A stretch of DNA of 64,000 nucleotides. Origin: Steroidobacter gossypii. Its GTDB lineage: Bacteria; Pseudomonadota; Gammaproteobacteria; Steroidobacterales; Steroidobacteraceae. The notes under the pieces were generated by a model that saw only the letters and a list, made by a program, of their open reading frames with translations, was not told where the DNA came from and ran no database searches. This document shows positions 1-64,000 of this stretch, one piece after another. The stretch lies in the NCBI RefSeq assembly GCF_016801985.1, contig NZ_JAEVLS010000003.1:558001-622000 (forward strand), written 5' to 3'. How positions within the stretch are numbered: the first letter of the stretch is position 1; the number at the start of each line of letters is the position of its first letter. Made by a program: the position numbers and the translations under genes.

Positions 1-1203
1 TCGCTCGATCGGGTGAACATCAGCTTCGCCGCGTTACAGATGAACGCGGACATCGGGCTGGATCCGCATGCGTACGGACTTGCAGTCGGCATGTTCTTTG
101 TCGGCTACCTGTTGTTTCAGTTTCCGAGCACCTGGGTGCTCACTCGCGTCGGCGCACGCCGCTGGATCGCAGGCTGTGTCGGCCTGTGGGGCGCGGTTGC
201 GGCCGCCATGGCTTTCGTGCGCAGCGCTGAAGAGCTGTTCGTGCTGCGCTTTCTGCTCGGCTGCGCGGAGTCGGGGTTTGCGCCCGGCGTCGTTTATTAC
301 TGCAGTGGCTGGATGCCGAAACGCTATCGCGCGAACTCGATCGCGGTGACCATGCTTGCGATTCCAGCGTCCGTGATCATCGGCGGTCCGCTCTGCGGCT
401 GGCTGATGGGCGTGAGCAATCCGCTCGACATGCCCGGCTGGCGCTGGATGCTGCTGATGGAAGGGCTCGTCACAGTGGCCATGGCGGGTGTCGCTTATTT
501 CATCTTCGTCGACAAGCCGAGTGATGCGCGCTGGCTCACGGACGGCGAGAAGGACTGGATCGCAAACGCGCTCGCGGAGGAGCAGAAGGCGGCGCAGGCG
601 CCTGCCTCGTCATCGATAAAGACGGCGCTGGTGGATCCGCGAGCGTGGCTGGCGGCTGGAGTGTGGTGCACGACGCTGATCGGCGCGAACGGGCTGATCT
701 TCTGGTTGCCGCAGGTCATCAAAGAGATGTCGTCCTTGAGTCCGCTCGCCGTGGGCGCGCTGTCGGCGCTGCCTTGGGTGGGCGTGGCGCTGGGCATGGT
801 GCTCAACTCCTGGCACTCGGATAAGACTCAGGAGCGTTATCGTCACCTCGGCGTTGCGCTCGCTATCGGCATGGTTGCGTTGTTGATGGCGTCCGCCATT
901 CCGCCGAGTCCCTGGTCGTTGCTGCTGCTGTTCATCGGCGGCTTCGGTCTGGGTGGGGCGCAAGGCGTGTTCTGGTCCATTCCCACGGGATTCTTCCATC
1001 GAGCGGCCGCTGCGGCAGGCATCACGCTGATCAATCTGGTCGGCAACATCGGCAGTCTCGCCGGCCCTTATGTCATCGGCGTGATTCGCGCCGAAAGCGG
1101 TTCGTTCTCGGCGCCGATCTGGTTCGTCGCTGCAGTCATGGGCGCGGGCACGTTGCTGCTCGCGTCGTTGCGAGTCAGTGAGAGGAGGGCGATCCGTGGA
1201 TAG
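1..1203 (+). CDS. MFS transporter, anion:cation symporter type (5'-truncated)
   Basis: This is an inner-membrane major facilitator transporter of the anion:cation symporter group, whose members import organic acids such as aromatic or sugar carboxylates. The reading frame is open to the left edge and begins in the family motif LDRVNISFA, so the true start lies outside the window and about 20-30 residues are missing. About twelve hydrophobic segments follow, split by a hydrophilic central loop near residues 165-205 (DKPSDARWLTDGEKDWI), which is typical of this group. Its stop overlaps the start of the LysR gene by 8 bases, so the two are probably co-transcribed. The substrate cannot be read from the sequence. 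Confidence 0.9.
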   Translation, partial: SLDRVNISFAALQMNADIGLDPHAYGLAVGMFFVGYLLFQFPSTWVLTRVGARRWIAGCVGLWGAVAAAMAFVRSAEELFVLRFLLGCAESGFAPGVVYYCSGWMPKRYRANSIAVTMLAIPASVIIGGPLCGWLMGVSNPLDMPGWRWMLLMEGLVTVAMAGVAYFIFVDKPSDARWLTDGEKDWIANALAEEQKAAQAPASSSIKTALVDPRAWLAAGVWCTTLIGANGLIFWLPQVIKEMSSLSPLAVGALSALPWVGVALGMVLNSWHSDKTQERYRHLGVALAIGMVALLMASAIPPSPWSLLLLFIGGFGLGGAQGVFWSIPTGFFHRAAAAAGITLINLVGNIGSLAGPYVIGVIRAESGSFSAPIWFVAAVMGAGTLLLASLRVSERRAIRG

Positions 1204-2110
1204 CCGTCGTCTGAAATACTTCGTGCAGATCGTCGACAGCGGCAGCATCACGCGCGCTGCCGCCGTTACTGGCATCGCGCAGCCGGCATTGAGCCAGCAG
1301 CTGGCCGTGCTCGAGAACGAGCTGAAAGTGAAATTGCTGGATCGCTCGGTGTCGGGCGTCACGCCGACGCCCGCCGGGAAGATTCTCTACGCGCACGCGC
1401 AAACCATTCTGCGTCAGGTCGAGGACATGCGGCATGCGGTCCATCGCGAGATGCAGCCCTTGTCGGGGGCAGTGAACCTGGGCATGTCGCCGACGATGGT
1501 CACGCGCTTCGCGCTGCCCTTGATCGAGAAGGTATGCAGCCAGCATCCGGAGATGCATCTGCAGATTCGCGAAGAAGGCAGCGCAGTCCTGCATGAGCTG
1601 CTGATCAACGGACGCATCGAGCTGTCGATCTCGCCGACCCGACCCGATAACGAGCTGATCGTGGGCGAAGAGTTGCTGAGCGAGCCGCTGATGCTGATGT
1701 ACCCGGCGAGCTGGCGGATTGCGAACGACGCGCCGCTCGAAGATCTCGCGGCCTTGCCGTGGATCGTGCCACGTCGCCCGCATTCGATCCGCGCGGTGGT
1801 GGATGGGGTGTTCGCGGCGGCGAGCCTGTCGCCTTATGTCGTCGTCGAGCTCGACTCGCTGCAAAACGTCATCGAAACCGTGCGGCGCGGGCTGGGCGTA
1901 GCCGCCATGGTGGCCGAGGCAGTGAAAGCCGATCTGGACGCAGGCACGGTGAAATGCCGGCCGCTCGGCCATGTGTCGCCGATGCGGCCGATGTTCCTGG
2001 CGCATCGACGCACCCCGGCGCTGTCACGGCCGGCACAGTTCGTCTATGACGTGTTGCATGAAATCGCCATGGAGTTGCGCGTAGAAGAGCCGGAAAAAGC
2101 CGCGCATTAG
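1196..2110 (+). CDS. LysR-family transcriptional regulator
   Basis: This is a LysR-type regulator of 304 residues, the usual family length. Its N-terminal winged helix-turn-helix reads LKYFVQIVDSGSITRAAA followed by QPALSQQLAVLE, and a periplasmic-binding-like effector domain fills residues 90-300. I chose GTG at 1196 because AGGAGG lies at 1183-1188 with good spacing. The alternative GTG at 1178 has its own start inside that ribosome site and adds six unrelated residues. The gene overlaps the end of the MFS gene, so it likely regulates the transporter and perhaps the following TonB receptor operon. The effector is unknown; such pairs commonly sense the imported acid. Confidence 0.88.
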   Translation: MDSRRLKYFVQIVDSGSITRAAAVTGIAQPALSQQLAVLENELKVKLLDRSVSGVTPTPAGKILYAHAQTILRQVEDMRHAVHREMQPLSGAVNLGMSPTMVTRFALPLIEKVCSQHPEMHLQIREEGSAVLHELLINGRIELSISPTRPDNELIVGEELLSEPLMLMYPASWRIANDAPLEDLAALPWIVPRRPHSIRAVVDGVFAAASLSPYVVVELDSLQNVIETVRRGLGVAAMVAEAVKADLDAGTVKCRPLGHVSPMRPMFLAHRRTPALSRPAQFVYDVLHEIAMELRVEEPEKAAH

Positions 2111-2290
2111 CAACTTGTGACATGGAACAGACATCGGCGCGGCTTATGGCTTCAGACAAATTCGGTGTTACTCCTGTGCGCTGCGCGCTTCCTACAATCG
2201 CGTAGCGGGACGCGCCGAGGCTCGGCTCCGCCACGGAACACGTTGTGCTTCGGCCAGGCGCGGCCGATAAAACTTTGCTTGGGGGAAACT

Positions 2291-4474
2291 ATGGTTGGCA
2301 ATAGCAGGGCGGCGCAGCGCGCGGTCCGTCGTTCGAATGGCTCGATATCAATGGGCTCGATGTCAGTGGCCGCCGTGGTCGCCACGGTGCTCGGCAATGC
2401 CGCGCTGGCGCAGAATGCGGCGCCGTCCCAGGCGGTGCTCGAGGAGATCATGGTCACCGCCGAGCGCCGTGAAGTCAGTCTGCAGGACACGCCTGCTTCG
2501 GCGACGGTGCTCACCGCGGATGCGCTCGCCGAGCAGGGCATCGACAACGTCTCCGAACTGCAGCAGGTCGCCCCGAGCGTCGCGATCAATACCTACAATC
2601 GCTCGACGTTCATCAACATCCGCGGCGTGGGCATCAGTCAGTCGGCGCCCACGTCCAATCCGGGCGTTGCGTATTACATCGACGGCGTGTTCATTCCGCA
2701 CGAGCAGTTCATCGCGCAGTCGTTCTTCGATTTCGAGTCCATCGAGGTGTTGCGTGGTCCACAAGGCACTTTGACGGGCCAGAACTCGACCGGCGGCGCC
2801 ATCTACGTGCGCACGCCCACACCCGAGTTCAACGAGTTCTCCGGCTACATCGACCAGACCATCGGCGACTATGACTGGTATCGAACCGTCGGCGCGGTGA
2901 ACGTGCCTCTCGGCGATACGCTGGCGTTGCGTGTGGCGGGTGTCTACGACGAGCGCGGCAGCTTCACCGACAACATCGGACCGAGCCCGAGCGAACCGGG
3001 CAGCGGCACCGATCGCGCCGTACGCGCAGCGCTGCGCTATCAGCCGACGCCGGGCGCGACGTTCGATCTGCGTTATGAGTACTTCGAGCGCGAGACCGAC
3101 AACAACGCCATCAAGAACCGCAACGATCTGGTGACTCGCGATCCGTTCACCATCGAAGAGGACGCCCTCTCGTTCCTGAATCAGGATGGCTTCCGCGCGT
3201 CGCTGGAAGGCCGCTTCGATCTCCCCGCCGACACCCAGTTGCGCGTGCTCACTTCGTATTTCGATGCCGAGACCTCCGATCAGGCCGACGGTGACCGCAC
3301 GGCCACCGACTTGCCGCAACCCGGGCCGGGTCGCGTCGGCTTCACGCACCAGGAGCTCGAAACGTTCGTCACCGAAGTGAACTTCCTGTCGCGGGGCGAG
3401 GGGCCGCTGCAGTGGGTGGTGGGCGCGTTCTATATGGACGAGACCAGCCCGGTGCAGGTGCTGCGTGACAATCGCAACACCGATACCTTCAGGCAGTCCA
3501 ACTCGACCATCGACACCGAGCTCACCAACGAGTCGATCTCGCTGTTCGGCCAGATCGACTACCGCTTCAGCGAGCAGTGGGCCGTGGACATCGGCTTGCG
3601 GCAATCCGAGGACAAGCAGGAATACACCCGCTTCCTGATTCCCGGGCCGCCGCCCCCGGGATGCTTCCCGTGCACCACCGAAGCGGATTCGAACGAGACC
3701 ACGGGTCGCGTCGGCTTGAAATATTTCGCCAACGACGACGTGATGATCTATGGCACGGTCTCTCGCGGTTACAAGGCCGGCGGCATCAACCTGGATCCGC
3801 GCTTGCCCGACTACGATCCCGAAACGAACGAAGTGGCCGAACTCGGCATGAAGACGACGCTCGCCGACGGTCGGCTGCGCGTGAACGGCGCGGTGTTCTA
3901 TTCGGAGTACGAGGGCATCCAGTTGTCGGCACTGGTGCCGCTGGGGCCGGCCTTCATTCCCAATACGCTCAATGCAGCGCCGGCGGAGATCTACGGCGCC
4001 GAGCTCGAGCTCACCGGCCAGTTCGGCGGCTTGGGCTTCAACCTCGGCATGAGCGCGTTGCAGAGCGAGTTCACCGAGGCGGCGTTCCTCACCGACTCGC
4101 AGACCAACACCAATCGGCTGGTGCCCGAAGGCTCGGTGGTGCCGTTCGCGCCCGAGTTCACCGCCAACGCGGGCATTCAATATGAATTCCTGCTGGGCGA
4201 CATGACGCTGACGCCGCGAGTCCAGGTGTCGTACTTGGATGAGCAGCTCTCGACGCCGTTCCGCTATGTCGCCACCACGGTGCCATCGCGCACAATCACC
4301 GATTTCCGGGTGACGTTCGTGCCGATGGACAACCTGCGCATCGAAGCGTTCGCGACCAACGCGCTCGACAAGGAGTACATCTCGGCACAAGTGCAGGATG
4401 CGAGCAGCGCGCGAGGCGGTATCATCTACGGCGCACCGAGGCAGTACGGCCTTCGCGCCAAGTATGATTTCTGA
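2291..4474 (+). CDS. TonB-dependent outer-membrane receptor
   Basis: This is an outer-membrane active transporter of 727 residues. ATG 2291 follows GGGGGA and gives a signal peptide ending near LGNAALAQ (residue 41). A TonB-box-like stretch EEIMVTAERR (51-60) follows, then a plug domain to about residue 175, then the beta-barrel, which ends in the usual aromatic YDF. The frame is open upstream to 2117, but that part looks like untranslated leader. The style (VSLQDTP, INIRGVG, VEVLRGPQGTLTGQNSTGGAI) is that of the large receptor family of sphingomonads, caulobacters and Steroidobacter-like bacteria, which take up hydrophobic or oligomeric carbon sources as well as iron chelates. The next gene starts 8 bases downstream, so receptor and cytochrome form an operon. 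Confidence 0.93.
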   Translation: MVGNSRAAQRAVRRSNGSISMGSMSVAAVVATVLGNAALAQNAAPSQAVLEEIMVTAERREVSLQDTPASATVLTADALAEQGIDNVSELQQVAPSVAINTYNRSTFINIRGVGISQSAPTSNPGVAYYIDGVFIPHEQFIAQSFFDFESIEVLRGPQGTLTGQNSTGGAIYVRTPTPEFNEFSGYIDQTIGDYDWYRTVGAVNVPLGDTLALRVAGVYDERGSFTDNIGPSPSEPGSGTDRAVRAALRYQPTPGATFDLRYEYFERETDNNAIKNRNDLVTRDPFTIEEDALSFLNQDGFRASLEGRFDLPADTQLRVLTSYFDAETSDQADGDRTATDLPQPGPGRVGFTHQELETFVTEVNFLSRGEGPLQWVVGAFYMDETSPVQVLRDNRNTDTFRQSNSTIDTELTNESISLFGQIDYRFSEQWAVDIGLRQSEDKQEYTRFLIPGPPPPGCFPCTTEADSNETTGRVGLKYFANDDVMIYGTVSRGYKAGGINLDPRLPDYDPETNEVAELGMKTTLADGRLRVNGAVFYSEYEGIQLSALVPLGPAFIPNTLNAAPAEIYGAELELTGQFGGLGFNLGMSALQSEFTEAAFLTDSQTNTNRLVPEGSVVPFAPEFTANAGIQYEFLLGDMTLTPRVQVSYLDEQLSTPFRYVATTVPSRTITDFRVTFVPMDNLRIEAFATNALDKEYISAQVQDASSARGGIIYGAPRQYGLRAKYDF

Positions 4475-4482
4475 GGTTCGAG

Positions 4483-6198
4483 TTGTCAGATTCCACGCAG
4501 GATAGGGGCGATTCGCGCAGTGGGTCGAGTCGCCGCCGCCTGAATGCTGCTCGACTGGCAGTCGTTGTCGGCGCCGGCCAGCTGGCCGGCGCCCCGCGCG
4601 CCGCGCCAACAGCCGCTCAAGTCGCGGCCAGCAACGTTCCCGGCGCGAGCAAGCGCAGTGTCGCGGGCCATGTGCCCGATCAGAATCAGCAGGCTCAGCA
4701 GGCGCCGGTGAGCGACAGCCGGTCGCCGGCGGCGAATCGCTGGTGGTCGCCGGGCGAGGGCACCCCGCTTGCGCCTCTGATTCCCTACCCGAACAGCTTC
4801 GGTGAGGTGGGGATTCTCAACACCGCCGGCGTGATCGAAACCAAAGGTCATCCGTTCTTCGAGCCCATCGGCGAGAACGGTCGCGCCTGCGTGAGCTGTC
4901 ATCAGCCGGCGAACGCGATGTCGCTGTCGGTCGAGATGATCCAGCAGCGCTGGCATGAAACCGACGGTAAAGATCCGATCTTCGCGCCCATCGACGGCAT
5001 GAACTGTCCGGACCTGCCGCCCGGCGATCCGAAGTCACATTCGCTGCTGCTCGAGCGCGGCCTGTTTCGAATCTTCCTGCCATGGCCGCCCAAAGCGGCG
5101 GACGGCTCGAGCATCGATCCCGAATTCACCCTCGAAGTGGTGCGCGATCCGACCGGCTGCAATCTGCATCCGAAGTACGGGGTGAACAGCGACAATCCGA
5201 TGGTGTCCATCTATCGCCGGCCACGCGTGGCGGCGAACACCAAGTATTTCACGCATCAGGGCTTCGGCGTGTTTTCGTTCATCGGCAAAAATGGTCTGCC
5301 GGCAACGCGCGATCCTGAGACCGGGTTGCCCTCCGGCATGAACATTCTGTCCGATGCGCGGCAGCCCACGCTCAAGACTCAGGCGGTCGAAGCGGCCGTC
5401 ACGCACCTGCAGTTCAACGGCAAGCTCGACGATGATCGCCTGGCGAAGATCGTCAACTTCGAAAGTCAGCTCTATACGGCGCAAGTCATGCACGTCGGCG
5501 CGGGCAGCCTGATCGAGCCCGACAGCCCGCCCGGCCTCGGCGTGTACAACCTCGCCAAGGGGCGCGAGGGCCTGCTCGGCAACAACATCACCAATTTCGT
5601 GATCCCTATGAGCGAGGCGTGGAAGCAGCCTGCGCCTGCATCGGATCCGGAGGTCGAACGCCGCAATCAAATGCGCGCATCGATCGCCCGCGGCCACGAT
5701 GTATTCATGTTCCGGACGTTCTGGATCAAGGACGCCATGCACTTGAACACCGTCGGTCTGGGCAACCCCACCAAGCGCACCTGCTCGACGTGTCATGGCA
5801 TGCACATGATGGGTATGGACATCGCGAACGGCTGGATGGATCTGGGCACCACCAATCTGCCTTGGGCGCGCGAAGAGCCGCTGAATCCCTGGAACGAGCG
5901 CAAGCCTCAGATGCCGCTGTTCAAGATCACCTGCAAGCCGGAGGTGCCGCCGCATCCGTTCCTGGGACGCGTCTTCTACACGCAGGATCCGGGTCGAGGA
6001 TTGATCTCCGGCAAGTGCAACGACGTCGGCGCGATTGTGATGCAACAGTTCCGCGGGCTGGCAGCTCGCGCGCCATACTTCGTCAATGGCTCGGCGGCAA
6101 GTTTGCGAGAGCTGGTCGATTTCTACGATCGGCGCTTCAACATCGGCTACACCGATCAGGAGCGCGATGACCTGATCAATTTCCTGAGCGCACTATGA
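4483..6198 (+). CDS. di-haem cytochrome c, bacterial cytochrome c peroxidase/MauG superfamily
   Basis: This is a 571-residue exported c-type cytochrome with two haem-binding motifs, CVSCH at residues 136-140 and CSTCH at 434-438. The C-terminus (RGLAARAPYFVNGSAA, then VDFYDRRFNIGYTDQE) is the signature tail of the cytochrome c peroxidase/MauG superfamily. The protein is much longer than classical peroxidases (about 330 residues), because an insert of roughly 200 residues separates the haems. A TTG start at 4483 is preceded by GAGG. The N-terminus has an arginine-rich stretch followed by a weak hydrophobic run, suggesting export to the periplasm. It sits 8 bases after a TonB receptor and overlaps the next gene by ATGA, so it probably oxidises or handles electrons for the receptor's substrate. 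The exact reaction is unknown. Confidence 0.85.
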   Translation: MSDSTQDRGDSRSGSSRRRLNAARLAVVVGAGQLAGAPRAAPTAAQVAASNVPGASKRSVAGHVPDQNQQAQQAPVSDSRSPAANRWWSPGEGTPLAPLIPYPNSFGEVGILNTAGVIETKGHPFFEPIGENGRACVSCHQPANAMSLSVEMIQQRWHETDGKDPIFAPIDGMNCPDLPPGDPKSHSLLLERGLFRIFLPWPPKAADGSSIDPEFTLEVVRDPTGCNLHPKYGVNSDNPMVSIYRRPRVAANTKYFTHQGFGVFSFIGKNGLPATRDPETGLPSGMNILSDARQPTLKTQAVEAAVTHLQFNGKLDDDRLAKIVNFESQLYTAQVMHVGAGSLIEPDSPPGLGVYNLAKGREGLLGNNITNFVIPMSEAWKQPAPASDPEVERRNQMRASIARGHDVFMFRTFWIKDAMHLNTVGLGNPTKRTCSTCHGMHMMGMDIANGWMDLGTTNLPWAREEPLNPWNERKPQMPLFKITCKPEVPPHPFLGRVFYTQDPGRGLISGKCNDVGAIVMQQFRGLAARAPYFVNGSAASLRELVDFYDRRFNIGYTDQERDDLINFLSAL

Positions 6199-6977
6199 TC
6201 AGGCGAATCGTTACGCTCGCACTGCTGAGCTTCGCGGTGGCGGCGCCCGCGGCCAAGCCGCCTTCGAATCATCGCAACTTCGTTGCTTGCCCGATCGTGC
6301 GCGATACGAGCACCGTGCCTTGCTGGCTGGCGGAGTACGAAGGTCAGACGTACTTCCTCACGATTCAAACGGATGTCAGCGCGCCGGTGAATCCGCCATG
6401 GCTCGGTCACAAGGTGCTGGTGGAAGGCACGGTGAGCAACGAGCCGAACATCTGCGGCGGCATCGTGCTGAAGCCGGTGACGCTGTCGGTGATGCACGAG
6501 CTGGACGGCTCGTGCAATACCATTCTGCCTGCGGAAGATCGTTACAACCTGCCTTTCGAGCCGCCGCGGCCGCCGGGACCGAGTATGGGGCGCCTGGCAT
6601 TCGGCGATCCTGTGATGAAGCCGAAGGCGGAGCAGGAGACGGGACCGCGCGCCTTCGAGCTGCGCTACGGATTCGATTCCATGGTGATGTTCCGGCACGC
6701 CCAGCCGCTGCAGAAAATCCTGGAGCACGCGAAACAGACGGGCGCGAAGCAGGTGACGATCACCGGCTATCGGGGCGCCACATTGCTCTCCAATGGTCAG
6801 CTCATGCAGGAACACAGAGAGATTGGCCGCCGCCGCGCCGAGCAGGTCGCCGAACTGCTTCGCGGCGCCGGCCTGGAGGACATCCACTACGACGTGCAGT
6901 GGAAAGACGAGGTCAGGCGTGCGAAGGGCGTGGAAGATGCCGCCCTTCGCAGAGTGCAGGTGGTGGTTTCGCCCTAG
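6195..6977 (+). CDS. exported protein with OmpA-like C-terminal domain
   Basis: This is a 260-residue protein with a clear signal peptide (IVTLALLSFAVAAPAA). A cysteine-containing N-terminal region of unknown fold (four Cys between residues 30 and 120) is followed by a proline-rich linker and an OmpA/MotB-like domain. In the last domain the pattern FDSMVMF, a central helix, VTITGY and RRAEQVAELLRGAGL matches the peptidoglycan-binding fold, although the usual GHTD is changed to GYRG. The start overlaps the stop of the cytochrome gene (ATGA, 6195-6198), so the two are translationally coupled. It may tether the cytochrome or receptor complex to the cell wall. Its stop overlaps the converging P450 gene by 3 bases. 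Confidence 0.72.
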   Translation: MIRRIVTLALLSFAVAAPAAKPPSNHRNFVACPIVRDTSTVPCWLAEYEGQTYFLTIQTDVSAPVNPPWLGHKVLVEGTVSNEPNICGGIVLKPVTLSVMHELDGSCNTILPAEDRYNLPFEPPRPPGPSMGRLAFGDPVMKPKAEQETGPRAFELRYGFDSMVMFRHAQPLQKILEHAKQTGAKQVTITGYRGATLLSNGQLMQEHREIGRRRAEQVAELLRGAGLEDIHYDVQWKDEVRRAKGVEDAALRRVQVVVSP

Positions 6978-8179
6978 CTCGCCGCAGCTTGCATTCGTAG
7001 CGGCACATACAGCGGGCCGACTTCCGGCATGCCGCTCATCCGAATCTCGCCCGCAAGCTCGAAATGACTCGTCTTCTGCAGCAACGCGTCCAGCGAGACG
7101 CGCAGCAGCTGGCGCGCGAGTGGAACACCGGCGCACATGTGAGGACCGCGACCGTAGGCGATGTGCTGGTTGATGTTCGGTCGACGCAGGATGAATTTAT
7201 CCGGCTCCGGGAACACGGCTTCGTCACGGTTGGCGGAGGCGTACAGCAACGCGATCGGCTCGTCCTTCGGTATGGTTCGGCCGCGAATCGTTACATCCTG
7301 ACGCGCCGTCCGCGCAAAGCCGCGATAGGGCGTGTACAGCCGAACGAACTCTTCGACGGCATCGGGGATGAGCGAGCGGTCCGCGCGCAGCTGCTGTTGT
7401 AACTCGAGATCGCGAGACAGATGCACGGCGATGCTTCCCATCAGGATGGGAGGCGCCACCAGGCCGACCACCAGTACCTGCCGCACGCAACCGGCGAGCA
7501 GATCGTCGGGGAACGGGTTGCCGTTGGCGTCCCGCTCGGCGAGCAGCGAACTGGTCGGATCCACCGTGGGATCCAACGGCTGCACACGCCGTTGTTCGAT
7601 GAGCTCACGCGCCAACGACGCCAGTCCTTCGCCGGCCACCACGACGCCGGGCTTGTCGAACGCCTCCCAGGCTCTGATGTAAGCGCGCGAGGTTCGGGCG
7701 AGATGATCGGTCTGCTGCTGTGACAAGCCGAGCCATTCGCCGAACAATCGCACCGGCAGGATGGCCGAGAAATGCTCCACCAGATCCGCTTCGCCCAGGG
7801 CAACGATCGAACTCGCAAGTTCCTGCGCGATACGCTGTGTGGCCGGCAGCAGTGAGGCGACGCGACTGGCGCTCAAGGCGCGATCGATCGCCCGGCGATA
7901 CGGCGTATGGTCCGGCGGATTCAGATGCAGCGGTGGGCGTCGTCCCGTCGTCGATGACCCCGGCACCACGTTACGCACCGACGTGATGTACATGTCCGAA
8001 TCGCGCAGCACGTTGACGATGTCCTCATAGCGGGCGAGCGCCCAGAACCCATCGAACTGCGTGCTGTGCGCCACCGGACAGCGGGCGCGCAGGTCGGCAA
8101 AAGTCGCATGCACACTGTCGAACGTCTCGGGCAACGTGGGATCGTATTCGGTCGACAAGGAGGGATCGGTGACAGACAT
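6974..8179 (-). CDS. cytochrome P450 with non-canonical I-helix
   Basis: This is a soluble bacterial cytochrome P450 of 401 residues, the usual length. The haem-thiolate loop is AYGRGPHMCAG, with Cys349 as ligand and Tyr in place of the first Phe. The K-helix ExxR is E277-F-V-R280, and the PERF-like region is FPEPDKFILRR. The oxygen-activating segment of the I-helix, normally AGxD/ExT, reads VVGLVAPPILMG (residues 237-248), so both the acid and the threonine are missing. It therefore either uses a different proton path or is not a normal monooxygenase. No ferredoxin or reductase gene is adjacent. It is transcribed toward the OmpA-like gene, with 3-4 bases shared, and away from the second TonB receptor. 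Confidence 0.93.
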   Translation of the reverse strand: MSVTDPSLSTEYDPTLPETFDSVHATFADLRARCPVAHSTQFDGFWALARYEDIVNVLRDSDMYITSVRNVVPGSSTTGRRPPLHLNPPDHTPYRRAIDRALSASRVASLLPATQRIAQELASSIVALGEADLVEHFSAILPVRLFGEWLGLSQQQTDHLARTSRAYIRAWEAFDKPGVVVAGEGLASLARELIEQRRVQPLDPTVDPTSSLLAERDANGNPFPDDLLAGCVRQVLVVGLVAPPILMGSIAVHLSRDLELQQQLRADRSLIPDAVEEFVRLYTPYRGFARTARQDVTIRGRTIPKDEPIALLYASANRDEAVFPEPDKFILRRPNINQHIAYGRGPHMCAGVPLARQLLRVSLDALLQKTSHFELAGEIRMSGMPEVGPLYVPLRMQAAAS

Positions 8180-8336
8180 GACGTAACGTGACTATGACAT
8201 TCATCGGCCCGCTGCGGGGCGGTGCGGAGACAGTAGGGCAGAAGCGTCCGGCGGAGGTAACACCTTCTGCGTCTTCCGGCTATAAGCAGCGTCGATGGCG
8301 CACCAGTCCCTGTGCGGCCCGCCCCCCCGGTCGCTA

Positions 8337-8365
8337 TTGACGAAAGCGTCTAATAGTGACGTAAT
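8337..8365 (+). promoter_or_regulatory. candidate sigma-70 promoter for the TonB receptor at 8420
   Basis: TTGACG (8337-8342) and CGTAAT (8360-8365) are separated by 17 bases, close to the sigma-70 consensus in an AT-richer patch of the 240-base divergent region between the P450 and receptor genes. It would give a leader of about 45 bases. This is a call by eye only. Confidence 0.4.
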
Positions 8366-8419
8366 GGTTCAAAATATAGCCTGACCCACAGGGCAGGCGT
8401 TCAGGACAGGGGGCTGCCG

Positions 8420-10765
8420 ATGACTGTGAAAGGAAGATTCACGGGCCTGCGCGCGTGGGCGACGGCGTTACCAGCGCCGATCCTGATGGGTCTCGCATTG
8501 CCTGCTGTCGCAGCGGGGGACGAGGAGGTCCGGCAGGCCAGCGCATTGGAAGAGGTGGTGGTCACCGCTCGCAAGCGTGAGGAATCCCTGCAGGACACGC
8601 CGATCGCAATCTCGGCATTCTCCGCCGCGGCGCTCGAGCGCCAGCAAATCACAAGCACCGAAGATCTGGATCAGATCGCGCCCAACCTCCAGTTCGCAAG
8701 CTACGGCCCGCTGACTGGAAACAACTCCGCGGCGCAAGTTTATATCCGCGGCATCGGCCAGAGCGATGGCTCCTCCGGCGTGGATCCCGGCGTCGGTTTG
8801 TATATTGACGATGTCTATATGGGCCGCTCGGTCGGCGGCGTGCTCGACTTTCGTGATATTTCCAACGTCCAGATCCTGCGCGGGCCGCAGGGCACGCTGT
8901 TCGGTCGCAACACCATCGGTGGCGCAGTGCTGCTGACGACCACGCTGCCCGGCAAGGAGTTTGGCGGCACGGCGCGACTGGGCTTCGGCGACGACAGCCT
9001 CTACGAAGGATTTGCTGCCGTGGACTTGCCCGTTTCCGACACCGTGTTCACGCGGTTCTCGGCGGGCGCGCGTCAACGTGACGGCTATGTGAGGCGCACC
9101 TTCGATGGCCTCGATCTCGGCAATGAAGACACCTATACCCTGCAGTCTTCGTTGCAGTGGCTGCCGAGCGACCGCTTCACCTTCACCTTGCGGGGCGATT
9201 ACACCAAAGAGGACGAGAACGGCTCGCCCTTTGTTTTCGCGTCGATCAACGAGTCGCAGGTGTTTCCCGCGGCCATCAGCAGTGGCGCCGGCTGTCCAGG
9301 GGCAACGTTCCCGCCGCCCTCGGTTCCCTTGGACGTCGTGGATCCACGCTGCGCCAACGATGCGACCTGGGATCTCGGCAAATATCGAAACGGCGGCAAC
9401 GCGCCGGCGAGCAGCACGCTGGAGAATTGGGGCGTGTCCGGAACGGTGGAGTGGGCGCTCAACGATACGTTCGCGCTCAAGTCCATCACCGCCTACCGCG
9501 AGCTGGAATGGAGTGGCAGCCGCGACGCCGACAATACCGGGCTGCTGGTTCTGCACACGGATTTCTCCAGCGCTGGAGATCAGTTCAGTCAGGAACTGCA
9601 GGCGCTGCTCGAGACGGACCGATTGAGTGGCGTGCTCGGCGCCTTCTATTTCGAGGAAACCATCGACGATTTCCTGCTCGTACCGTTCGCCGCGCCGCCG
9701 CCATTGGTGGCAAGCGGCGCCATCCCGGGGTCGATCGACTATCAGCGCGCGCTCATCGATAACGACAACTTCGCTTTGTTCACTCAGTGGACCTACGAGG
9801 TTACCGATGCGTTCAGCATCACGGCGGGCGCACGCTATACCGAGGAAACCAAAGGCATCGAGATCATTGCCTTCACGCTGACGCCCCTGACGCGACCGCT
9901 GGTGATTCCGACGACGCTCAACTTGCCGTTCACGCCCGGGCCGGGACTCAACATCATTCCACGGCCGTTCCAGAACAAATATGAATCCACCACGGGCTCG
10001 GCCAGCGTCCAGTATCGCTGGAACGATGCGCTGATGACGTACTTGAGCTGGTCGGAAGGATTCAAGAGCGGCGGCTTCAACCAGCGCTACAACCAGGCGC
10101 CGGCGGGCAACCTGCCGGTGGCCTTCGATGAGGAGACCGCCGAGACTTTCGAGTTCGGCTTCAAGTCGCAGATCGGCGCCAACGTTCGCTTGAACGGCGC
10201 GATCTTCAGCACCGATTACGACAACATGCAACTCACTTATCGGCTCGGCATCGTGCCGCTGTTGTTCAACGCCGGCAAGTCGTCGATCGAAGGCGCGGAA
10301 CTGGAGCTGACGTACGCCCCAGGTCGGCTGATCGTCGAGGCCAGCGCCGGCTATCTGGACAACTCCTTCGACGAGATCGCCACCGTGCCCGACACGACCC
10401 AGACCGTCGGCCCCGACAATACTTTGCCATTCGCACCCGAGTGGCAGGCCAACCTCGGCATCGGCTACGACTTCGATCTCGGCAGCGCCACTTTGACGCC
10501 GCGCCTCAACGTCACGCACACCTCGGAGCAATACTTCGACGCCGCCAACTCCATCGAAGTCGCGCAGCTCGACGACGTGACGCTGCTCAATGCCTCGCTG
10601 ACTTTGGAGATGGGCGCATGGCGATTCAGAGCTGGCGTGAACAACGCCACCGACGAACAATACCGCGTCGCCGGCAACTCCTCCTTCAGCACCTCGGCCG
10701 GCTACGCGGAAGTGATCTACTCGCGCCCAAGGAACTACTTCGTTTCGGCTAGCGTGGACTTCTAG
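8420..10765 (+). CDS. TonB-dependent outer-membrane receptor
   Basis: This is a 781-residue TonB-dependent receptor. ATG 8420 follows an AGGGGG ribosome site. The signal peptide ends near PAVAAG (residue 33), and the TonB-box-like LEEVVVTARKRE lies at about residues 43-54. The plug contains VYIRGIGQSDGSSG, VGLYIDDVYMGRSVG and VQILRGPQGTLFGRNTIGGA. The barrel ends in SASVDF, the usual terminal Phe needed for assembly. It is divergent from the P450 gene across 240 bases and converges on the TetR gene. The ligand is unknown; the family also covers vitamin B12, saccharide and hydrophobic-substrate receptors. Shared neighbourhood with P450 and CoA-transferase genes suggests a carbon substrate rather than iron, but this is inference. 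Confidence 0.93.
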   Translation: MTVKGRFTGLRAWATALPAPILMGLALPAVAAGDEEVRQASALEEVVVTARKREESLQDTPIAISAFSAAALERQQITSTEDLDQIAPNLQFASYGPLTGNNSAAQVYIRGIGQSDGSSGVDPGVGLYIDDVYMGRSVGGVLDFRDISNVQILRGPQGTLFGRNTIGGAVLLTTTLPGKEFGGTARLGFGDDSLYEGFAAVDLPVSDTVFTRFSAGARQRDGYVRRTFDGLDLGNEDTYTLQSSLQWLPSDRFTFTLRGDYTKEDENGSPFVFASINESQVFPAAISSGAGCPGATFPPPSVPLDVVDPRCANDATWDLGKYRNGGNAPASSTLENWGVSGTVEWALNDTFALKSITAYRELEWSGSRDADNTGLLVLHTDFSSAGDQFSQELQALLETDRLSGVLGAFYFEETIDDFLLVPFAAPPPLVASGAIPGSIDYQRALIDNDNFALFTQWTYEVTDAFSITAGARYTEETKGIEIIAFTLTPLTRPLVIPTTLNLPFTPGPGLNIIPRPFQNKYESTTGSASVQYRWNDALMTYLSWSEGFKSGGFNQRYNQAPAGNLPVAFDEETAETFEFGFKSQIGANVRLNGAIFSTDYDNMQLTYRLGIVPLLFNAGKSSIEGAELELTYAPGRLIVEASAGYLDNSFDEIATVPDTTQTVGPDNTLPFAPEWQANLGIGYDFDLGSATLTPRLNVTHTSEQYFDAANSIEVAQLDDVTLLNASLTLEMGAWRFRAGVNNATDEQYRVAGNSSFSTSAGYAEVIYSRPRNYFVSASVDF

Positions 10766-10816
10766 GCTTGAGACAACGCCTCGAAGGCTGCGGCGCCGTC
10801 GATAGATGGCTCCGGC

Positions 10817-11482
10817 TCAAGCCACATCGGCGAGGATATCTTCTGCCGCCTCGGAAGCGAGGCGATCGGCTTGAACAGCTGGCACGCCCAGCGAACGGAG
10901 CAAGCCGGCCGCCATGCCCTTGGCGATGCTGATGGGCGGTGTAACGAGGCGCTCCTCCAGGGCATGACGCAGCGAGATCACGATGGTGCCCATCACCAGC
11001 AGCACCGCCACTTCGAGATCCACATGTTTGAATCTCTGCTGCGTGATCCCTTGCTGAACGTCTTCTCGCAGATTCCGGTTGATCGGGGCATCGACCATGG
11101 TTGCACCCGAATTCAAACGCCATAGCACCTGAGCACTCTCGCGATGTTCAATGGCAAACCGCATGAACACGCATAGTGCCCGGGCCAACTGAGCCGCCGG
11201 GTCCGTGACACCGGCGTTCGCTTCGTTGACCGCCTGTTCCGCCTGCCGTCGCACGGCGCTGGCGATCTCGCGAGCGAACACGTCCTTGTCGATGAAGTGA
11301 TTGTAGAAGCTGCCCTTCGCCACTTCCGCCGTGGCAACGATCTGATCGACCGTCACGCCCTCGACATCGCGCGAAGCAAACAGCGTGCGTCCGGCACTCA
11401 TCAGCGCCGCGCGCGTGCGCTCCCACCGCCGATCCATCTTAGGCGGAGCTTTGTCGTTCGGAGTCCGTTTGCTGGAAGACAT
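10817..11482 (-). CDS. TetR-family transcriptional regulator
   Basis: This is a 221-residue TetR-type repressor. The N-terminal DNA-binding domain shows RTRAALMSAGRTLFASRDVEGVTVDQIV and then the recognition helix AEVAKGSFYNHFIDKDV (about residues 22-75). The remainder is an all-helical ligand domain. ATG 11482 is used; a later ATG at 11437 (MDRRWERTR) would also preserve the domain. The gene lies 54 bases downstream of the CoA-transferase operon on the same strand, so it may be read through from the operon or have its own promoter. Likely targets are that operon or the converging TonB receptor gene. The inducer cannot be read; acyl-CoA sensing is common in this family. Confidence 0.88.
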   Translation of the reverse strand: MSSSKRTPNDKAPPKMDRRWERTRAALMSAGRTLFASRDVEGVTVDQIVATAEVAKGSFYNHFIDKDVFAREIASAVRRQAEQAVNEANAGVTDPAAQLARALCVFMRFAIEHRESAQVLWRLNSGATMVDAPINRNLREDVQQGITQQRFKHVDLEVAVLLVMGTIVISLRHALEERLVTPPISIAKGMAAGLLRSLGVPAVQADRLASEAAEDILADVA

Positions 11483-11536
11483 AGCCCGATGGTATGCGCC
11501 GACGGAAAATTGGCAAGAGACAACGGGAAAACGTCG

Positions 11537-12745
11537 CTATCGCTCTCGCTTCGGAGGCTGCAACTGCTCGATTTCCGCGGGGCTGAAACCCAGCGAGTCG
11601 AGGATCTCATGGCTGTGCTCGCCAATGCGGGGCGGAGCCGTGTTCACGCCGGGCGTGTCCTCGCTGAACAGAAATCCTGCGTTGACGATCTTGACCTGCT
11701 CGCGCTCCGGCAAGCCGGGGATGCTGAGGTCAAGTTTCAGCCGGCGCGCTTCGAGCGCAGGCAACGACACCGCCTCGGTGACATTACGAACCATGCCGCA
11801 GGGGATGCCTGCCGCGCTCAGCCTCGACTCCCATTGCTCAGCGGGCGCCTGGTGAAAGACGCCTTCCAACTCCAGGCGCATCTCGGCGGAATGTTTGCGG
11901 CGCAGATCCGGGGTTAGGAAGCGGGCATCGCTCAGCCAATCTTCGCAGCCGACCTCGCGGGCCAGCGTTTCGAATTGCGCCTGCTGCACGACGCCGAGTG
12001 AAATCTGCCGGCCGTCACTGGCGGTGAATACCGCCGACGTGGGTTGACCGCTGTAACCGATGTTTCCTGTGCGCTCGGGCGGATTGCCCGTCACGAGGTA
12101 AGGAACGACGGCGGACGTCATGAACGCCATGCTGGCGTCGAACATCGCCACATCGATGTATTCGCCTCGACGTTCGCGCTGCCGCCGCAGCAGCGCCGCG
12201 AGAATGGCGAAGGCGGCCGTTTGACCGGTGAGCGTATCGACCACCGGAAAGCCCACTCGCGCCGGCGCGTCTCCCGCCGTACCTCCCAACGTCATCATGC
12301 CAGTTGTGGCCTGCACGATGTTGTCGATAGCTGGCCAGTCACGACGGGGACCGCTCTGGCCGTAACCGGAGATGGAGCAGTAGATCAGCTCCGGGCGCAG
12401 CGCGCGCACCGATGTATAGTCGAGACCGAACTTCGCCATCACGCCGGGCCTGAAGTTCTCGACCAGCACGTCGCAGGTGGCGATCAGACGCCGGGCCGCT
12501 TCCTGCGCGAGCGGTTGCTTGAGATCCAGCGTCATGGATTTTTTGCCCGCGTTGACGGCGATGAACGCCGGAGCCATGCCGTCATAGCGCCGATCGTTTC
12601 CATAGCTGCGCATAGTGTCGCCGCGCCCCGGCGCTTCGATCTTGATCACCTCCGCGCCGAGCAGTCGCAGCAGGTGGGTGGCGAACGGCCCTGCCATCAC
12701 ATGGGTGAAGTCGGCGACGCGAATGCCTTCAAGCGGTAGGCTCAT
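11537..12745 (-). CDS. family III CoA-transferase (CaiB/BaiF type)
   Basis: This is a 402-residue single-domain class III CoA-transferase, which moves CoA between carboxylic acids. The N-terminal core shows GIRVADFTHVMAGPFATHLL and LGAEVIKIEAPGRGD, then VLVENFRPGVMAKFGLDY. The catalytic aspartate expected in this family is present at residue 203 in the stretch YIDVAMFDASMAF. It is the last gene of the long minus-strand operon, and its ATG overlaps the stop of the TRAP binding-protein gene (ATGA, 12742-12745). It is the only CoA-transferase unit here with the standard Asp, so it is the best candidate for activating the acid that the TRAP system imports. Substrate specificity cannot be deduced. 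Confidence 0.93.
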   Translation of the reverse strand: MSLPLEGIRVADFTHVMAGPFATHLLRLLGAEVIKIEAPGRGDTMRSYGNDRRYDGMAPAFIAVNAGKKSMTLDLKQPLAQEAARRLIATCDVLVENFRPGVMAKFGLDYTSVRALRPELIYCSISGYGQSGPRRDWPAIDNIVQATTGMMTLGGTAGDAPARVGFPVVDTLTGQTAAFAILAALLRRQRERRGEYIDVAMFDASMAFMTSAVVPYLVTGNPPERTGNIGYSGQPTSAVFTASDGRQISLGVVQQAQFETLAREVGCEDWLSDARFLTPDLRRKHSAEMRLELEGVFHQAPAEQWESRLSAAGIPCGMVRNVTEAVSLPALEARRLKLDLSIPGLPEREQVKIVNAGFLFSEDTPGVNTAPPRIGEHSHEILDSLGFSPAEIEQLQPPKRER

Positions 12746-13782
12746 GTTTCATCTCTGCTGCAGCGGATGCCGGTGTCGTCCTTGACCTGTGCGGCAAGTG
12801 AGCGCGCCAGGCGGTAAGCGGGCATGCCATCGATGGCGAAGCGGGCGAGCTCGCGGGCTCGGACTTCTCCGTCGCGCTCGTATAGCGCGTCGAAGCGCGC
12901 CTGTTGGTCTGATGGCATGTCGTGGAATTCGATGTTGTGCTCGCGGCCGGCCGCCATGCCGGCTTCGTTTGCAACCAACAGCTCCGACGCGAGCGCCTGC
13001 TCCCACACTGCGGTGCTACGCTCGAGCAGATCTCTTTGCGCATCGGTCAACGTGCGCCAGCGACGCTCGCTCATGGCGCGGGCCGCGTAGGCGCCGCGCG
13101 GAATCTTGATGGTGTTGAAGTACTTCGCCACTTCAGCGAAATGCAGCGATCGCAATGTATCGGGCGGCGCGATGACGCCGTCCAGCACGCCCTTGGCCAA
13201 CGCCGAATAGACTTCGCCCATCGGCATGTCGACGGGGTCGGCTCCGAGATTCTCGAGCACGGCGAGCAACTCCGATGGCGCGCGCAGCCGCAGGCCACGC
13301 AGGTCATCCAGGCTATGCACGGGGCGATCGCGAGTAACGATGCCGGGCAGATTTCCCCCTTGCACGGCGAGGATCTTCAGATCGTGCAGCTCTCGCTTGA
13401 ACTGCGGCTCGGCCGCGACCAGGCAACGCCACATCGCGGTCTGTTGCTGGAACGTTTCCAAACCGCCGTAGAATCCGGCCTGCGCCCGGATGAGATGAGC
13501 GCCGCCGCGGGCATAGATGGGTGTGATCAGGCCGATATCGGCAACGCCATGTCGCAGCTCGTGCATGGAGTGCTCGGAGGACAGCAACGAGCCGGACCAG
13601 TACGGTTGGATGTCGATGGCCCCGTTGGATTGTTGCTCGACCCATTGCATCCAGGCGAGGTCGGCACGGCTGAAGGGGTGAGAAGGGCTGAAGGGACTTG
13701 CATAGGTGAGCACCGTCACGCCAGGTGTCGGCTGCGTGCAACCCGCCATACATATAATAAGTAGGGCGAGCAGGGCTCTCAC
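12742..13782 (-). CDS. TRAP transporter substrate-binding protein, DctP family, lipoprotein
   Basis: This is a 346-residue DctP-family solute receptor for a tripartite ATP-independent (TRAP) importer of organic acids. The N-terminus (MRALLALLIICMAGC) is a lipoprotein signal with Cys15 as the likely lipid anchor, less usual than the free periplasmic form. Family features are YWSGSLLSSEHSMHELRHGVADIG and the ligand-site region LRGLRLRAPSELLAVLENLGADPVDMPMGEVYSAL, where an Arg normally binds the substrate carboxylate. Both ends overlap neighbours by ATGA. The membrane subunits lie about 5 kb upstream in the same operon, separated by the enzyme genes, so transport and metabolism are expressed together. 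Confidence 0.9.
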   Translation of the reverse strand: MRALLALLIICMAGCTQPTPGVTVLTYASPFSPSHPFSRADLAWMQWVEQQSNGAIDIQPYWSGSLLSSEHSMHELRHGVADIGLITPIYARGGAHLIRAQAGFYGGLETFQQQTAMWRCLVAAEPQFKRELHDLKILAVQGGNLPGIVTRDRPVHSLDDLRGLRLRAPSELLAVLENLGADPVDMPMGEVYSALAKGVLDGVIAPPDTLRSLHFAEVAKYFNTIKIPRGAYAARAMSERRWRTLTDAQRDLLERSTAVWEQALASELLVANEAGMAAGREHNIEFHDMPSDQQARFDALYERDGEVRARELARFAIDGMPAYRLARSLAAQVKDDTGIRCSRDET

Positions 13783-15068
13783 AGCAGGCCCTCCTGGCGC
13801 AGGAAGCCCGCGACGTGCTCGACCATGCGCTCATGGCTCCAGTCCTTGGCGCTTACCATATCCGCGGACAACGCAAGCGTCGGAATGCCTGCTCGCGCCA
13901 GCGCGTGTTCGGTCAGTTTGGTGCCGGACTGAGACAGTCGATTGTCGGGCGGCACCAGCATGACGGCGGCGTCGATGTCACAGCGATCCGCCTCGCTGAC
14001 CATCCATTCATTCATCCAGGGCGGCAGATGCAGCACTTCGTTCATGGAGCAGATGCGACTGGCCAGTGCGTGCAGCGGGCGGTCGTGCAACTCGCGAATG
14101 TATTGTGGGCCGGCGAAGGGCATGTACATCGACCACACGAACACTGCGCCGTAACGATCTTCCAAGGCGCTGTAGAACCCTGGATCGTGCCACAAGCCGG
14201 CGCCGATCCACATCAGACGCAGACGTTCCCGGACGCCGACGCCGACGCCGTCCGCGATGCGTTGTTTCACTTCGTCGCGAAAGCATCGCGCATGAGCCAC
14301 GGCCCAGGGCGAGCCACGATGCCACTGGGGAATCATGGTGTTGGGCATCTGCTCGGCAATGGAAACGGGGCAGGGCCGGGCGGCGCCAATCATTTGCGCC
14401 GCTTCGGCGATATAACCTTCCTGTTCGTTGATGGCGAGCATCAGCTGCAGGAATTTGTCTTCATCGAACTTGCGGCCAGTGCGATCCTCCAGCAGGGCGA
14501 TCAGCTGGCGCATCTCGGCCACGAGCAGTTCGATGCGACGCTGCTCGAATACTTCTTCCCAACGTTGGTTGGAGTGGCGGAACCACTGCGGGTCCTTGTG
14601 TTGCCAGCCCGGCGCCTCCAGCGCAAAGAACTCACTGCCCAGCGCCGTCGCCCACTGGCTGAAAACGTGCTCGATGCATTCGCAGGTGAGACGCGCGACC
14701 AGCACGGTCGGCTTGGGAAGGCCGCCCCAGGGCGCCACACGGGGATTGTTGTCCAGCGTGCACGCCAGACCCAGCGAGCAATAGCGGCACCGATTGGCCG
14801 GATAGCCGAGATCGCCCAACACCTGATCGTAGTGCTTGGAAAGCTGTTTCGCCGAGATGTACGCGGACCACCACTGATTGGTCACCAGTGGAATGTCCAT
14901 GACGTGGAAGATCTCGTGCGGCGTGTCGGCCTGCGCGATGGCGAAGGGCTCGCCGGCGTCGATCACACGACGCTTCAGATCGGCGACGAAGTCGCGCTGA
15001 TACGCGGTGGCCGCCGACGTGCATTCCAGATCTTTGCGGCTGCGTTGGCCGCCGTTATGTGTGCTCAT
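13779..15068 (-). CDS. 2-hydroxyacyl-CoA dehydratase / benzoyl-CoA reductase-like subunit A
   Basis: This 429-residue protein belongs to the 2-hydroxyacyl-CoA dehydratase family (HgdA/HgdB, FldB/FldC, BcrB/BcrC), whose members bind a [4Fe-4S] cluster and catalyse radical dehydration or ring reduction on CoA thioesters. The N-terminal domain shows HVMDIPLVTNQWWSAYISA. Candidate cluster cysteines are C94, C97 and C103 (RCRYCSLGLAC) plus C129 and C131. The C-terminal helix-strand domain ends AGIPTLALSADMVSAKDWSHE. The third family cysteine, expected in the C-terminal domain, appears as Asn/Arg (PPDNRL). I chose ATG 15068 because it forms an ATGA overlap with the fused CoA-transferase; the open frame upstream to 15122 is that gene's coding region. 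No activator ATPase is adjacent. Confidence 0.8.
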   Translation of the reverse strand: MSTHNGGQRSRKDLECTSAATAYQRDFVADLKRRVIDAGEPFAIAQADTPHEIFHVMDIPLVTNQWWSAYISAKQLSKHYDQVLGDLGYPANRCRYCSLGLACTLDNNPRVAPWGGLPKPTVLVARLTCECIEHVFSQWATALGSEFFALEAPGWQHKDPQWFRHSNQRWEEVFEQRRIELLVAEMRQLIALLEDRTGRKFDEDKFLQLMLAINEQEGYIAEAAQMIGAARPCPVSIAEQMPNTMIPQWHRGSPWAVAHARCFRDEVKQRIADGVGVGVRERLRLMWIGAGLWHDPGFYSALEDRYGAVFVWSMYMPFAGPQYIRELHDRPLHALASRICSMNEVLHLPPWMNEWMVSEADRCDIDAAVMLVPPDNRLSQSGTKLTEHALARAGIPTLALSADMVSAKDWSHERMVEHVAGFLRQEGLL

Positions 15069-17245
15069 CGAAACACTCCGAGCTGTTGCAGCTCGTCGAT
15101 GCGGGCGTCGCTCAGACCGCACAACTCCCGGGCGATCGCGATGCTGTGCTCGCCGATGGAAGGCGCGCGATAGGGCGCTGTGGCGCTGCTCGAGAAGCTG
15201 ATCGGCGTGCGTACATGGCCGAACGTTCCCAGCAGCGGATGATCCAGATCGAGCAGCGCGTGGCGCGCATTGATCTGAGGGTCGCGCTCGATCAAGTCCT
15301 CGATGTCCTGCACGACGCCCGCTGCAATGCCTGCGGCTTGCAGCTGTTCCATCAGTGCGTGCGGGTCGTGTTCACGACACCATGCGCTCAGCGCGACGTT
15401 GGCTGCTTGGGGAGAGGAGGTTGCATCGAGCTTGGCGATTGCGCAAAGGCGCTGCCAGTCTGCTTGCGAGCCGAGCCGGATGGCGACCCACTGGTCATCT
15501 CCGGCGGCGGGATAGACCCCTTGATGAAACGTTCGGGCGTCGTCGTTGCCTTGGCGCGTCGGCCGTTCGCCGCGCGCTGCTGCGACGATGGCGTCGTGCA
15601 TCTGTTGCACACAGATCTCGTACATCGCCGCGTCGATGTGACATCCCTTGCCGGTGCGGCGGCGATAGTCCACGGCCGCGGCGGTCGCGGCCGCCATCAC
15701 ATAGGGAACGATCACATCTCCGTAAGGAACGGCGCCGGGAATGACCGGATTGCGATCCGGCCAGCCGGTGAGAAACGTTCGGCCCGAGAGGGCGGCGCCC
15801 GTGCCATCCACGCCCCACGATTCCGCCAGCGGTCCGGTCTGTCCATAGACGCTGCCGGACACCATGATCAACCCCGGGTGACGTTTCTGCAGCAACGCAT
15901 AGTCGAGGCCGAGCTTGGCCATGGTGCCGGGCGAGAAATTCTCCACCACGATGTCCGCCCAATCGAGCAGCGGCTCGAGCACCTCGCGGCTTTGCGGCAG
16001 CTTCAGATCGAGGGCGAGGCTGCGCTTCGATGTATTCAGATGCGCGAACCAGGGCTTGTCATCGAAGCTGTCCGCGCGTGAGGCGCTCACTTGGACGTCG
16101 ATGCGAGAAAGGCAGGGACGGCTGCGGGTTTCGACTTTGATGATTTCGCAGCCCAGGTCCCCAAGGACTTTGGTGGTGATCGAGCCCACCAATGCCCAGG
16201 AGAAATCGAGCACCCGCAAGCCCTGCAGTGGGCCGGGACGCCTACTCGTGGATGTGGCCGGGCGCACCGATGCGCCGGCTTCGCCTTCGATCATGGCGAC
16301 AAAGCGCGAAGGTATGCGCTGTCCTGCATTGTTTCTTGTCCAGAAGTCGCGCGCCTGAAGATGAGGATCCGCAAGGACGTCGCCAGGCTCGGCGACCACA
16401 GTGGCGTTGATCCCTCGGCGCCGACCTTCGGTCGCGATGTCGTGTCGCGTGCGCGTAGAGAAAAAGGCCTCGATGGCTTGCTCCCACTCGCGGCGTGTTT
16501 CTGGAGCGAGCGTGGAGCGGTTGTATTTCGACCAGTCGACGCCTTGCAGCGGATTGGGCAGTCCGGCCTCGTCGATCCAATCGCTCAGGGCCTGATTGGC
16601 GGGCGCGCCGAAGCGGCCCGTCATCAGCGTGTGGAAACAAAATCCGTCAGCGAGCGGCCAGATGCAGCGAACGGTGGCGCGCCCGTAGTTCAACGCGCCG
16701 CCCACTCGATGCAGTTTGCGACGATCGAACTGCCAGACCAGCACGCCGTTGACGTTGCGTGAGAACGCGACTTCCTGAACCGAGACGTCGACGTGTTGGC
16801 CGCGGCCGGTATTCGCCAGATCGACCCACGCCGCCATCGCGCCGGCAGCCGCCACCATATCCGCGTGAAACCAGCAGGCGTCCAGCGCTTCCTTCACTGG
16901 GGGCCGGTCCGGATCCCCTGTCACCCGAAGCGTTCCCCCCATGGCCGATGCAATCAACTCTCCGCCGTGCCACGCGGCTCGGGGGCCTTCGCTGCCGAAG
17001 GTTGTCACCGAGACATGAATCAATCGCGGATTCATTTGCTCGATTCGCGCTCTCGAGAACCCAGCCGTTTGCAGGGCGGGCAACCCGAGGCTCTCGATCA
17101 GAAACTGCGCGTCAGGCAGCTCGTTCGCGAGCGATGAAACATCCACGGCTCGAACGTCGGCCCCAAACGAGGCGAGCAGACGCGCGAGCGCACTGTCAGC
17201 TGTGCCATCCAGTGCCAGCACACGCACATCTTGCAACGGCTTCAT
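15065..17245 (-). CDS. tandem (double-domain) family III CoA-transferase
   Basis: This is a 726-residue protein made of two class III CoA-transferase units. The N-terminal half (about 1-335) is divergent: FGADVRAVD, RLIHVSVTTFGSEGPRAAW, GRGQHVDVSVQEVAFS. The C-terminal half (about 338-726) is canonical: LQGLRVLDFSWALVGS, LGCEIIKVETRSRP, VVENFSPGTMAKLGLDY, GKGCHIDAAMYEICVQQ. At the position of the family's catalytic Asp both halves carry Glu (E158 and E543). ATG 17245 has GGAG five bases upstream and overlaps the stop of a duplicated mini-ORF; an earlier in-frame start at 17296 would read through the repeat. Class III enzymes work as interlocked dimers, so this fusion may form its own pseudo-dimer. 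Its substrate is probably the acid handled by the dehydratase-like pair. Confidence 0.9.
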   Translation of the reverse strand: MKPLQDVRVLALDGTADSALARLLASFGADVRAVDVSSLANELPDAQFLIESLGLPALQTAGFSRARIEQMNPRLIHVSVTTFGSEGPRAAWHGGELIASAMGGTLRVTGDPDRPPVKEALDACWFHADMVAAAGAMAAWVDLANTGRGQHVDVSVQEVAFSRNVNGVLVWQFDRRKLHRVGGALNYGRATVRCIWPLADGFCFHTLMTGRFGAPANQALSDWIDEAGLPNPLQGVDWSKYNRSTLAPETRREWEQAIEAFFSTRTRHDIATEGRRRGINATVVAEPGDVLADPHLQARDFWTRNNAGQRIPSRFVAMIEGEAGASVRPATSTSRRPGPLQGLRVLDFSWALVGSITTKVLGDLGCEIIKVETRSRPCLSRIDVQVSASRADSFDDKPWFAHLNTSKRSLALDLKLPQSREVLEPLLDWADIVVENFSPGTMAKLGLDYALLQKRHPGLIMVSGSVYGQTGPLAESWGVDGTGAALSGRTFLTGWPDRNPVIPGAVPYGDVIVPYVMAAATAAAVDYRRRTGKGCHIDAAMYEICVQQMHDAIVAAARGERPTRQGNDDARTFHQGVYPAAGDDQWVAIRLGSQADWQRLCAIAKLDATSSPQAANVALSAWCREHDPHALMEQLQAAGIAAGVVQDIEDLIERDPQINARHALLDLDHPLLGTFGHVRTPISFSSSATAPYRAPSIGEHSIAIARELCGLSDARIDELQQLGVFR

Positions 17246-17292
17246 GCAATCTCCAGCGCGGCTCGGAACTGCGAATCTTGCACTGGCTTCAT
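17242..17292 (-). CDS. 16-codon coupled mini-ORF (repeat copy 2)
   Basis: This short frame reads MKPVQDSQFRAALEIA and stops at TGA. It begins at an ATGA overlap with mini-ORF 1 and ends at an ATGA overlap with the fused CoA-transferase. It carries its own GGAG site. The first residues copy the start of the CoA-transferase (MKPLQD) and the last copy the end of the upstream dehydratase subunit (FRNALEVA). It is most likely a by-product of duplication that still passes ribosomes along the chain. Confidence 0.35.
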   Translation of the reverse strand: MKPVQDSQFRAALEIA

Positions 17293-17339
17293 GCAATCTC
17301 CAGCGCGGCTCGGAGCTGCGAATCTTGCATTGGCTTCAT
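17246..17339. repeat. two tandem 47-bp units duplicating a stop/start junction
   Basis: Bases 17246-17292 and 17293-17339 are identical except at two positions (45 of 47). Partial copies flank them: the left flank is the true start of the CoA-transferase gene, and the right flank is the true end of the dehydratase-like B gene. Each unit therefore holds the last codons of one gene, a GGAG ribosome site, the ATGA overlap and the first codons of the next. Confidence 0.95.
17289..17339 (-). CDS. 16-codon coupled mini-ORF (repeat copy 1)
   Basis: This short frame reads MKPMQDSQLRAALEIA and stops at TGA. Its ATG overlaps the stop of the dehydratase-like B gene (17336-17339), and its stop overlaps the start of the second mini-ORF (17289-17292). 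A GGAGG-like site lies in the end of the upstream gene. It arose from duplication of the gene junction. Whether the peptide is stable or useful is unknown. Confidence 0.35.
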   Translation of the reverse strand: MKPMQDSQLRAALEIA

Positions 17340-18517
17340 GCAACCTCCAGTGCGTTTCGGAACTGCGCGATCTGAGTGAGGGCTGCTGCGCTCAATGCTT
17401 GCGGCTGCGATGTGAGCATGAGCGTGGGGAGGCCGGCGTCGCGGAGAGCGCGCTCGATGCGGGGCGCTTCCCAGGCGAGGCCGGTGTCGGTTGCGACCAT
17501 CCAGACGATGACGGCGTCGGCGCGCAGCGCCTTGGCGACCTTGACGATCTCGGCAGGCGATTGCAGGAGCTCGCGCGCCACGGCCGTTTGTTGATAACAA
17601 CGTCGCGCCACCGCCTCGATGCCGCGAGATGCCGATAAACCGCTGACGTGGCTCGGCGATCCAACGTCGACGCCTGAAGCGGCAGGGCGTGCGCGCGAGG
17701 AGATTCCGCGGCCGGCATGCCGTGCGTGCGAGGACATTTCCGTTGCCGTCGATTCAGCTGAAACAAATGCCTCGTTGATCTCTCCGACGACAACCACATC
17801 ATCGTTTTCAATCGCCGCGTGCAACTCATCATCGGCCGGCACACTGCCCACAAGCAGCACGCGCTTGCGCGGCTTCATGGTGGCGGCCGCGGCGAGCCAC
17901 TCGCGCAAGGAGGCGTCGAATGCCTCGGACCAGTCGGCCCGAGCCGCGCGAATGATTCGATGCGCGAGCCGCCCTGAAGGAACCGCGGCCGCACCGCGCA
18001 ACTTAGCAAGCGCGCCGAGCAGATCGAACCGAGCCGATACTCGCTGAATCGCCGTATCAATGAGCCCTGCATCGGCGCCGAGCGCCGTGGCCAGCGAATG
18101 CGTCGACTCGACGGTATATTCCACGCTCGTCCCGCGTCCAATACGCGCCAGGTCATAGAGCAAAGGCTGCGGTCCCTTGCACTCGCCAAAGCGCTGCAAC
18201 TCACAGAGGTAGTAATACAATCTCTGCGCGCTATCGTCGCTGCGCGAGAAGATGACAGCTGACAGCGAATCGAGCCTGCCGCTCAACCACCACTGAGCAA
18301 TCGTCCGACTCTGCGCCGAGAAGCTATTCTCCAGATAGCGGTCAGCCAGCACAGTGTCGTCTGGAGCCGCCAGCGAGGCGAGCTGCACAGGCGCCGCGCC
18401 AGCGGCGAGAATGAGCTCGACGGGAACATCCCACCCGAGATAGCCAATCGCCCGCCGCGATCCCACGCCAGCGAGCGGCGCGCTCAACACCCGATCCAAC
18501 AGCGCCGGTAAACTCAT
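17336..18517 (-). CDS. 2-hydroxyacyl-CoA dehydratase-like subunit B (cluster cysteines not seen)
   Basis: This 393-residue protein is a diverged second member of the 2-hydroxyacyl-CoA dehydratase family. The family pattern is visible in RAIGYLGWDVPVELILAAGAAPVQL, in LYYYLCELQRFGECKGPQPLLYDLARI and in the C-terminal DAVIVWMVATDTGLAWEAPRIERALRDAGLPTLML. The segment where family members have a cluster cysteine reads ENSFSAQSRT, and only three scattered Cys occur in the whole protein, so it probably does not hold a normal [4Fe-4S] cluster. ATG 18517 forms an ATGA overlap with the TRAP permease gene; the longer open frame to 19225 is a shadow of that gene. With subunit A it likely forms a heterodimer in which only A binds iron-sulfur. 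Confidence 0.75.
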   Translation of the reverse strand: MSLPALLDRVLSAPLAGVGSRRAIGYLGWDVPVELILAAGAAPVQLASLAAPDDTVLADRYLENSFSAQSRTIAQWWLSGRLDSLSAVIFSRSDDSAQRLYYYLCELQRFGECKGPQPLLYDLARIGRGTSVEYTVESTHSLATALGADAGLIDTAIQRVSARFDLLGALAKLRGAAAVPSGRLAHRIIRAARADWSEAFDASLREWLAAAATMKPRKRVLLVGSVPADDELHAAIENDDVVVVGEINEAFVSAESTATEMSSHARHAGRGISSRARPAASGVDVGSPSHVSGLSASRGIEAVARRCYQQTAVARELLQSPAEIVKVAKALRADAVIVWMVATDTGLAWEAPRIERALRDAGLPTLMLTSQPQALSAAALTQIAQFRNALEVA

Positions 18518-19806
18518 TGATGCAACCACCCCGGCAGCGCCAGCGCCAGCGCCGGCACGGCAATCAACAACGACAGATGCAACAGGTCGGCCGCCAGAAA
18601 CGGCACCACACCTTTGAAGATGCGTCCCAGCGGAACATCCTTGGCGATGCCCTGAATCACGTACAGGTTGATGCCGATCGGCGGATGCACGAAGCCGATC
18701 TCCATGGTGCGCACCAGATAGATGCCGAACCAGATCGGCGACAACCCCAGATTGGTCACGATGGGCAGCAGAATGGGCGTGGTGAGCAGCATCAGCGCCA
18801 GCCCGTCGAGCACCGAGCCGAGCAGCAACAACAGCACGGTCATGATGACGATGGCCAGCAACTGCCCGCCTGGCAGTCCCTCCATGAAGGCGGCCACCTG
18901 ATCCGCAAGCCCGGTGTAACTCATGAAGACGGCGAAGATCAGCGCGCCGATGACCACGACATAGATCATGCCGGTCGTGCGCAGCGTCTGCGCCAGCGCT
19001 TCCTGCAGCGAGGCGCGATTCAACTTCCGCCGCCAAGCACACAATAGAAGCGCCCCGGTCGCACCGACGGATGCCGCCTCGGTCGGCGTGAACCAGCCGA
19101 ATGCGATGCCGCCCAACACCACCAGGATCAGCCCGCCAAGATCGAGAATTCGAAACAACGCCTCGCGCCGCTCGGGCCAGGGCGCGCGCGCCGTCGCCGG
19201 TCCGATGGATGGACGCCATCGGCACAACAGCACGATGGTGATGACGTAGAACAGCGCCTGCGACAATCCCGGGATGATCGCCGCCGTGAACAGCTTGCCG
19301 ATGGATTGCTCAGCAAGAATGCCGAACACGATCAGCGCGCCTGAGGGCGGAATGATGGATCCCAGCGTGCCGCCGGCGGCGATCGCTCCCGTCGCCAACG
19401 CATCGGAATAGCCGCGCTTGCGCATCTCCGGCAAGCCGATCAATCCGATCGTGGCCGCGGTCGCAAGGCTCGATCCACTGATCGCGCCGAAGCCGGCGCA
19501 ACCGGCGACGGACGCAATCGCCAGTCCACCGCGACGATGTCCGACCATGCGAGCCGCCGCTTCGAAGAAGTCGCGACTTGCGCCGGCCGCGAAGCACAGG
19601 TGCGCCATGAATAGAAACATCGGCAGCACGCCGAGCTCATAGCGCGTGATCGTCTCGAACAGCACCACGCCAGATTTGATGATGGCCGGCTCCGGCCCGA
19701 GCAGCAGGATCAGGCCCACCATTCCGACCACGCCCATGGCGACGCCAATGGGCACGCCCAGCGTCAGCAGGACGAGTAGGGCGAGGACGCCGAGCACGCC
19801 GTTCAT
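18514..19806 (-). CDS. TRAP transporter large permease, DctM family
   Basis: This is the 430-residue large inner-membrane subunit of a TRAP transporter, the sodium-coupled channel component. It has about twelve to thirteen hydrophobic segments. Family motifs include GVPIGVAMGVVGMVGL near the start, AGFGAISGSSLATAATIG, GAIAAGGTLGSIIPPSGALIVFG and, near the end, PPIGINLYVIQGIAKDVP. ATG 19806 overlaps the stop of the small permease gene (ATGA); the GTG- or ATG-like starts further upstream lie inside that gene. It works with DctQ just upstream and with the DctP lipoprotein further down the operon. The carried acid is unknown. Confidence 0.93.
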   Translation of the reverse strand: MNGVLGVLALLVLLTLGVPIGVAMGVVGMVGLILLLGPEPAIIKSGVVLFETITRYELGVLPMFLFMAHLCFAAGASRDFFEAAARMVGHRRGGLAIASVAGCAGFGAISGSSLATAATIGLIGLPEMRKRGYSDALATGAIAAGGTLGSIIPPSGALIVFGILAEQSIGKLFTAAIIPGLSQALFYVITIVLLCRWRPSIGPATARAPWPERREALFRILDLGGLILVVLGGIAFGWFTPTEAASVGATGALLLCAWRRKLNRASLQEALAQTLRTTGMIYVVVIGALIFAVFMSYTGLADQVAAFMEGLPGGQLLAIVIMTVLLLLLGSVLDGLALMLLTTPILLPIVTNLGLSPIWFGIYLVRTMEIGFVHPPIGINLYVIQGIAKDVPLGRIFKGVVPFLAADLLHLSLLIAVPALALALPGWLHQ

Positions 19807-20288
19807 GCGCGACCCCGCAGCGAGCGCCACATGTCACGCAGAAACACGAATGCGATGGCGACCGCGGCGAGAAACGACACGATGCGCAACGGACGAAAGG
19901 GGATGTGCAACAGCTCGCTTTGCTCGTAGTCGTTCCATGTCTCGAGGAGAAGCCACAGCGCGCCTGCGCTCAGGCCGATAAAGAACAACGCGGACAACAG
20001 ATGGGCGAACGCGTGCAGATACTGACGGGCCCGCTCGCTGACGCGCGTCGTCAGCAACGTCACGGTCGCGTGGCCGTTATTCATGGTGGCGGACAGCATG
20101 GCAGCCGAGGCCATCAACAGGATGCAGGCCTGAATGAGTTCCAATGCGCCGAGCAGCGGGATGCCTGCATGACGGCCCAGCACCGCGAGCGTCTCGACGC
20201 CCATTGCCAATACCAGGCCCGCGGCGCCGATGTAGAACAACGGGCCACGCGTCTGGCCCTTGCCGGAAGCGTCGTTCAGCTCAGCCAC
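19803..20288 (-). CDS. TRAP transporter small permease, DctQ family
   Basis: This is the 161-residue small membrane subunit of the TRAP transporter. Four hydrophobic segments are visible: FYIGAAGLVLAMGVETLAVLG, LIQACILLMASAAML, LLSALFFIGLSAGALWLLL and VSFLAAVAIAFVFL. This is the normal DctQ layout. The ATG at 20288 lies 13 bases inside the end of the CapA-like gene, and the stop overlaps the DctM start by ATGA, so all three are coupled. DctQ proteins scaffold the large permease and help dock the binding protein. Confidence 0.88.
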   Translation of the reverse strand: MAELNDASGKGQTRGPLFYIGAAGLVLAMGVETLAVLGRHAGIPLLGALELIQACILLMASAAMLSATMNNGHATVTLLTTRVSERARQYLHAFAHLLSALFFIGLSAGALWLLLETWNDYEQSELLHIPFRPLRIVSFLAAVAIAFVFLRDMWRSLRGRA

Positions 20289-21370
20289 ACGCCCTCGCTT
20301 GTGATTTGCATGGTCAGTGGCGGCAAGCCTGCCTCGACGCCAATGGCTTGAACGTAGTCGGCGATACGCTGAGCGGCGTCGGGTGCGATCCGCGGCCGGC
20401 CGGGAGGATCGACGTGTACAGGAATGAATCCCGCTCGAACATTGCCGTGCGCATCGATTTGCAGTCGACCGAGTAGCGCGTTAACCGCTTCGGGATGGAA
20501 TGGCGCGAGCACATACGCAGGATCCGGCTCGAAGCCAAACAACTCCTTGCGCTTGCGAGCCCAGGCGGCGCGCTCCGGGGATGCCTGATCCGGGCTCAAG
20601 GCACTTGTGACGACGCAACCATTTCCTAGTCCGTGGAAAATAGGAACGCCTCGATGGAACTCGATGCCTCGAATGATGTGGGCATGATGACCTACGACCA
20701 CATCGCAGCCGGCGTCGACGGCTGCGTGCGCGAGTGGACGTTCATACGGCGCGAGCCTGGCGCGGGTGTGCACGATCCCTTTGTGGAATGCAACGACGAC
20801 GAGATCGGCGCGCGCCTTCGCGGCCTGGATATCTTCTGCAAGCATTGTGAGCGAGGCCGGATCGATGCGCTCGAGCGCAGCCGCGGGGCGGATGGGGCCG
20901 CCGTCCACAGGCTCGACGCGAATATATGCACATCCGGCGTGATCCGTGCCTGCCCACGAACTTTCCGGCCCCACACAGTTGTAGCTCAGAATGGCGATGC
21001 GCTTGCCGCCGGAATTTACGATCGCAGGCTTACGCGCTTCTGCGAGCGTCGCGCCCGCGCCGGTGTATGCGATCCCCGCATCCCTCAATCCGGCGACGGT
21101 GTCCGCGATGCCGGTCGCCCCCAGATCCGCAATGTGATTTCCCGCCAGCGTCACGGCCCCAATGCCGGCCCGCGCAAGTGCCGGCAGATGCGCCGGATCG
21201 GCCCCGGGCGCAGGCACGTCATCGCGAACCTCTTCGACATGCGCGGTGTGGGGCACTTCCAGATGACCGATGGCGAGATCGGCGCTGCGCAGCGCCGGGG
21301 CGATGCCAGCGAGCCAGTGGTCTGGCTGCGGCTCATCGAGAATCAGGTCGCCGGTGAAGATCAGCTCCAT
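20276..21370 (-). CDS. CapA-family metallophosphatase-like protein
   Basis: This is a 364-residue protein of the CapA (poly-gamma-glutamate synthesis) family, which has a calcineurin-like metal-binding fold. Visible motifs are LIFTGDLILDEP at the N-terminus (metal Asp), GHLEVP, VTLAGNHIADLGATGI (the GNH motif), VVVAFHKGIVH and GHHAHIIRGIEFHRG. I chose ATG 21370, which places the first strand at the N-terminus and follows a GGGGG stretch; in-frame GTG 21403 and ATG 21394 are possible. No signal peptide is seen, so it probably acts in the cytoplasm. It is the first gene of the operon and overlaps DctQ by 13 bases, so it may hydrolyse a phosphorylated or amide-linked intermediate rather than make capsule. 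Confidence 0.82.
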   Translation of the reverse strand: MELIFTGDLILDEPQPDHWLAGIAPALRSADLAIGHLEVPHTAHVEEVRDDVPAPGADPAHLPALARAGIGAVTLAGNHIADLGATGIADTVAGLRDAGIAYTGAGATLAEARKPAIVNSGGKRIAILSYNCVGPESSWAGTDHAGCAYIRVEPVDGGPIRPAAALERIDPASLTMLAEDIQAAKARADLVVVAFHKGIVHTRARLAPYERPLAHAAVDAGCDVVVGHHAHIIRGIEFHRGVPIFHGLGNGCVVTSALSPDQASPERAAWARKRKELFGFEPDPAYVLAPFHPEAVNALLGRLQIDAHGNVRAGFIPVHVDPPGRPRIAPDAAQRIADYVQAIGVEAGLPPLTMQITSEGVWLS

Positions 21371-21408
21371 GCCGCGCCCCCGGGCATCGCCCATCCGTAA
21401 CACACTCG

Positions 21409-21438
21409 TTGATTGTCGACCAAACTATCGATCATATT
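21409..21438 (+). promoter_or_regulatory. candidate promoter/operator of the GntR gene
   Basis: TTGATT (21409-21414) and CATATT (21433-21438) are 18 bases apart, a weak sigma-70 match pointing at the GntR gene. Inside lies ATTGTCGACCAAA, a partly symmetric site of the kind bound by FCD-type GntR regulators. The region 21371-21472 is the only space between the regulator and the divergent operon. Confidence 0.3.
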
Positions 21439-21472
21439 GTCACCCACGCCGCCGCCGCGGCAGTGAGCCTTC

Positions 21473-22174
21473 ATGCCAGCCAAGACTGACAGCCGACCCG
21501 TAACCAAAGCACGCGCCGCCGCTCGAGCCGAGCCGCTGGCCGCGACCGAAGTGATGGACTGGATCCGAGAACGGATTCGCCGTGGCAGCTTCGTGCCTGG
21601 CCAACGCCTGGTGGAGGCGGACATCATGCGCGAGCTGCCGACCGCCACGCGCAGTCGCGTGCGCGAGGCGTTACAGCGGTTGGCGAGCGAAGGGCTGGTC
21701 ACCATCGAGGAATTCCGGGGCGCGTCAGTCAAACGTTTCACTCACGATGACTTGCGGCAGATGTATCGCGCGCGCATGGCGCTGGAAGGCATGGCTGCGG
21801 CGGACTTCGCGGCCGCCGACAAGCCCGAGCTGAAGCGGCGCCTGCAGAAAATCCAGACTGAATTGAACGGCATCGAGAACAGCGTCGACCACGAGCGCTT
21901 TGCGCGCCTCAATGAAGAATGGCATCGGCTGATCATCGAGGGCTCGGGCAACGAGTTCATTCGCATGTTTCTGGAGCGGCTGCGCATCCCCATCTACCGG
22001 CTGCTGATCGCGACCTTCTACAGCGCGCGGCGCATCGACAACGCAAACGCCGGCCATCGCAAGATCACCGAAGCCATCGTCAACGGCCGCGCCAGGGACG
22101 CCGAGCGGCTGATGCGCGAACATATCGCTGAAGGCCTGGAAACGCTGTCGGCGATGGATCTGGATATCAAATAG
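21473..22174 (+). CDS. GntR-family regulator, FadR/FCD subfamily
   Basis: This is a 233-residue regulator. The N-terminal winged helix (about residues 22-90) contains IRRGSFVPGQRLVEADIMREL, then SRVREALQRLASEGLVTIEEFRGASVK. The C-terminal all-helical FCD domain (about 95-230) shows MYRARMALEGMAA, FARLNEEWHRLIIEGSGN and AGHRKITEAIVNGRARDAERLMREHIAE, with Asn/His residues at the usual metal or ligand positions. ATG 21473 is the first start after the divergent promoter region. It is transcribed away from the CapA/TRAP/CoA-transferase operon across about 100 bases, so it very likely represses that operon until the imported acid or its CoA ester binds. Confidence 0.9.
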   Translation: MPAKTDSRPVTKARAAARAEPLAATEVMDWIRERIRRGSFVPGQRLVEADIMRELPTATRSRVREALQRLASEGLVTIEEFRGASVKRFTHDDLRQMYRARMALEGMAAADFAAADKPELKRRLQKIQTELNGIENSVDHERFARLNEEWHRLIIEGSGNEFIRMFLERLRIPIYRLLIATFYSARRIDNANAGHRKITEAIVNGRARDAERLMREHIAEGLETLSAMDLDIK

Positions 22175-22176
22175 CC

Positions 22177-23988
22177 TCACTCGCCGCGCGCTCCTTCGGC
22201 AAATCGGCCGACGATGGGCAACGTCAGCTGGGAGGCGTGCTCTCGATCGAAATGGATGCTGAGGGTGGGCGGCGGATCGAACGTCACATTGCGCGAGCGC
22301 TGGCGCGGATCTGCTCCGGCCACCGTCAAGCGCAGGCGATGGCCGGCCTTGATGATAGTGGAGGTCGGCAACAGATCCAGTCGCATCCTGGACGGCTCGC
22401 CCGGCACGAGCGGTTGTGCATCGGCTCGCTCGCCGCGGTGATAGGGCAGGCCCATGTAGTTGCGGTACGGTGGTCGCTGCTCGCTTCGATGCGAAGCGCG
22501 CAGACGACCGTGAGTCACGATGCTCACTGCGCCGCTTGGATCGATGTCTTCGAGGTACACGAACAGGTCGGCGTCGTTGCGATCGGCGGAGATCCAGAGA
22601 TCCGCGATGGGATGGCCGGCGATGTGCGTGTCAGCGCCCAGCGGAGCGGTGGCGTAGCTGAGCCCGTGCTTGTCCACCACGCAGGGCCACATCAGGAAGT
22701 AAAGATCGGTCTGCCGACTGCACTTTGGATCGTAGTCGACCACGAACCGATCGGGTGAGGTGGACTTGCCATCACGCTTGCTGCTGAGCTGTCCTGCAAC
22801 GCCGGGCGCCGCGCCGCCTCCCAGGTGCAATGTTTGATTTCGAGCGCTGGCCGGCGGCCAACGATCAGTGCTGCTCCACTCCTGACCGGCGGAGGCATTG
22901 AGGGTGCGATAGTAGATGGGCGCTTCACGCTGCCAGCCATTGTCGATCTTTTTCAGGAAATGATCGAAGAAGCGCAGCAGCTCGGTGGCCATGGGGAAGT
23001 CGCCCACCTCACAATGTCCCCATTCGCCCATCCACAGCTTGCGGGGATTGCTCAGGTTGTTATATGCGAGCGTGGCCTCGAAGCTGCCTTCGTCCATCCA
23101 GTTGCCCCAGATGAAGATGCCCACGCCGGAGCGCTCGATCTGCCTCGCGTAGGTTGCGACGCTGGCCTCCTGCCAGAAAGGCACGCCGAGCAGCGGAGAC
23201 ACATCGTCGCGGTAGCGCATGCCTGCCCACAGCTCGGCCATCGGCGTGCCTTTGGCGTGCTCGGCGATTGCGGCCTGCGCAAGCTTGCCGTCGGTGTCCG
23301 ACTCGACCGGGACGACGCCCTGGCCGAAATCCTGACCGGGATTTTCCGGTCGCGTGTTGAATTGCGCAGTGATGCCGCCGCGACTGACGAAGCCATATTT
23401 GTCGAAATCGGTGCAGCCGGGCGCGATGGCCTTCAGATGCGGCGACATCATGGTGGCGGCATGCCACGTCGTGCCGCCCAGATAGGAACATCCGGCTACC
23501 CCGATCGCACCCGTGCTCCAGGGCTGCCTGGCGAACCATTCGGTCATCTCATATGCATCGCGCGCTTCGGTGCGGTCCTGGAAGCCGCGGCGCGCGCCGA
23601 ACGAGGCGCCTCGTCCACGCGTGTCGACGGCGGCGAGCACGTAGCCGTGTTCGAGCAGCGGCATGAGATTCAGCCGCTCCAGCGGATTGACGATGTGGCC
23701 CTTCGAATCCGTGTAGGCGCGGCGATACGGCGTATGGATCCAGACGACCGGCAGTTTCTCATCGACGGCGCGGCCGTTGACCGAAGGGCGATAGATATCC
23801 ACCGCAAGCTTCACGCCGTCGGACATCGCAACGTATTGCGAGGCCTTTTGCCACTCGCTGAAACGCGCTTCAGAGTAGCCCCGGTACACGCCGGGGCGCG
23901 ACTCTTTGGCTTCGGCGGCGATGCCTGGCTGCAGGGGCAACAGGCACAGGCTGGTCGCCAACGTTGCACGGATGAGCGAGGTCAGCAC
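22177..23988 (-). CDS. CocE/NonD-family serine hydrolase, exported
   Basis: This is a 603-residue alpha/beta hydrolase of the X-Pro dipeptidyl-peptidase (S15)/CocE family, which cleaves esters or peptide bonds. The signal peptide is LIRATLATSLCLLPLQPGIAA. The nucleophile elbow is GVAGCSYLGG with Ser168, the likely catalytic His is in MGEWGHCEVGDF, and the C-terminal jelly-roll domain begins around LWISADRNDADLFVYLEDIDP. It starts at GTG 23988, four bases after the stop of the TonB receptor, with GGTGGT upstream, so receptor and hydrolase form an operon. A sensible reading is import of an ester or peptide across the outer membrane followed by periplasmic hydrolysis. The substrate is unknown. 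Confidence 0.9.
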   Translation of the reverse strand: MLTSLIRATLATSLCLLPLQPGIAAEAKESRPGVYRGYSEARFSEWQKASQYVAMSDGVKLAVDIYRPSVNGRAVDEKLPVVWIHTPYRRAYTDSKGHIVNPLERLNLMPLLEHGYVLAAVDTRGRGASFGARRGFQDRTEARDAYEMTEWFARQPWSTGAIGVAGCSYLGGTTWHAATMMSPHLKAIAPGCTDFDKYGFVSRGGITAQFNTRPENPGQDFGQGVVPVESDTDGKLAQAAIAEHAKGTPMAELWAGMRYRDDVSPLLGVPFWQEASVATYARQIERSGVGIFIWGNWMDEGSFEATLAYNNLSNPRKLWMGEWGHCEVGDFPMATELLRFFDHFLKKIDNGWQREAPIYYRTLNASAGQEWSSTDRWPPASARNQTLHLGGGAAPGVAGQLSSKRDGKSTSPDRFVVDYDPKCSRQTDLYFLMWPCVVDKHGLSYATAPLGADTHIAGHPIADLWISADRNDADLFVYLEDIDPSGAVSIVTHGRLRASHRSEQRPPYRNYMGLPYHRGERADAQPLVPGEPSRMRLDLLPTSTIIKAGHRLRLTVAGADPRQRSRNVTFDPPPTLSIHFDREHASQLTLPIVGRFAEGARGE

Positions 23989-23992
23989 CGAA

Positions 23993-26662
23993 TCACCACC
24001 GTTTGGAAACCACGAAAGAAACGAACCGGCCGAGCGGCGAGACGTTCTGATTGTCCCAGGACACCATGCCGTTCAACACCACCGGCGGATCCTCATCGAG
24101 CAGGTTCTGGCCATTGATCGACAGGCTGACGCCGCTCAGCGCGCCGCGTTCGTCACCGAAATCGTAGGTGACGGCCGCGTCCACTGTTTTGTAATCGTCC
24201 ACCTCCACGTTGGGCGTCACCGCCGTATTGCGATAGCTGTCGATGTAGTTCAGATACAGATTCGCGGCCCAGCCGTTCATGCGCCAACCCGCCGAGGCGC
24301 GGGCGCGCAGGTCCACCGGATTGGAGAAGGTATCCAGCACATCGACGAAGGGCAGACCAGGTGCGATGGAGCGCGTCAGGTCGAGGATTTTCGCGACATC
24401 GAGACCGACGCGCCAGTCGCCCAACGAAGTGGGAACGCTGTAGCCCAGGTTCAGATCGACGCCCTGTTGTTTCATGCTGCCGAGATTGGCGCGGCGGCCG
24501 TCGATGATGGCGTTGATGTTGGTGACTGGCTCGGCCGGGCTCTGCAGATCCGGATTCGCCAGGAACTCCGCAACCAGCGCATTGAAGGCCGCTGTGCCCG
24601 CGACATCGCTGGCGGGTGGCCGGCGAATCACATAGGGGCCGTACACCGATGCGTTGGTGAGCGCCGTGTTGAGCACCACGTCGATGCGATCGGAGTAGTC
24701 GACATCGTAGTAGGTGACCGACGCCGTCAGGCCCTGCAGCGCGCCCATCGGGCGCCAGTCGAGGCCGACCGACCAGGTGGTCGCTTCTTCGGGCTGCAAA
24801 GTGGCGCGGCCGCCGTTGTGATAGATGCCGCGAGTCACGCCGCCCGGCCCGTTCGGATCGGTCAGGTTCTGGATGAAGATGTTGTGGATCTGCTCGCTGG
24901 TGTCGACCAGCGAGGGCGCGCGGAACGAGGTGCCATACGTGGCGCGTGCGGTCAGCGATTCGATCGGTCGCCAGATCAGGCCGATCTTCGGATCGGTGGT
25001 CGAGCCGAAGTCGGAATATTCCTCGCGCCGCGCCGCCACCGACAGGCTGAGGCTGTGTATGCCCGGCACGGCTTGCTCCTCGCTCACGATGGGCACGAAC
25101 ACTTCGCCAAACAACGAGGTGTTGTGGCGGCGGTTCAAGATGTTCTTGGTGGTGATCTCGCCCGAGGGCAGAACGTTGTTCGCCTTGAGCGTCTGGCGGA
25201 ACTCGTTGTCGTGCCGCTCCACGCCGATGGCCACTCGCAGGTCGCCGCCCGGCAGTTGCCACAGCGGACCGTCGGCCTTCAACGCCAGATCGCGCGCTTC
25301 GCTGGTGCCCCAGGTGTCGCGGTTGGCGATGATGAGATCGACCAGCGCGGGATTGTTGGTGACATTGAAGCTGCCGTCGCCGAATGGATTGAAAGCGGTG
25401 GCCGGGTCGCTGCTGGCGAGCGCCGCGTTCAGCGCGGCGCCATTGGTGATCGCGCCTCGGCGCTGGAAGCCGCGGTTCTTGCTGAGGTTGGCATACCCTT
25501 CGATGCGCCAGTCGTTCCCCATGTCGAAGCCGGCGCCGATGGCATTCTGTTGCGCATTTTCATAGCCCTCCAGACGCGGGTCTGCGTCTTCGGCGAGGAA
25601 ACGATATTCCACGTTGACGAAGGTCGCCGAGGGCAGCGCCGCCGGCGCCACGAACCAGGGATTCGTGTTCGGCACACGCAATTGCCCGGACGCCGGCGCC
25701 ACGCGCTCATCGAACTCGCGCTCCGAATACCAGCCTTGATACCAGACGTCGAAGCGGCCGAACTCCTGGCGCGCGTCCACGAAGAAGCTGTCGCGCTCCT
25801 GATTGGGTAGCAGATCGGCAAACCTTCCTTCATCGAATCGGTTCGCGGCGCCCGCAGTGAGTTGGTCAGGGCTGAGTCCGGTGCCCGGACCGGCAGGCAG
25901 GGGATAGCGCGTGGTCCCAGAAACAATGTTGCCCGGGCTGGCGAGGTTCGGTCGTGCGTCGGATCCGCCTCGCGCGCGACGGTCCTGCGAGGCGAAGGCT
26001 CGATCGGCGCCGGACAGGTTGTCGCGCTCATTGTGCTCATATGCGGCGAACACACTGCCGCTGTCCCAGGTGAACCCGAAGTTCTGACTGATGATCTTCT
26101 GGCTCGTGCCATCCGCCACGCCATAGCGCGCCAGGGTCTCCGCGCCATCGAAGTCATTGCGGGTGATGATATTGACGACGCCCGCCACCGCGTCGGAGCC
26201 GTAAATGGCGGAGGCGCCATCCACGACGACCTCCAATCGCTCGATGGCGGCCGAGGCAATCACGTTCGGATCGTAGAGCGACTTGATGATGCCGGCAGGG
26301 GCAAGGCGTCGACCGTTGATGAGCAGCAGAGTAGCTTCGTTGCCAATGCCTCGCAGATTGATGCCCGAGACGCGCGTCGCATTGGCCGCGCCATCCTGCG
26401 CGCCGCCGAGGCGGCTTTCATCGGCGCCGAGGTTCAACACCTGCGGCAAAGCGCGAGCCAGATCGCTGCTGGTGGCGAGGCCGGTCGAGACGAGCTCCTC
26501 GCGATCCATCGCAATCACCGGCGCTCCCGCGCTCGCCACGCCACGGATGCTCGTGCCCGTGACGACCACCTGTTCCACGACTTGCTCGGTATTTACTTCC
26601 TGCGCCGTCGCCGTACTCACCGCGACCAATGCACAAGCGCCAAATAAACCTGGACGACGCAT
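23993..26662 (-). CDS. TonB-dependent outer-membrane receptor
   Basis: This is an 889-residue TonB-dependent receptor of the long class. ATG 26662 follows an AGGGGGGGAT ribosome site and starts a short signal peptide (LFGACALVAVSTATAQ). The frame is open upstream to 26923, but that part is leader. The TonB-box region is EQVVEQVVVTGTSIRG. The plug shows ALPQVLNLG, INLRGIGNEATLLLINGRRLAPAG, and AIERLEVVVDGASAIYGSDAVAGVVNIITR. The barrel ends in SFVVSKRW, with terminal Trp in place of Phe. The form resembles receptors paired with secreted hydrolases, and here a CocE-type hydrolase follows four bases later. Confidence 0.93.
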   Translation of the reverse strand: MRRPGLFGACALVAVSTATAQEVNTEQVVEQVVVTGTSIRGVASAGAPVIAMDREELVSTGLATSSDLARALPQVLNLGADESRLGGAQDGAANATRVSGINLRGIGNEATLLLINGRRLAPAGIIKSLYDPNVIASAAIERLEVVVDGASAIYGSDAVAGVVNIITRNDFDGAETLARYGVADGTSQKIISQNFGFTWDSGSVFAAYEHNERDNLSGADRAFASQDRRARGGSDARPNLASPGNIVSGTTRYPLPAGPGTGLSPDQLTAGAANRFDEGRFADLLPNQERDSFFVDARQEFGRFDVWYQGWYSEREFDERVAPASGQLRVPNTNPWFVAPAALPSATFVNVEYRFLAEDADPRLEGYENAQQNAIGAGFDMGNDWRIEGYANLSKNRGFQRRGAITNGAALNAALASSDPATAFNPFGDGSFNVTNNPALVDLIIANRDTWGTSEARDLALKADGPLWQLPGGDLRVAIGVERHDNEFRQTLKANNVLPSGEITTKNILNRRHNTSLFGEVFVPIVSEEQAVPGIHSLSLSVAARREEYSDFGSTTDPKIGLIWRPIESLTARATYGTSFRAPSLVDTSEQIHNIFIQNLTDPNGPGGVTRGIYHNGGRATLQPEEATTWSVGLDWRPMGALQGLTASVTYYDVDYSDRIDVVLNTALTNASVYGPYVIRRPPASDVAGTAAFNALVAEFLANPDLQSPAEPVTNINAIIDGRRANLGSMKQQGVDLNLGYSVPTSLGDWRVGLDVAKILDLTRSIAPGLPFVDVLDTFSNPVDLRARASAGWRMNGWAANLYLNYIDSYRNTAVTPNVEVDDYKTVDAAVTYDFGDERGALSGVSLSINGQNLLDEDPPVVLNGMVSWDNQNVSPLGRFVSFVVSKRW

Positions 26663-26720
26663 GGATCCCCCCCTTGCAGTCCCGCACCCGGGCGCAGCCG
26701 GGCTGTTATGGTGTGGCGGC

Positions 26721-26749
26721 AGACTAGGAAGTGCTGACGAAATTGTCAA
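26721..26749 (-). promoter_or_regulatory. sigma-70 promoter of the receptor/hydrolase operon
   Basis: On the minus strand a perfect -35 TTGACA (26744-26749) is followed after 17 bases by TAGTCT (26721-26726). The predicted transcript starts near 26714, leaving a leader of about 50 bases before ATG 26662. The -35 lies inside the symmetric element ATTGT-CA-ACAAT (26742-26753), which could serve as an operator. Confidence 0.6.
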
Positions 26750-27031
26750 CAATCCGCGCGGGCGAATTTCGCCTTTATATGCAATGAGTTTGGGGCCATA
26801 AGGCGCGGATATGCCGCTTGCACGCGGGGCGAGCCGCGGGCACGAAGGTCGGGTTCGTGGTGCCGCCAGCGTCAGAGATCGAGTACAAGCGAACGCCACC
26901 TTGGATCGAGTCCACCTCGGCATCTTCGTCGCTGCACTCAGCGAGCGTCACGAAACACGGCCGCCATTTTTTTCGTCGGTCGCATGCAGTCGTGGACGGC
27001 GTGCGTATCGATCACGAGTGAGAATTGAAAA

Positions 27032-27045
27032 CTAACATTTGTTAG
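27032..27045. promoter_or_regulatory. 14-bp palindrome, possible operator
   Basis: CTAACA-TT-TGTTAG is a perfect inverted repeat in an AT-rich patch, about 165 bases before the guanylyltransferase-like gene. It is too short and lacks a T-run, so it is not a terminator. The binding protein is unknown. Confidence 0.3.
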
Positions 27046-27208
27046 CGAGCTATCGCGGTCGCGGTGATCGATCCACACCACGACTGAAAACAGGTCCGAA
27101 GAATCTCCGTTTTTCTACGTAAATCTCCGGGGGCAATCACATCTATTCAAGCTTCGGGACAGTGGACAGTCTATGCCGACCAGCAACGCAGCCGGAGGGG
27201 ACCGACTC

Positions 27209-28204
27209 ATGTTTCACGATCAGCAGCCCGTAGGAATGTTGTCGAACGCAGGCCACGACTGGTCGCTGGTTCTGGCCGGAGGAGAGGGAAGCAGGCTGCA
27301 GTCGCTGACCATGACGGCCGCGGGCGTGTCCGTGCCCAAACAGTTTTGTTCTTTCGGCGGCGATGTGTCGTTACTGCATGACGCGCTGACCCGCGCGAAA
27401 AGTGTGACAAAGGCCGAGCGCACCTGCGTCGTGGTCTCCGAGCACCACCGTATGTGGTGGCAGGCGCTGGACCTGCGCATTCCGGACCAGAACGTCATAC
27501 GCCAGCCACGCAATCGTGGTACGGCCACCGGCATTCTGCTGCCGCTACTGCAGATACTGCATCGAGATCCGAAGGCGGGCGTGCTGGTGCTGCCGTCCGA
27601 TCATTTCGTGCGGAACGAGGCAGCGCTGGCGGCGAGTCTGCGGGCCGCGATGCGGATCGTGCGACGGCATACCGATCGGATCGTGATTCTCGGCATCTCG
27701 CCAGACGAGGCGGACCCGGAGCTGGGCTACATCGTGGCCGAGACCGATGGCAATCCGGATCTGCGAGTGGTGACCGAGTTCGTGGAGAAGCCGAGTGTGG
27801 CGGTCGCACGTTCGTTGATCGCTCGCGGCGGAGTATGGAACTCTTTCATCTTCGCGGCGCCTGGCGCCACGTTGTTGCGAGCGTTCGAACAGCGTTGTCC
27901 CCGTCTCGTGACCGAGATGCGACACATCATCGCCACCTCCCGGCCGTCCGTGCAGTACGACCTGCTCACAGAACTGTACGAGCACGCGCCGGATCTGGAT
28001 TTCTCACGCGACATTCTGCAGCGCTCGCCATCGATGTTGCGTGTCCTCACCGTGCCGCCATGCGGCTGGAGCGATCTCGGCACGCCGCGTCGACTCACCG
28101 AGGCGCTGATTCATGTCGCGCCGAGGTCGGAACATTCCGGACGGCGGCGTGCGCCGTTTGTCGATCTTACCCAGCTCAATCCACCCAAGTACGCGGCCGG
28201 CTGA
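27209..28204 (+). CDS. mannose-1-phosphate guanylyltransferase-like nucleotidyltransferase
   Basis: This 331-residue sugar nucleotidyltransferase probably makes GDP-mannose or a similar activated sugar for surface glycans. The nucleotide loop is SLVLAGGEGSRLQSLT (about residues 19-34), followed by VPKQFCSFGG (the PKQF motif), RNRGTATGILLPLLQI, VLVLPSDHFV (metal site) and VTEFVEKPS. GVWNSFIFAAPG matches the sugar-binding NSG-type strand. I chose ATG 27209 because GGAGGGG sits at 27194-27200 with good spacing; ATG 27173 gives 12 more residues but has no ribosome site. It lacks the C-terminal isomerase domain of bifunctional forms. It stands alone between other units, although glycan genes occur at 42-47 kb. 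Confidence 0.82.
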   Translation: MFHDQQPVGMLSNAGHDWSLVLAGGEGSRLQSLTMTAAGVSVPKQFCSFGGDVSLLHDALTRAKSVTKAERTCVVVSEHHRMWWQALDLRIPDQNVIRQPRNRGTATGILLPLLQILHRDPKAGVLVLPSDHFVRNEAALAASLRAAMRIVRRHTDRIVILGISPDEADPELGYIVAETDGNPDLRVVTEFVEKPSVAVARSLIARGGVWNSFIFAAPGATLLRAFEQRCPRLVTEMRHIIATSRPSVQYDLLTELYEHAPDLDFSRDILQRSPSMLRVLTVPPCGWSDLGTPRRLTEALIHVAPRSEHSGRRRAPFVDLTQLNPPKYAAG

Positions 28205-28428
28205 GGCTCATCCAGAGCCCGCCCAACAGCACCGGCGCCGAGGCGGATATCGCCTTGGCGTCGCGTTGCCGCTATGATCGCGGCACGGTCTGCAGTTCAC
28301 CGAGGCGTCGCCGCCCCGTCAGGGGAGCTAAACCTGCCCATTTCCCAATGACACGCACTTGTCCCGTGCCGTGGTCGAAAGTCGGCGACCATCGACGCTC
28401 CAAGAGAACGGCGCGAAAAGGATGAGTC

Positions 28429-28968
28429 ATGTCCAGAGTCGCCCTGTCGTTACAAATTCCCGATCTGTCGGGCTTCGCCAGATCCCTGCGTGAGCAACTC
28501 GGCAAGCGGCCCGAGCCGCCCGGGCATGTCGAGATGCTCAACCTGCTGTGCCGCTCCGCCGGTTTCAGGAACTATCAGCACTGCAAGGGTGTGATGGAGG
28601 CCCGGCAGCGACTGGATGCGCCCGTGCAGGCGGAACCGACCGTCGACTACGAGTTGCTTGAAAAAGCGGTGCGTCTGTTCGATGCGCAAGGCCGACTGTT
28701 GCGATGGCCTACGCGCGCCGGTCTGCAGGATCTGTGTCTGTGGGTGATGTGGTCCCGAGTGCCGAGTCGGACCGGCCTCACGGAAAAACAGATCAGCGAG
28801 CTGATCAAACGCTGGCATGCGTTTGGCGATCACGCCCTGTTGCGACGTGCGCTGATCGGCTGGCGCCTGGTGCACAGAACCGTGGACGGCAGCGAATACC
28901 GGCGCATCGAGCAGAAGCCGCCGGCAGAATTGAGTCCGTTGCTGGCCCGGCTGTCCGGCCGGGCGTAG
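28429..28968 (+). CDS. DUF2087-domain protein
   Basis: This is a 179-residue cytoplasmic protein of unknown function. The C-terminal part (about residues 85-165) matches the DUF2087 pattern: LRWPTR, TGLTEKQISELIKRWHAFGDHALLRRALIGWRLVHRT and SEYRRIE, a winged-helix-like fold. The N-terminal 50 residues (SGFARSLREQLG, then HVEMLNLLCRSAGFRNYQHCKG) resemble the short helical module found at the end of some glyoxalase-like proteins. The two together suggest a nucleic-acid-binding or regulatory role, but that is a guess. It lies alone, with 224 bases of quiet sequence upstream and a quinone oxidoreductase gene 62 bases downstream. Confidence 0.75.
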   Translation: MSRVALSLQIPDLSGFARSLREQLGKRPEPPGHVEMLNLLCRSAGFRNYQHCKGVMEARQRLDAPVQAEPTVDYELLEKAVRLFDAQGRLLRWPTRAGLQDLCLWVMWSRVPSRTGLTEKQISELIKRWHAFGDHALLRRALIGWRLVHRTVDGSEYRRIEQKPPAELSPLLARLSGRA

Positions 28969-29030
28969 TTTCTGCACACGCAGACCCTGGGTAAGATCCA
29001 GCCTGGCATACAGGCTGGACGATTCGTTTC

Positions 29031-30029
29031 ATGGCAGATAACACCATTCCTTCCACCATGCGCGCGATTGAGATCCGCGGCGGTAAAGGTGGCCCCGATG
29101 CGTTGGCGATCGAGCACATCCCGACGCCGACCGTGGTCCAAGGGCAGATCCTGATTCGTGTGCGAGGCGCGGGGGTGAATCGGCCGGACATCGTGCAGCG
29201 TCAGGGCTTCTATCCTCCGCCGGCCGGCGCATCTCACATCCTGGGGCTCGAAGTGGCGGGTGAAGTCGCGGCGATTGGCGGCGGCGTCACGAGGTGGACA
29301 GTAGGTGATCCGGTGGCGGCGCTGCTGCCCGGCGGCGGGTATGCAGAGTTCGCGGTGGTCGATGCTCGACATGCATTGCCGATCCCGAAGGGCCTCACCA
29401 TGGTTCAGGCCGCAGCTTTGCCGGAAACGGTGTTTACGGTGTGGAGCAACGTGTTCGAACGCGGCCGATTGGTCGCCGGAGAAACGGTGCTGATCCACGG
29501 TGCGAACAGCGGCATCGGCGTCACCGCGATTCAGATGGCGAAGGCTTGCGGAGCGCGCGTGTTTGCAACGGCCCGAGGCGCTGAGAAAGCCGCGCGAGCC
29601 AAGCAGACGGGCGCGGACATCGCGATCGACGCCAGCGCCGGTGACTGGGTCGAGCCCGTGAAAGCTGCGGGCGGCGCCGATCTCGTGCTCGATATGGTCG
29701 GCCGGGATTACTTCGAGGGCAACATCGAAGTGCTGAAGCCGGAAGGGCGGCTGAGCGTGATCGCCACACTGACCGGTCATCGCGTCGAGCTCGACCTGCG
29801 CAAGGTCATGCTCAAACGGTTAACATTGACCGCCTCCACCTTGCGCGCCCGTGAAGCAGACGAGAAGGCCCGGCTCGCTCGCGCCATCGAAGAGCGCGTC
29901 TGGCCCTGGATCGAAGCGGGCAAGGTGTCACCGCTGATCGACAAAACGTTACCGCTGGCTGAGGCGGGGGCCGCGCATGCCTGGCTCGAAAGCGGCTCTC
30001 ATTTCGGCAAGGTGGTGCTGACGCCCTGA
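29031..30029 (+). CDS. NAD(P)H:quinone oxidoreductase, zinc-free MDR family
   Basis: This is a 332-residue medium-chain reductase of the quinone oxidoreductase type (PIG3/QOR), which reduces quinones or enones with NADPH. The N-terminal substrate domain has VRGAGVNRPDIVQRQGFYPPPAGASHILGLEVAGEV. The nucleotide-binding fold has LIHGANSGIGVTAIQMAKACGARVFATARG (the family's GxGGVG becomes ANSGIG). The zinc-binding cysteines of alcohol dehydrogenases are absent, which fits the zinc-free branch. ATG 29031 is the first start. It is a single gene, probably with the following exported DJ-1-like gene as a loose neighbour (74 bases). It may serve detoxification of reactive carbonyls or quinones. Confidence 0.92.
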   Translation: MADNTIPSTMRAIEIRGGKGGPDALAIEHIPTPTVVQGQILIRVRGAGVNRPDIVQRQGFYPPPAGASHILGLEVAGEVAAIGGGVTRWTVGDPVAALLPGGGYAEFAVVDARHALPIPKGLTMVQAAALPETVFTVWSNVFERGRLVAGETVLIHGANSGIGVTAIQMAKACGARVFATARGAEKAARAKQTGADIAIDASAGDWVEPVKAAGGADLVLDMVGRDYFEGNIEVLKPEGRLSVIATLTGHRVELDLRKVMLKRLTLTASTLRAREADEKARLARAIEERVWPWIEAGKVSPLIDKTLPLAEAGAAHAWLESGSHFGKVVLTP

Positions 30030-30103
30030 GCGCATTCAAACCGTTTGCTCCTCGGGCGCATCCGAAGGTGGCCGACCGCTACGGTCGTTCACAAGGAGCT
30101 CGA

Positions 30104-30877
30104 ATGACCACCGTGCGCGCGTGGCTGATTCTCGGCTTGCTCGTCAGCCCGCTGGCCTGGGCCGCGGAACACAAAGCCAGGGTGCTGATGATTCTCTCGA
30201 ATGGAGCGACTCGAGGAGAGTTCTCGGCGAGAAACAATCTGTGGGAGTACGCCGAGCCGCATCACGTGTTCGTCATGCATGGCTACGAGGTGGACTTCGT
30301 TTCTCCCAAGGGAGGCGCGGTGCCGTTCTCGCTGGATGCCGATGAGACGGATCCGCCCGGCATGGTCTACTACACGCTCAGGTACGAGGGCTTTCGGCAC
30401 AAAGCGGAGCGCACCCACAAACCGGAACAGATCGACCCTGACGACTACAGCGCCGCGTTCATCGGTGGCGGCGCCGGCAGCCTGTTCGATGTCGCCGAGG
30501 ACGCGCGGCTGCTGTCCATCATCGCTCGGATCTACGAGAACCAGGGTGTCGTCGGAGGCGGTGGCCACGGGCCCGGCAGTTTCGCCAACGTGAAACTCTC
30601 GGACGGACGTTATCTGGTGACCGGCAAACGCGTCACGGGCTTTCCCAATTCCACCGAGGTCAAAAGCAAGTGGACCCGGGGCGGTGCGCTGCTGCCGTTC
30701 CTGGTCGAAGATCGGTTGCGTGCTCGCGGAGCGGAGTTCCTGGGCAAGAGCGATCTGCCTGACAAGCACGACCCGGTCATCGACCAAAGAATCGTCACCG
30801 CGATGTTCCTGCCGTCCTCAGCCATCGTCGCTCAGGAGATGGTCAATCTCCTGAAGCGACGCCGCCCGAGTCACTAG
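30104..30877 (+). CDS. exported DJ-1/PfpI (Hsp31-like) protein lacking the catalytic cysteine
   Basis: This is a 257-residue protein of the DJ-1/PfpI family, closest in form to Hsp31-like glyoxalases. ATG 30104 has AAGGAG upstream and gives a signal peptide (AWLILGLLVSPLAWA), so the protein is exported, which is unusual for a family that is mostly cytoplasmic. The nucleophile elbow, normally a Cys followed by HGP, reads GGGGHGPGSFANV (residues 151-163). Gly154 replaces the cysteine, and no cysteine occurs anywhere in the protein. The flanking family residues (FIGGGAGSLFDV, LSDGRYLVTGKRVTGFPN) are kept. It is therefore a folded but probably non-hydrolytic family member, perhaps binding or chaperoning. 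Its stop overlaps the converging YCII gene by 4 bases. Confidence 0.85.
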   Translation: MTTVRAWLILGLLVSPLAWAAEHKARVLMILSNGATRGEFSARNNLWEYAEPHHVFVMHGYEVDFVSPKGGAVPFSLDADETDPPGMVYYTLRYEGFRHKAERTHKPEQIDPDDYSAAFIGGGAGSLFDVAEDARLLSIIARIYENQGVVGGGGHGPGSFANVKLSDGRYLVTGKRVTGFPNSTEVKSKWTRGGALLPFLVEDRLRARGAEFLGKSDLPDKHDPVIDQRIVTAMFLPSSAIVAQEMVNLLKRRRPSH

Positions 30878-31278
30878 CGCGACGCTCTACGGCTCGCCGG
30901 TGTTTCGTTGGTCTGCTCGTACGCGGAGCATCTCTCGGGCTCGAGCGGACGCACTTCGTAGCTCAGGCCGCAGGCGAGGCAGGGGTTCTGCGCGGCGAGC
31001 GCGACGGCTTCTTCGAAACTGTCCGCGTAAAAAAACCAATAGCCGCCGATCACCTCCTTGGTCTCGGCGAACGGCCCGTCGGTGACGCCGTGCTTGGACA
31101 CCAACGCGGTCGCTTGCTGAAGGCGCGAGCCCGACTTCATCTTGCCCTCGCTCACCAGCTTGTCGTGCCAGACATAGAACGCATCGATGGCCTGCTGGAT
31201 CTCTGCTGGGGATTTGTCCTCGTCCCATTGGCCGCGGGACAGAACCAGATAGGCGGACCGGGTGCTGGGTTGGCTCAT
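30874..31278 (-). CDS. YCII-related protein
   Basis: This is a 134-residue protein of the YCII-related family (ferredoxin-like fold, sometimes fused to sigma factors). Visible pattern: YLVLSRGQW, AFYVWHDKLVSEGKMKSGSRLQQ with the conserved His, DGPFAETKEVIGGYWFFYADSFEEAVALAAQNP, and EVRPLEP. ATG 31278 is the start. It is convergent with the DJ-1-like gene (4 shared bases). The biochemical role of this family is largely unknown; the conserved His and acidic residues suggest an active site. Confidence 0.85.
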   Translation of the reverse strand: MSQPSTRSAYLVLSRGQWDEDKSPAEIQQAIDAFYVWHDKLVSEGKMKSGSRLQQATALVSKHGVTDGPFAETKEVIGGYWFFYADSFEEAVALAAQNPCLACGLSYEVRPLEPERCSAYEQTNETPASRRASR

Positions 31279-31449
31279 TGCTTTGTTCCATCAGCTCACT
31301 GTACGGATACACAGAATATCAGAGATGGATGGGAATGCCTGCAGCGCGCGAGGATGCCGCAACCAGTGAGACGCCCGGTGAGAGGTTGCTGCGAATGCTG
31401 ACAGATAGCGGGGAGTCGTCCGTGAGTCATTCATCAGTGAGCGTGCTGC

Positions 31450-32901
31450 ATGAAGCCTGCCCTCATTGTTTTATGTTCGACGCTCTCGCTCTGCGCGAGC
31501 GTCGGGCGCGGCAACGCACTCTCTGGTGGCGCTCCGCCTTCGATGATTTCGGTGCCGATCGCGATCAATCTCGCGGCCATCGAACGACAGCTGAACGAAC
31601 GCATCCCTCAGCACCTCGAGACGATCGATCGCCGCGGCGAAGTCTGTATGGCGGCAAACTCGCTCGAGACCAGGCGCTCGCCGGAAATCAAATGTGACTT
31701 GCGCGGCTGGCTCAAGCGCGACGGCCGCATCACGCTGCGTGGCTCGGGATCGCAGCTCACGCTGAGCGTTCCGCTGGAAGCCGAGGTCACCGCGCAGGGG
31801 CGGGGCGAGATCGGCAAGAACGTCACGCAGACCTTGCGAGGCGGCGCCGTGATCAGCGCCGATGTCACTCCGGACATCACGCCGGACTGGCAGCCGATCA
31901 TGGACATCGACACGCGCTTGCGCTGGACGCATCGGCCCGAGTTCAAGCTGTTCGATCTCATTCCCGTGACGGTGGGCGGCCAGGCGGAGCCCGAGTTGCG
32001 CCGGATGCTCGACGATCTGGAAGCGAGCATCCCGGGCTGGCTGGCCGAGGCCAGGATCAAGGAGCAGGTGGCGAAGGTCTGGCGCCAGGTGCAGACGCCG
32101 TTCGAGATCGATCCCGAGCGCAACATGTGGGCGAGATTCACGCCGACGAGCATCGGTTTCAGCGGTATCGAGACCACAGCCAACATCGCCAAGGCCTCGT
32201 TTGTGATTTCAGGAGTGCCGCAGCTGGGATTGGGCGAAACACACATGCAGGGGCGGCCGACGCCGCTGCCTGCGCTCGCGCGCATCGCCCGTGAGCGACC
32301 TCGATTCGAGGTCGAGCTGCCGGTGGATGTGCCGCTGGCTCGGCTGCAGAGGTTTGCTGAAGATCGGATCGAGACGCTGTCGCCCATTGCAATCAACATC
32401 GACGGCGACAGAGCCACGCTCGAGCTGTCCAGCCTCGAGCTCGCTTCGTCGGGACCGGGCTTGCGTGTGGCCCTCGATCTTGCGTTGGACAGCAACCGGG
32501 GTTTCTGGAATCGGATCGACCTCTTCGGTTGGCTGGATGTGAAGGGCCGGGTGACTTTCACGACGGCGCCGCTCGTGGTGGACGCAAACAACGTCATCAG
32601 CTTGAGCGCGCTCGACTTCGATCCCGCGACCAACGGCCGACTCGCCGACAGTCTCATCGACGTGGCGCAGCAGCCTGCAATACGTGAGCTCATTCGCACA
32701 GCCATCCGCTGTGACTTCACGCAAAACATTGCGAAGGTCCGCGCCGCGATGGGCAAGGAACTGAACCGGGAGCTGTCGGGCGATGTACGCCTGCTCGGGC
32801 GCATCGATCAGCTCTCCGTGCACGAGCCGCAAGTCAGCGGATCGGTGGTTCGCTTGTCGGTGCTGCTGCAGGGATCTGCCGAGGTGATGGTCGGCGGTTG
32901 A
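31450..32901 (+). CDS. exported DUF4403-family protein
   Basis: This is a 483-residue protein matching the DUF4403 family, found in envelopes of Gram-negative bacteria and thought to bind lipids through tubular lipid-binding-like folds. The N-terminus has a signal peptide (ALIVLCSTLSLCASV), then SVPIAINLAAIERQLNERIPQ, followed by long amphipathic beta-rich sequence. The central WRQVQTPFEIDPERNMWARFTPTSIGF and late VPLARLQRFAEDRIETLSPI are typical. Start ATG 31450 lacks a strong ribosome site. Its last 68 bases overlap the end of the GH43 gene, tail to tail. Function unknown; an envelope lipid role is inference from the family. Confidence 0.8.
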   Translation: MKPALIVLCSTLSLCASVGRGNALSGGAPPSMISVPIAINLAAIERQLNERIPQHLETIDRRGEVCMAANSLETRRSPEIKCDLRGWLKRDGRITLRGSGSQLTLSVPLEAEVTAQGRGEIGKNVTQTLRGGAVISADVTPDITPDWQPIMDIDTRLRWTHRPEFKLFDLIPVTVGGQAEPELRRMLDDLEASIPGWLAEARIKEQVAKVWRQVQTPFEIDPERNMWARFTPTSIGFSGIETTANIAKASFVISGVPQLGLGETHMQGRPTPLPALARIARERPRFEVELPVDVPLARLQRFAEDRIETLSPIAINIDGDRATLELSSLELASSGPGLRVALDLALDSNRGFWNRIDLFGWLDVKGRVTFTTAPLVVDANNVISLSALDFDPATNGRLADSLIDVAQQPAIRELIRTAIRCDFTQNIAKVRAAMGKELNRELSGDVRLLGRIDQLSVHEPQVSGSVVRLSVLLQGSAEVMVGG

Positions 32902-33949
32902 GCTCAGATCGCCGCGTGCCCGAGGGCACCGGCAAGGGCGTCGCTTCGGCCACGGGCTCACCGAAGGCTGGCCAGCCTTCGTCGGTCCAGCCGAAGCGCT
33001 GGATGTGCGGAGCGCGCTTCGACGTGCACTTCATGCCGGGGCCGGAATTGGCGTGATAGATGATCCAGTTTTCCTCGCCATCGGGCGACACGAAGAAGCC
33101 GTTGTGGCCGGTGGCGTAGACGCCGTTGGCGCTCTTCAATACGGGCTGCGGTGATTTGCTCCATGCAGCGGCATCGAGCGGATCGGCGCCAGGCGCGGCG
33201 TGCAACAGGCCTAGCGAATAATCGTCCGACCAGCACGCGCTGGCGGAATACGTTAGAAACAAATCGCCGTTGGGGCCGAGCAAGAATTCCGGGCCTTCGA
33301 CGATCTGTCGGCCGCCTTGTTGCTCCCAGGGCCGATCGGGGCGGGCAATGATGGTTTCGCGACCCGCGAGCGTCCACGGATTTGCCATCTCCGCGATCGC
33401 CAGCGACGTGTCCGTGTCGGTGTACGGCGAATAAACGAAATATCGCTTGCCGCCATGACTGAAGACGGTGCCGTCGATGCCTGCGTAAGCAGTGTTGATG
33501 CGGCCGCGGTCGATCCATTGCGTGTTCATGGGATCAGCGGACGCATTCTCCAGTACGAACACGGCGCGATGCGCGTCATCCGTGAAGCCGCTCGCGGTCG
33601 CCGTGTAATACAGAAACCATTTGCCGTCGAGGCGATGCAGCTCCGGAGCCCAGATGGAATGCGCGTTGAGCCCGTTCTCGGGAGGAGTCCACACCACCAA
33701 CGGCTCTGCCTCGGATAGCGTCGCGATATCGACCGTACGCCATAGAGCGATGCGATTGCCCAGCGTGTGCGTGTAGTAATAGACGCCGTCGACCTGGGTG
33801 ATCCAGGGATCGGGACCCGAGGGCAGCAGCGGATTGGTGTAAGTCGCGCGTGGCGCCGCCATCGAATCGGCGCCGAGCCGTGCGCACGCCGCCAGCAGTG
33901 CGGTCAAAGCGACGGCCCAGGCCACCTTGTATGCGTTCCGCCATGTCAT
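32834..33949 (-). CDS. glycoside hydrolase family 43 lipoprotein
   Basis: This is a 371-residue GH43 enzyme, a five-bladed propeller family of inverting arabinofuranosidases and xylosidases. The N-terminal signal ends in a lipobox LAAC (Cys22), so the enzyme is probably anchored in the outer membrane or periplasm. The three catalytic carboxylates are visible: base D47 in SGPDPWI, pKa-modulator D159 in GIDGTVF, and general acid E218 in IVEGPEFLL. SIWAPELHRLDGKWFLYYTA and YATGHNGFFVSPDGEENWIIYHA also fit. The last 25 residues (RRPSPRQIPAAAP) fall in the overlap with DUF4403 and look like a non-essential tail. It may release pentoses from plant or glycoprotein glycans. Confidence 0.92.
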   Translation of the reverse strand: MTWRNAYKVAWAVALTALLAACARLGADSMAAPRATYTNPLLPSGPDPWITQVDGVYYYTHTLGNRIALWRTVDIATLSEAEPLVVWTPPENGLNAHSIWAPELHRLDGKWFLYYTATASGFTDDAHRAVFVLENASADPMNTQWIDRGRINTAYAGIDGTVFSHGGKRYFVYSPYTDTDTSLAIAEMANPWTLAGRETIIARPDRPWEQQGGRQIVEGPEFLLGPNGDLFLTYSASACWSDDYSLGLLHAAPGADPLDAAAWSKSPQPVLKSANGVYATGHNGFFVSPDGEENWIIYHANSGPGMKCTSKRAPHIQRFGWTDEGWPAFGEPVAEATPLPVPSGTRRSELNRRPSPRQIPAAAPTSEPPIR

Positions 33950-34313
33950 CCGAGATTGTCCTGCGGGATCTGTAAACCCGATTTATCTTATAATTCAGAC
34001 AAGATGTGCAAGGGTAGCGTGATCGACCGCGGGCGATGCTGAGAAGGGCTGGAACGACAATCACAGGACTGCGCAGCTTGCGGGCGTGGTGCTGTCTGGT
34101 GCTCGCAAGCTGTGCGACGTCGCATTCGCCGTCGGGAGCGCAGTGAGAATGCGCGTTTGCCGGGAACCGGCCGGTCATCACACCGGCGCGCGAGGCCGAG
34201 CAGATCGGCGACGGCGCGGAGTACCGGGTGGACCGCCCATCCCCGTGATGCGGATCTACGCGAACACAATCACCCGTTTCAGCCCCGTGTGAGCGAGCTT
34301 CAAACTTCGTGAA
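33950..34313. other. 364-base intergenic region with likely GH43 promoter
   Basis: The AT-rich stretch 33973-34007 stands out from the surrounding GC-rich DNA. On the minus strand it contains TTGCAC followed after 18 bases by GATAAA, a weak sigma-70 candidate for the GH43 gene. The rest holds short plus-strand frames (for example 34086-34292) with no recognisable protein. Confidence 0.4.
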
Positions 34314-35426
34314 TCAGGGATCCAGAGGATCCAGCGGATCCACTCGCGCTGAATCCTGTGACGGCCGGAAAGTGACATCGAAGGGTGAAGTCCGCCGGCC
34401 GAGCTTGCCTGGCTGATAGCCCAGCTCGTTCTGGTTGCGCGTGGCGAACTCGGCGCTTTGCACATAGTCGATGTGCCGAGGGTTGCTCAGCACCAGCGCG
34501 TCACGATCCATCGGCGCATCCAAGGCCATCAGCAGTCGCGTGGCGTTTCGCAGGTTCGTCGTGGTATGCCGTGCGTAGGGCTCGATCACGATGGCCTGAG
34601 CCGGCACGTTGAACCGTTCGATCAACGCATGGCGCATCTGGACCGCTTCGACATAGCTCGTATCACGCGGATGTACGGCGCCGCCGCTCAGGATGATGAA
34701 GGGCGCCTGCCCATCGAAGTAGCGTCTCGCGGCGAGCTTGATGTGCAACTTGCCGCGCGCGCTGAGCGGCGTCAGCAGATCTTCCGGTCCTGCGCCGAGC
34801 ACGATGATGGCGGTGTAGGGATAGCGTGACCAGTTCAGTGTTCGCGCGTGCTGAAATGCATCGGCATTGAGTCCGCCATCGATTGGCTCGAAGGCGATGG
34901 CGTCGAGATGATCGTTTACATCCAGAAGCGCGAGCGCAAAGCCGATGCTCGGATCCAGCGCGGCGACCGCTTCATCGCGGCCCACCTCGCTCATGAGTGC
35001 CGCCACAGCCACATCGTTGGCCAATCGCTCGCTGCCTGCTTTTGCGATGGGGCCGTCGATCTTCGGATAGCGCGCAACGCCACCCTTGCCGTAGACATCG
35101 AGGATGGCGTTCAGACCCGTCAGTTCGCGGCGGATGGCCTCACTGCGCTCGCGAGCCGTGGCCATTCCTGCCACGAGGCTGATTTCATCTGCGCTCCATC
35201 GCGATGCATCCAGCCTGCAAGGCGCATCCTCCGCGCATTCGGAGAGCCGACGATCCCGTTCGGTGAACATCGAGCGCACCTTTGTCGTCGTGTCGGCTCG
35301 ATGCATTGACGAAACAACCGGAAACAGGCGCTGGCCGAGCGCCGCAATGACGCCGTCCTCCACGGTGGCCGCAAGGCTCGGCTGGAAAGCGGCGAGGGCG
35401 GCGCATACCCACAGCGCGCCTCTCAT
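34314..35426 (-). CDS. exported DUF218 (YdcF/SanA-like) protein
   Basis: This is a 370-residue protein with a DUF218 domain, the Rossmann-like fold of YdcF, SanA and ElyC. ATG 35426 forms an ATGA overlap with the TonB receptor stop (35423-35426) and gives a signal peptide (ALWVCAALAAFQPSLAA). The domain lies in the C-terminal half: YTAIIVLGAGP, AARRYFDGQAPFIILSGGAVHP, EAVQMRHALIERFNVPAQAIVIEPYARHTTTNLRNA and LVLSNPRHIDYV. The N-terminal half (about 30-210) is helical and unassigned. The end carries three copies of a DPL motif encoded by near-identical GGATCC-containing repeats. Coupling to the receptor suggests a joint envelope or phosphate-related role. Confidence 0.82.
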   Translation of the reverse strand: MRGALWVCAALAAFQPSLAATVEDGVIAALGQRLFPVVSSMHRADTTTKVRSMFTERDRRLSECAEDAPCRLDASRWSADEISLVAGMATARERSEAIRRELTGLNAILDVYGKGGVARYPKIDGPIAKAGSERLANDVAVAALMSEVGRDEAVAALDPSIGFALALLDVNDHLDAIAFEPIDGGLNADAFQHARTLNWSRYPYTAIIVLGAGPEDLLTPLSARGKLHIKLAARRYFDGQAPFIILSGGAVHPRDTSYVEAVQMRHALIERFNVPAQAIVIEPYARHTTTNLRNATRLLMALDAPMDRDALVLSNPRHIDYVQSAEFATRNQNELGYQPGKLGRRTSPFDVTFRPSQDSARVDPLDPLDP

Positions 35427-37900
35427 TCCCAGTCCCGCTGCACGACCAGACGGAAATTGCGGCCAAACAACGGACGGCCATAGATGGCCTCGCTCGAGCC
35501 TTGGCCGGCAAGCGCGTCGGTGCGCGTGTTGCCCTCGGTCAAGCCTTTCTCTTCGGTCAGGTTGTCGCCCACCAGTTGCAGGCCCCACAGTCCGCGCTTC
35601 CACGAGACGCCGAAGCCCAGCGTCTGGTACGAGGGCAGCGCCGTCTGGTTGAACAGGTCGACATAGGATTTGCCGACGAAGTCATAGCGCAGGTAAGCCT
35701 CGATCTGCGCGTCCCCCACGTCGAAGGCGAAGGTCGGGCGGACGTTCCCATAGAGCTTCGGCTCACGGACGATCTGGTTGCCGTTGACCGCGCTGGGGTC
35801 CGCACCGGCGCTGTTTTGCAGATCGTTGTACTCGGGATCGCTGAGCGTCACCGAGGTGGCCAGCCAGAACCAGTTCGTCGGCGCGTACAGGCCGTCGAGC
35901 TCGATGCCCTTGGAGACCGCCGTGCCGATGAACGGCACCGACTGGTCGTTGCGTCCGGTGGTGGGATTGAACGCCACGAACGACGCGTTCAGCGGATCGA
36001 ACTTGGTATAGAACGCCGTCAGATACAGATAGGAGTTGTCGAGCGTAGCCTTCACGCCGAGCTCGTATTGATCGAGCTTGGTTTCGACGATGGTGGGATT
36101 GATGCTGCGGGCGATGCCGGACTGGGGCGCGATCTCCACGTGCGAGGCGCGGCTGTAGACGCCGAGATTGTCCAAGAAGTCGTAATTCAGTCCGACCGTC
36201 CAGTTGGTGATCGAGGGCTGGAGGTTGCGTGTCTGAGTGCCGCCGCTGAAGCGCTGCGTGGTGTTGTCGGCGAGCGTCGCGGCATCCCCGAGATTGGCGC
36301 TCTCGGTCTGCTCGGCGAAGCCGTCGTAATCATATCGTTCGTGGCGAACGCCTGCGTCCACACGAAACCGGTCGGTGAGCTCCCAGGTGTCGTTGGCGTA
36401 GAGCGCGAGCACCTTCGCATCGACTTCACCGGCGTTGAGCGTGGTCGTATAGCGCAGCACGCCGTTGTCCGTCACGGAGCCGAGCACCGCGCCGTCCGCC
36501 GAATAGGCCACCAGATCCAGCGTTCGAGGTTTGCCGGCGACTTCCAGCAGCATGTCCTGATAGGCGGTGAACGCCGTCGTTCCATAGAACGAGGTGTAAA
36601 CGCCGAAGTTCACGTCGTGCGCGCCAAGACCGGTCTGGAATCGGCGCGCCGCGCTCAGGTCCGCCTGCGCCGAATAGAACTCCGATTCGATCGCGCGGTA
36701 TTGGCCGGAGATCACCAGGCCGGAAGCCGAGTAGGGGTCGTAAGCGGTCGCGCCATCGGTGCCTGCCAATGCATAGCGCAGCGATGAGACGCCGGGGCCG
36801 AACGCGTTGCGCGCGGCAGTCATGAAGCCGTTCGCGAAGACATTGCCGTCCACTGGATTGGTCGTCGAGTACAGCGCATCGAAGCTGAGCTTGCCCTGCG
36901 TGTAGCCCGACTTGAACGACACGGTCCAGTCGCTCGCCTCGTTCTGGTACTGCAAGCCGACATTCTGGAAGCGCATGTGGCGGCCGTCGCCCAGGTCCCG
37001 GTGCAGGCTTTGCAGCGTGCCGGCGGAGTCGAGATATTTGAGCGTCACGTTGCGCAAGGAGGGCGAGTTCATCGTGCCCTCGAAGTAATCGATGTAAGGA
37101 TCCAGGCTCACGGAAGGGTTGCGAGGATCGGCGACCGGAATCGGCAGATAGAAAACATTGTGGTCCTCGACGAAAGTGCCGCTGAGCTTCACCCAGCCGC
37201 TATCGAGCTGGTGCTTGATGTTGGCGCGCAGCTGACCGCCCTTGTCGTTGGGAAAGCCGTTGTCGCGATAGCCGTCGTGCTGGCGCATGAATCCGCCCAC
37301 GGCATAGTAGGTGCGATCGGAAAGCGCGCCCGACTGGAAAGCTTCGGCGCGATACAGCCCGGTGTCCCCGATGGTCAACTGGCTTCTGCCTTCGGTTTGC
37401 TCGCCGCCTTCGCGCATGATGTTGTTGACGATGGCCGCGCCGCCGCTGGCGTAGATGGGCGCCGGACCGCCGCGCACGACTTCGACACGCTCGTTCATGA
37501 CATCGAAGCGGTGCATGCCTTCGCCGGAATTGAAAAAGTGGCCGTCGATCTCGTGGAACAGCGGCAGGCCATCCTGCTGGAAGATGATGTAGCCGCGATC
37601 GGTCGGGATGCCACGCAGGCGAGTGATGTTCTGCACTTCGCCGCCGGTGGACTCGACGTGAATGCCCGGAACGTTGGCCAGCAGATCCGCGAAGCTCTTG
37701 GGCGCCAGCTTCTGCACGTCCTCCGCCGCCAGAGAATTGGCCGCGTAGGAGGCATCGAAGCGACGTTGCGCGCGCGCCGAGCCAGTCACCACGACCGAAT
37801 CGATGACCTCTGTCGACTCCTGCGCAGTCGATAGCGCAGGCGTGCTCAACACGAGGGCAATGGCGGGCAGGGCGATGGAACGCTTGTACAAATACAGCAT
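35423..37900 (-). CDS. TonB-dependent outer-membrane receptor, candidate Pho-regulated
   Basis: This is an 825-residue TonB-dependent receptor. ATG 37900 begins a signal peptide (ALPAIALVLSTPALSTAQ). The TonB-box region is EVIDSVVVTGSARA. The plug shows FADLLANVPGIHVESTGGEVQNITRLRGIPTDRGYIIFQQDG and RVEVVRGGPAPIYASGGAAIVNNIMREGG. The barrel ends RLVVQRDWE, so the last residue is Glu after the Trp, an unusual end since outer-membrane barrels normally finish in Phe or Trp. Upstream, on the same strand, is a Pho-box-like element (37941-37958), and the divergent neighbour is PhoB-like. Uptake of a phosphorus compound is therefore a reasonable guess. The DUF218 gene is translationally coupled downstream. 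Confidence 0.93.
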   Translation of the reverse strand: MLYLYKRSIALPAIALVLSTPALSTAQESTEVIDSVVVTGSARAQRRFDASYAANSLAAEDVQKLAPKSFADLLANVPGIHVESTGGEVQNITRLRGIPTDRGYIIFQQDGLPLFHEIDGHFFNSGEGMHRFDVMNERVEVVRGGPAPIYASGGAAIVNNIMREGGEQTEGRSQLTIGDTGLYRAEAFQSGALSDRTYYAVGGFMRQHDGYRDNGFPNDKGGQLRANIKHQLDSGWVKLSGTFVEDHNVFYLPIPVADPRNPSVSLDPYIDYFEGTMNSPSLRNVTLKYLDSAGTLQSLHRDLGDGRHMRFQNVGLQYQNEASDWTVSFKSGYTQGKLSFDALYSTTNPVDGNVFANGFMTAARNAFGPGVSSLRYALAGTDGATAYDPYSASGLVISGQYRAIESEFYSAQADLSAARRFQTGLGAHDVNFGVYTSFYGTTAFTAYQDMLLEVAGKPRTLDLVAYSADGAVLGSVTDNGVLRYTTTLNAGEVDAKVLALYANDTWELTDRFRVDAGVRHERYDYDGFAEQTESANLGDAATLADNTTQRFSGGTQTRNLQPSITNWTVGLNYDFLDNLGVYSRASHVEIAPQSGIARSINPTIVETKLDQYELGVKATLDNSYLYLTAFYTKFDPLNASFVAFNPTTGRNDQSVPFIGTAVSKGIELDGLYAPTNWFWLATSVTLSDPEYNDLQNSAGADPSAVNGNQIVREPKLYGNVRPTFAFDVGDAQIEAYLRYDFVGKSYVDLFNQTALPSYQTLGFGVSWKRGLWGLQLVGDNLTEEKGLTEGNTRTDALAGQGSSEAIYGRPLFGRNFRLVVQRDWE

Positions 37901-37933
37901 GATCAGAATCGTGAATCGCTACGACGGAGCAGG

Positions 37934-37963
37934 ATATTCTGCGACAGGTTTGTTACAGAATAT
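37934..37963. promoter_or_regulatory. inverted repeat spanning the Pho-box-like site
   Basis: ATATTCTG (37934-37941) and CAGAATAT (37956-37963) are perfect reverse complements 14 bases apart. They frame the Pho-box-like element between the receptor and the PhoB-like gene and could form a second, symmetric operator acting on both. Confidence 0.4.
37941..37958 (-). promoter_or_regulatory. Pho-box-like element upstream of TonB receptor
   Basis: On the minus strand the bases read CTGTAAC-AAAC-CTGTCGC, two 7-base direct repeats 4 bases apart, which is the PhoB box architecture. It matches the classical consensus at 14 of 18 positions. TATCCT follows shortly after as a possible -10. It lies about 40 bases before the receptor start and 92 bases before the PhoB-like gene on the other strand. 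Confidence 0.5.
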
Positions 37964-38050
37964 GGATAGGCGCGGGCAGCGAGCGGGATGGAAAAATTGC
38001 GAGCGTCATTCGTCTATACAGTGAGATGCAGATCGGCTGCCAGATGACGT

Positions 38051-38854
38051 ATGAACGATGCAATGGATGATCGAACGGATTCGAGTGGCGCGACCCGCGG
38101 GGTGAGCGCCAAGGAAAGCATGGGATCGTCCAGCCTCGGGCTGCTGGGCGCAGAGGTCCTCATCGCCGACGCTGACGCCGCGCATCGCGGCACGCTGAGC
38201 TTGCTGCTGCGACAAAACGGTTGGCGTTGCCGGGAGGCGCACGATGCCGACGCTGCTCGCGATCGTCTGAGGCAGGCGAGTCCCAGCCTGATTCTGCTCG
38301 ACTGGCAATTGCCGCATGTGACCGGGCTCGGCTATCTGCACCAGCTCAAGCGCGACCGCAGGACCTCCGGGATCCCCGTCATCATCATGAGCGCGCGGGC
38401 AAGCGAGCAGGACAAAGTGACCGGCCTGGATAGCGGCGCGGATGACTACATCACCAAGCCCATACCGTTACGCGAGCTGGTCGCACGCATGCAGGCGATA
38501 TTGCGTCGGGTCGGCAGAATGGGCGACACACGCTGCGCGCTGTCGCTTGCCGGGCTCACGCTGGATCCGACCAGTCATCGGGTGCTCGCCAATGGCCTCA
38601 ACTGCGCCCTCGGCCCGACCGAATTCAAGCTGCTGGAATGTTTCATGAGCCAGATCGGCCGTGTGCATAGCCGGCAACAGTTGCGCCGTCTGGTGTGGGC
38701 CCAACCCGAGTCGATCCAAGAGCGCACCGTGGACGTGTATGTTCGCCGGCTTCGGCACGCGCTGCACCCCTTCGGCTACGATCGCTTCGTGCAAACAGTC
38801 CACGGCGCCGGCTACCGCTTTTGTGAAACAGAGCGTCCCGGCCGGAGCGCTTAG
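38051..38854 (+). CDS. PhoB-like OmpR-family response regulator
   Basis: This is a 267-residue response regulator very like PhoB. The receiver domain (about residues 34-150) has the phospho-acceptor D84 in LILLDWQLP, Ser in IIMSAR and Lys in DYITKP. The acidic pocket is reduced to ADAD where PhoB has ED. The winged-helix domain (about 165-262) carries PhoB signatures: LDPTSHRV, GPTEFKLL, and ERTVDVYVRRLRHAL, then DRFVQTVHGAGYRF. About 33 extra residues precede the receiver; ATG 38120, after AAGGAA, is an alternative start that removes most of them. No PhoR kinase is next to it. It is divergent from a TonB receptor whose promoter has a Pho-box-like site, so direct control is likely. Confidence 0.88.
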   Translation: MNDAMDDRTDSSGATRGVSAKESMGSSSLGLLGAEVLIADADAAHRGTLSLLLRQNGWRCREAHDADAARDRLRQASPSLILLDWQLPHVTGLGYLHQLKRDRRTSGIPVIIMSARASEQDKVTGLDSGADDYITKPIPLRELVARMQAILRRVGRMGDTRCALSLAGLTLDPTSHRVLANGLNCALGPTEFKLLECFMSQIGRVHSRQQLRRLVWAQPESIQERTVDVYVRRLRHALHPFGYDRFVQTVHGAGYRFCETERPGRSA

Positions 38855-38868
38855 CTGATCGGAACCGC

Positions 38869-40107
38869 TCACAGCAGGGTGGTGGTCACGATGTGAATGA
38901 CCAGGCCGACCAGCCCGCCGATCAGGGTGCCATTCACGCGGATGTACTGGAGGTCGGGGCCGATGGCGTTCTCCATGCGGCTGGCGAGTGTGTCTGCATC
39001 CCACTGTTTCACCGTGTCGGCGATCAGGTGTGCGACCTGCATCCGTTGCAACTCGAACAGCCGGATCAACGTCGAGCGCGCCATGGAGTTCAATTCGGCG
39101 CGCAGCGACTCATCGGTCAGCACGGTCTGCGCCGTGTCGTGCAGCCAACGAGCCACCGAGGCGCTCGCCGCAGAGCCGTCCGTTGCGCTGGATGTGAGTC
39201 GATCGAGGAAGTCCCGGGCCGTCCGCCGCAAGTAATCGTCGAACGCGGCGTGTTCGAACAGCTGCTTCTTGAAGCGCTCGCCTTCGGCCAGGAATTGCGG
39301 CGACAGCATCAGCTGCTGACACAGCCTGTCGAGCGCCTCGTCGATCCGCAGGCGCAGCGTGTGATTCGGATCGTCGGCCGCCGTTCGAAATGTTTCATCG
39401 AGGGCGCTCAGCATGCTGTCGGCGATGCGTTGGTCCATCGAGAAGCGCCGCCATAGCCAGGAAGTTCGATCGCGCACCGCATCTCGCAACTGCGGCTCAT
39501 ACTCTCGAATCCAGTCGGCCGATCTGCGCAGCAGGGCGGCCACGACCGGTTTGTGTCCTTGTTCGGTCATGAGCACGGCCAGCATCTTGCCGAACAGCGG
39601 CGCCAGCTCGCGCCGCTCGACTGGTGTGAGCAGGTGTTTGCGGATGAGCCGGGCAAGGTCCTCGTCGGTGAGCGAATGGGCGACGACCGAGAGTGCCCGC
39701 ATCACGCCCGCCGCGGCCATGCCGCTGTTGTCGGGCGTAGTCATCCAGCGCGCCAGACTGCCGGCAAGATCGGTGCTCCGGATCTTCTCGGCGACGATCT
39801 GGGGCGCGAGGAAGTTCTCCTCGACGAAGCGCCCGAGGCCCTCGCCGATGCGGTCCTTGCTTCTCGGGATGACCGCCGTATGCGGAATGGGGATGCCGAG
39901 CGGGTGACGAAACAGGGCGGTCACCGCGAACCAGTCGGCCAGCGCACCTACCATGGCGGCTTCGGCAAAGGCGCGAACGAAGGCGGCCCATGGGTGGGTC
40001 CGCTCCATGAGATGCGCGATCACATACAGAATGCTCACCGCGATGAGCAGCCCGGTCGCGACTCTGCGCATGGCGCGCAAACCTCCGGCGGTCGGGTTAC
40101 GACTCAT
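38869..40107 (-). CDS. DUF445 membrane protein
   Basis: This is a 412-residue DUF445-family protein. One N-terminal membrane segment (ATGLLIAVSILYVIAHLM) and a second at the very C-terminus (GGLVGLVIHIVTTTLL) frame a long helical cytoplasmic or periplasmic body. The family signature AFAEAAMVGALADWFAVTALFRHPLGIPIPHTAVIPRSKDRIGEGLGRFVEENFL is obvious in its parts. The function of the family (YjiN in E. coli) is unknown. It ends 14 bases from the PhoB-like gene in the convergent direction and starts 162 bases from the SulP gene, which is divergent. Confidence 0.9.
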   Translation of the reverse strand: MSRNPTAGGLRAMRRVATGLLIAVSILYVIAHLMERTHPWAAFVRAFAEAAMVGALADWFAVTALFRHPLGIPIPHTAVIPRSKDRIGEGLGRFVEENFLAPQIVAEKIRSTDLAGSLARWMTTPDNSGMAAAGVMRALSVVAHSLTDEDLARLIRKHLLTPVERRELAPLFGKMLAVLMTEQGHKPVVAALLRRSADWIREYEPQLRDAVRDRTSWLWRRFSMDQRIADSMLSALDETFRTAADDPNHTLRLRIDEALDRLCQQLMLSPQFLAEGERFKKQLFEHAAFDDYLRRTARDFLDRLTSSATDGSAASASVARWLHDTAQTVLTDESLRAELNSMARSTLIRLFELQRMQVAHLIADTVKQWDADTLASRMENAIGPDLQYIRVNGTLIGGLVGLVIHIVTTTLL

Positions 40108-40269
40108 CGCATGCCTCTCGAGCGTCGCGAAGCCAGGTGCTTCGACGCGGAATCATAGGCCATGCGGCGGAGGCTGCGGGGCTGGCAGGCCGCGCGCCCG
40201 CGACGTTACGGTCAGCGCTCGTGATGGCGTATTCTTCAGGCGGTTCAAGGCAACGTCTTACCTCCCTCG

Positions 40270-41916
40270 ATGATCGCCATACTTGAGGCACATCGCGCCG
40301 GATTGCTGGCGCGCGCGCATTGGGCCCGAAACATCGTTTCGGGGGTGATCGTCGGCGTGGTGGCGCTGCCGCTCGCCATGGCGTTCGCGATCGCCTCGGG
40401 CGCGAAGCCCGAGCAGGGGTTGTACACGGCGATCGTCGCCGGCCTGCTGGTGTCCCTGTTCGGCGGCAGCCGCTTGCAGATCGCAGGTCCCACCGGCGCG
40501 TTCATCGTCATTCTGGCCGGCATCACCGCCGAGCATGGCATCGAGGGCTTGCAGATAGCGACGTTGCTGGCGGGCGTGATGTTGCTGCTGCTCGGCGTGG
40601 CGCGGCTCGGCGCCATCATCAAATTCATTCCCGACCCGGTGATTCTCGGCTTCACCGCCGGTATCGCGGTGGTGATCTGGACGGGACAGTGGCGCGACTT
40701 TTTCGGGCTGCCGGCCGTGAGCGGGGAGCACTTCCACGAGAAACTCTGGCATACGTTGCAGGTACTGCCGCAGGCTCACCCCACCACGACGGCACTGGCG
40801 ATGGCGACCCTGGCGATCGTGGTGTTCGCGCCGCGTGTGAGCTTTCTCAAGCGTGTGCCCGGCCCCTTGTTGGGGCTGCTGTTCGCCGCCATCGTCCAGG
40901 CGCTGTTTCATCTCGACGGCGTCGCGACCATCGGCTCAGCTTTCGGCGGCATTCCTCGCGGGCTGCCGACCTTTGAGCTGCCGAACATCACCGCCGACCG
41001 GGTGATCGAGCTGATCGGGCCGGCGTTCACCATCGCCATGCTCGGCGCGATCGAATCGTTGCTGTCCGCCGTGGTCGCCGACGGCATGGCGGGCACCCGG
41101 CATGACTCGAATCAGGAGCTGATCGGGCAGGGTATCGCCAACATCGCCGCGCCGCTATTCGGCGGATTCGCCGCGACCGGCGCGCTGGCGAGAACCGCGA
41201 CCAACGTTCGCAATGGCGGATCGAGCCCGCTCGCCGGCATCGTGCATGCGGTGACCCTGGTGCTGGTCGTGCTGGCGCTGGCGCCATTGGCCGTGAATAT
41301 TCCTTTGGCGGCGCTTGCGGCCATCCTGTTCGTGGTGGCCTGGAACATGAGCGAGGCGTTCCATGTCGTGAGGATGGTGCGCCGGGCGCCGCCTGCCGAC
41401 GTGGTGGTGCTGCTGGTGACCTTCGCTCTGACGGTATTCGTCGATCTGGTGGTGGCCGTCAATATCGGTGTGATCATCGCGACGCTGCACTTCCTGCGCC
41501 GGATGGCGAGCAGCGTGGAAGTGCAACAGCAGACGCATCAGGAGTTGAGCCGCGAGTTCGCCCACCGTGGTCTCACGTTTCCGCCGGGCGTGCTGGCGTT
41601 CGCCGTCGAGGGGCCGTTCTTTTTCGGCGCCGTCGAGAACTTCGAGCGAGCCCTCGCCAGTACGCGCACCGATCCGGAAGTGCTGATCATCCGGCTCCGA
41701 TGGGTGCCGTTCATCGATATCACAGGCCTGCAGACCTTGGAGGAGGTCATACGCGACCTGCACAAGCGCAAGGTGCGTGTGATGTTGACCGGCGCCAACG
41801 AGCGCGTGAAAGGCAAGTTGCAGCGAGCGGGCATTGGCGAGCTGATCGGCCCCGAGAATCTTTGTGAGAATCTCGAGCAGGCGCTGGCTCGACTCAATGC
41901 GCCGGCCACTTCGTGA
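40270..41916 (+). CDS. SulP-family anion transporter with STAS domain
   Basis: This is a 548-residue inner-membrane anion transporter (sulfate, bicarbonate or C4-dicarboxylate type). The membrane domain begins with SGVIVGVVALPLAMAFAIASGAKPEQGLYTAIVAGLLVSLFGGSRLQIAGPTGAF, the SulP signature, and includes GAIESLLSAVVADGMAGTRHDSNQELIGQGIANI. A cytoplasmic STAS domain fills about residues 440-548 (VLIIRLRWVPFIDITGLQTLEEVIRDLHKRKVRVMLTG). The length is standard. ATG 40270 has no clear ribosome site. No carbonic anhydrase or sulfate-assimilation gene is nearby, so the anion cannot be named. Confidence 0.93.
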   Translation: MIAILEAHRAGLLARAHWARNIVSGVIVGVVALPLAMAFAIASGAKPEQGLYTAIVAGLLVSLFGGSRLQIAGPTGAFIVILAGITAEHGIEGLQIATLLAGVMLLLLGVARLGAIIKFIPDPVILGFTAGIAVVIWTGQWRDFFGLPAVSGEHFHEKLWHTLQVLPQAHPTTTALAMATLAIVVFAPRVSFLKRVPGPLLGLLFAAIVQALFHLDGVATIGSAFGGIPRGLPTFELPNITADRVIELIGPAFTIAMLGAIESLLSAVVADGMAGTRHDSNQELIGQGIANIAAPLFGGFAATGALARTATNVRNGGSSPLAGIVHAVTLVLVVLALAPLAVNIPLAALAAILFVVAWNMSEAFHVVRMVRRAPPADVVVLLVTFALTVFVDLVVAVNIGVIIATLHFLRRMASSVEVQQQTHQELSREFAHRGLTFPPGVLAFAVEGPFFFGAVENFERALASTRTDPEVLIIRLRWVPFIDITGLQTLEEVIRDLHKRKVRVMLTGANERVKGKLQRAGIGELIGPENLCENLEQALARLNAPATS

Positions 41917-41935
41917 GCTGCGTCCGAGGTTCCGA

Positions 41936-42964
41936 CTATCTCACGTCCTCTGGCGTCATCAGCGCCGCGTGCACGCACTCACTGGTGCACACGAGATCGA
42001 TCGCATCCTCGGTGCGCACGTTTGTATAGATCGCACGACTGCCAACGTCACGAACGATGTGTCGTTCGGTATAGCCATGGCGCGCGAACACGTCGCGTCC
42101 GCATTCGACGTCGGCGTTTCGGCGCGAGCCGTGCTGGAAATCGGAGATGAGGTATTCGAATCCGTAACCATGCGTAACGCACAGCTGCTCGAGCGCCCCA
42201 CGCATGTCGTTGGCGGTGCAGTCGTAGAACTCAGGATGCGTCTCGAACAGTATCTTCATCCTGTGCCTGTGCCCCCGGGGCAGCTCGCTCAGGCTCGTGA
42301 GAATCTGGACTTCATAGCCTTCCAGATCCATGCGTAGCAGATCGATCGATTGTTTATCGGCAAGATAGCTGCGCAGCGAGCGCGTTCGCACCGGCATCGA
42401 GCCGACCATGGTGCGTGCGTATTTCGCCAGCCACGGAATGCTCGCGTTCAGTCGCGGCGCATGCAGGCTGTGCCAGTTCGATTTTCGGGCGAGTTGCAGT
42501 TGCGCTTCGCCGTCCTCGGCGCCGATCGCGATGTTATCGGTCGATACGTTATCGAGCTCATTACGCCGTACGTTCTCTTCGAGCAAGTCATAGCTTTGCG
42601 GGAAAGGCTCGACCGCGTAAACACGCCCGCCGGCGCCGACGAGCTTCGCCATCATGATGGTGTAGTAACCGACATTCGCGCCGAGATCGAACGCCACCTT
42701 CCCAGGTGCCAGCGTGCGCTCGACGATGAAGGCCTGCTCGGGCTCGCGACCTGCGCGGGTGAGAAGCTGTCGGCCGATGCCAGGATCGTCGGCGTCGAGC
42801 AGCAGCCGGTAGTCATGAATGCGCTTTTCGATGAAGCGCCGGCCCAGCAGGTGCCTTTGCAGCGCCAGTGAGCTCGTCTGCGCGCCGCGTTGTGCGATCG
42901 TCGCCAGCAACTGCCAGGCGCCGTGCTCATGCAGCGCCGCCGAGAGTCGTTGCGTCACGCTCAT
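41936..42964 (-). CDS. FkbM-family methyltransferase
   Basis: This is a 342-residue SAM-dependent methyltransferase of the FkbM family, which O-methylates sugars or polyketides. SAM motif I is VAFDLGANVGYYTIMMAKLVG, followed by GGRVYAVEPFPQSYDLLEENVRRNEL and IDLLRMDLEGYEVQILTSL. Residues 1-90 are a helical N-terminal extension. The gene starts 1 base after the radical SAM stop and shares its strand, so the two form an operon. With the neighbouring glycosyltransferase and flippase on the other strand it points to methylation of a surface or exported glycan. The acceptor is unknown. Confidence 0.9.
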   Translation of the reverse strand: MSVTQRLSAALHEHGAWQLLATIAQRGAQTSSLALQRHLLGRRFIEKRIHDYRLLLDADDPGIGRQLLTRAGREPEQAFIVERTLAPGKVAFDLGANVGYYTIMMAKLVGAGGRVYAVEPFPQSYDLLEENVRRNELDNVSTDNIAIGAEDGEAQLQLARKSNWHSLHAPRLNASIPWLAKYARTMVGSMPVRTRSLRSYLADKQSIDLLRMDLEGYEVQILTSLSELPRGHRHRMKILFETHPEFYDCTANDMRGALEQLCVTHGYGFEYLISDFQHGSRRNADVECGRDVFARHGYTERHIVRDVGSRAIYTNVRTEDAIDLVCTSECVHAALMTPEDVR

Positions 42965-42965
42965 G

Positions 42966-44081
42966 TTATGCCGTCATATATTTCTGCCGCGTGGGCGCGT
43001 GGCCGCTCACCCTGTTGCCGTACGCGCAATGGCAGTTCGGGCAGTTGAGCTTGAACGCGTCGCGTGCGGCGTCGATATGCGTCTGAGTGAACAGCATGTC
43101 CTTCAGTCGCTTCTCGTGCAGGTTGCCGAGCTTGAATGTCACGTAGCACATCTGCACCGTGCCGTCGGCACCCACCCAGATGAGACGATGCCGATCGCAC
43201 GGCACGCGCATGTTCGGCCCTTTGATCAGCCAGTCCGGAATCGAGCGCAAGATTGCCGGCGTCGACTGCAGCAGGTGCGGATCGCGGTGCTGAAGTCGCA
43301 TGAATTCCTCGACGACGGCGTCGAGCGCCGGCCGGTCCGCTTCCGAGAACGCAAGCTCGCGATCCTGGCCTTCGGTGAAGTAGGGCAGCGAGTGATGTAT
43401 GAGGTTGATGCAGATGGGGGCGTTGTAGCGCGTGGCGAACGCCCACGTCTCGCGCACGGTATCGATGCTGCAGGTGGGCTTCATCAGCAACCAGTTGAGC
43501 GTCAGCCGCACCTCGTTGCCATAGCGCTCGCGCACGTAGGCGATGTTTTCTTCGAGCTGATCGAACCGATCCTTACGTTGCACGTACTGGTTGTAGTCTT
43601 CGCCGATGCCGTACATTCCGACCTGCACGACGCGCAGCCCCGCGGCAAACAGATCGTCGATCTTTTTCCTGAGCAGCAGGCCGTTGGTGGTCAGATAGGT
43701 GCGCAAGCGCAGTTTCGTGCAGTATTCGACGATCTCGGCGATTTGTTTGTGCAGTAGCGGCTCGCCGCCGTAAAGGCGCACGACCTCGAAGTTCAGTGCC
43801 TTGACGTCATCGAGCAGATCGCGCACCACCGGCAGGGCGAGCTGCTGCCCGGGCATGAAGTCGCGGCCGTAGCGGCAGGCCTTGCAGCGCAGGTTGCAGT
43901 TGGCGGTGAGCACCAGATAGATGTGCTCCGGATGCGGATAGATCAGTTGTGGGAACCGTTCCCAGGCGCTGGTGCGCAGGCGGTTGAGCTGCGCCTGAGC
44001 GGCGCGCAATTGCTCCTTGAGCGATGGCCGGTCCCGGTATACCGGCTCGAGCAACTCTCGTAGTATCGAATGTGTGCTCAT
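42966..44081 (-). CDS. radical SAM protein with SPASM-like C-terminus
   Basis: This is a 371-residue radical SAM enzyme. The [4Fe-4S] motif is C62-NLR-C66-KA-C69, with VVRLYGGEPLLHKQIAEIV as the GGE motif. The C-terminal part has Cys residues at VPCDRHRLIWVGADGTVQMCYV and LNCPNCHC, the arrangement of SPASM or twitch auxiliary cluster domains. ATG 44081 has an excellent AAGGGGG ribosome site. Such enzymes modify peptides, or in glycan clusters sugars and aglycones. No short precursor peptide gene is visible near it, so a peptide-maturase role lacks support. It is co-transcribed with FkbM methyltransferase and divergent from a GT4 glycosyltransferase. Confidence 0.92.
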   Translation of the reverse strand: MSTHSILRELLEPVYRDRPSLKEQLRAAQAQLNRLRTSAWERFPQLIYPHPEHIYLVLTANCNLRCKACRYGRDFMPGQQLALPVVRDLLDDVKALNFEVVRLYGGEPLLHKQIAEIVEYCTKLRLRTYLTTNGLLLRKKIDDLFAAGLRVVQVGMYGIGEDYNQYVQRKDRFDQLEENIAYVRERYGNEVRLTLNWLLMKPTCSIDTVRETWAFATRYNAPICINLIHHSLPYFTEGQDRELAFSEADRPALDAVVEEFMRLQHRDPHLLQSTPAILRSIPDWLIKGPNMRVPCDRHRLIWVGADGTVQMCYVTFKLGNLHEKRLKDMLFTQTHIDAARDAFKLNCPNCHCAYGNRVSGHAPTRQKYMTA

Positions 44082-44130
44082 GAACGTCCCCCTTTATTGT
44101 TACGGCACCCGCATGGCGCATGAGGATCGT

Positions 44131-45369
44131 ATGCAAGATGCGTGCATGGGCGCAGGTGCGGCGGCTCCGTGCCGAGTCACTTTTGTGGCCGCGGGCCTGC
44201 GCTGTGGCGGCATCGAGCGTGCGCTGGTGTCGCTCGCCGGCGCCATGCTGGAGCGCGGCCACCAGGTCACGGTCATCACATTCGCCCCCGAAAGCACGGA
44301 TTTCTTCCGGCTGGCGCCAGACGCCCCGCGTGTATCGCTGAATATTCGCCTCGGTGCGCCGACGCCTTTGTTACAACTGTGGTCGACCACGCGGGCCAGA
44401 CTACAGGCGCTGCGGGCAGCCATCGATGCGAGCCAGCCGGACGTTGTGATATCGCATGCGCCGCAGATCAACGTGCCGACCCTGCTTGCGATGCGAGGCT
44501 CTGTGGTCCCGGTGATCGTCACCGAGCATGGTGACGTCCCGGTGCGGCCCGAAGCGGACCGGCCATGGCTTTGGAAGAAATGGATCTGGTATCGGCTGCG
44601 TCGGTATTGCTATCCGAGTGCGTTCAGAATCGTCAGCGTGAGCAGGGCGATCGATCGCAGCTTTGCGTGGCTTCCAGCAGAACGCCGGGCGGTCATCCAC
44701 AATCCTGCGCCATCCATTCCCGCGCATGCCTCGACGCACTCGGCGCTGCCGGTCGGGCTCGATCCGCATCGGCCGTGGATGATCAGCATGGGGCGGCTGT
44801 CGCACGCGAAAGGCCATGATCTGCTGCTTACGGCGTTTGCTCGTATCGCGCCGCAGTTCCCGCAATGGCAGCTAGTGATCATCGGCGACGGCGAGTTGCG
44901 TGAGTCGCTGCATCGCCTCGCAGACGAGTTGGTACATAAGAATCAGGTGGTCTTCACCGGTGCGCTCGCATCCCCGTTCGCGCTGCTGGGGCGCGCGCAG
45001 TTTTTCGTTCTGGCCTCGCGTTACGAAGGCTTCCCGATGGCCGTTGCCGAAGCGCTCGCATGCGGTCTGCCGGTGATCGCCACCGACTGTCCGAGTCGGC
45101 CGCGCAAGTTCGGCGAGCGGGGCCGGGTGGCGGGCGGCATCCGCGAGTTGGTCCGGGATGGCGTCGATGGGTTTCTGGTTCCACCCGAGGATCCGGACGC
45201 ACTGGCGGATGCGATGGCGCGCTGGATGCAAAGTCCGCAGGAGCGAAGCCAAATGGCGCAGCAGACAGCGTCCGGAACGACGCGGTTCTCGCGCGAGCGC
45301 GTTATCGAAGACTGGGAGCGTCTACTGGAGCAGGCAATGGCGGGGCAGCGGCGGGGCATCGCGTGCTAG
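44131..45369 (+). CDS. GT4-family glycosyltransferase
   Basis: This is a GT-B fold glycosyltransferase of family 4 (about 412 residues). The N-terminal domain has RVTFVAAGLRCGGIERALVSLAGAMLERGHQVTVITF. The C-terminal nucleotide-sugar domain has PWMISMGRLSHAKGHDLLLTAFARI, LVIIGDGELRESL and the E(x7)E motif region SRYEGFPMAVAEALACGLPVIATDCPSRP. The start is uncertain: the frame is open to 44017, but that overlaps the radical SAM gene, and ATG 44113, 44131 (GAGGA upstream) and 44146 are candidates. It is followed by the flippase gene, so it probably builds the oligosaccharide that the flippase exports. Confidence 0.88.
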   Translation: MQDACMGAGAAAPCRVTFVAAGLRCGGIERALVSLAGAMLERGHQVTVITFAPESTDFFRLAPDAPRVSLNIRLGAPTPLLQLWSTTRARLQALRAAIDASQPDVVISHAPQINVPTLLAMRGSVVPVIVTEHGDVPVRPEADRPWLWKKWIWYRLRRYCYPSAFRIVSVSRAIDRSFAWLPAERRAVIHNPAPSIPAHASTHSALPVGLDPHRPWMISMGRLSHAKGHDLLLTAFARIAPQFPQWQLVIIGDGELRESLHRLADELVHKNQVVFTGALASPFALLGRAQFFVLASRYEGFPMAVAEALACGLPVIATDCPSRPRKFGERGRVAGGIRELVRDGVDGFLVPPEDPDALADAMARWMQSPQERSQMAQQTASGTTRFSRERVIEDWERLLEQAMAGQRRGIAC

Positions 45370-45525
45370 TAATTTCTACATCGCATTGCTGTAGTTTGTG
45401 TAATTTGGTGACTGGAAGCGCCGGCCCCACGTCCGCCGGGCCCACCTCAGCGGAGTAGCGCCATTCGCGGTCTCGGCAGCCGCGCAGCGGTCATATCTAT
45501 CACGCGACTGCTCAATCACGGGCTG

Positions 45526-46902
45526 ATGCTGATCAGCCCGGTGGTGCTGGTGCGCCTGCTTTCGGTGCAGGACTTCGGGCGCTACCGCGAATTCCTGCTG
45601 TACACCACCGTGCTGTTGAGCTTCGCCGCGCTGGGCATCAGTCACAGCCTGCTGCGCTTCATTCCCAGCCGGCCGGAGCTGAAGTGGCGTTACGTCGAGC
45701 AGACCGTCGCACTGACGTTTGCGAGCAGCGTGCTGGTCACGGGCGTGGCGCTGCTGCTGGATACGGTGCTTGAAGGCAGGGTGTTGGGCGAGTTCGCCTG
45801 GCCTGCCGCCCTCTATGTGCTGCTGTTCGTGAACTTGGATTTCTGGGAGGCGCTTTGGCTGGCGGAGCGGCGCAGCTTCGCCGTGCTCGGCTACACCACC
45901 GGGCGACTGATTGCGCGCATGCTGACGGTGATCACCGCGGCGGCGTTGAGCGGGCAGGTGAGAGTGATCGTGTGGTCGCTGGTCTGCATGGAAGCCGTGC
46001 GGCTTACGATTTCGTTCATCAGCTGGCGTCGTCGCGTGCAGCCTGTGACTGCCGATACCACCGGCGCGCTACGCGAACAGTTGTCGTACTGCCTGCCGTT
46101 CGGCGGCTCGATGGTGATTGCTTCATTCAACCGTTCCATCGGCAGTCTGTTCGTCGCCAAGATGATGGGCCCGGTGGCGCTGGCGCATTATGCGATCGGC
46201 ACGTATCTACAGCCGGTGATCACGGTGTTGAGGAATTCACTATCGGATGTGCTGCTGCCCGAGATGGTCGCGCGTCATCGCGAGCCGGACGAGGACAGGC
46301 TACTGCTGTTCCGGCGTACCACCGTTGTGATCGCGATCCTGCTCATCGGCGCGGCGATCTTGCTCGCGCGCTTTGCGGAGATCCTGGTGATCACGCTGTT
46401 CTCCGAGGAGTACCGGCCGGCGGTCGCCATCCTGCAGATCTATGTGCTGGTGTTCGCGCGTGAGAGTTTGGATTTCGGCGTGCCGCTGCGGGCGATCAAT
46501 CGCACGACGCCGATCCTGCGGAGCAATGTGGTTGCAATCATCCTCAACGTGGGATTGGTGCTATTGCTCCTGCCGCTGTGGGGATTGATGGGTGCGGTGA
46601 TCGCATTCGTGCTGTCGCGGCTCATTGAGGGCGCGTATCTCGGATGGCAGACCATGCGCGCTTATCAAGTGCCGCTGAGCCAGCTCGCGCCTTGGAAGGA
46701 TCTCGGCAAAGTCGTGATCGCCGCCGCGCTGGCTGCCGTTGTTCTTTACGGCGATCTCTGGACCGAATGGCTCGGCTTGCTCGGCGCGCTGCTCGGCGGC
46801 GCGACCTTCATCGTTGCGTTTGCCACGATGTTGTTGCTGTTTCGAGTGCCGGAAGCGATGGAGTTACTGAGACGTATACGGTCGCCGTCGGCTGAGTCTT
46901 GA
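45526..46902 (+). CDS. Wzx-type polysaccharide flippase (5' end uncertain)
   Basis: This is a membrane protein of the MATE-like oligosaccharide flippase family, at least 458 residues with about twelve to fourteen segments. Typical features are VVLVRLLSVQDFGRYREFLLY near the start and FGGSMVIASFNRSIGSLFVAKMMGPVALAHYAIGTYLQP mid-protein. ATG 45526 cuts into the first helix. The same frame is open upstream to a TGA at 45409 and encodes RAAVISITRLLNHGLMLISP, which completes that helix, but it contains no ATG, GTG or TTG. The true start may be a rare codon (CTG 45412 or an ATT) or the upstream sequence may carry an error. It lies 157 bases after the GT4 gene and likely exports its product. Confidence 0.82.
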   Translation: MLISPVVLVRLLSVQDFGRYREFLLYTTVLLSFAALGISHSLLRFIPSRPELKWRYVEQTVALTFASSVLVTGVALLLDTVLEGRVLGEFAWPAALYVLLFVNLDFWEALWLAERRSFAVLGYTTGRLIARMLTVITAAALSGQVRVIVWSLVCMEAVRLTISFISWRRRVQPVTADTTGALREQLSYCLPFGGSMVIASFNRSIGSLFVAKMMGPVALAHYAIGTYLQPVITVLRNSLSDVLLPEMVARHREPDEDRLLLFRRTTVVIAILLIGAAILLARFAEILVITLFSEEYRPAVAILQIYVLVFARESLDFGVPLRAINRTTPILRSNVVAIILNVGLVLLLLPLWGLMGAVIAFVLSRLIEGAYLGWQTMRAYQVPLSQLAPWKDLGKVVIAAALAAVVLYGDLWTEWLGLLGALLGGATFIVAFATMLLLFRVPEAMELLRRIRSPSAES

Positions 46903-47001
46903 AGCGGGAACAAAAAGCGGACGCTGCCTGGCGCCGGCCGCTGACGGTGCTGCAGTTGTGACATTCGACAACACAGGGACGGCGCGATCGGCCGAGGACC
47001 G

Positions 47002-47014
47002 ATTCAAATTGAAT
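47002..47014. promoter_or_regulatory. 13-bp palindrome ATTCAA-A-TTGAAT
   Basis: This perfect palindrome overlaps the stop codon of the hybrid kinase gene. It is the most symmetric copy of a motif repeated near 53.5, 56.0, 58.6 and 60.2 kb. Its place between two convergent gene ends argues against a simple promoter role for this copy. Confidence 0.3.
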
Positions 47015-50000
47015 GTAGCGCGGCGGCTTCGTCGTGCGAGGACGCCGAGACACGAGCACGCGACAGCCACGGCTCGATGGCGGCATGCAGGCTCGCGCGG
47101 TTGAAGGGCTTGCCCAAGTAGTCGTCCATGCCAGCGTCGAGACATGCCTGACGCACGCTGCTGGTGGCGTCGGCGGTGAGCGCGATGATGGGAACGCGGC
47201 TGTGCGGAGCTTCGCGCCGGCGCCATTCGGCAGCCGCGGTAAAGCCATCCATCACAGGCATCTGGCAATCCATCAGCACTATGTCATAGGAGTTCACGGC
47301 AAGCATCTCGAGCGCCTGCTGTCCGTCGGCGGCCCCCTCGACCTGCAGGCCGATCGCTTTGAGCATGCCTTCGGCCACTTCTCTGTTCAGCGGCTGATCT
47401 TCGACCACCAGCACGCGCCCGTGCATGCGCGTCAACTGCTTCGCCTGCGTCTCGGGTGCGGGACGTCGATTCGCCTCGCCGACACTTCCTATCAGCGCTT
47501 CGTGCAATTGTCCGATGCGTAACGGCTTGGTGAGCTGCGCGTCCACAAGCCGCTCCTCGAGCACCTGTTTCGCCACACTCGCGAAGCTGGTCAGAAGGAT
47601 CACGCGCGGTTTGGCAGGCCGAGCCGCAAGCAAGGCTGCCAGCGGTTGCGCATTCCATCCATCCAGAGTCGACTCGTCGATGAGGACACAGTTGTATGGA
47701 GCTGCGCGCAGTTTCTCGAGCGCTTCCGACGCCTGTGCCACGCCGGTGGGGATCGCACCCCATTGCGAGAGAGCGTTGACAATGAGAGCACGAGCAGCGT
47801 CGTTGTCATCCAGCACGAGCACGTCGAGGCCGTAGAGTTGCGGCAGGAGAGTCGGTCTTTGCGCCTGCCGATCGGCCAAAGGCAGCGACAGCTCGAAGAA
47901 GAACGTGGAGCCCACGCCCGGCGCACTCACCAGGTTCAGCGTCCCTCCCATCAGCTCGACCAGCTGGCGCGCAATCGCAAGGCCCAGGCCGGTGCCGCCG
48001 AAGCGTCGTGTGGTCGAGTCGTCCGCTTGCGAGAACTCATCGAAGATGCGCGACTGATTCTCCGGCTCGATGCCGATCCCGGTGTCGATCACCTCGATGC
48101 GCACGCGTAGCGCATCCGCTTCGCTGCGCAGCGGCGCCACTCGCAATGTGACTTCGCCGCGATTGGTGAACTTCACGGCGTTGCCGCCGAGATTCACCAA
48201 TATCTGACGTAGCCGGACCGCGTCCGCAAGTACCAGCGGCATCGGCTCGGGCGGGCAATCGCAGATCAGCTCGATGCGTTTGGTCGCGGCTCGCGACGCC
48301 AGCATCTCGGCGGTTTGTTCCATGAGTTCGGCGAGGTCGCACTCGGCGGCCACGAGCTGCAGCCGGCCCGCTTCGATCTTGGAGAAGTCGAGCACGTCAT
48401 CCACGATTGCCAGCAGCGAATCGGCCGAGCGATGAATGCCTTCGACGAACCGACGCTGAGTCGGATCCATGCGTGTATCGAGCAGCAGCTCGCTCATGCC
48501 GAGCACGCCATTCATTGGCGTGCGCAGCTCATGGCTCATCCGTGCGACGAAGTCACTCTTGGCGCGACTGAGGACCTGCAGTTGTTCATTGCGCTCCTGG
48601 AGCTGCGCGGTGCGCAGGCCGATCAAATTCTCGAGCGCGCGATGATGCCTCAGCCGGCTCTGACGGAGCCGGTGCTGACTGCGCAACACATACACCAGAA
48701 CGCACAGAGCGAGCAGGGCGTAGCCGACGTGCGCCGCTCGCGTGTTCCACGGGGCCGGTGCGACACGCACCGGCACTTCCAGAGCCACGGTACTCCAGAC
48801 GCCATTCGCGTTCGCGGCGCGCACTTTGAAAACATAGTCCCCAGCAGTGAGGTTGGTGTACGTCGCACGCGGCGAACCTTTCGCCTCGACCCAGCGAGCG
48901 TCGAAACCCTCGAGCCGGTACGAATAGCGATTGGCAGCTGGCGAAGCGTAATCCAGCGCGGCAAACCCGAAGGTCACGAGCTTGTCTTGATGCGACAACT
49001 GCAAGGGGCGCTCGGGCCCGGGGAGCTCGCCGAAACCCAGCGTCCGGTCGAGAATCGTCACGGCCGTCAGCGCCACGCGAGGAGGCCTCGAGCGAGCTGC
49101 CGTCGCCTGCGGCTCGAAGACATTGAAACCGTTGTTGCCGCCGAAATAGAGCTTGCCGTCACGCCCTCGGTAGTGCGCGTTGAAGTTGAATTCTTCCTCT
49201 TGCAGCCCGTGCGCCGCGTGAAACACCTTGAACGAGCGATCACGCGTGTGGAAGCGTACCAGACCGTTGTTCGTGCTGAGCCAGAGCGTGCCCTCGGGCC
49301 CTGATTCGATCCCATAGACCACTTCGTTTACGGAGGCGTCTCGCAACTGGCTCTCGAAGCGAATCGACTCGGGGCGCTCTGAGGAGCCCACCATGAGATC
49401 GAGTCCGCCGCCGGCGGTGCCGACCCACAGCTTGCCGGAGCCGTCGACGTGCAATGCATAGATGGTGTCGTCGCTGACGCTGTTGCGATCGTTGTCGTCC
49501 CGTCGGAACTGATGGAAACGACCGCTCGAGCGCTCGAGCAGATTCAGGCCGCCGCCGATCGTGCCGATCCAAAGATTGCCGTGCCCGTCCTCGACGATCG
49601 CGCTCGCCCGTGGACTGCTCAGTCCGCCTTGCTCACTGTGCGGATAGCGATGCAGCTCGCCGGTCGCACGTTCGATGCGTGCGACGCCGCCACCGAACGT
49701 TCCAATCCATACATCGCCGCCACGATCCTCGTACAAAGCCATGATGCCATCGGCAGGCAGCGAGTGTGGATCCTCGGCAGAGTGTCGAAACGAGCGCAGC
49801 GCGTTACGGGCAGGATCGAAACGGGCGAGTCCGCCGGACATCGTGCCGACCCATAGCGCACCATCGCGGTCATACAGCAGCGCCATGACACGATCGTCGG
49901 GAAGGCGGGGAAATGTGTCCGCTGAGGTTCCGTATCGCCGCTCGCGGCCGGTACTCGTTTCAATCTCGACGAGCCCCTCGGCGGTGCCGACCCACACCGT

Positions 50001-51137
50001 GCCGTTGCCATCATCGGCGAACGCATTCACCGCTTTGTTACGAATCGAGGCGCTGAGATAATGACCGAACGCCCAGCCGTGCGGGTTCCAGTGACTGGCG
50101 CCACCAGCGCGCGTGCCGACCCACAGCACGCTCCCGCGATCCTGATACAACGACATGATGTCGTCGTCACGCAAGCTGTGCGCGCTGTCTGCATCGCGTC
50201 CGTAGCGTACAAAGGTTTCCGAAGCACGGTCGAACAAGCCGAGCCCGCCGGACGTGGCGATCCAAAGCCGGCGCTCATCGTCTTCCAGTATCGCAAGCAC
50301 CCGATCGGCGGGCAGCGAGCTGGCATCGCCAGGCACGTGGCGAAACGAGACCACGCGGCCGGTATCCGGATGGAACCGATTGACACCGCCGCCCAGCGTG
50401 CCGATCCACAGCGCGCCGGTATGGTCTTCCTCGATGGCGCGGACTCTTACGTCGCTGAGCTCGGCGCCGCTGCCCGCCAGACCATAGTTGACGAACCGGC
50501 CCGTCGCAGCGTCGTACCGGCCGAGGCCGCCATCGCTGCCCACCCAGAGTCGACCGGCACGATCCAGATACAGTGCGAACACCGAGTCCGATGCGAGTGA
50601 ACCGGGATCGTCCGGATGGTGGCGAAAGTGACGTACGCGGCCGGTGCGTGGATCGAGCACATCCAGGCCGTGCTGCTGAGTTCCCACCCAGATCTGGCCT
50701 GTCGCGTCGATGAGCAGGGTACGGGTGGCATCGCTCGCAAGCGTATTCGGGTCAGCGGGATTGTGTCGGTACTGCTGGAAACGATCGCTGTCGCGATCCC
50801 ACCGTGCGATACCGCCGCCCACCGTCGCCAGCCACAGGTCGCCCTCGCGATCCTCCGCGATCTTCCAAATGTAGTCGCTTGCAAGCGCCTGTGGATTCGC
50901 TCGCTCGCGGCGGTACTCATGGATCGATGAGCCGTCGTACCGGTTCAGGCCACTCTCGGTGCCAAGCCACAGGTAACCGCGCGAGTCCTGCAGGATGGTC
51001 ATCACCGTGCTCTGCGAAAGCCCTTCGCGCATCGTCAGATGCTCGAAGAACATGGGGCGTGGTTCGGATGCCTGCACCTCGAGGAAGCCCGCTGCAAACG
51101 CCGCGAACCAAGCCAGAAAACAAGAGAAGGCGCGCAC
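47004..51137 (-). CDS. hybrid histidine kinase with two-component regulator propeller sensor
   Basis: This is a 1377-residue one-piece sensor. A signal peptide (residues 1-24) leads to a periplasmic region of about 14 regulator-propeller repeats (two seven-bladed propellers, about 30-680, each with a DRxGxLWVGT-like motif). A Y_Y_Y domain (about 716-770), one membrane helix (about 796-815), a HisKA domain with phospho-His869 ([11 protein letters not shown]), an HATPase (GGTGLGLA near 1047) and two receivers follow, with D1154 (LIDEST) and D1290 (LMDCQMP). No Hpt or DNA-binding domain is present, so the phosphoryl group must go to separate proteins; an Hpt and a response regulator lie 3-4 kb away. 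GTG 51137 is the start, 23 bases after the protease gene. Such sensors often detect oligosaccharides. Confidence 0.93.
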
Positions 51138-51160
51138 GCGCCTGCGCGTAGCCAGTCTGC

Positions 51161-53029
51161 TTACTCCTGCCGAGCGGGAGCTGCGCTCGCGTCGGCGCTA
51201 TGGTTGCTCCATGTATAACCGTTGCTCCACGTGTAGCCATTGCTCCAGGTGTAGCCGTTACTCCATGTGTAACCATTGCTCCACGTATAGCCGCTGCTCC
51301 AGGTATGGTCGGTGCTCGCCGGCGCGCTGCCGTCCCAGAGCAGTCCGTCGAGCGTCGAGGCGAGCCCGACGACGAGTTGCTCCACCAACGGCAAGGGCCG
51401 CAGCAACTGCGCAAGTCCGCCGAGCAGGTTGGCGATGGGACCCTGCTGCACTTCCATGACGTAGAAGTTGCCGTTCGCATCCTGGTTCGCGCGGCCGCCG
51501 TAGTGCTGCAGGCCGGCCAGATCGAGCGCCACGTTCAAACCTTGATTGGCGCAGTTCGATGCGGTGTTGTAGACAGCGTCCTGCGCGTTCACCAGTCCGG
51601 CGCCCTGTTGGAAGACCGTGTACGCGAGTCTTCCATCCGGGCTCACCGCCGGCCGGGCGCTCGACATCAAACGACACTTGACATCGTCCGGACGCAGTCG
51701 GGGATTCGCATCGAGCATCAGCGCAACCACGCCGCTGGTGACAGCCGCAGCTTGCGAAGTGCCGGAGAGGGTGAGTTCGTGGGATTGCGCATCGACCCAC
51801 TGAGGGAAGCGCTGCGCGAGCGTGCCGGCGTCCGGCGCATATGCCCGGATGTGACCGCCCATCGCGACAACTTCAGGTTTCACGAAGCCTTCGTGCGTCG
51901 GGCCCGCGGAAGAGAACGTCGCCAGGCCGTACTCGCTTACGTTGTAAGGCTGATAGTTATCGGTCACCGCGCCCACGGTGATGACATATGGAACGTTGCC
52001 TGGCACGCCAATCGTCATCGGGCCAGGCCCGCCGTTGCCGGCAGCGGCGACCACGACGATGCCCGACGCCCAGGCGCTCATGACCGCCTGGTTGAGCGGA
52101 TCGTCCCAATAATGGGAGCGGGGCGGGGCGCTCAACGACAGGTTCAGAACGCGAATGTCGTACCTGGCGCGGTTCGCCACCACCCACTGAATACCGCGAA
52201 TCACGTCGAAATAGCGGCCGGCGCCTTCGGCGTCCAGCACGCGCACCGACACGAGATTCACACCGGGTGCGACCCCTTGATACTTCCCGGTCGCAGCGGC
52301 GCTGCTGCTGGCGATGATCGAAGAAACATGTGTGCCGTGACCGTTCGGATCGTCGATGTCACGGCGATACCGTTCGGCATCGGCCGCGTCATAGGCATCT
52401 GGCTGCTCACGCGCCAGGATCGTGTCGTACTGCGCGAGGATTCGCGGCTCGCGCCCGTAAGAGGTCCGCTGCAAGGGCCCCTTCTCCCGCCACAGTCCGG
52501 TGTCGAGCACGGCGACGGTGACTCCGCGGCCCATCACGCCGCCCTCGTGAAGCGGCGCGGCGGCGACTTGCGTTGGATAATACGTTTCAGCAGAAGCAGC
52601 AGCGCCGCTGGTGCTCACCATGGCGTCATCGTAAAGACGCAGACCGTCGACAGGCGCTTCGATCAGCGCGGCGAACTCACGGTCATCGAGGGCCGCGCCT
52701 ACGGCGCGAATGATGGTTAACTCGCCCGTGACGACACCGCCGGCGCGTTCAACCGCGCTACGCGCCAGTTCCACGCTGGATGCTTGCACGATGTAATCGC
52801 GCCGAATGCCTGGGAGCGGTTTGGTCGTGACCGCCTGCTGGAGCTGGCTTGCCGCGCTGATGGAGGCGGGTACGGCTGCGACCGGCGGTGGTGCTGTTGG
52901 CGTGGACTTGGCAACCTCGGCGTCGATCGGGGCAGGTTCGGGCCACCGCGCCATTGCGAACGCAATGAGCAGAACGCTGATCGTGATGGCGGGTAATCTC
53001 CAGCGCGTGCCTTGCGTGGTCTTCTCCAT
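51161..53029 (-). CDS. subtilisin-like serine protease (S8) with Trp-rich C-terminal repeats
   Basis: This is a 622-residue S8 protease. An N-terminal membrane or signal segment ([16 protein letters not shown]) is followed by a propeptide-like region to about residue 165. The catalytic triad is Asp176 (VAVLDTGLW), His231 (NGHGTH) and Ser425 (SGTSQAAA), with the oxyanion Asn in [12 protein letters not shown]. The end (about 575-612) is seven TWS units of the form TWSNGY, encoded by six 18-base repeats. ATG 53029 has GGGAGAG upstream. The gene precedes the hybrid kinase by 23 bases on the same strand, so protease and sensor are likely co-expressed. The protease may generate or clear the sensor's signal, but this is inference. 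Confidence 0.93.
51203..51310. repeat. six tandem 18-bp units in the protease gene
   Basis: Six units of 18 bases (consensus on the plus strand gttgctccaxgtgtagcc) lie end to end at 51203, 51221, 51239, 51257, 51275 and 51293. They differ mostly at third codon positions while coding for GYTWSN, which points to selection for the peptide rather than very recent expansion. Confidence 0.95.
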
Positions 53030-53211
53030 CGAAGCTCTCCCTACCGTCTGGGCGTCATGCCTGGTCCATTGAACTTCTACCGCACGAGGTCATCTCGGCA
53101 CAGATGGCAGCCGCCGCAAATGTGATGAGTCTCGCAGCCTGCGGATCGACTCAGGGAAGGTCTGATGGCAGCCCGGGCGCTAACCACGATGCATTGCTTG
53201 ATCAGGCGCCA

Positions 53212-53430
53212 TCACCCCCCGAGCGAGGCGTTGAGAAGCCAACCGAGTACGAGGCCAGTGACGAACAGCGTAGTCTGACGGCGCGAACCCTGGACCAGGC
53301 CGCGCTCGTAAGCCGCGCGCACTCGGACTTGCAGTTCCCGCTCGAAATAAGTTGCGAAACGCATCGGCCGCGGAGGCAGATCGTCCGTATGCACATCCGC
53401 AGGCGGCTGGGTTCTGTCGAGAGATTGCAT
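53212..53430 (-). CDS. small single-span membrane protein
   Basis: This is a 72-residue hypothetical protein. A hydrophilic, arginine-rich N-terminal part (FERELQVRVRAAYERGL) leads to one C-terminal membrane helix (TTLFVTGLVLGWLLNASLG). ATG 53430 is preferred; the frame is open to 53487, giving 19 more residues without a clear benefit. It lies between the protease and the response regulator on the same strand. I do not recognise a family. Its position suggests a part in the signalling group, for example as an anchor or inhibitor, but nothing in the sequence proves it is translated. Confidence 0.5.
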   Translation of the reverse strand: MQSLDRTQPPADVHTDDLPPRPMRFATYFERELQVRVRAAYERGLVQGSRRQTTLFVTGLVLGWLLNASLGG

Positions 53431-53549
53431 CGCCCTGCTCGTGATCGTGGTCGCGGCGACTGTACGTGCGTGCCGAGCTGCGCTCACCCCGATCGTGTGC
53501 AGAAAGCATGCAATGTCGGCGAAGCATCGAGCCCACGCCGGGCGCTGTC

Positions 53550-53561
53550 TGCAAATTGAAC
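53550..53561. promoter_or_regulatory. TGCAAATTGAAC motif copy
   Basis: One of four near-identical 12-base copies (TGCAAWTTGWAC) in the 53-60 kb region. This one is 120 bases upstream of the small membrane protein gene and 64 bases beyond the stop of the response regulator gene. Confidence 0.3.
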
Positions 53562-53624
53562 TCTTCTCCGGTTACCAGGCGCCGGGGCCGGCCGCTATCT
53601 TCAACGCATGGGTTGCCAGCATCG

Positions 53625-54530
53625 TCAACCGCCGTTAGCGACGGCGGCGAGCTCCTGACCGACACGTTCCAGGTATTGATCGAGGACTGCTTGAGTAGCG
53701 GAATCCAGTGTCACGAAATCGCGGCGCGCGTCGGCGGGATCCGGAACCCGGGTGATGTGCCCGCCCTTGACCAGATCCTGAACACGGCGCAGCGCCGTCG
53801 TCGAGGACACGTTGTCGATCGACACACACAACGCGGACACCGAAAGTCTTTGGCCTCGTTGTTCAGCGCTGGCGAGCTCCAGCAACAGATGCCATGCGAC
53901 ATCGTCGAGCTCGCTCAACGGCGGAAACGACCGGCGCAGGCGCCGGACCTGCTCCATGCCGAGCAGAGCGAAATCGCGCGGATTGTCGGCGGCGGCTTTG
54001 CGCCCCGCGGGCGCGATGGGCTCGGCTTCCTTCTGCACCGGCAGTTGCGACCATCCTTTCAACGCAGCGGCCAGGGCTTCGGCCTGCTGAGCCAGATTGA
54101 CCAACTGGGGCGATTGGGAAGCGCGATTGCGCTGTACCCGATCGACTGCTCTGGAGACTGCTTGCAGCAGCTCCTTGGGTCGCACGGGCTTGGTGAGAAA
54201 GTCGAGCGCGCCCAGCCTCAGCGCGGCCACCGCGAAATCCATGCGGGCGTGTGCAGTCAGGAAAATGACTCCCGGAGTGGCCTGCGCGGACACTTCGGTG
54301 CCGAGCCGCTCCAGAAACACGATGCCGTCCATTCCCGGCATGTTGATGTCGCTGATGACAAGAAGAACGTCGGGGGTCGCGCCGAGAATGGCGAGCGCCT
54401 GCTCGGCGCTGGTCGCCATCAGGGGCGCGTGGCCATTCGCGTCGAGCACACTGTGCACCAGTTGCAACGTGGAAGGATCGTCGTCGATGACGAGGATGCG
54501 TGGCTTCACGGGCGGCGGTTTGGATTCCAT
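53625..54530 (-). CDS. response regulator with C-terminal winged-helix-like domain
   Basis: This is a 301-residue response regulator. The receiver domain (about 10-125) has phospho-acceptor D61 in LVISDINMPGMDG, the acidic triad IDDDPS, Thr in IFLTAHA and Lys in DFLTKPVRP. A proline/alanine-rich linker follows. The C-terminal part (about 205-290) shows LSELDDVAWHLLLELASAEQRGQRLSVSALC, TTALRRVQDLVKGGHITRVPDPADARRDFVTL, which has the form of a MarR-like winged helix. It is a likely DNA-binding output for the hybrid kinase phosphorelay, with the divergent Hpt protein as the intermediate. Its targets may include the recurrent palindromic sites in this region. Confidence 0.85.
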   Translation of the reverse strand: MESKPPPVKPRILVIDDDPSTLQLVHSVLDANGHAPLMATSAEQALAILGATPDVLLVISDINMPGMDGIVFLERLGTEVSAQATPGVIFLTAHARMDFAVAALRLGALDFLTKPVRPKELLQAVSRAVDRVQRNRASQSPQLVNLAQQAEALAAALKGWSQLPVQKEAEPIAPAGRKAAADNPRDFALLGMEQVRRLRRSFPPLSELDDVAWHLLLELASAEQRGQRLSVSALCVSIDNVSSTTALRRVQDLVKGGHITRVPDPADARRDFVTLDSATQAVLDQYLERVGQELAAVANGG

Positions 54531-54702
54531 GAGGGCGGAATGACTCGCGCAAAGATATCCGCCTTTCGTGGCGGCAGTCCGGTGTTACAGGCGCGCAGTC
54601 TAGTCACCGTACCTCCCGCACGCCAATACAAGGTACGTTCATTCAGTGAATCCCTGAGCGCGGGCGTAAGGCGCGAGCAGATCTGCGAGCCGAGGAGGCA
54701 TG

Positions 54703-55131
54703 ATGGTTGCGCCGCTGCATGAATCGCGAAGCGTCGCTCAAACGAGCGATGGCAGTTCGGCCGATGTGCTCGAGCCTGCGGTGCTCGATACCGCATTGTT
54801 CCGGGAATTGCTCAACTCGTTCGCCGGAGATGTGGACATTGTCATCTCCATCTATCGCACCTTCATCGGCACGACGATGAAGCTCATCGAGTCGCTGGCA
54901 AGCGAGGACTGCGCAGCGCAGGCCAGGACGTTACACACGCTCAAGGGCAGCGCCGCGATGGTGGGTGCGGATCGTATCGCAGTCCTCGCGCTTCGCTTGC
55001 AGCACGTCGCCGCGAACTCGATTCATCCCATCGTGAAGACCCGCATCGATGAGCTCACTGGCGAACTGGTCATGTTCCGCAGCGCCTTGCGGGCCCAGGC
55101 TGACTTGTTGCAGTACCCCTCGGAGATCTGA
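54703..55131 (+). CDS. Hpt-domain phosphotransfer protein
   Basis: This is a 142-residue histidine-phosphotransfer protein, an all-helical bundle. The phospho-His is H78 in ARTLHTLKGSAAMVGA, the Hpt signature. The N-terminal 25 residues are flexible. AGGAGG at 54693-54698 sits 4 bases before ATG 54703; the overlapping ATG at 54700 is only 1 base from it, so 54703 is preferred. The gene is divergent from the response regulator across about 170 bases that include the palindrome ATTCA-G-TGAAT (54641-54651). It most probably relays phosphate from the receivers of the hybrid kinase (47-51 kb) to that regulator, since the kinase has no Hpt of its own. Confidence 0.88.
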   Translation: MVAPLHESRSVAQTSDGSSADVLEPAVLDTALFRELLNSFAGDVDIVISIYRTFIGTTMKLIESLASEDCAAQARTLHTLKGSAAMVGADRIAVLALRLQHVAANSIHPIVKTRIDELTGELVMFRSALRAQADLLQYPSEI

Positions 55132-55143
55132 GCTCGATAAGAA

Positions 55144-55169
55144 GCGGCGCGATCGATGGATCGCGCCGC
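55144..55169 (-). terminator. intrinsic terminator of the aquaporin gene
   Basis: GCGGCGCGATC (55144-55154) and GATCGCGCCGC (55159-55169) form a perfect 11-bp stem with a 4-base loop. On the minus strand the stem is followed by TTCTTAT, so it should end aquaporin transcripts. It may also stop Hpt transcripts from the other side, though that side lacks a T-run. Confidence 0.7.
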
Positions 55170-55209
55170 CTGTCACGTTCCCGAAGTGTGGCTGTAGCGG
55201 ACCGACTGC

Positions 55210-55935
55210 TCACCCGCCATTGCGGCCGGTGATGGCAGGTTCGGCGGCATCAGGCTCGAGGATGCCTCGATAAGCAAGGCCTGCGATGAGTGCGCCCAAC
55301 ACTGGCGCCACCCAGAAGAGCCACAGCTGACCGAGGGCCCAGTCGCCGACGAATAGGGCGGGCGCCGTGCTGCGTGCCGGATTCACGGACGTATTCGTGA
55401 CGGGAATGCTGATGAGATGAATCAGCGTAAGCGCCAGGCCGATCGCAAGGCCTGCGAACCCGACCGGTGCGCGCCGGTGGGTCGCGCCGAGAATGACGGT
55501 GAGAAATACGAAGGTCATCACGACCTCCGTCACAAATCCGGCGGTCAAGGAATAGCCGCCGGGCGAGTGTTCTCCATAGCCATTCGAGGCGAACCCGCCG
55601 GCGAGACTGAAATCCGCGCGACCGCTGGCGATGAGGTACAACAGAGCGGCGCCTGCAATGCCGCCGGCAACTTGCGCCACGACGTAGGGAAACAAATGCG
55701 CCGCCGGGAAACGGCCGCCCGCCCACAAACCAAGCGACACGGCCGGATTGAAATGCCCGCCGGATATTGGCCCGAGCGCATAAGCGCCCGTGAGCACTGT
55801 CAGGCCGAAGGCCAGCGAGACGCCCAGGAAACCGATACCAAGCTCCGGAAAGGCCGCGGCGAGCACCGCACTCCCGCAACCTCCAAGTACCAGCCACAAC
55901 GTGCCGACGAACTCGGCGGTCAACTTGGCGAACAT
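55210..55935 (-). CDS. aqpZ: aquaporin Z water channel
   Basis: This is a 241-residue six-helix channel of the MIP family. Both NPA boxes are present, HFNPAVSL (63-65) and TSVNPARST (185-187). The selectivity filter residues Phe43, His173, the Thr before the second NPA and Arg188 are those of water-selective AqpZ rather than glycerol facilitators. ATG 55935 has GAGGACGT just upstream; the frame is open far beyond it (to 56637), but that part is a shadow of the OmpA gene. A strong hairpin terminator follows the gene. Expression probably answers to osmotic conditions. A copy of the TGCAAWTTGWAC motif lies in the 220-base divergent region shared with the OmpA-family gene. Confidence 0.93.
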
Positions 55936-56034
55936 ACGTCCTCTTTGCGCTCGAAAATCGAATGAAGAACCGACGATCCGGGCCGAAGCCGCGGAATCTA
56001 GCCGCGCCTCGTGGATGAGACAACGACACATGGA

Positions 56035-56046
56035 TGCAATTTGTAC
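56035..56046. promoter_or_regulatory. TGCAATTTGTAC motif copy
   Basis: This copy of the recurrent 12-base motif lies about 100 bases before the aquaporin start (minus) and 110 bases before the OmpA-family start (plus), in a position where one protein could control both. Confidence 0.3.
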
Positions 56047-56155
56047 TCGTATCTTGTGCGGGCAAGGGTGCGGTTCCCTAGGATGCGCGCGGTCCTGGAC
56101 GATGGGCTTCGTGCGAAGGCGGCCCATCGATGGCTTCAACAGCTTTAGAGATCCC

Positions 56156-57241
56156 ATGAAGAACAGAATCTTGTTTTGCGCGATCAGTCTGGCGCTCGCA
56201 TCGAACGCGCCTGCGGGAGAAGCGGGCCGCTGGTATGTGACGCCACAGGTTGGCGGGCTCATCACCGACGACGATAGGAATATCGAGGATGGTGACACGC
56301 TGGTGGGCTTGAGCGTCGGCAAACATGTGAGCGAGCGATGGAGCATCGAGCTCAATGCGAATGGCGCACACCTCGATGCGTTCGATCCGTACGCCGCCTC
56401 GCTCGATGTGCTGCGCGTGTTTCGCCGCGACGAGTCGTTGTCTCCGTATTTGACGGTGGGTGCCGGCGGCGTGCGCAACGATGTGAAAATGGGTCGCGAC
56501 AGCACCGATTTCATCGCGCAGGCCGGCGCGGGCCTGATCTGGAAACTCGGCGAGAATAGCCGCGGCACCGGTTCCTTCAGCCTGCGCCCCGAGATCAAAG
56601 CGCGCTGGGACGATGTCGGCCGCCAAGGCCACTTCACGGATTACATCGCCACGCTCGGATTTCAGTTCGCATTCGGTGGAACGCCGCCCGCGCCGGCGCC
56701 GCAACCGACGGTGCAAGCACCCCCCGCGGCTCCCGCTCCCGCGCCAGCCCCGGCACCGGCTGCGCCGGCCGATAGCGACGACGATGGTGTGATCGATTCT
56801 GCCGATCGGTGTCCGGGCACGCCGCGCGGCGTCGCCGTCGACTCTTCCGGCTGTCCGCAGCAGGGCGAGATCACATTGGTGGGCGTTGGTTTTGAAACCA
56901 ACTCGGACACGCTCACGGCCGAATCGCGTGCGGTGCTCGATCCGGTCGCGGCCAATCTGAAGAAATATCCGGAGCTGCAGATCGAGCTGCAAGGCCATAC
57001 CGATAGCGTCGGCGCCGACAAATACAACTTGAGCTTGTCGCAACGGCGTGCCGACTCCGTGCGTGCTTACCTTCTTTCAGAAGGAGTGTCCGCATCGCAG
57101 GTGATGGCTCGTGGCTATGGCGAGTCGCAGCCGGTGGCGAACAACGGCACGCCCGAAGGGCGGGCTCAAAATCGCCGTGTGGTGATGAAGGTGCTGCGCA
57201 ACCCGGGCAGCGTCGAAGTGAAGGGTGAGAGCCGGAACTAA
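56156..57241 (+). CDS. OmpA/OprF-family outer-membrane protein
   Basis: This is a 361-residue OmpA-family protein. ATG 56156 starts a signal peptide ([18 protein letters not shown]). An eight-stranded barrel (about 20-185: [45 protein letters not shown]) is followed by a Pro/Ala-rich linker, one calcium-binding thrombospondin-3-like repeat ([18 protein letters not shown]), and an OmpA peptidoglycan-binding domain ([36 protein letters not shown]). It links the outer membrane to the cell wall. It converges with a second OmpA-family gene of the same layout, so the two are paralogues. Confidence 0.92.
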
Positions 57242-57257
57242 TCAGCCGTGGGAGACA

Positions 57258-57291
57258 ACGACCGTGCGGCATGGATCTGCCGCACGGTCGT
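57258..57291. terminator. hairpin between the two convergent OmpA-family genes
   Basis: ACGACCGTGCGGCA (57258-57271) and TGCCGCACGGTCGT (57278-57291) make a perfect 14-bp stem with a 6-base loop, in the 146-base gap between convergent genes. Neither side has a strong T-run, so termination in both directions is likely but not certain. It could also act by pausing or as an mRNA stabiliser. Confidence 0.55.
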
Positions 57292-57387
57292 GAGTTGCTC
57301 GCGAGTCCAAACAATTGGATTCAAACTGAAGTCATTTCGCGAAGCTGGGGCGCGAAGAGCCGCGCCCCCCGCATACGAGCGCCGTTG

Positions 57388-58557
57388 CTATTGCGGAATG
57401 ATCCGCAGCACCACGCGACGATTGCGGTCCCGGCCCGCTTCCGTGCCGTTGTCCGCAATGGGTTCGCTCTCGCCGTAACCGCGAACCCTCAGTTCGTTGG
57501 TCACTCCTTTCTCGATGAGATAGCGACGGACGGTCTCGGCGCGTCGCTGCGACAGGCGAAGATTGTAGGCTTCGGAGCCCAGCCCGTCGGTATGACCCGC
57601 CACCTCGATGCGCAGGTCTGGATTCAAGCGCAGCGTTGCCGCCGCTTGATCCAGTGTCGCGAACGCCTGCGGCTGCAAGCGATCGGAGTCGTGATCGAAC
57701 GCGACCAAGGGCAGCTCGATCTCGCTGTTCAGGTCGCAGCCGCGCGCGTCGACTCGCGCTCCGGGTGAAGTATTCGGACAAACGTCGGGGGTGCTGTCCG
57801 GCACTCGATCGTTGTCGCTGTCGCGCTCTATCTCACAACCCTGCTGGTCGACTGTTTCGCCGGCGGGCGTGCGTGGGCAGCGATCGGTGCCGTCCGGTAC
57901 GCCGTCGTGGTCTTCATCGGTCGGAGCAGGTGCAGGCGCGGGCGCCGGCGCTATCGGGGCGTGAACTGGCGCCGGCCGCGCGGCCGAGCCAAAGGCATAT
58001 TGCAGACCCACGCCGAACAGATAGTCGACGCGGCCGCTATCGTCCATATCGTCGTAGCGGGCGCGAGCGTCCATTCGCAGGAACAGAGCCCGTCCGTCTT
58101 GGTTGGATCGATGTAATGCTCCGAGCAACCCGAGGCCGGCGTCGGCATAGGCATCGGTCGATGAGTCGGAGAGGTGGCGGTCCTTGCGTTGCGCGCCGAG
58201 GCCCAGGAGCAAATAGGGCGCCAGGCGCGTGTCGCGCCGGAACACTCGTAGTGCATCGAGCCCGGCGGCGTCCATCGTCAGATCGTCGCCACTGGAGCTG
58301 TCGAAGCGGCCCCGGAACAGGTTGAGCTCGAAGTTCCAGTCTGGATGGACCTCGAATCCCGCCGCAAACGTAAACGCGGCGTCGTCGTCGACGGCTCGAT
58401 CGTCATCGAGGCGAGCGGCATTGAGAATCGGTGCGACATAGAAGCCCGAGCTGGGCCGGGCTTCCTCGGCGGCGCAGGGCTGTGCGAGCGCCACGACTGC
58501 ACTGACGGCGATTCGAACCGGGAGGCGCGCGTTGGTAGTTTTGATGGTGTTACGCAT
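57388..58557 (-). CDS. OmpA/OprF-family outer-membrane protein, second paralogue
   Basis: This is a 389-residue protein with the same plan as its convergent neighbour. A signal peptide (IAVSAVVALAQPCAA), a barrel (GFYVAPILNAARLDDD, FEVHPDWNFELNLFRG, YLFGVGLQYAFG), a Pro/Ala linker, two thrombospondin-3-like calcium motifs (DEDHDGVPDGTDRCP, DSDNDRVPDSTPDVCP) and an OmpA domain (VAFDHDSDRLQPQA, GHTDGLGSEAYNLRLSQRRAETVRRYL) are visible. No ribosome site is obvious before ATG 58557. A motif copy (GTTCAAATTGCA on this strand) lies 20-31 bases before the start, close enough to block or assist expression. Confidence 0.9.
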   Translation of the reverse strand: MRNTIKTTNARLPVRIAVSAVVALAQPCAAEEARPSSGFYVAPILNAARLDDDRAVDDDAAFTFAAGFEVHPDWNFELNLFRGRFDSSSGDDLTMDAAGLDALRVFRRDTRLAPYLLLGLGAQRKDRHLSDSSTDAYADAGLGLLGALHRSNQDGRALFLRMDARARYDDMDDSGRVDYLFGVGLQYAFGSAARPAPVHAPIAPAPAPAPAPTDEDHDGVPDGTDRCPRTPAGETVDQQGCEIERDSDNDRVPDSTPDVCPNTSPGARVDARGCDLNSEIELPLVAFDHDSDRLQPQAFATLDQAAATLRLNPDLRIEVAGHTDGLGSEAYNLRLSQRRAETVRRYLIEKGVTNELRVRGYGESEPIADNGTEAGRDRNRRVVLRIIPQ

Positions 58558-58576
58558 AGGTTATGAAAGAGACGAA

Positions 58577-58588
58577 TGCAATTTGAAC
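58577..58588. promoter_or_regulatory. TGCAATTTGAAC motif copy
   Basis: A copy of the recurrent motif between the OmpA paralogue start (58557) and the stop of the TPR-sulfotransferase gene (58589). It is identical over 12 bases to the copy at 60194. Confidence 0.3.
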
Positions 58589-60103
58589 TCAACTGTTGTC
58601 GGGCTCGGGTGCATAGCCCAAGGCGGTGAGCCAGGGCGTCAGTTGCGCCATGTAGGGCGCGAGCTGTTCCAGGTAATGTCGATGGCGGAAGACGGAACGC
58701 TCATGGAGCGCCTCGGTCACTTGCGCATAGCTCGGTGTCGCGGCGTAGCGGCGCTTTTCGTGGAAGCTCAGGCAAGCAGGCTCGAAGGGCAACTCCAGAT
58801 ACTGCAGGAGCTGACGGACCTGCTGCTCGGGTTGTCGCACGAGGTCCTCGTATCGCAGCGTGAATTCCTCGCAATCCAGTTCGCGACGATAGTGCTGGGC
58901 GAGATCGAACATCGCGCACAGGTGCTGTGCGATCGTTTCGATCCGATAACCGCAATTGAAGCCGTGCGTCAGCTCGTGCGATAGCATCGAGACACAGACA
59001 TCGAGCGGATGGCGCACGACCCGGACGATCCTCGCGTTAGGGAACGCCAAACACATCAATGGCAGCCACATCTCGTTGAACGGCATTTTGTCCGTGAAGA
59101 AGACGGCGCCCGGTCGCAGTAGGCCCCGGGATTCGGCGCGAGAGAGATAATAGTCGCGCAGCAAGGTGACCGCGTGGCGATAGTCGGCGCTCCACATACG
59201 CGCCAGATTTTCCGGAAAGGGGGCGGCGTCCGGGCAGATGCGCTGCAGGAACTGCGACCACTCGCCGACGAATGTCAGCTCCCCTCCCGCCTGCACGGCG
59301 GAGTGACAGGCCAGGACCTGTTCGACGAGTGTCGTGCCCGAGCGCGGCAGGCCTATGATGAACACCGGCTGCGCAGTATCCCAACGCACCGTGGCTCGTG
59401 GCAGCAGTTCGAGATTCGCACGCACGAAAAACTGCTTCATGCGTGCGACGAACGTCTGGACGAGCTGCGCCTGATACTCGATGCTGCCGGCTTGCCTGGC
59501 GAGCTTGGACTTGCCCTCGATCCAGTCATGCCATGCTTCGCCATGGCGGCCGAGCCGATCGTATAAGCGTCCTCGTTCGAGCTGCGCGCTGCCGTTGAGA
59601 TCGGGCGCTCGTTCGAGCAGCGACAGCGCTTGCTGATGCTCGCCGTCGCGGATGAGATATGACACTCGCAACAACTCGACATCGCGAGCAGAGGACACCG
59701 CGGCGGCTCGATCCAGCAGCTCGTGGGCTCTGCGCAGATCGCCTTGCATCTCGTGCAGCTTCGACCATTGCGCGAGCACTTGAAGATTCCCCGGAGCCAG
59801 CGCATCGGCGCGCTCGAAGCAGGGCCCGGCTTCTTCCGCACGGCCTTGCCGAATCAAGTTGATTGCAAGATTGGTGAGCCAGGCCGCGTGCGCAGTGTCG
59901 AGCTCGAGCGCGCGACGCAAGTGCCACTCGCCGGAGGATAGGTCGTTGAGCTCGGACAGGACGACGCCGAGCAGCGCGTGCGTTTGCGCATCTCGGGGAT
60001 TGGCGCGCAAGGCGCTTTGCGCGGCGAGATAGGCGCCGGGCAGGTCGCGGCACGCCAGGGCCTCACGTGCACGTTGGAGCGAAGAATTCAGCGCGTCCGA
60101 CAT
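58589..60103 (-). CDS. TPR-repeat sulfotransferase
   Basis: This is a 504-residue cytoplasmic protein. The N-terminal half (about 5-200) consists of TPR helices (AYLAAQSALRANPRDAQTHALLGVVLSELND and similar units). The C-terminal half is a sulfotransferase: the 5'-phosphosulfate loop is IIGLPRSGTTLVEQVL (about 249-264), and later IVRVVRHPLDVCVSMLSHELTHGFNCGY carries the 3'-phosphate-binding Arg/Ser residues. It should move sulfate from PAPS to a protein tyrosine or glycan. The 31-base gap to the OmpA paralogue, on the same strand downstream, allows co-transcription. The acceptor is unknown. Confidence 0.9.
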   Translation of the reverse strand: MSDALNSSLQRAREALACRDLPGAYLAAQSALRANPRDAQTHALLGVVLSELNDLSSGEWHLRRALELDTAHAAWLTNLAINLIRQGRAEEAGPCFERADALAPGNLQVLAQWSKLHEMQGDLRRAHELLDRAAAVSSARDVELLRVSYLIRDGEHQQALSLLERAPDLNGSAQLERGRLYDRLGRHGEAWHDWIEGKSKLARQAGSIEYQAQLVQTFVARMKQFFVRANLELLPRATVRWDTAQPVFIIGLPRSGTTLVEQVLACHSAVQAGGELTFVGEWSQFLQRICPDAAPFPENLARMWSADYRHAVTLLRDYYLSRAESRGLLRPGAVFFTDKMPFNEMWLPLMCLAFPNARIVRVVRHPLDVCVSMLSHELTHGFNCGYRIETIAQHLCAMFDLAQHYRRELDCEEFTLRYEDLVRQPEQQVRQLLQYLELPFEPACLSFHEKRRYAATPSYAQVTEALHERSVFRHRHYLEQLAPYMAQLTPWLTALGYAPEPDNS

Positions 60104-60534
60104 GGCCGCTATAGTGCCGCGTTCGTGGGCTGTTTGTTGAGCATCCGCTCGCAGAAAAAAAAGCCGTCGGCGCAGCCTGCGGAAGATAATAGATGCAATT
60201 TGAACCTTTCTCGGTCCCGCAACGTCGCAACACTTGATATATCGCCAGATAAAAGCGGGCCGAAAACATTCTGAGTACGATCACCCGAACATTCGTCCAA
60301 CGCCTTGAGCGAGTTTGCCGAGACGTGATGGATGCGCGCCTGCTCGGTCTATTGCACCGTCAACTACACCGCTGCTTCTTGGTCGCACGTTGTGATGGAA
60401 CACAGGGAAGCTGTGTCGCGCGTTCCCCTAATTTCGACGCCGACGCATTGTTTCATCAGTGCTCGATTGCGTAGGCAAGCAGATGAGGGCGCGCCGCCGA
60501 GCGGTGAGATGAGGGCGCGGAGTAGGAGAATGCA
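60104..60534. other. 431-base divergent intergenic region
   Basis: This gap separates the TPR-sulfotransferase (minus) from the autotransporter (plus). It holds an A-run at 60156-60163, a motif copy at 60194-60205, and a 13-base direct repeat AGATGAGGGCGCG at 60481-60493 and 60507-60519 just before the autotransporter ribosome site. A 68-codon frame at 60332-60538 has no recognisable features. Confidence 0.5.
60194..60205. promoter_or_regulatory. TGCAATTTGAAC motif copy
   Basis: A copy of the recurrent 12-base motif, 91 bases before the TPR-sulfotransferase start and 330 bases before the autotransporter start. Confidence 0.3.
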
Positions 60535-63500
60535 ATGAATCGAATCTATCGCGTCGTTTGGTCCACAGTGCGCAATGCATGGGTAGTGGCGTGCGAGTTG
60601 GCGACCAGCCGCGGTAAGAGCCGCACCGCCGTCAACGGATCGAGCGCGTGCGAGCATCGGTGGTCGCGGCGGGTTTCTCCGCTGCGCTTGGCGGTTCTTG
60701 CTGGGCTGTTCGGGGTGCAGGCGACATCGCACGCTGCCGACCGCTACTGGGATATCAATCGCACCTTGCCCGGCCTGGGCGGCGCGGGCACATGGGATCT
60801 GTCGACGACATTTTGGGGAGCGGACGACGACGGCGTCACCGGCCCGTACGCGGCCTGGAGCAATGCCGCGCTCGACGACGCGTACTTCACCGGCACTGGC
60901 GGCGCGATCACGCTCAACACGCCGATCACCGCGCACAGCCTGTTCTTCACGGCCAACGGTTATTCGCTCACCGGAAGCACGCTGACACTCGCTGGCGTCA
61001 ATCCCACGATCACCACGAACTCGAACGTCACGGTATCGATCAGCTCCGCGCTCGCCGGCACGGCTGGCTTGATCAAAAACGGAGCCGGGGCGCTCATTCT
61101 CACGGGCACCAACACTTTCAGCGGTGGAATCACCGTCAACGCCGGCAATCTCAGCGTCGATGACAATGCAGCGCTCGGCGCGCTCAGCAACGGCATCACG
61201 ATGGCGGCTGGCACATCACTCAGCAGCAGCACCTCGTTGAGTGGCCGAACGGTGACCTTGAACGGTGGTTTGATCACCCTGGCCGGTGCGACGGGCACGG
61301 CCCGCTTTACCGGCGCCGGTGGCCTGGACGTGACCGGCGGTGGCGTGAGCCTGACCGACGATACGAACGACTACACCGGGCAGACTCGATTTCGAGGCAA
61401 CGGTTCCCGCTCGTTCACTTCCATTGCGGACCTGGGGGTCGCAAGCTCTCTCGGGGCGCCGACGGACGCCGCGCTGGGCACCGTTGTCTTTACCGCGCAA
61501 AGCAACTACGGCGACACGCTGAGCTATCTCGGCGACGGTGACAGTTCCAACCGCAACTGGCAGATCGCCAGCGGCGGCGGCGGCGCTTTTCCCGCCGTGG
61601 CGACTTTGATCAACTCGGGAACCGGCACCCTGAGAATCACGGGAAACATTGCGGGCGTCGGCGGCATCACCACGATCGGCTTCAACGCCAACACGGCGGA
61701 TTTTGAGCTGCTCGGCGTGATCAGCGACACTTCCACTCGACCGTTCAGCTTCGCAGGCAGCAGCACAGCGCGCAGCATCACGCTCGGCAGCGCCAATACC
61801 TACGCTGGCGATAGCAGCATAGGCGTCGTGACGGTGCGCGCTCCGGTGCTCGCTGACGTAGGACTGAGTAGCTCCTTCGGCGCGGGCACCGGTGGCGGCG
61901 GCGGAAGAATCAACGTTAGCACCGGCATCCTGAGTTATACCGGTGCGGGCGCGAGCACCAACCGCCCGTGGACATTCAATGGCGGCACGATCCGCAACGA
62001 CGGCACTGGCGCGCTGACGCTCACCGGCAACCTCGACCTGCTCGGCAATGGAGCCACCTTCGGCGGCAGTTACACCGGAGGCGACAACACCGTTTCAGGC
62101 GTCATCGCCGGCACCGGCAATCTCACCAGTAACGGCTCCGGCACATGGGTGCTCACTGGAGCCAACACCCGTAGCGGCGCCATCAACATTCAGAGCGGCA
62201 CGTTGCGTGCCGGCAGCGCTTCCGCGTTCGGTACCACCACCGGCATCACCATCAACAACGGCACGCTCGATCTCAATGCCTTCGATCTCGAAACACCCAA
62301 TCTCGACGGCGCGGGTGGCACCCTGGCGCTCGGCGGCGCAAATCTCACGTTCAACGGCGCCTCGGCTGTCACAGGCGCGTACGGCGGCAGCATCACTGGC
62401 ACTGGCGGCATCGTCAAGCTCGGCGCCAGCACGCAGACGCTCTCCGGCTCGAATCTATATACCGGCGATACCACCATCGGCGGGGGCACGTTGGCGCTGA
62501 ACTTTTCCGCGACCGGCGCTCCGACCGCAGACATCCTATCGAGCCAATCGACGTTGAATCTCGGCGGCGGCAATCTCGTCGTCACTGGCGCTGCCGGCGA
62601 GAACAACGTGCAAACGTTCGACGGCGTGAACATCACGGCCGGCAACAACAATATCAGCGCGACCTCCGGATCGGGGGGCAGCATGTTGCTCAATCTGGGC
62701 GCGATCAATCGCAGCGGCGGCCTGGTCGACTTCGACCTGCCGACCGATGGCTTCATCACCACGACCAGCGATGCGCTCGGCGGCTGGGCCACCGTCAACA
62801 ACGGCAGCAGCTACGCCAAGATCGACGAGAACGGCCGCATCCTCGCATTCACCGAGTCGGACTACACGATAGCGAACAACCCGGCCGACTGGGCCGACGG
62901 CCAGTTCATCAGCGACGACAGCACGGGCTTCAACACGCCGAGCACCGTCGACAGTCCGGATGGCACGTTGCAACTCGGCGGCTTGCGCTATACGGCCGCG
63001 AGGTCCACGACGCTGAACATTGCAGGCGGCGACACGTTGGGCATCGACGGCGCCATCCTCGTAACGCCCACCGTGGGAGCATTCAATCAAACCATCCAGG
63101 GTGGATCCCTGACCGGCATGGCGGGCGGCGGCACGCTCGGCATCCAGCAGAACAGCACCGGCCGGTTCTTCATCAACTCGCAGATCGTCGACAACGGCGG
63201 CGCCATCGGTTTCACCAAATCCGGCGGCGGCGAAGTCGTGCTCTCCAATACAAACAGCACGTACACCGGCGCCACCATCGTCACGCAAGGCACGTTGGAA
63301 GTGGCCAGCATCGCCAACGGCGGACAGGCGAGCAGCATCGGCCAATCCTCGGCGGCTTCCTCGAACCTGGTGCTGGAAGGGGCGGAGCTGCGCTATGCCG
63401 GCGGCGGCGAGACCACCGATCGCGGCTTCACCGTCAATCGATCAGGCTCGGTGGCCAATAGCACCATCGGCGTCGCCAACGCCGCCGCCAATCTGGAATT

Positions 63501-64000
63501 CACGGGCGTGGTGACTGGCGGCGAGGGGGCGGGCCTGATCAAAACCGGGGCGGGTACGTTGACGCTTTCGAATGGCGCGAACGACTACACCGGCATCACC
63601 AGCGTCAACGTCGGCACCCTCTCGATCACGACGCTTGCGAATGGGGGCGAGGTCAGCAGCATCGGCGCATCGAGCAGCGACTCCACCAACCTGGTTCTCT
63701 CCGGTGGCGGTCGATTGCAATACACCGGTGGCAGCGTGACCAGCGATCGCGGCTTCACGCTCGCAGGCAGCGGCGGTGTGATCGAAGTGACCGATCTCAA
63801 CAGCACGCTTACCTTGGGTGGCACGGCGACGGGAACCGGCGCCTCGGCGCTGCGCAAGGAAGGCGCCGGCACGCTCGTGCTCGCGGGCACGAATACATAC
63901 ACTGGCGCGACGACGGTGAACGCCGGTGTCCTGCGCGCCGGCTCGGAAGCAGCCTTCGGCGGCCCGAGTCTGATGACCCTCGCAGACACCGCGGGAGTGA
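60535..64000 (+). CDS. autotransporter with ESPR and PATR repeats (3'-truncated)
   Basis: This frame runs open from ATG 60535 to the window end, at least 1155 codons with no stop. AGGAGA lies 5 bases upstream. The N-terminus MNRIYRVVWSTVRNAW is the extended signal peptide of type V secreted proteins, followed by a hydrophobic core (LRLAVLAGLFGVQATSHA). The mature part is Gly/Thr/Asn-rich beta-helix sequence with at least six autotransporter-associated (PATR) repeats, for example GLIKNGAGALILTGTNTFSG near 61070, GLIKTGAGTLTLSNGANDYTG near 63535 and TLVLAGTNTYTGATTVNAG near 63870. The beta-barrel that would confirm the class lies beyond the edge. It is likely a large surface adhesin or passenger. 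Confidence 0.88.
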   Translation, partial: MNRIYRVVWSTVRNAWVVACELATSRGKSRTAVNGSSACEHRWSRRVSPLRLAVLAGLFGVQATSHAADRYWDINRTLPGLGGAGTWDLSTTFWGADDDGVTGPYAAWSNAALDDAYFTGTGGAITLNTPITAHSLFFTANGYSLTGSTLTLAGVNPTITTNSNVTVSISSALAGTAGLIKNGAGALILTGTNTFSGGITVNAGNLSVDDNAALGALSNGITMAAGTSLSSSTSLSGRTVTLNGGLITLAGATGTARFTGAGGLDVTGGGVSLTDDTNDYTGQTRFRGNGSRSFTSIADLGVASSLGAPTDAALGTVVFTAQSNYGDTLSYLGDGDSSNRNWQIASGGGGAFPAVATLINSGTGTLRITGNIAGVGGITTIGFNANTADFELLGVISDTSTRPFSFAGSSTARSITLGSANTYAGDSSIGVVTVRAPVLADVGLSSSFGAGTGGGGGRINVSTGILSYTGAGASTNRPWTFNGGTIRNDGTGALTLTGNLDLLGNGATFGGSYTGGDNTVSGVIAGTGNLTSNGSGTWVLTGANTRSGAINIQSGTLRAGSASAFGTTTGITINNGTLDLNAFDLETPNLDGAGGTLALGGANLTFNGASAVTGAYGGSITGTGGIVKLGASTQTLSGSNLYTGDTTIGGGTLALNFSATGAPTADILSSQSTLNLGGGNLVVTGAAGENNVQTFDGVNITAGNNNISATSGSGGSMLLNLGAINRSGGLVDFDLPTDGFITTTSDALGGWATVNNGSSYAKIDENGRILAFTESDYTIANNPADWADGQFISDDSTGFNTPSTVDSPDGTLQLGGLRYTAARSTTLNIAGGDTLGIDGAILVTPTVGAFNQTIQGGSLTGMAGGGTLGIQQNSTGRFFINSQIVDNGGAIGFTKSGGGEVVLSNTNSTYTGATIVTQGTLEVASIANGGQASSIGQSSAASSNLVLEGAELRYAGGGETTDRGFTVNRSGSVANSTIGVANAAANLEFTGVVTGGEGAGLIKTGAGTLTLSNGANDYTGITSVNVGTLSITTLANGGEVSSIGASSSDSTNLVLSGGGRLQYTGGSVTSDRGFTLAGSGGVIEVTDLNSTLTLGGTATGTGASALRKEGAGTLVLAGTNTYTGATTVNAGVLRAGSEAAFGGPSLMTLADTAGV

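Follow-up and report, generated by a model that had tools for sequence, protein, structure and literature searches.

Enzymes of the benzoyl-CoA reductase/2-hydroxyacyl-CoA dehydratase (BCR/HAD) family are known as oxygen-sensitive radical enzymes. They include the class I benzoyl-CoA reductases BzdNO and MbdON, in which paralogous alpha and beta subunits are paired, and the same heterodimer fold is found in HadBC, the (R)-2-hydroxyisocaproyl-CoA dehydratase, and in the HGD and phenyllactyl-CoA dehydratases, which have a CaiB-type CoA-transferase as partner. For these dehydratases, PMC11574389 states that both the dehydratase and an activase are required. PMC11971306 describes the radical mechanism of the BCR/HAD enzymes, assigns the cluster of BzdO to Cys95/128/380 with a catalytic Glu65 adjoining the cluster water, and presents a scheme in which the family begins with two double cubanes and the number of clusters then falls. 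The same paper treats TudS (4-thiouridine desulfidase) as a non-radical offshoot, and thus offers a precedent for a protein of this fold turned to non-radical chemistry.

Here we analyse a gene cluster from Steroidobacter gossypii, situated in a stretch of 64,000 nucleotides (the window), that encodes a pair of proteins with this fold, designated HGD-D A and HGD-D B (A and B). The pair shares with BzdNO and MbdON the alpha/beta fold pairing, the paralogous subunits and two of the three alpha ligand cysteines. It differs in lacking the cluster ligands in B and the third cysteine and the equivalent of Glu65 in A, in the make-up of its operon, and in that no activator of the BzdPQ kind was found with it. 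Set against HadBC and the HGD types, A and B again lack the ligands and no activase was found in the searches described below, whilst the partners here are TRAP, CapA, CocE and TonB proteins. TudS, as described in PMC11971306, is a single-domain protein that retains a [4Fe-5S] cluster and acts on a thionucleotide.

Organisation and conservation of the gene cluster

Eight tightly packed genes run along the minus strand from 21394 to 11537, with a divergent regulator and two recurrent partners beyond them:

20276..21394, minus strand: CapA-like protein (PGA_cap, PF09587, 2.7e-54); alternative starts at 21403 (GTG) and 21370 (ATG)
19803..20288, minus strand: DctQ, TRAP small permease (PF04290); 13-nt overlap with CapA
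18514..19806, minus strand: DctM, TRAP large permease (PF06808, 4.3e-100); ATGA overlap
17336..18517, minus strand: HGD-D B, beta-subunit fold (HGD-D, PF06050, 1.1e-18); canonical cluster cysteines absent
17245..17339, minus strand: two tandem 47-bp repeats between B and CoAT2, a micro-ORF in each, ATGA-linked
15065..17245, minus strand: CoAT2, double CaiB/type III CoA-transferase, a BbsE/BbsF-like fusion (CoA_transf_3, PF02515)
13779..15068, minus strand: HGD-D A, alpha-subunit fold (HGD-D, PF06050, 1.9e-42)
12742..13782, minus strand: DctP, TRAP solute-binding protein, predicted lipoprotein with lipobox C15 (PF03480); GTGA overlap
11537..12745, minus strand: CoAT1, CaiB/type III CoA-transferase (CoA_transf_3, PF02515), with catalytic Asp D170
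21473..22174, plus strand: GntR/FCD regulator, divergent (PF00392 + PF07729)
22177..23988, minus strand: CocE/NonD-type hydrolase, recurrent partner (PF02129 + PF08530)
23993..26923, minus strand: TonB-dependent receptor, recurrent partner (PF00593 + PF07715)

An earlier, sequence-only reading had given the order, strand and coordinates of the eight genes correctly; Pfam confirmed every family that it named, and the divergent GntR/FCD regulator is present. Its account of the junctions, all ATGA overlaps except one of 13 bases, needs amendment. The 13-nt overlap (CapA/DctQ, 20276-20288) stands provided that DctQ starts at the GTG at 20288, and ATGA overlaps occur at DctQ/DctM, DctM/B, CoAT2/A and DctP/CoAT1; the 4-nt overlap at A/DctP, the fifth among the seven junctions, is GTGA, and B and CoAT2 do not overlap at all. 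The stop of B lies at 17336 and the start of CoAT2 at 17245, and the intervening stretch of roughly 90 bases contains a 47-bp unit in duplicate; either copy is a 16-codon micro-ORF (MKPxQDSQxRAALEIA) that leads by ATGA to the next start.

Synteny was counted at the 49 related loci with at least 6.9 kb upstream and at least 3.4 kb downstream of A. All eight genes recur around A in 41 of them (39 under a stricter nearest-copy ordering), spanning Steroidobacteraceae, Sphingomonadales and Caulobacterales, so that the association exceeds chance and the possibility that the TRAP genes and the enzymes are accidental neighbours can be discarded. The gene set is conserved among soil and water bacteria. 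Many of the named host genera are regarded as aerobic, and some relatives of Steroidobacter are denitrifiers.

The unit is larger than the sequence-only reading proposed, since two flanking genes often recur: a relative of the CocE/NonD hydrolase adjoins the cluster at 39 of the 49 loci and one of the TonB receptor lies directly upstream at 36. A GntR relative within 4.5 kb upstream is less constant than the eight-gene set (22/49). Other flanking genes vary, and include MmgE/PrpD, tannase/feruloyl esterase, aldehyde dehydrogenase, hydroxycinnamoyl-CoA hydratase/lyase and glucuronate isomerase; they hint at plant esters without fixing a substrate. A P450 is also encoded in the window (6974-8179), and its solved relatives are too mixed for a substrate to be named.

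One open-access literature library yielded no described pathway or paper with this gene set. Within that library, the set was matched to no known pathway, in agreement with the sequence-only reading.

Ligand residues of A and B

The AlphaFold2 model of A (pLDDT 87) has BzdO, MbdO and HadB as its best structural matches, and that of B (pLDDT 89) has HadC, DCCP and BzdN. The alignment of A with the alpha subunits of canonical enzymes extends over 361 columns, with a probability of 99.9. The canonical cysteine columns map to C94, C129 and N376 of A and the invariant glutamate to Q65; two of the three cysteines of the active-site aqua-[4Fe-4S] cluster are thus present, whilst the third is replaced by asparagine. 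In an alignment of 76 rows, position 376 is occupied by N (67), S (5), M (1) or D (1), with two gaps, and position 65 by Q (75) or T (1), so cysteine and glutamate, respectively, occur in none. All three cysteines and the glutamate are retained in four of four canonical alpha subunits.

Few proteins of the cluster are as conserved as A, which shows 66-94% identity across 67 loci and has many invariant polar and tryptophan residues. C94, C97, C103, C129 and C131 are conserved in 73-74 of the 76 aligned sequences, and given this near-invariance among close relatives, a metal or an Fe-S cluster is very probably still bound by A of this clade, where redox chemistry is conceivable. The set L023-L089 was collected with six peptide patterns, one of which contains cysteines, and may therefore favour Cys-bearing relatives. 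Seven intact relatives (L091, L097 and L120-L124) have no cysteine at any of positions 94, 97, 129 and 131 and keep most of the Trp-rich signature; an eighth, L125, also lacks all four and carries one in-frame stop. Six of the seven intact relatives have CoA-transferase genes close by, and three have TRAP genes. The Cys-less relatives include a plasmid gene of Rhizobium sp. SSA_523. In a 32-row tree these Cys-less relatives cluster with A, separate from the canonical alpha subunits (support 100/99). The distant relative L090 retains four of the five cysteines listed above. For this branch, the label ‘2-hydroxyacyl-CoA dehydratase family protein’, borne by relatives of A in annotated plasmid records, probably misleads.

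The canonical beta cysteine columns fall on S67, D95 and D344 of B, so that none of the three ligands is present. Among 33 B sequences there is no cysteine at these positions or within two residues of them; D95 is found in all 33, as is D or E at 344. Four of four canonical beta subunits retain all three cysteines. B is less constrained than A (26-65% identity). Fusion genes with two HGD-D stretches, in the order B-A, were found at L091, L120, L122 and L124, and the N-terminal part of L091 matches B of this operon at 3e-8. Together with the adjacency of the two genes, the fusions support the pairing of A and B as a predicted alpha/beta heterodimer, with the fold supplied by models and alignments. 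The description of A and B as a dehydratase/benzoyl-CoA-reductase-like pair holds for the HGD-D fold of both and fails for the radical ligand set, which is incomplete.

Search for an activator

Of 35 A-bearing genomes, 34, that of S. gossypii among them, gave no hit to the activator model TIGR00241; neither did 10 further genomes bearing a relative of A. PF01869 scored above cut-off in seven of the 35, six of which have no TIGR00241 match, and also in G647, G927 and G928, three genomes that encode Cys-less relatives. A genome of the same genus as S. gossypii, G269, encodes a canonical-looking HadBC-like pair and has no match to TIGR00241 and none over cut-off to PF01869, which means that absence of the activator alone is not diagnostic.

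Partner proteins

The catalytic aspartate of type III (CaiB/Frc) CoA-transferases is D170 in CoAT1, a residue shared by 97% or more of 70 sequences, and D510 in the C-terminal half of CoAT2; the N-terminal half of CoAT2 lacks it in all eight sequences examined. By sequence, the nearest solved chain to CoAT2 is benzylsuccinate CoA-transferase 9fn0, from the succinyl-CoA:(R)-benzylsuccinate enzyme BbsEF. BbsE and BbsF likewise comprise one half without and one half with the catalytic aspartate, although CoAT2 differs in being one fused chain, and no genes for benzylsuccinate beta-oxidation are found among the eight.

Pfam identifies all three TRAP components, DctP, DctQ and DctM, as members of ordinary families, the departures from the usual DctPQM arrangement being that DctP is a predicted lipoprotein and that the genes are interleaved with enzymes. 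C15, R165 and R167 of DctP are invariant in 97% or more of 63 sequences, and we take either R165 or R167 to be the carboxylate-binding arginine. The solved structures closest to it are 4n6d, 4nap and 4pgn, some of which presumably have aromatic ligands, a point not used as evidence here.

In the CapA-like protein, D16, H44, E46, N86, H87, H204, H209, H237 and H239 are identical in at least 97% of 54 sequences. Its best NCBIfam match, far below cut-off, is the lasso-peptide epimerase MslH, its relatives of solved structure go under the name ‘poly-gamma-glutamate synthesis protein’, and no signal peptide is evident. The CocE/NonD-type hydrolase has an N-terminal signal sequence, as read from its sequence, and a CocE/NonD hydrolase and cocaine esterase as its nearest solved relatives.

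Discussion

Synteny and the B-A fusions in four relatives support the proposal of the sequence-only reading that the tightly packed genes serve a single pathway of acid uptake, CoA activation and chemistry on one acyl-CoA. We consider it rather likely that together they form a single catabolic unit acting on an organic acid in ester or amide linkage, in which A and B represent a derived, non-radical branch of the BCR/HAD fold. In the cellular route and order of steps that we infer, a conjugate would cross the outer membrane through the TonB receptor, the exported CocE/NonD hydrolase would release the acid in the periplasm, and the DctP lipoprotein with DctQM would import it. The CaiB-type transferases, the BbsE/BbsF-like fusion and the single-domain enzyme, would then form the CoA thioester for conversion by the A/B heterodimer; the step of the CapA-like metalloprotein would precede or follow this conversion.

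The sequence-only reading favoured reductive or radical chemistry on the thioester, and this part finds no support. It is very improbable that A/B works as a radical dehydratase, or as a reductase of the benzoyl-CoA type, that depends on ATP and has its activator encoded elsewhere: the fold and subunit pairing are those of BzdNO and HadBC, C94 and C129 occupy two ligand positions, and a CaiB-type CoA-transferase lies near the pair, as it does at two canonical loci, yet N376 and Q65 stand where every aligned A sequence lacks the third ligand and the catalytic glutamate, B has no ligand cysteines, 34 of 35 genomes gave no TIGR00241 match, relatives of A exist without its four main cysteines, and many of the named host genera count as aerobic. 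The near-invariant cysteines, two of them aligned with cluster ligands of BzdO, would fit a fully Cys-ligated cluster in A (C94/C97/C129/C131, perhaps C103) that draws on a different electron donor and acts on the acyl-CoA by redox or Lewis-acid chemistry tolerant of oxygen. This too we regard as unlikely, given the seven intact relatives devoid of all four main cysteines and, by Pfam, no electron-transfer protein among the eight operon genes. Loss of ligands in both A and B and the weak constraint on B could also point to a non-enzymatic protein that binds the CoA thioester or acts as a scaffold, leaving the chemistry to the CoA-transferases, through racemase or isomerase activity of the CaiB family, and to the CapA-like protein; racemases and isomerases do occur among CaiB relatives, and CapA finds its closest NCBIfam match in an epimerase. 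The high conservation of A, with its invariant polar and tryptophan residues, is what is expected of a catalyst and makes such a role improbable.

As a derived non-radical branch, A/B would have given up the ATP-driven radical mechanism of the fold. B, its cluster ligands lost, would serve mainly as partner or scaffold, whilst the metal site of A would, in this clade, be at most an altered one whose ligands may all be cysteines; several relatives probably have no such site. The radical machinery has apparently been lost, so A/B probably catalyses a reaction other than that of the radical enzymes, and one still undescribed; most likely it would be non-reductive, such as an elimination, a C-C or C-O lyase reaction or an isomerisation of the acyl-CoA. 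More tentatively, A/B may be the cluster-poor end of the BCR/HAD family, cluster-free in some relatives, reached by stepwise loss of Fe-S sub-clusters and serving an undescribed acyl-CoA reaction in aerobes.

If this is true, the loss of one alpha ligand and of all beta ligands, extended in some relatives to the two alpha ligands that remain, with retention of the fold, the pairing and the CoA-transferase partners would carry the published scheme of cluster reduction to its end, and the BCR/HAD fold would have gained a new job in oxic habitats. Together with the TRAP, CoA-transferase, CapA, CocE and TonB proteins that accompany it, A/B would then mark out a new aerobic pathway for plant or microbial acids held in ester linkage, and the presence of the transporter, the activating enzymes and the candidate enzyme in one cluster makes the question testable.

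Results

The eight genes lie on the minus strand from 21394 to 11537 in the order CapA-like, DctQ, DctM, B, CoAT2, A, DctP and CoAT1, with every family recognised by Pfam, which confirms the set and order described in the sequence-only reading (DctQ, DctM and DctP form a TRAP transporter). The genes discussed most here are:

11537-12745, minus strand, CoAT1, single CaiB/type III CoA-transferase
13779-15068, minus strand, A, HGD-D alpha-subunit-like protein
15065-17245, minus strand, CoAT2, double CaiB/type III CoA-transferase
17336-18517, minus strand, B, HGD-D beta-subunit-like protein
21473-22174, divergent from the operon, GntR/FCD regulator gene

At five of the seven junctions the genes overlap by 4 bases, with ATGA at four and GTGA at one, and at a sixth they overlap by 13 bases. 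The tight packing proposed earlier stands at all junctions but one, failing at B/CoAT2, where the genes are separated by about 90 bases. This spacer (17245-17339) is a 47-bp tandem duplication at the CoAT2 start encoding two 16-codon micro-ORFs, and since ATGA joins each of these to the next start, translational coupling across the junction may persist. At the same junction, locus L024 has an unrelated-looking spacer, also readable as an ATGA-linked micro-ORF, and L023 a plain ATGA overlap. Between the GntR gene and CapA lies a near-palindrome, TTGGTCGACAA (21413-21423), a candidate GntR/FCD operator; a similar GGTTGACAAT-like sequence is found in intergenic regions of L023, L024, L031 and L034.

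Genome contigs scanned with A as query yielded 67 loci, including matches of 94% identity each in Peristeroidobacter agariperforans and Steroidobacter agaridevorans; other hosts included many Novosphingobium, Aurantiacibacter, Croceibacterium, Sphingosinicella, Asticcacaulis and Phenylobacterium. Synteny was counted in the 49 loci with at least 6.9 kb upstream and at least 3.4 kb downstream of A, the 18 shorter loci being excluded. The synteny search that had been suggested as a check found all eight genes together in 41 of the 49 loci (39 under the stricter requirement of nearest-copy order). Immediately upstream there is a TonB receptor in 36/49, a CocE/NonD hydrolase is adjacent in 39/49, and 22/49 have a GntR relative no more than 4.5 kb upstream; as TonB and CocE matches belong to large families, the evidence there is adjacency rather than similarity. 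Within the organism's own order 15 of 296 genomes matched at E 1e-10, counting its own genome and G269, a genome of the same genus whose match is a canonical-looking protein at 24% identity. Four of 398 genomes matched phylum-wide (own genome counted), and in the order to which a Novosphingobium genome belongs 13 of 296 matched at E 1e-40. With so low a prevalence, the gene set is an accessory island; plasmids of Novosphingobium and Croceicoccus carry it as well.

The nearest solved relative of CoAT2 is benzylsuccinate CoA-transferase (9fn0). In all eight sequences examined the catalytic Asp is absent from the N-terminal half and present in the C-terminal half; the halves are separate genes in L091. 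CoAT1 has the catalytic Asp. The CapA-like protein has no evident signal peptide and keeps many His, Asp, Asn and Glu residues; its best NCBIfam match, a lasso-peptide epimerase, scores 106.7 of 700 bits, far under the family cut-off. An alignment of 63 DctP sequences has the lipobox cysteine, C15, in at least 97% of them, and the N-terminus of the CocE/NonD hydrolase reads as a probable signal sequence.

Elsewhere in the window, a 571-residue ORF (4483-6198) has no Pfam match and appears, by position, to correspond to a family in 18/72 related loci, one member of which has CxxCH motifs. A 1377-residue hybrid two-component sensor (47004-51137) combines a Reg_prop propeller, HisKA, HATPase and two receiver-domain stretches. 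The cytochrome P450 gene at 6974-8179 has relatives in 7/72 related loci, with a 72% identical copy beside the fused Cys-less form of L091.

No HGD-D genes other than A and B were found in their own genome. The AlphaFold2 models of A (mean pLDDT 87, 46-row alignment) and B (mean pLDDT 89, 33-row alignment) match BzdO/MbdO/HadB and HadC/DCCP/BzdN in the PDB, respectively. Because both predicted structures match such subunits, the pair is of the alpha/beta architecture of benzoyl-CoA reductases and 2-hydroxyacyl-CoA dehydratases (BCR/HAD). As a yardstick we aligned four canonical pairs: three, from a Sphingopyxis, an Azoarcus and a plasmid of Rhizobium, have activase genes next to them or close by, and the fourth is from the family relative G261. 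All four alphas keep three cysteines and one glutamate, and all four betas keep three cysteines. The BzdO counterparts of the alpha residues are Cys95, Cys128, Cys380 and Glu65 (PMC11971306), and in the profile alignment these columns hold C94, C129, N376 and Q65 of A. Of 76 A sequences, none has Cys at position 376, where two have a gap, and none has Glu at position 65. The beta-ligand columns, as read from the profile alignment, are S67, D95 and D344 of B, and no cysteine occurs at or near these positions across 33 B sequences. D95 is invariant in that set and residue 344 always Asp or Glu; lying at two of three former ligand positions, these acidic residues could form a new site for a metal or a proton. 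In this clade A itself is still likely to have a metal site, to judge from C94, C97, C103, C129 and C131, which are nearly invariant among close relatives.

More distant relatives of A are 37-49% identical. Seven intact ones (L091, L097, L120-L124) lack cysteine at 94, 97, 129 and 131 alike, as does L125, which has one in-frame stop; these Cys-less relatives still carry cysteine elsewhere. Another distant relative, L090, keeps all four. CoA-transferase genes lie near six of the seven intact forms (L091, L097, L120, L122, L123, L124), DctQ/DctM/DctP near L091, L122 and L124, and CapA in L120 and L122; the L121 locus shows B and A only, and that of L125 CoA-transferases, DctM and DctP. Proteins with two fused HGD-D stretches occur in L091, L120, L122 and L124, the N-terminal part of L091 being 25% identical to B over 289 residues (3e-8). 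Such B-A fusions in four Cys-less relatives argue that B and A would work as one enzyme. In a tree of 32 sequences (18 Cys form, 8 without Cys, 6 canonical) all Cys-less relatives fall on A's side of the split from the canonical alphas (100/99), and a very long branch divides the two sides.

The activator family TIGR00241 recognises 4/4 canonical activases tested and has no match in the own genome, in 34 of the 35 A-bearing genomes overall, or in 11 further genomes, 10 of them holding an A relative. The sole A-bearing genome with a match is G261. There the contig that carries the cluster also has, about 11 kb away, a separate set of benzoyl-CoA-reductase-like genes with activators (C101:60000-99999; L112, L113). 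The broader PF01869 exceeds its cut-off in 7/35 A-bearing genomes (where L025 and G219 seem to be one and the same genome), as well as in three genomes whose A relatives are Cys-less. This absence of an activator should not be over-read, because G269 (L092, G269:C47), the eleventh of the further genomes, has a canonical-looking HadBC-like pair with neither a TIGR00241 match nor a PF01869 match over cut-off.

Discussion

A search of one open-access library found no pathway in print with this gene set, in keeping with the earlier suggestion that none had been described. In the order we propose, an ester or amide would be imported across the outer membrane and hydrolysed in the periplasm, the freed acid would be taken up by the TRAP transporter and receive CoA, and A/B would then act on the acyl-CoA. 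Neighbouring esterases, MmgE/PrpD genes and hydroxycinnamoyl-CoA hydratase/lyase weakly suggest plant esters as the substrate. Many of the hosts belong to genera regarded as aerobic.

Reductive or radical chemistry on the thioester had been expected for the last step. A/B does share its fold and subunit pairing with the radical BCR/HAD enzymes, but it does not belong with them: A lacks the third cysteine ligand and the glutamate, B lacks its ligands, no activator was found in the genome, and there are relatives without the cysteines. For these same reasons, non-radical, heterolytic acyl-CoA chemistry is most likely the reaction of A/B, and the simplest reading of the sequences is that the radical cofactor would be dispensable in this branch of the family.
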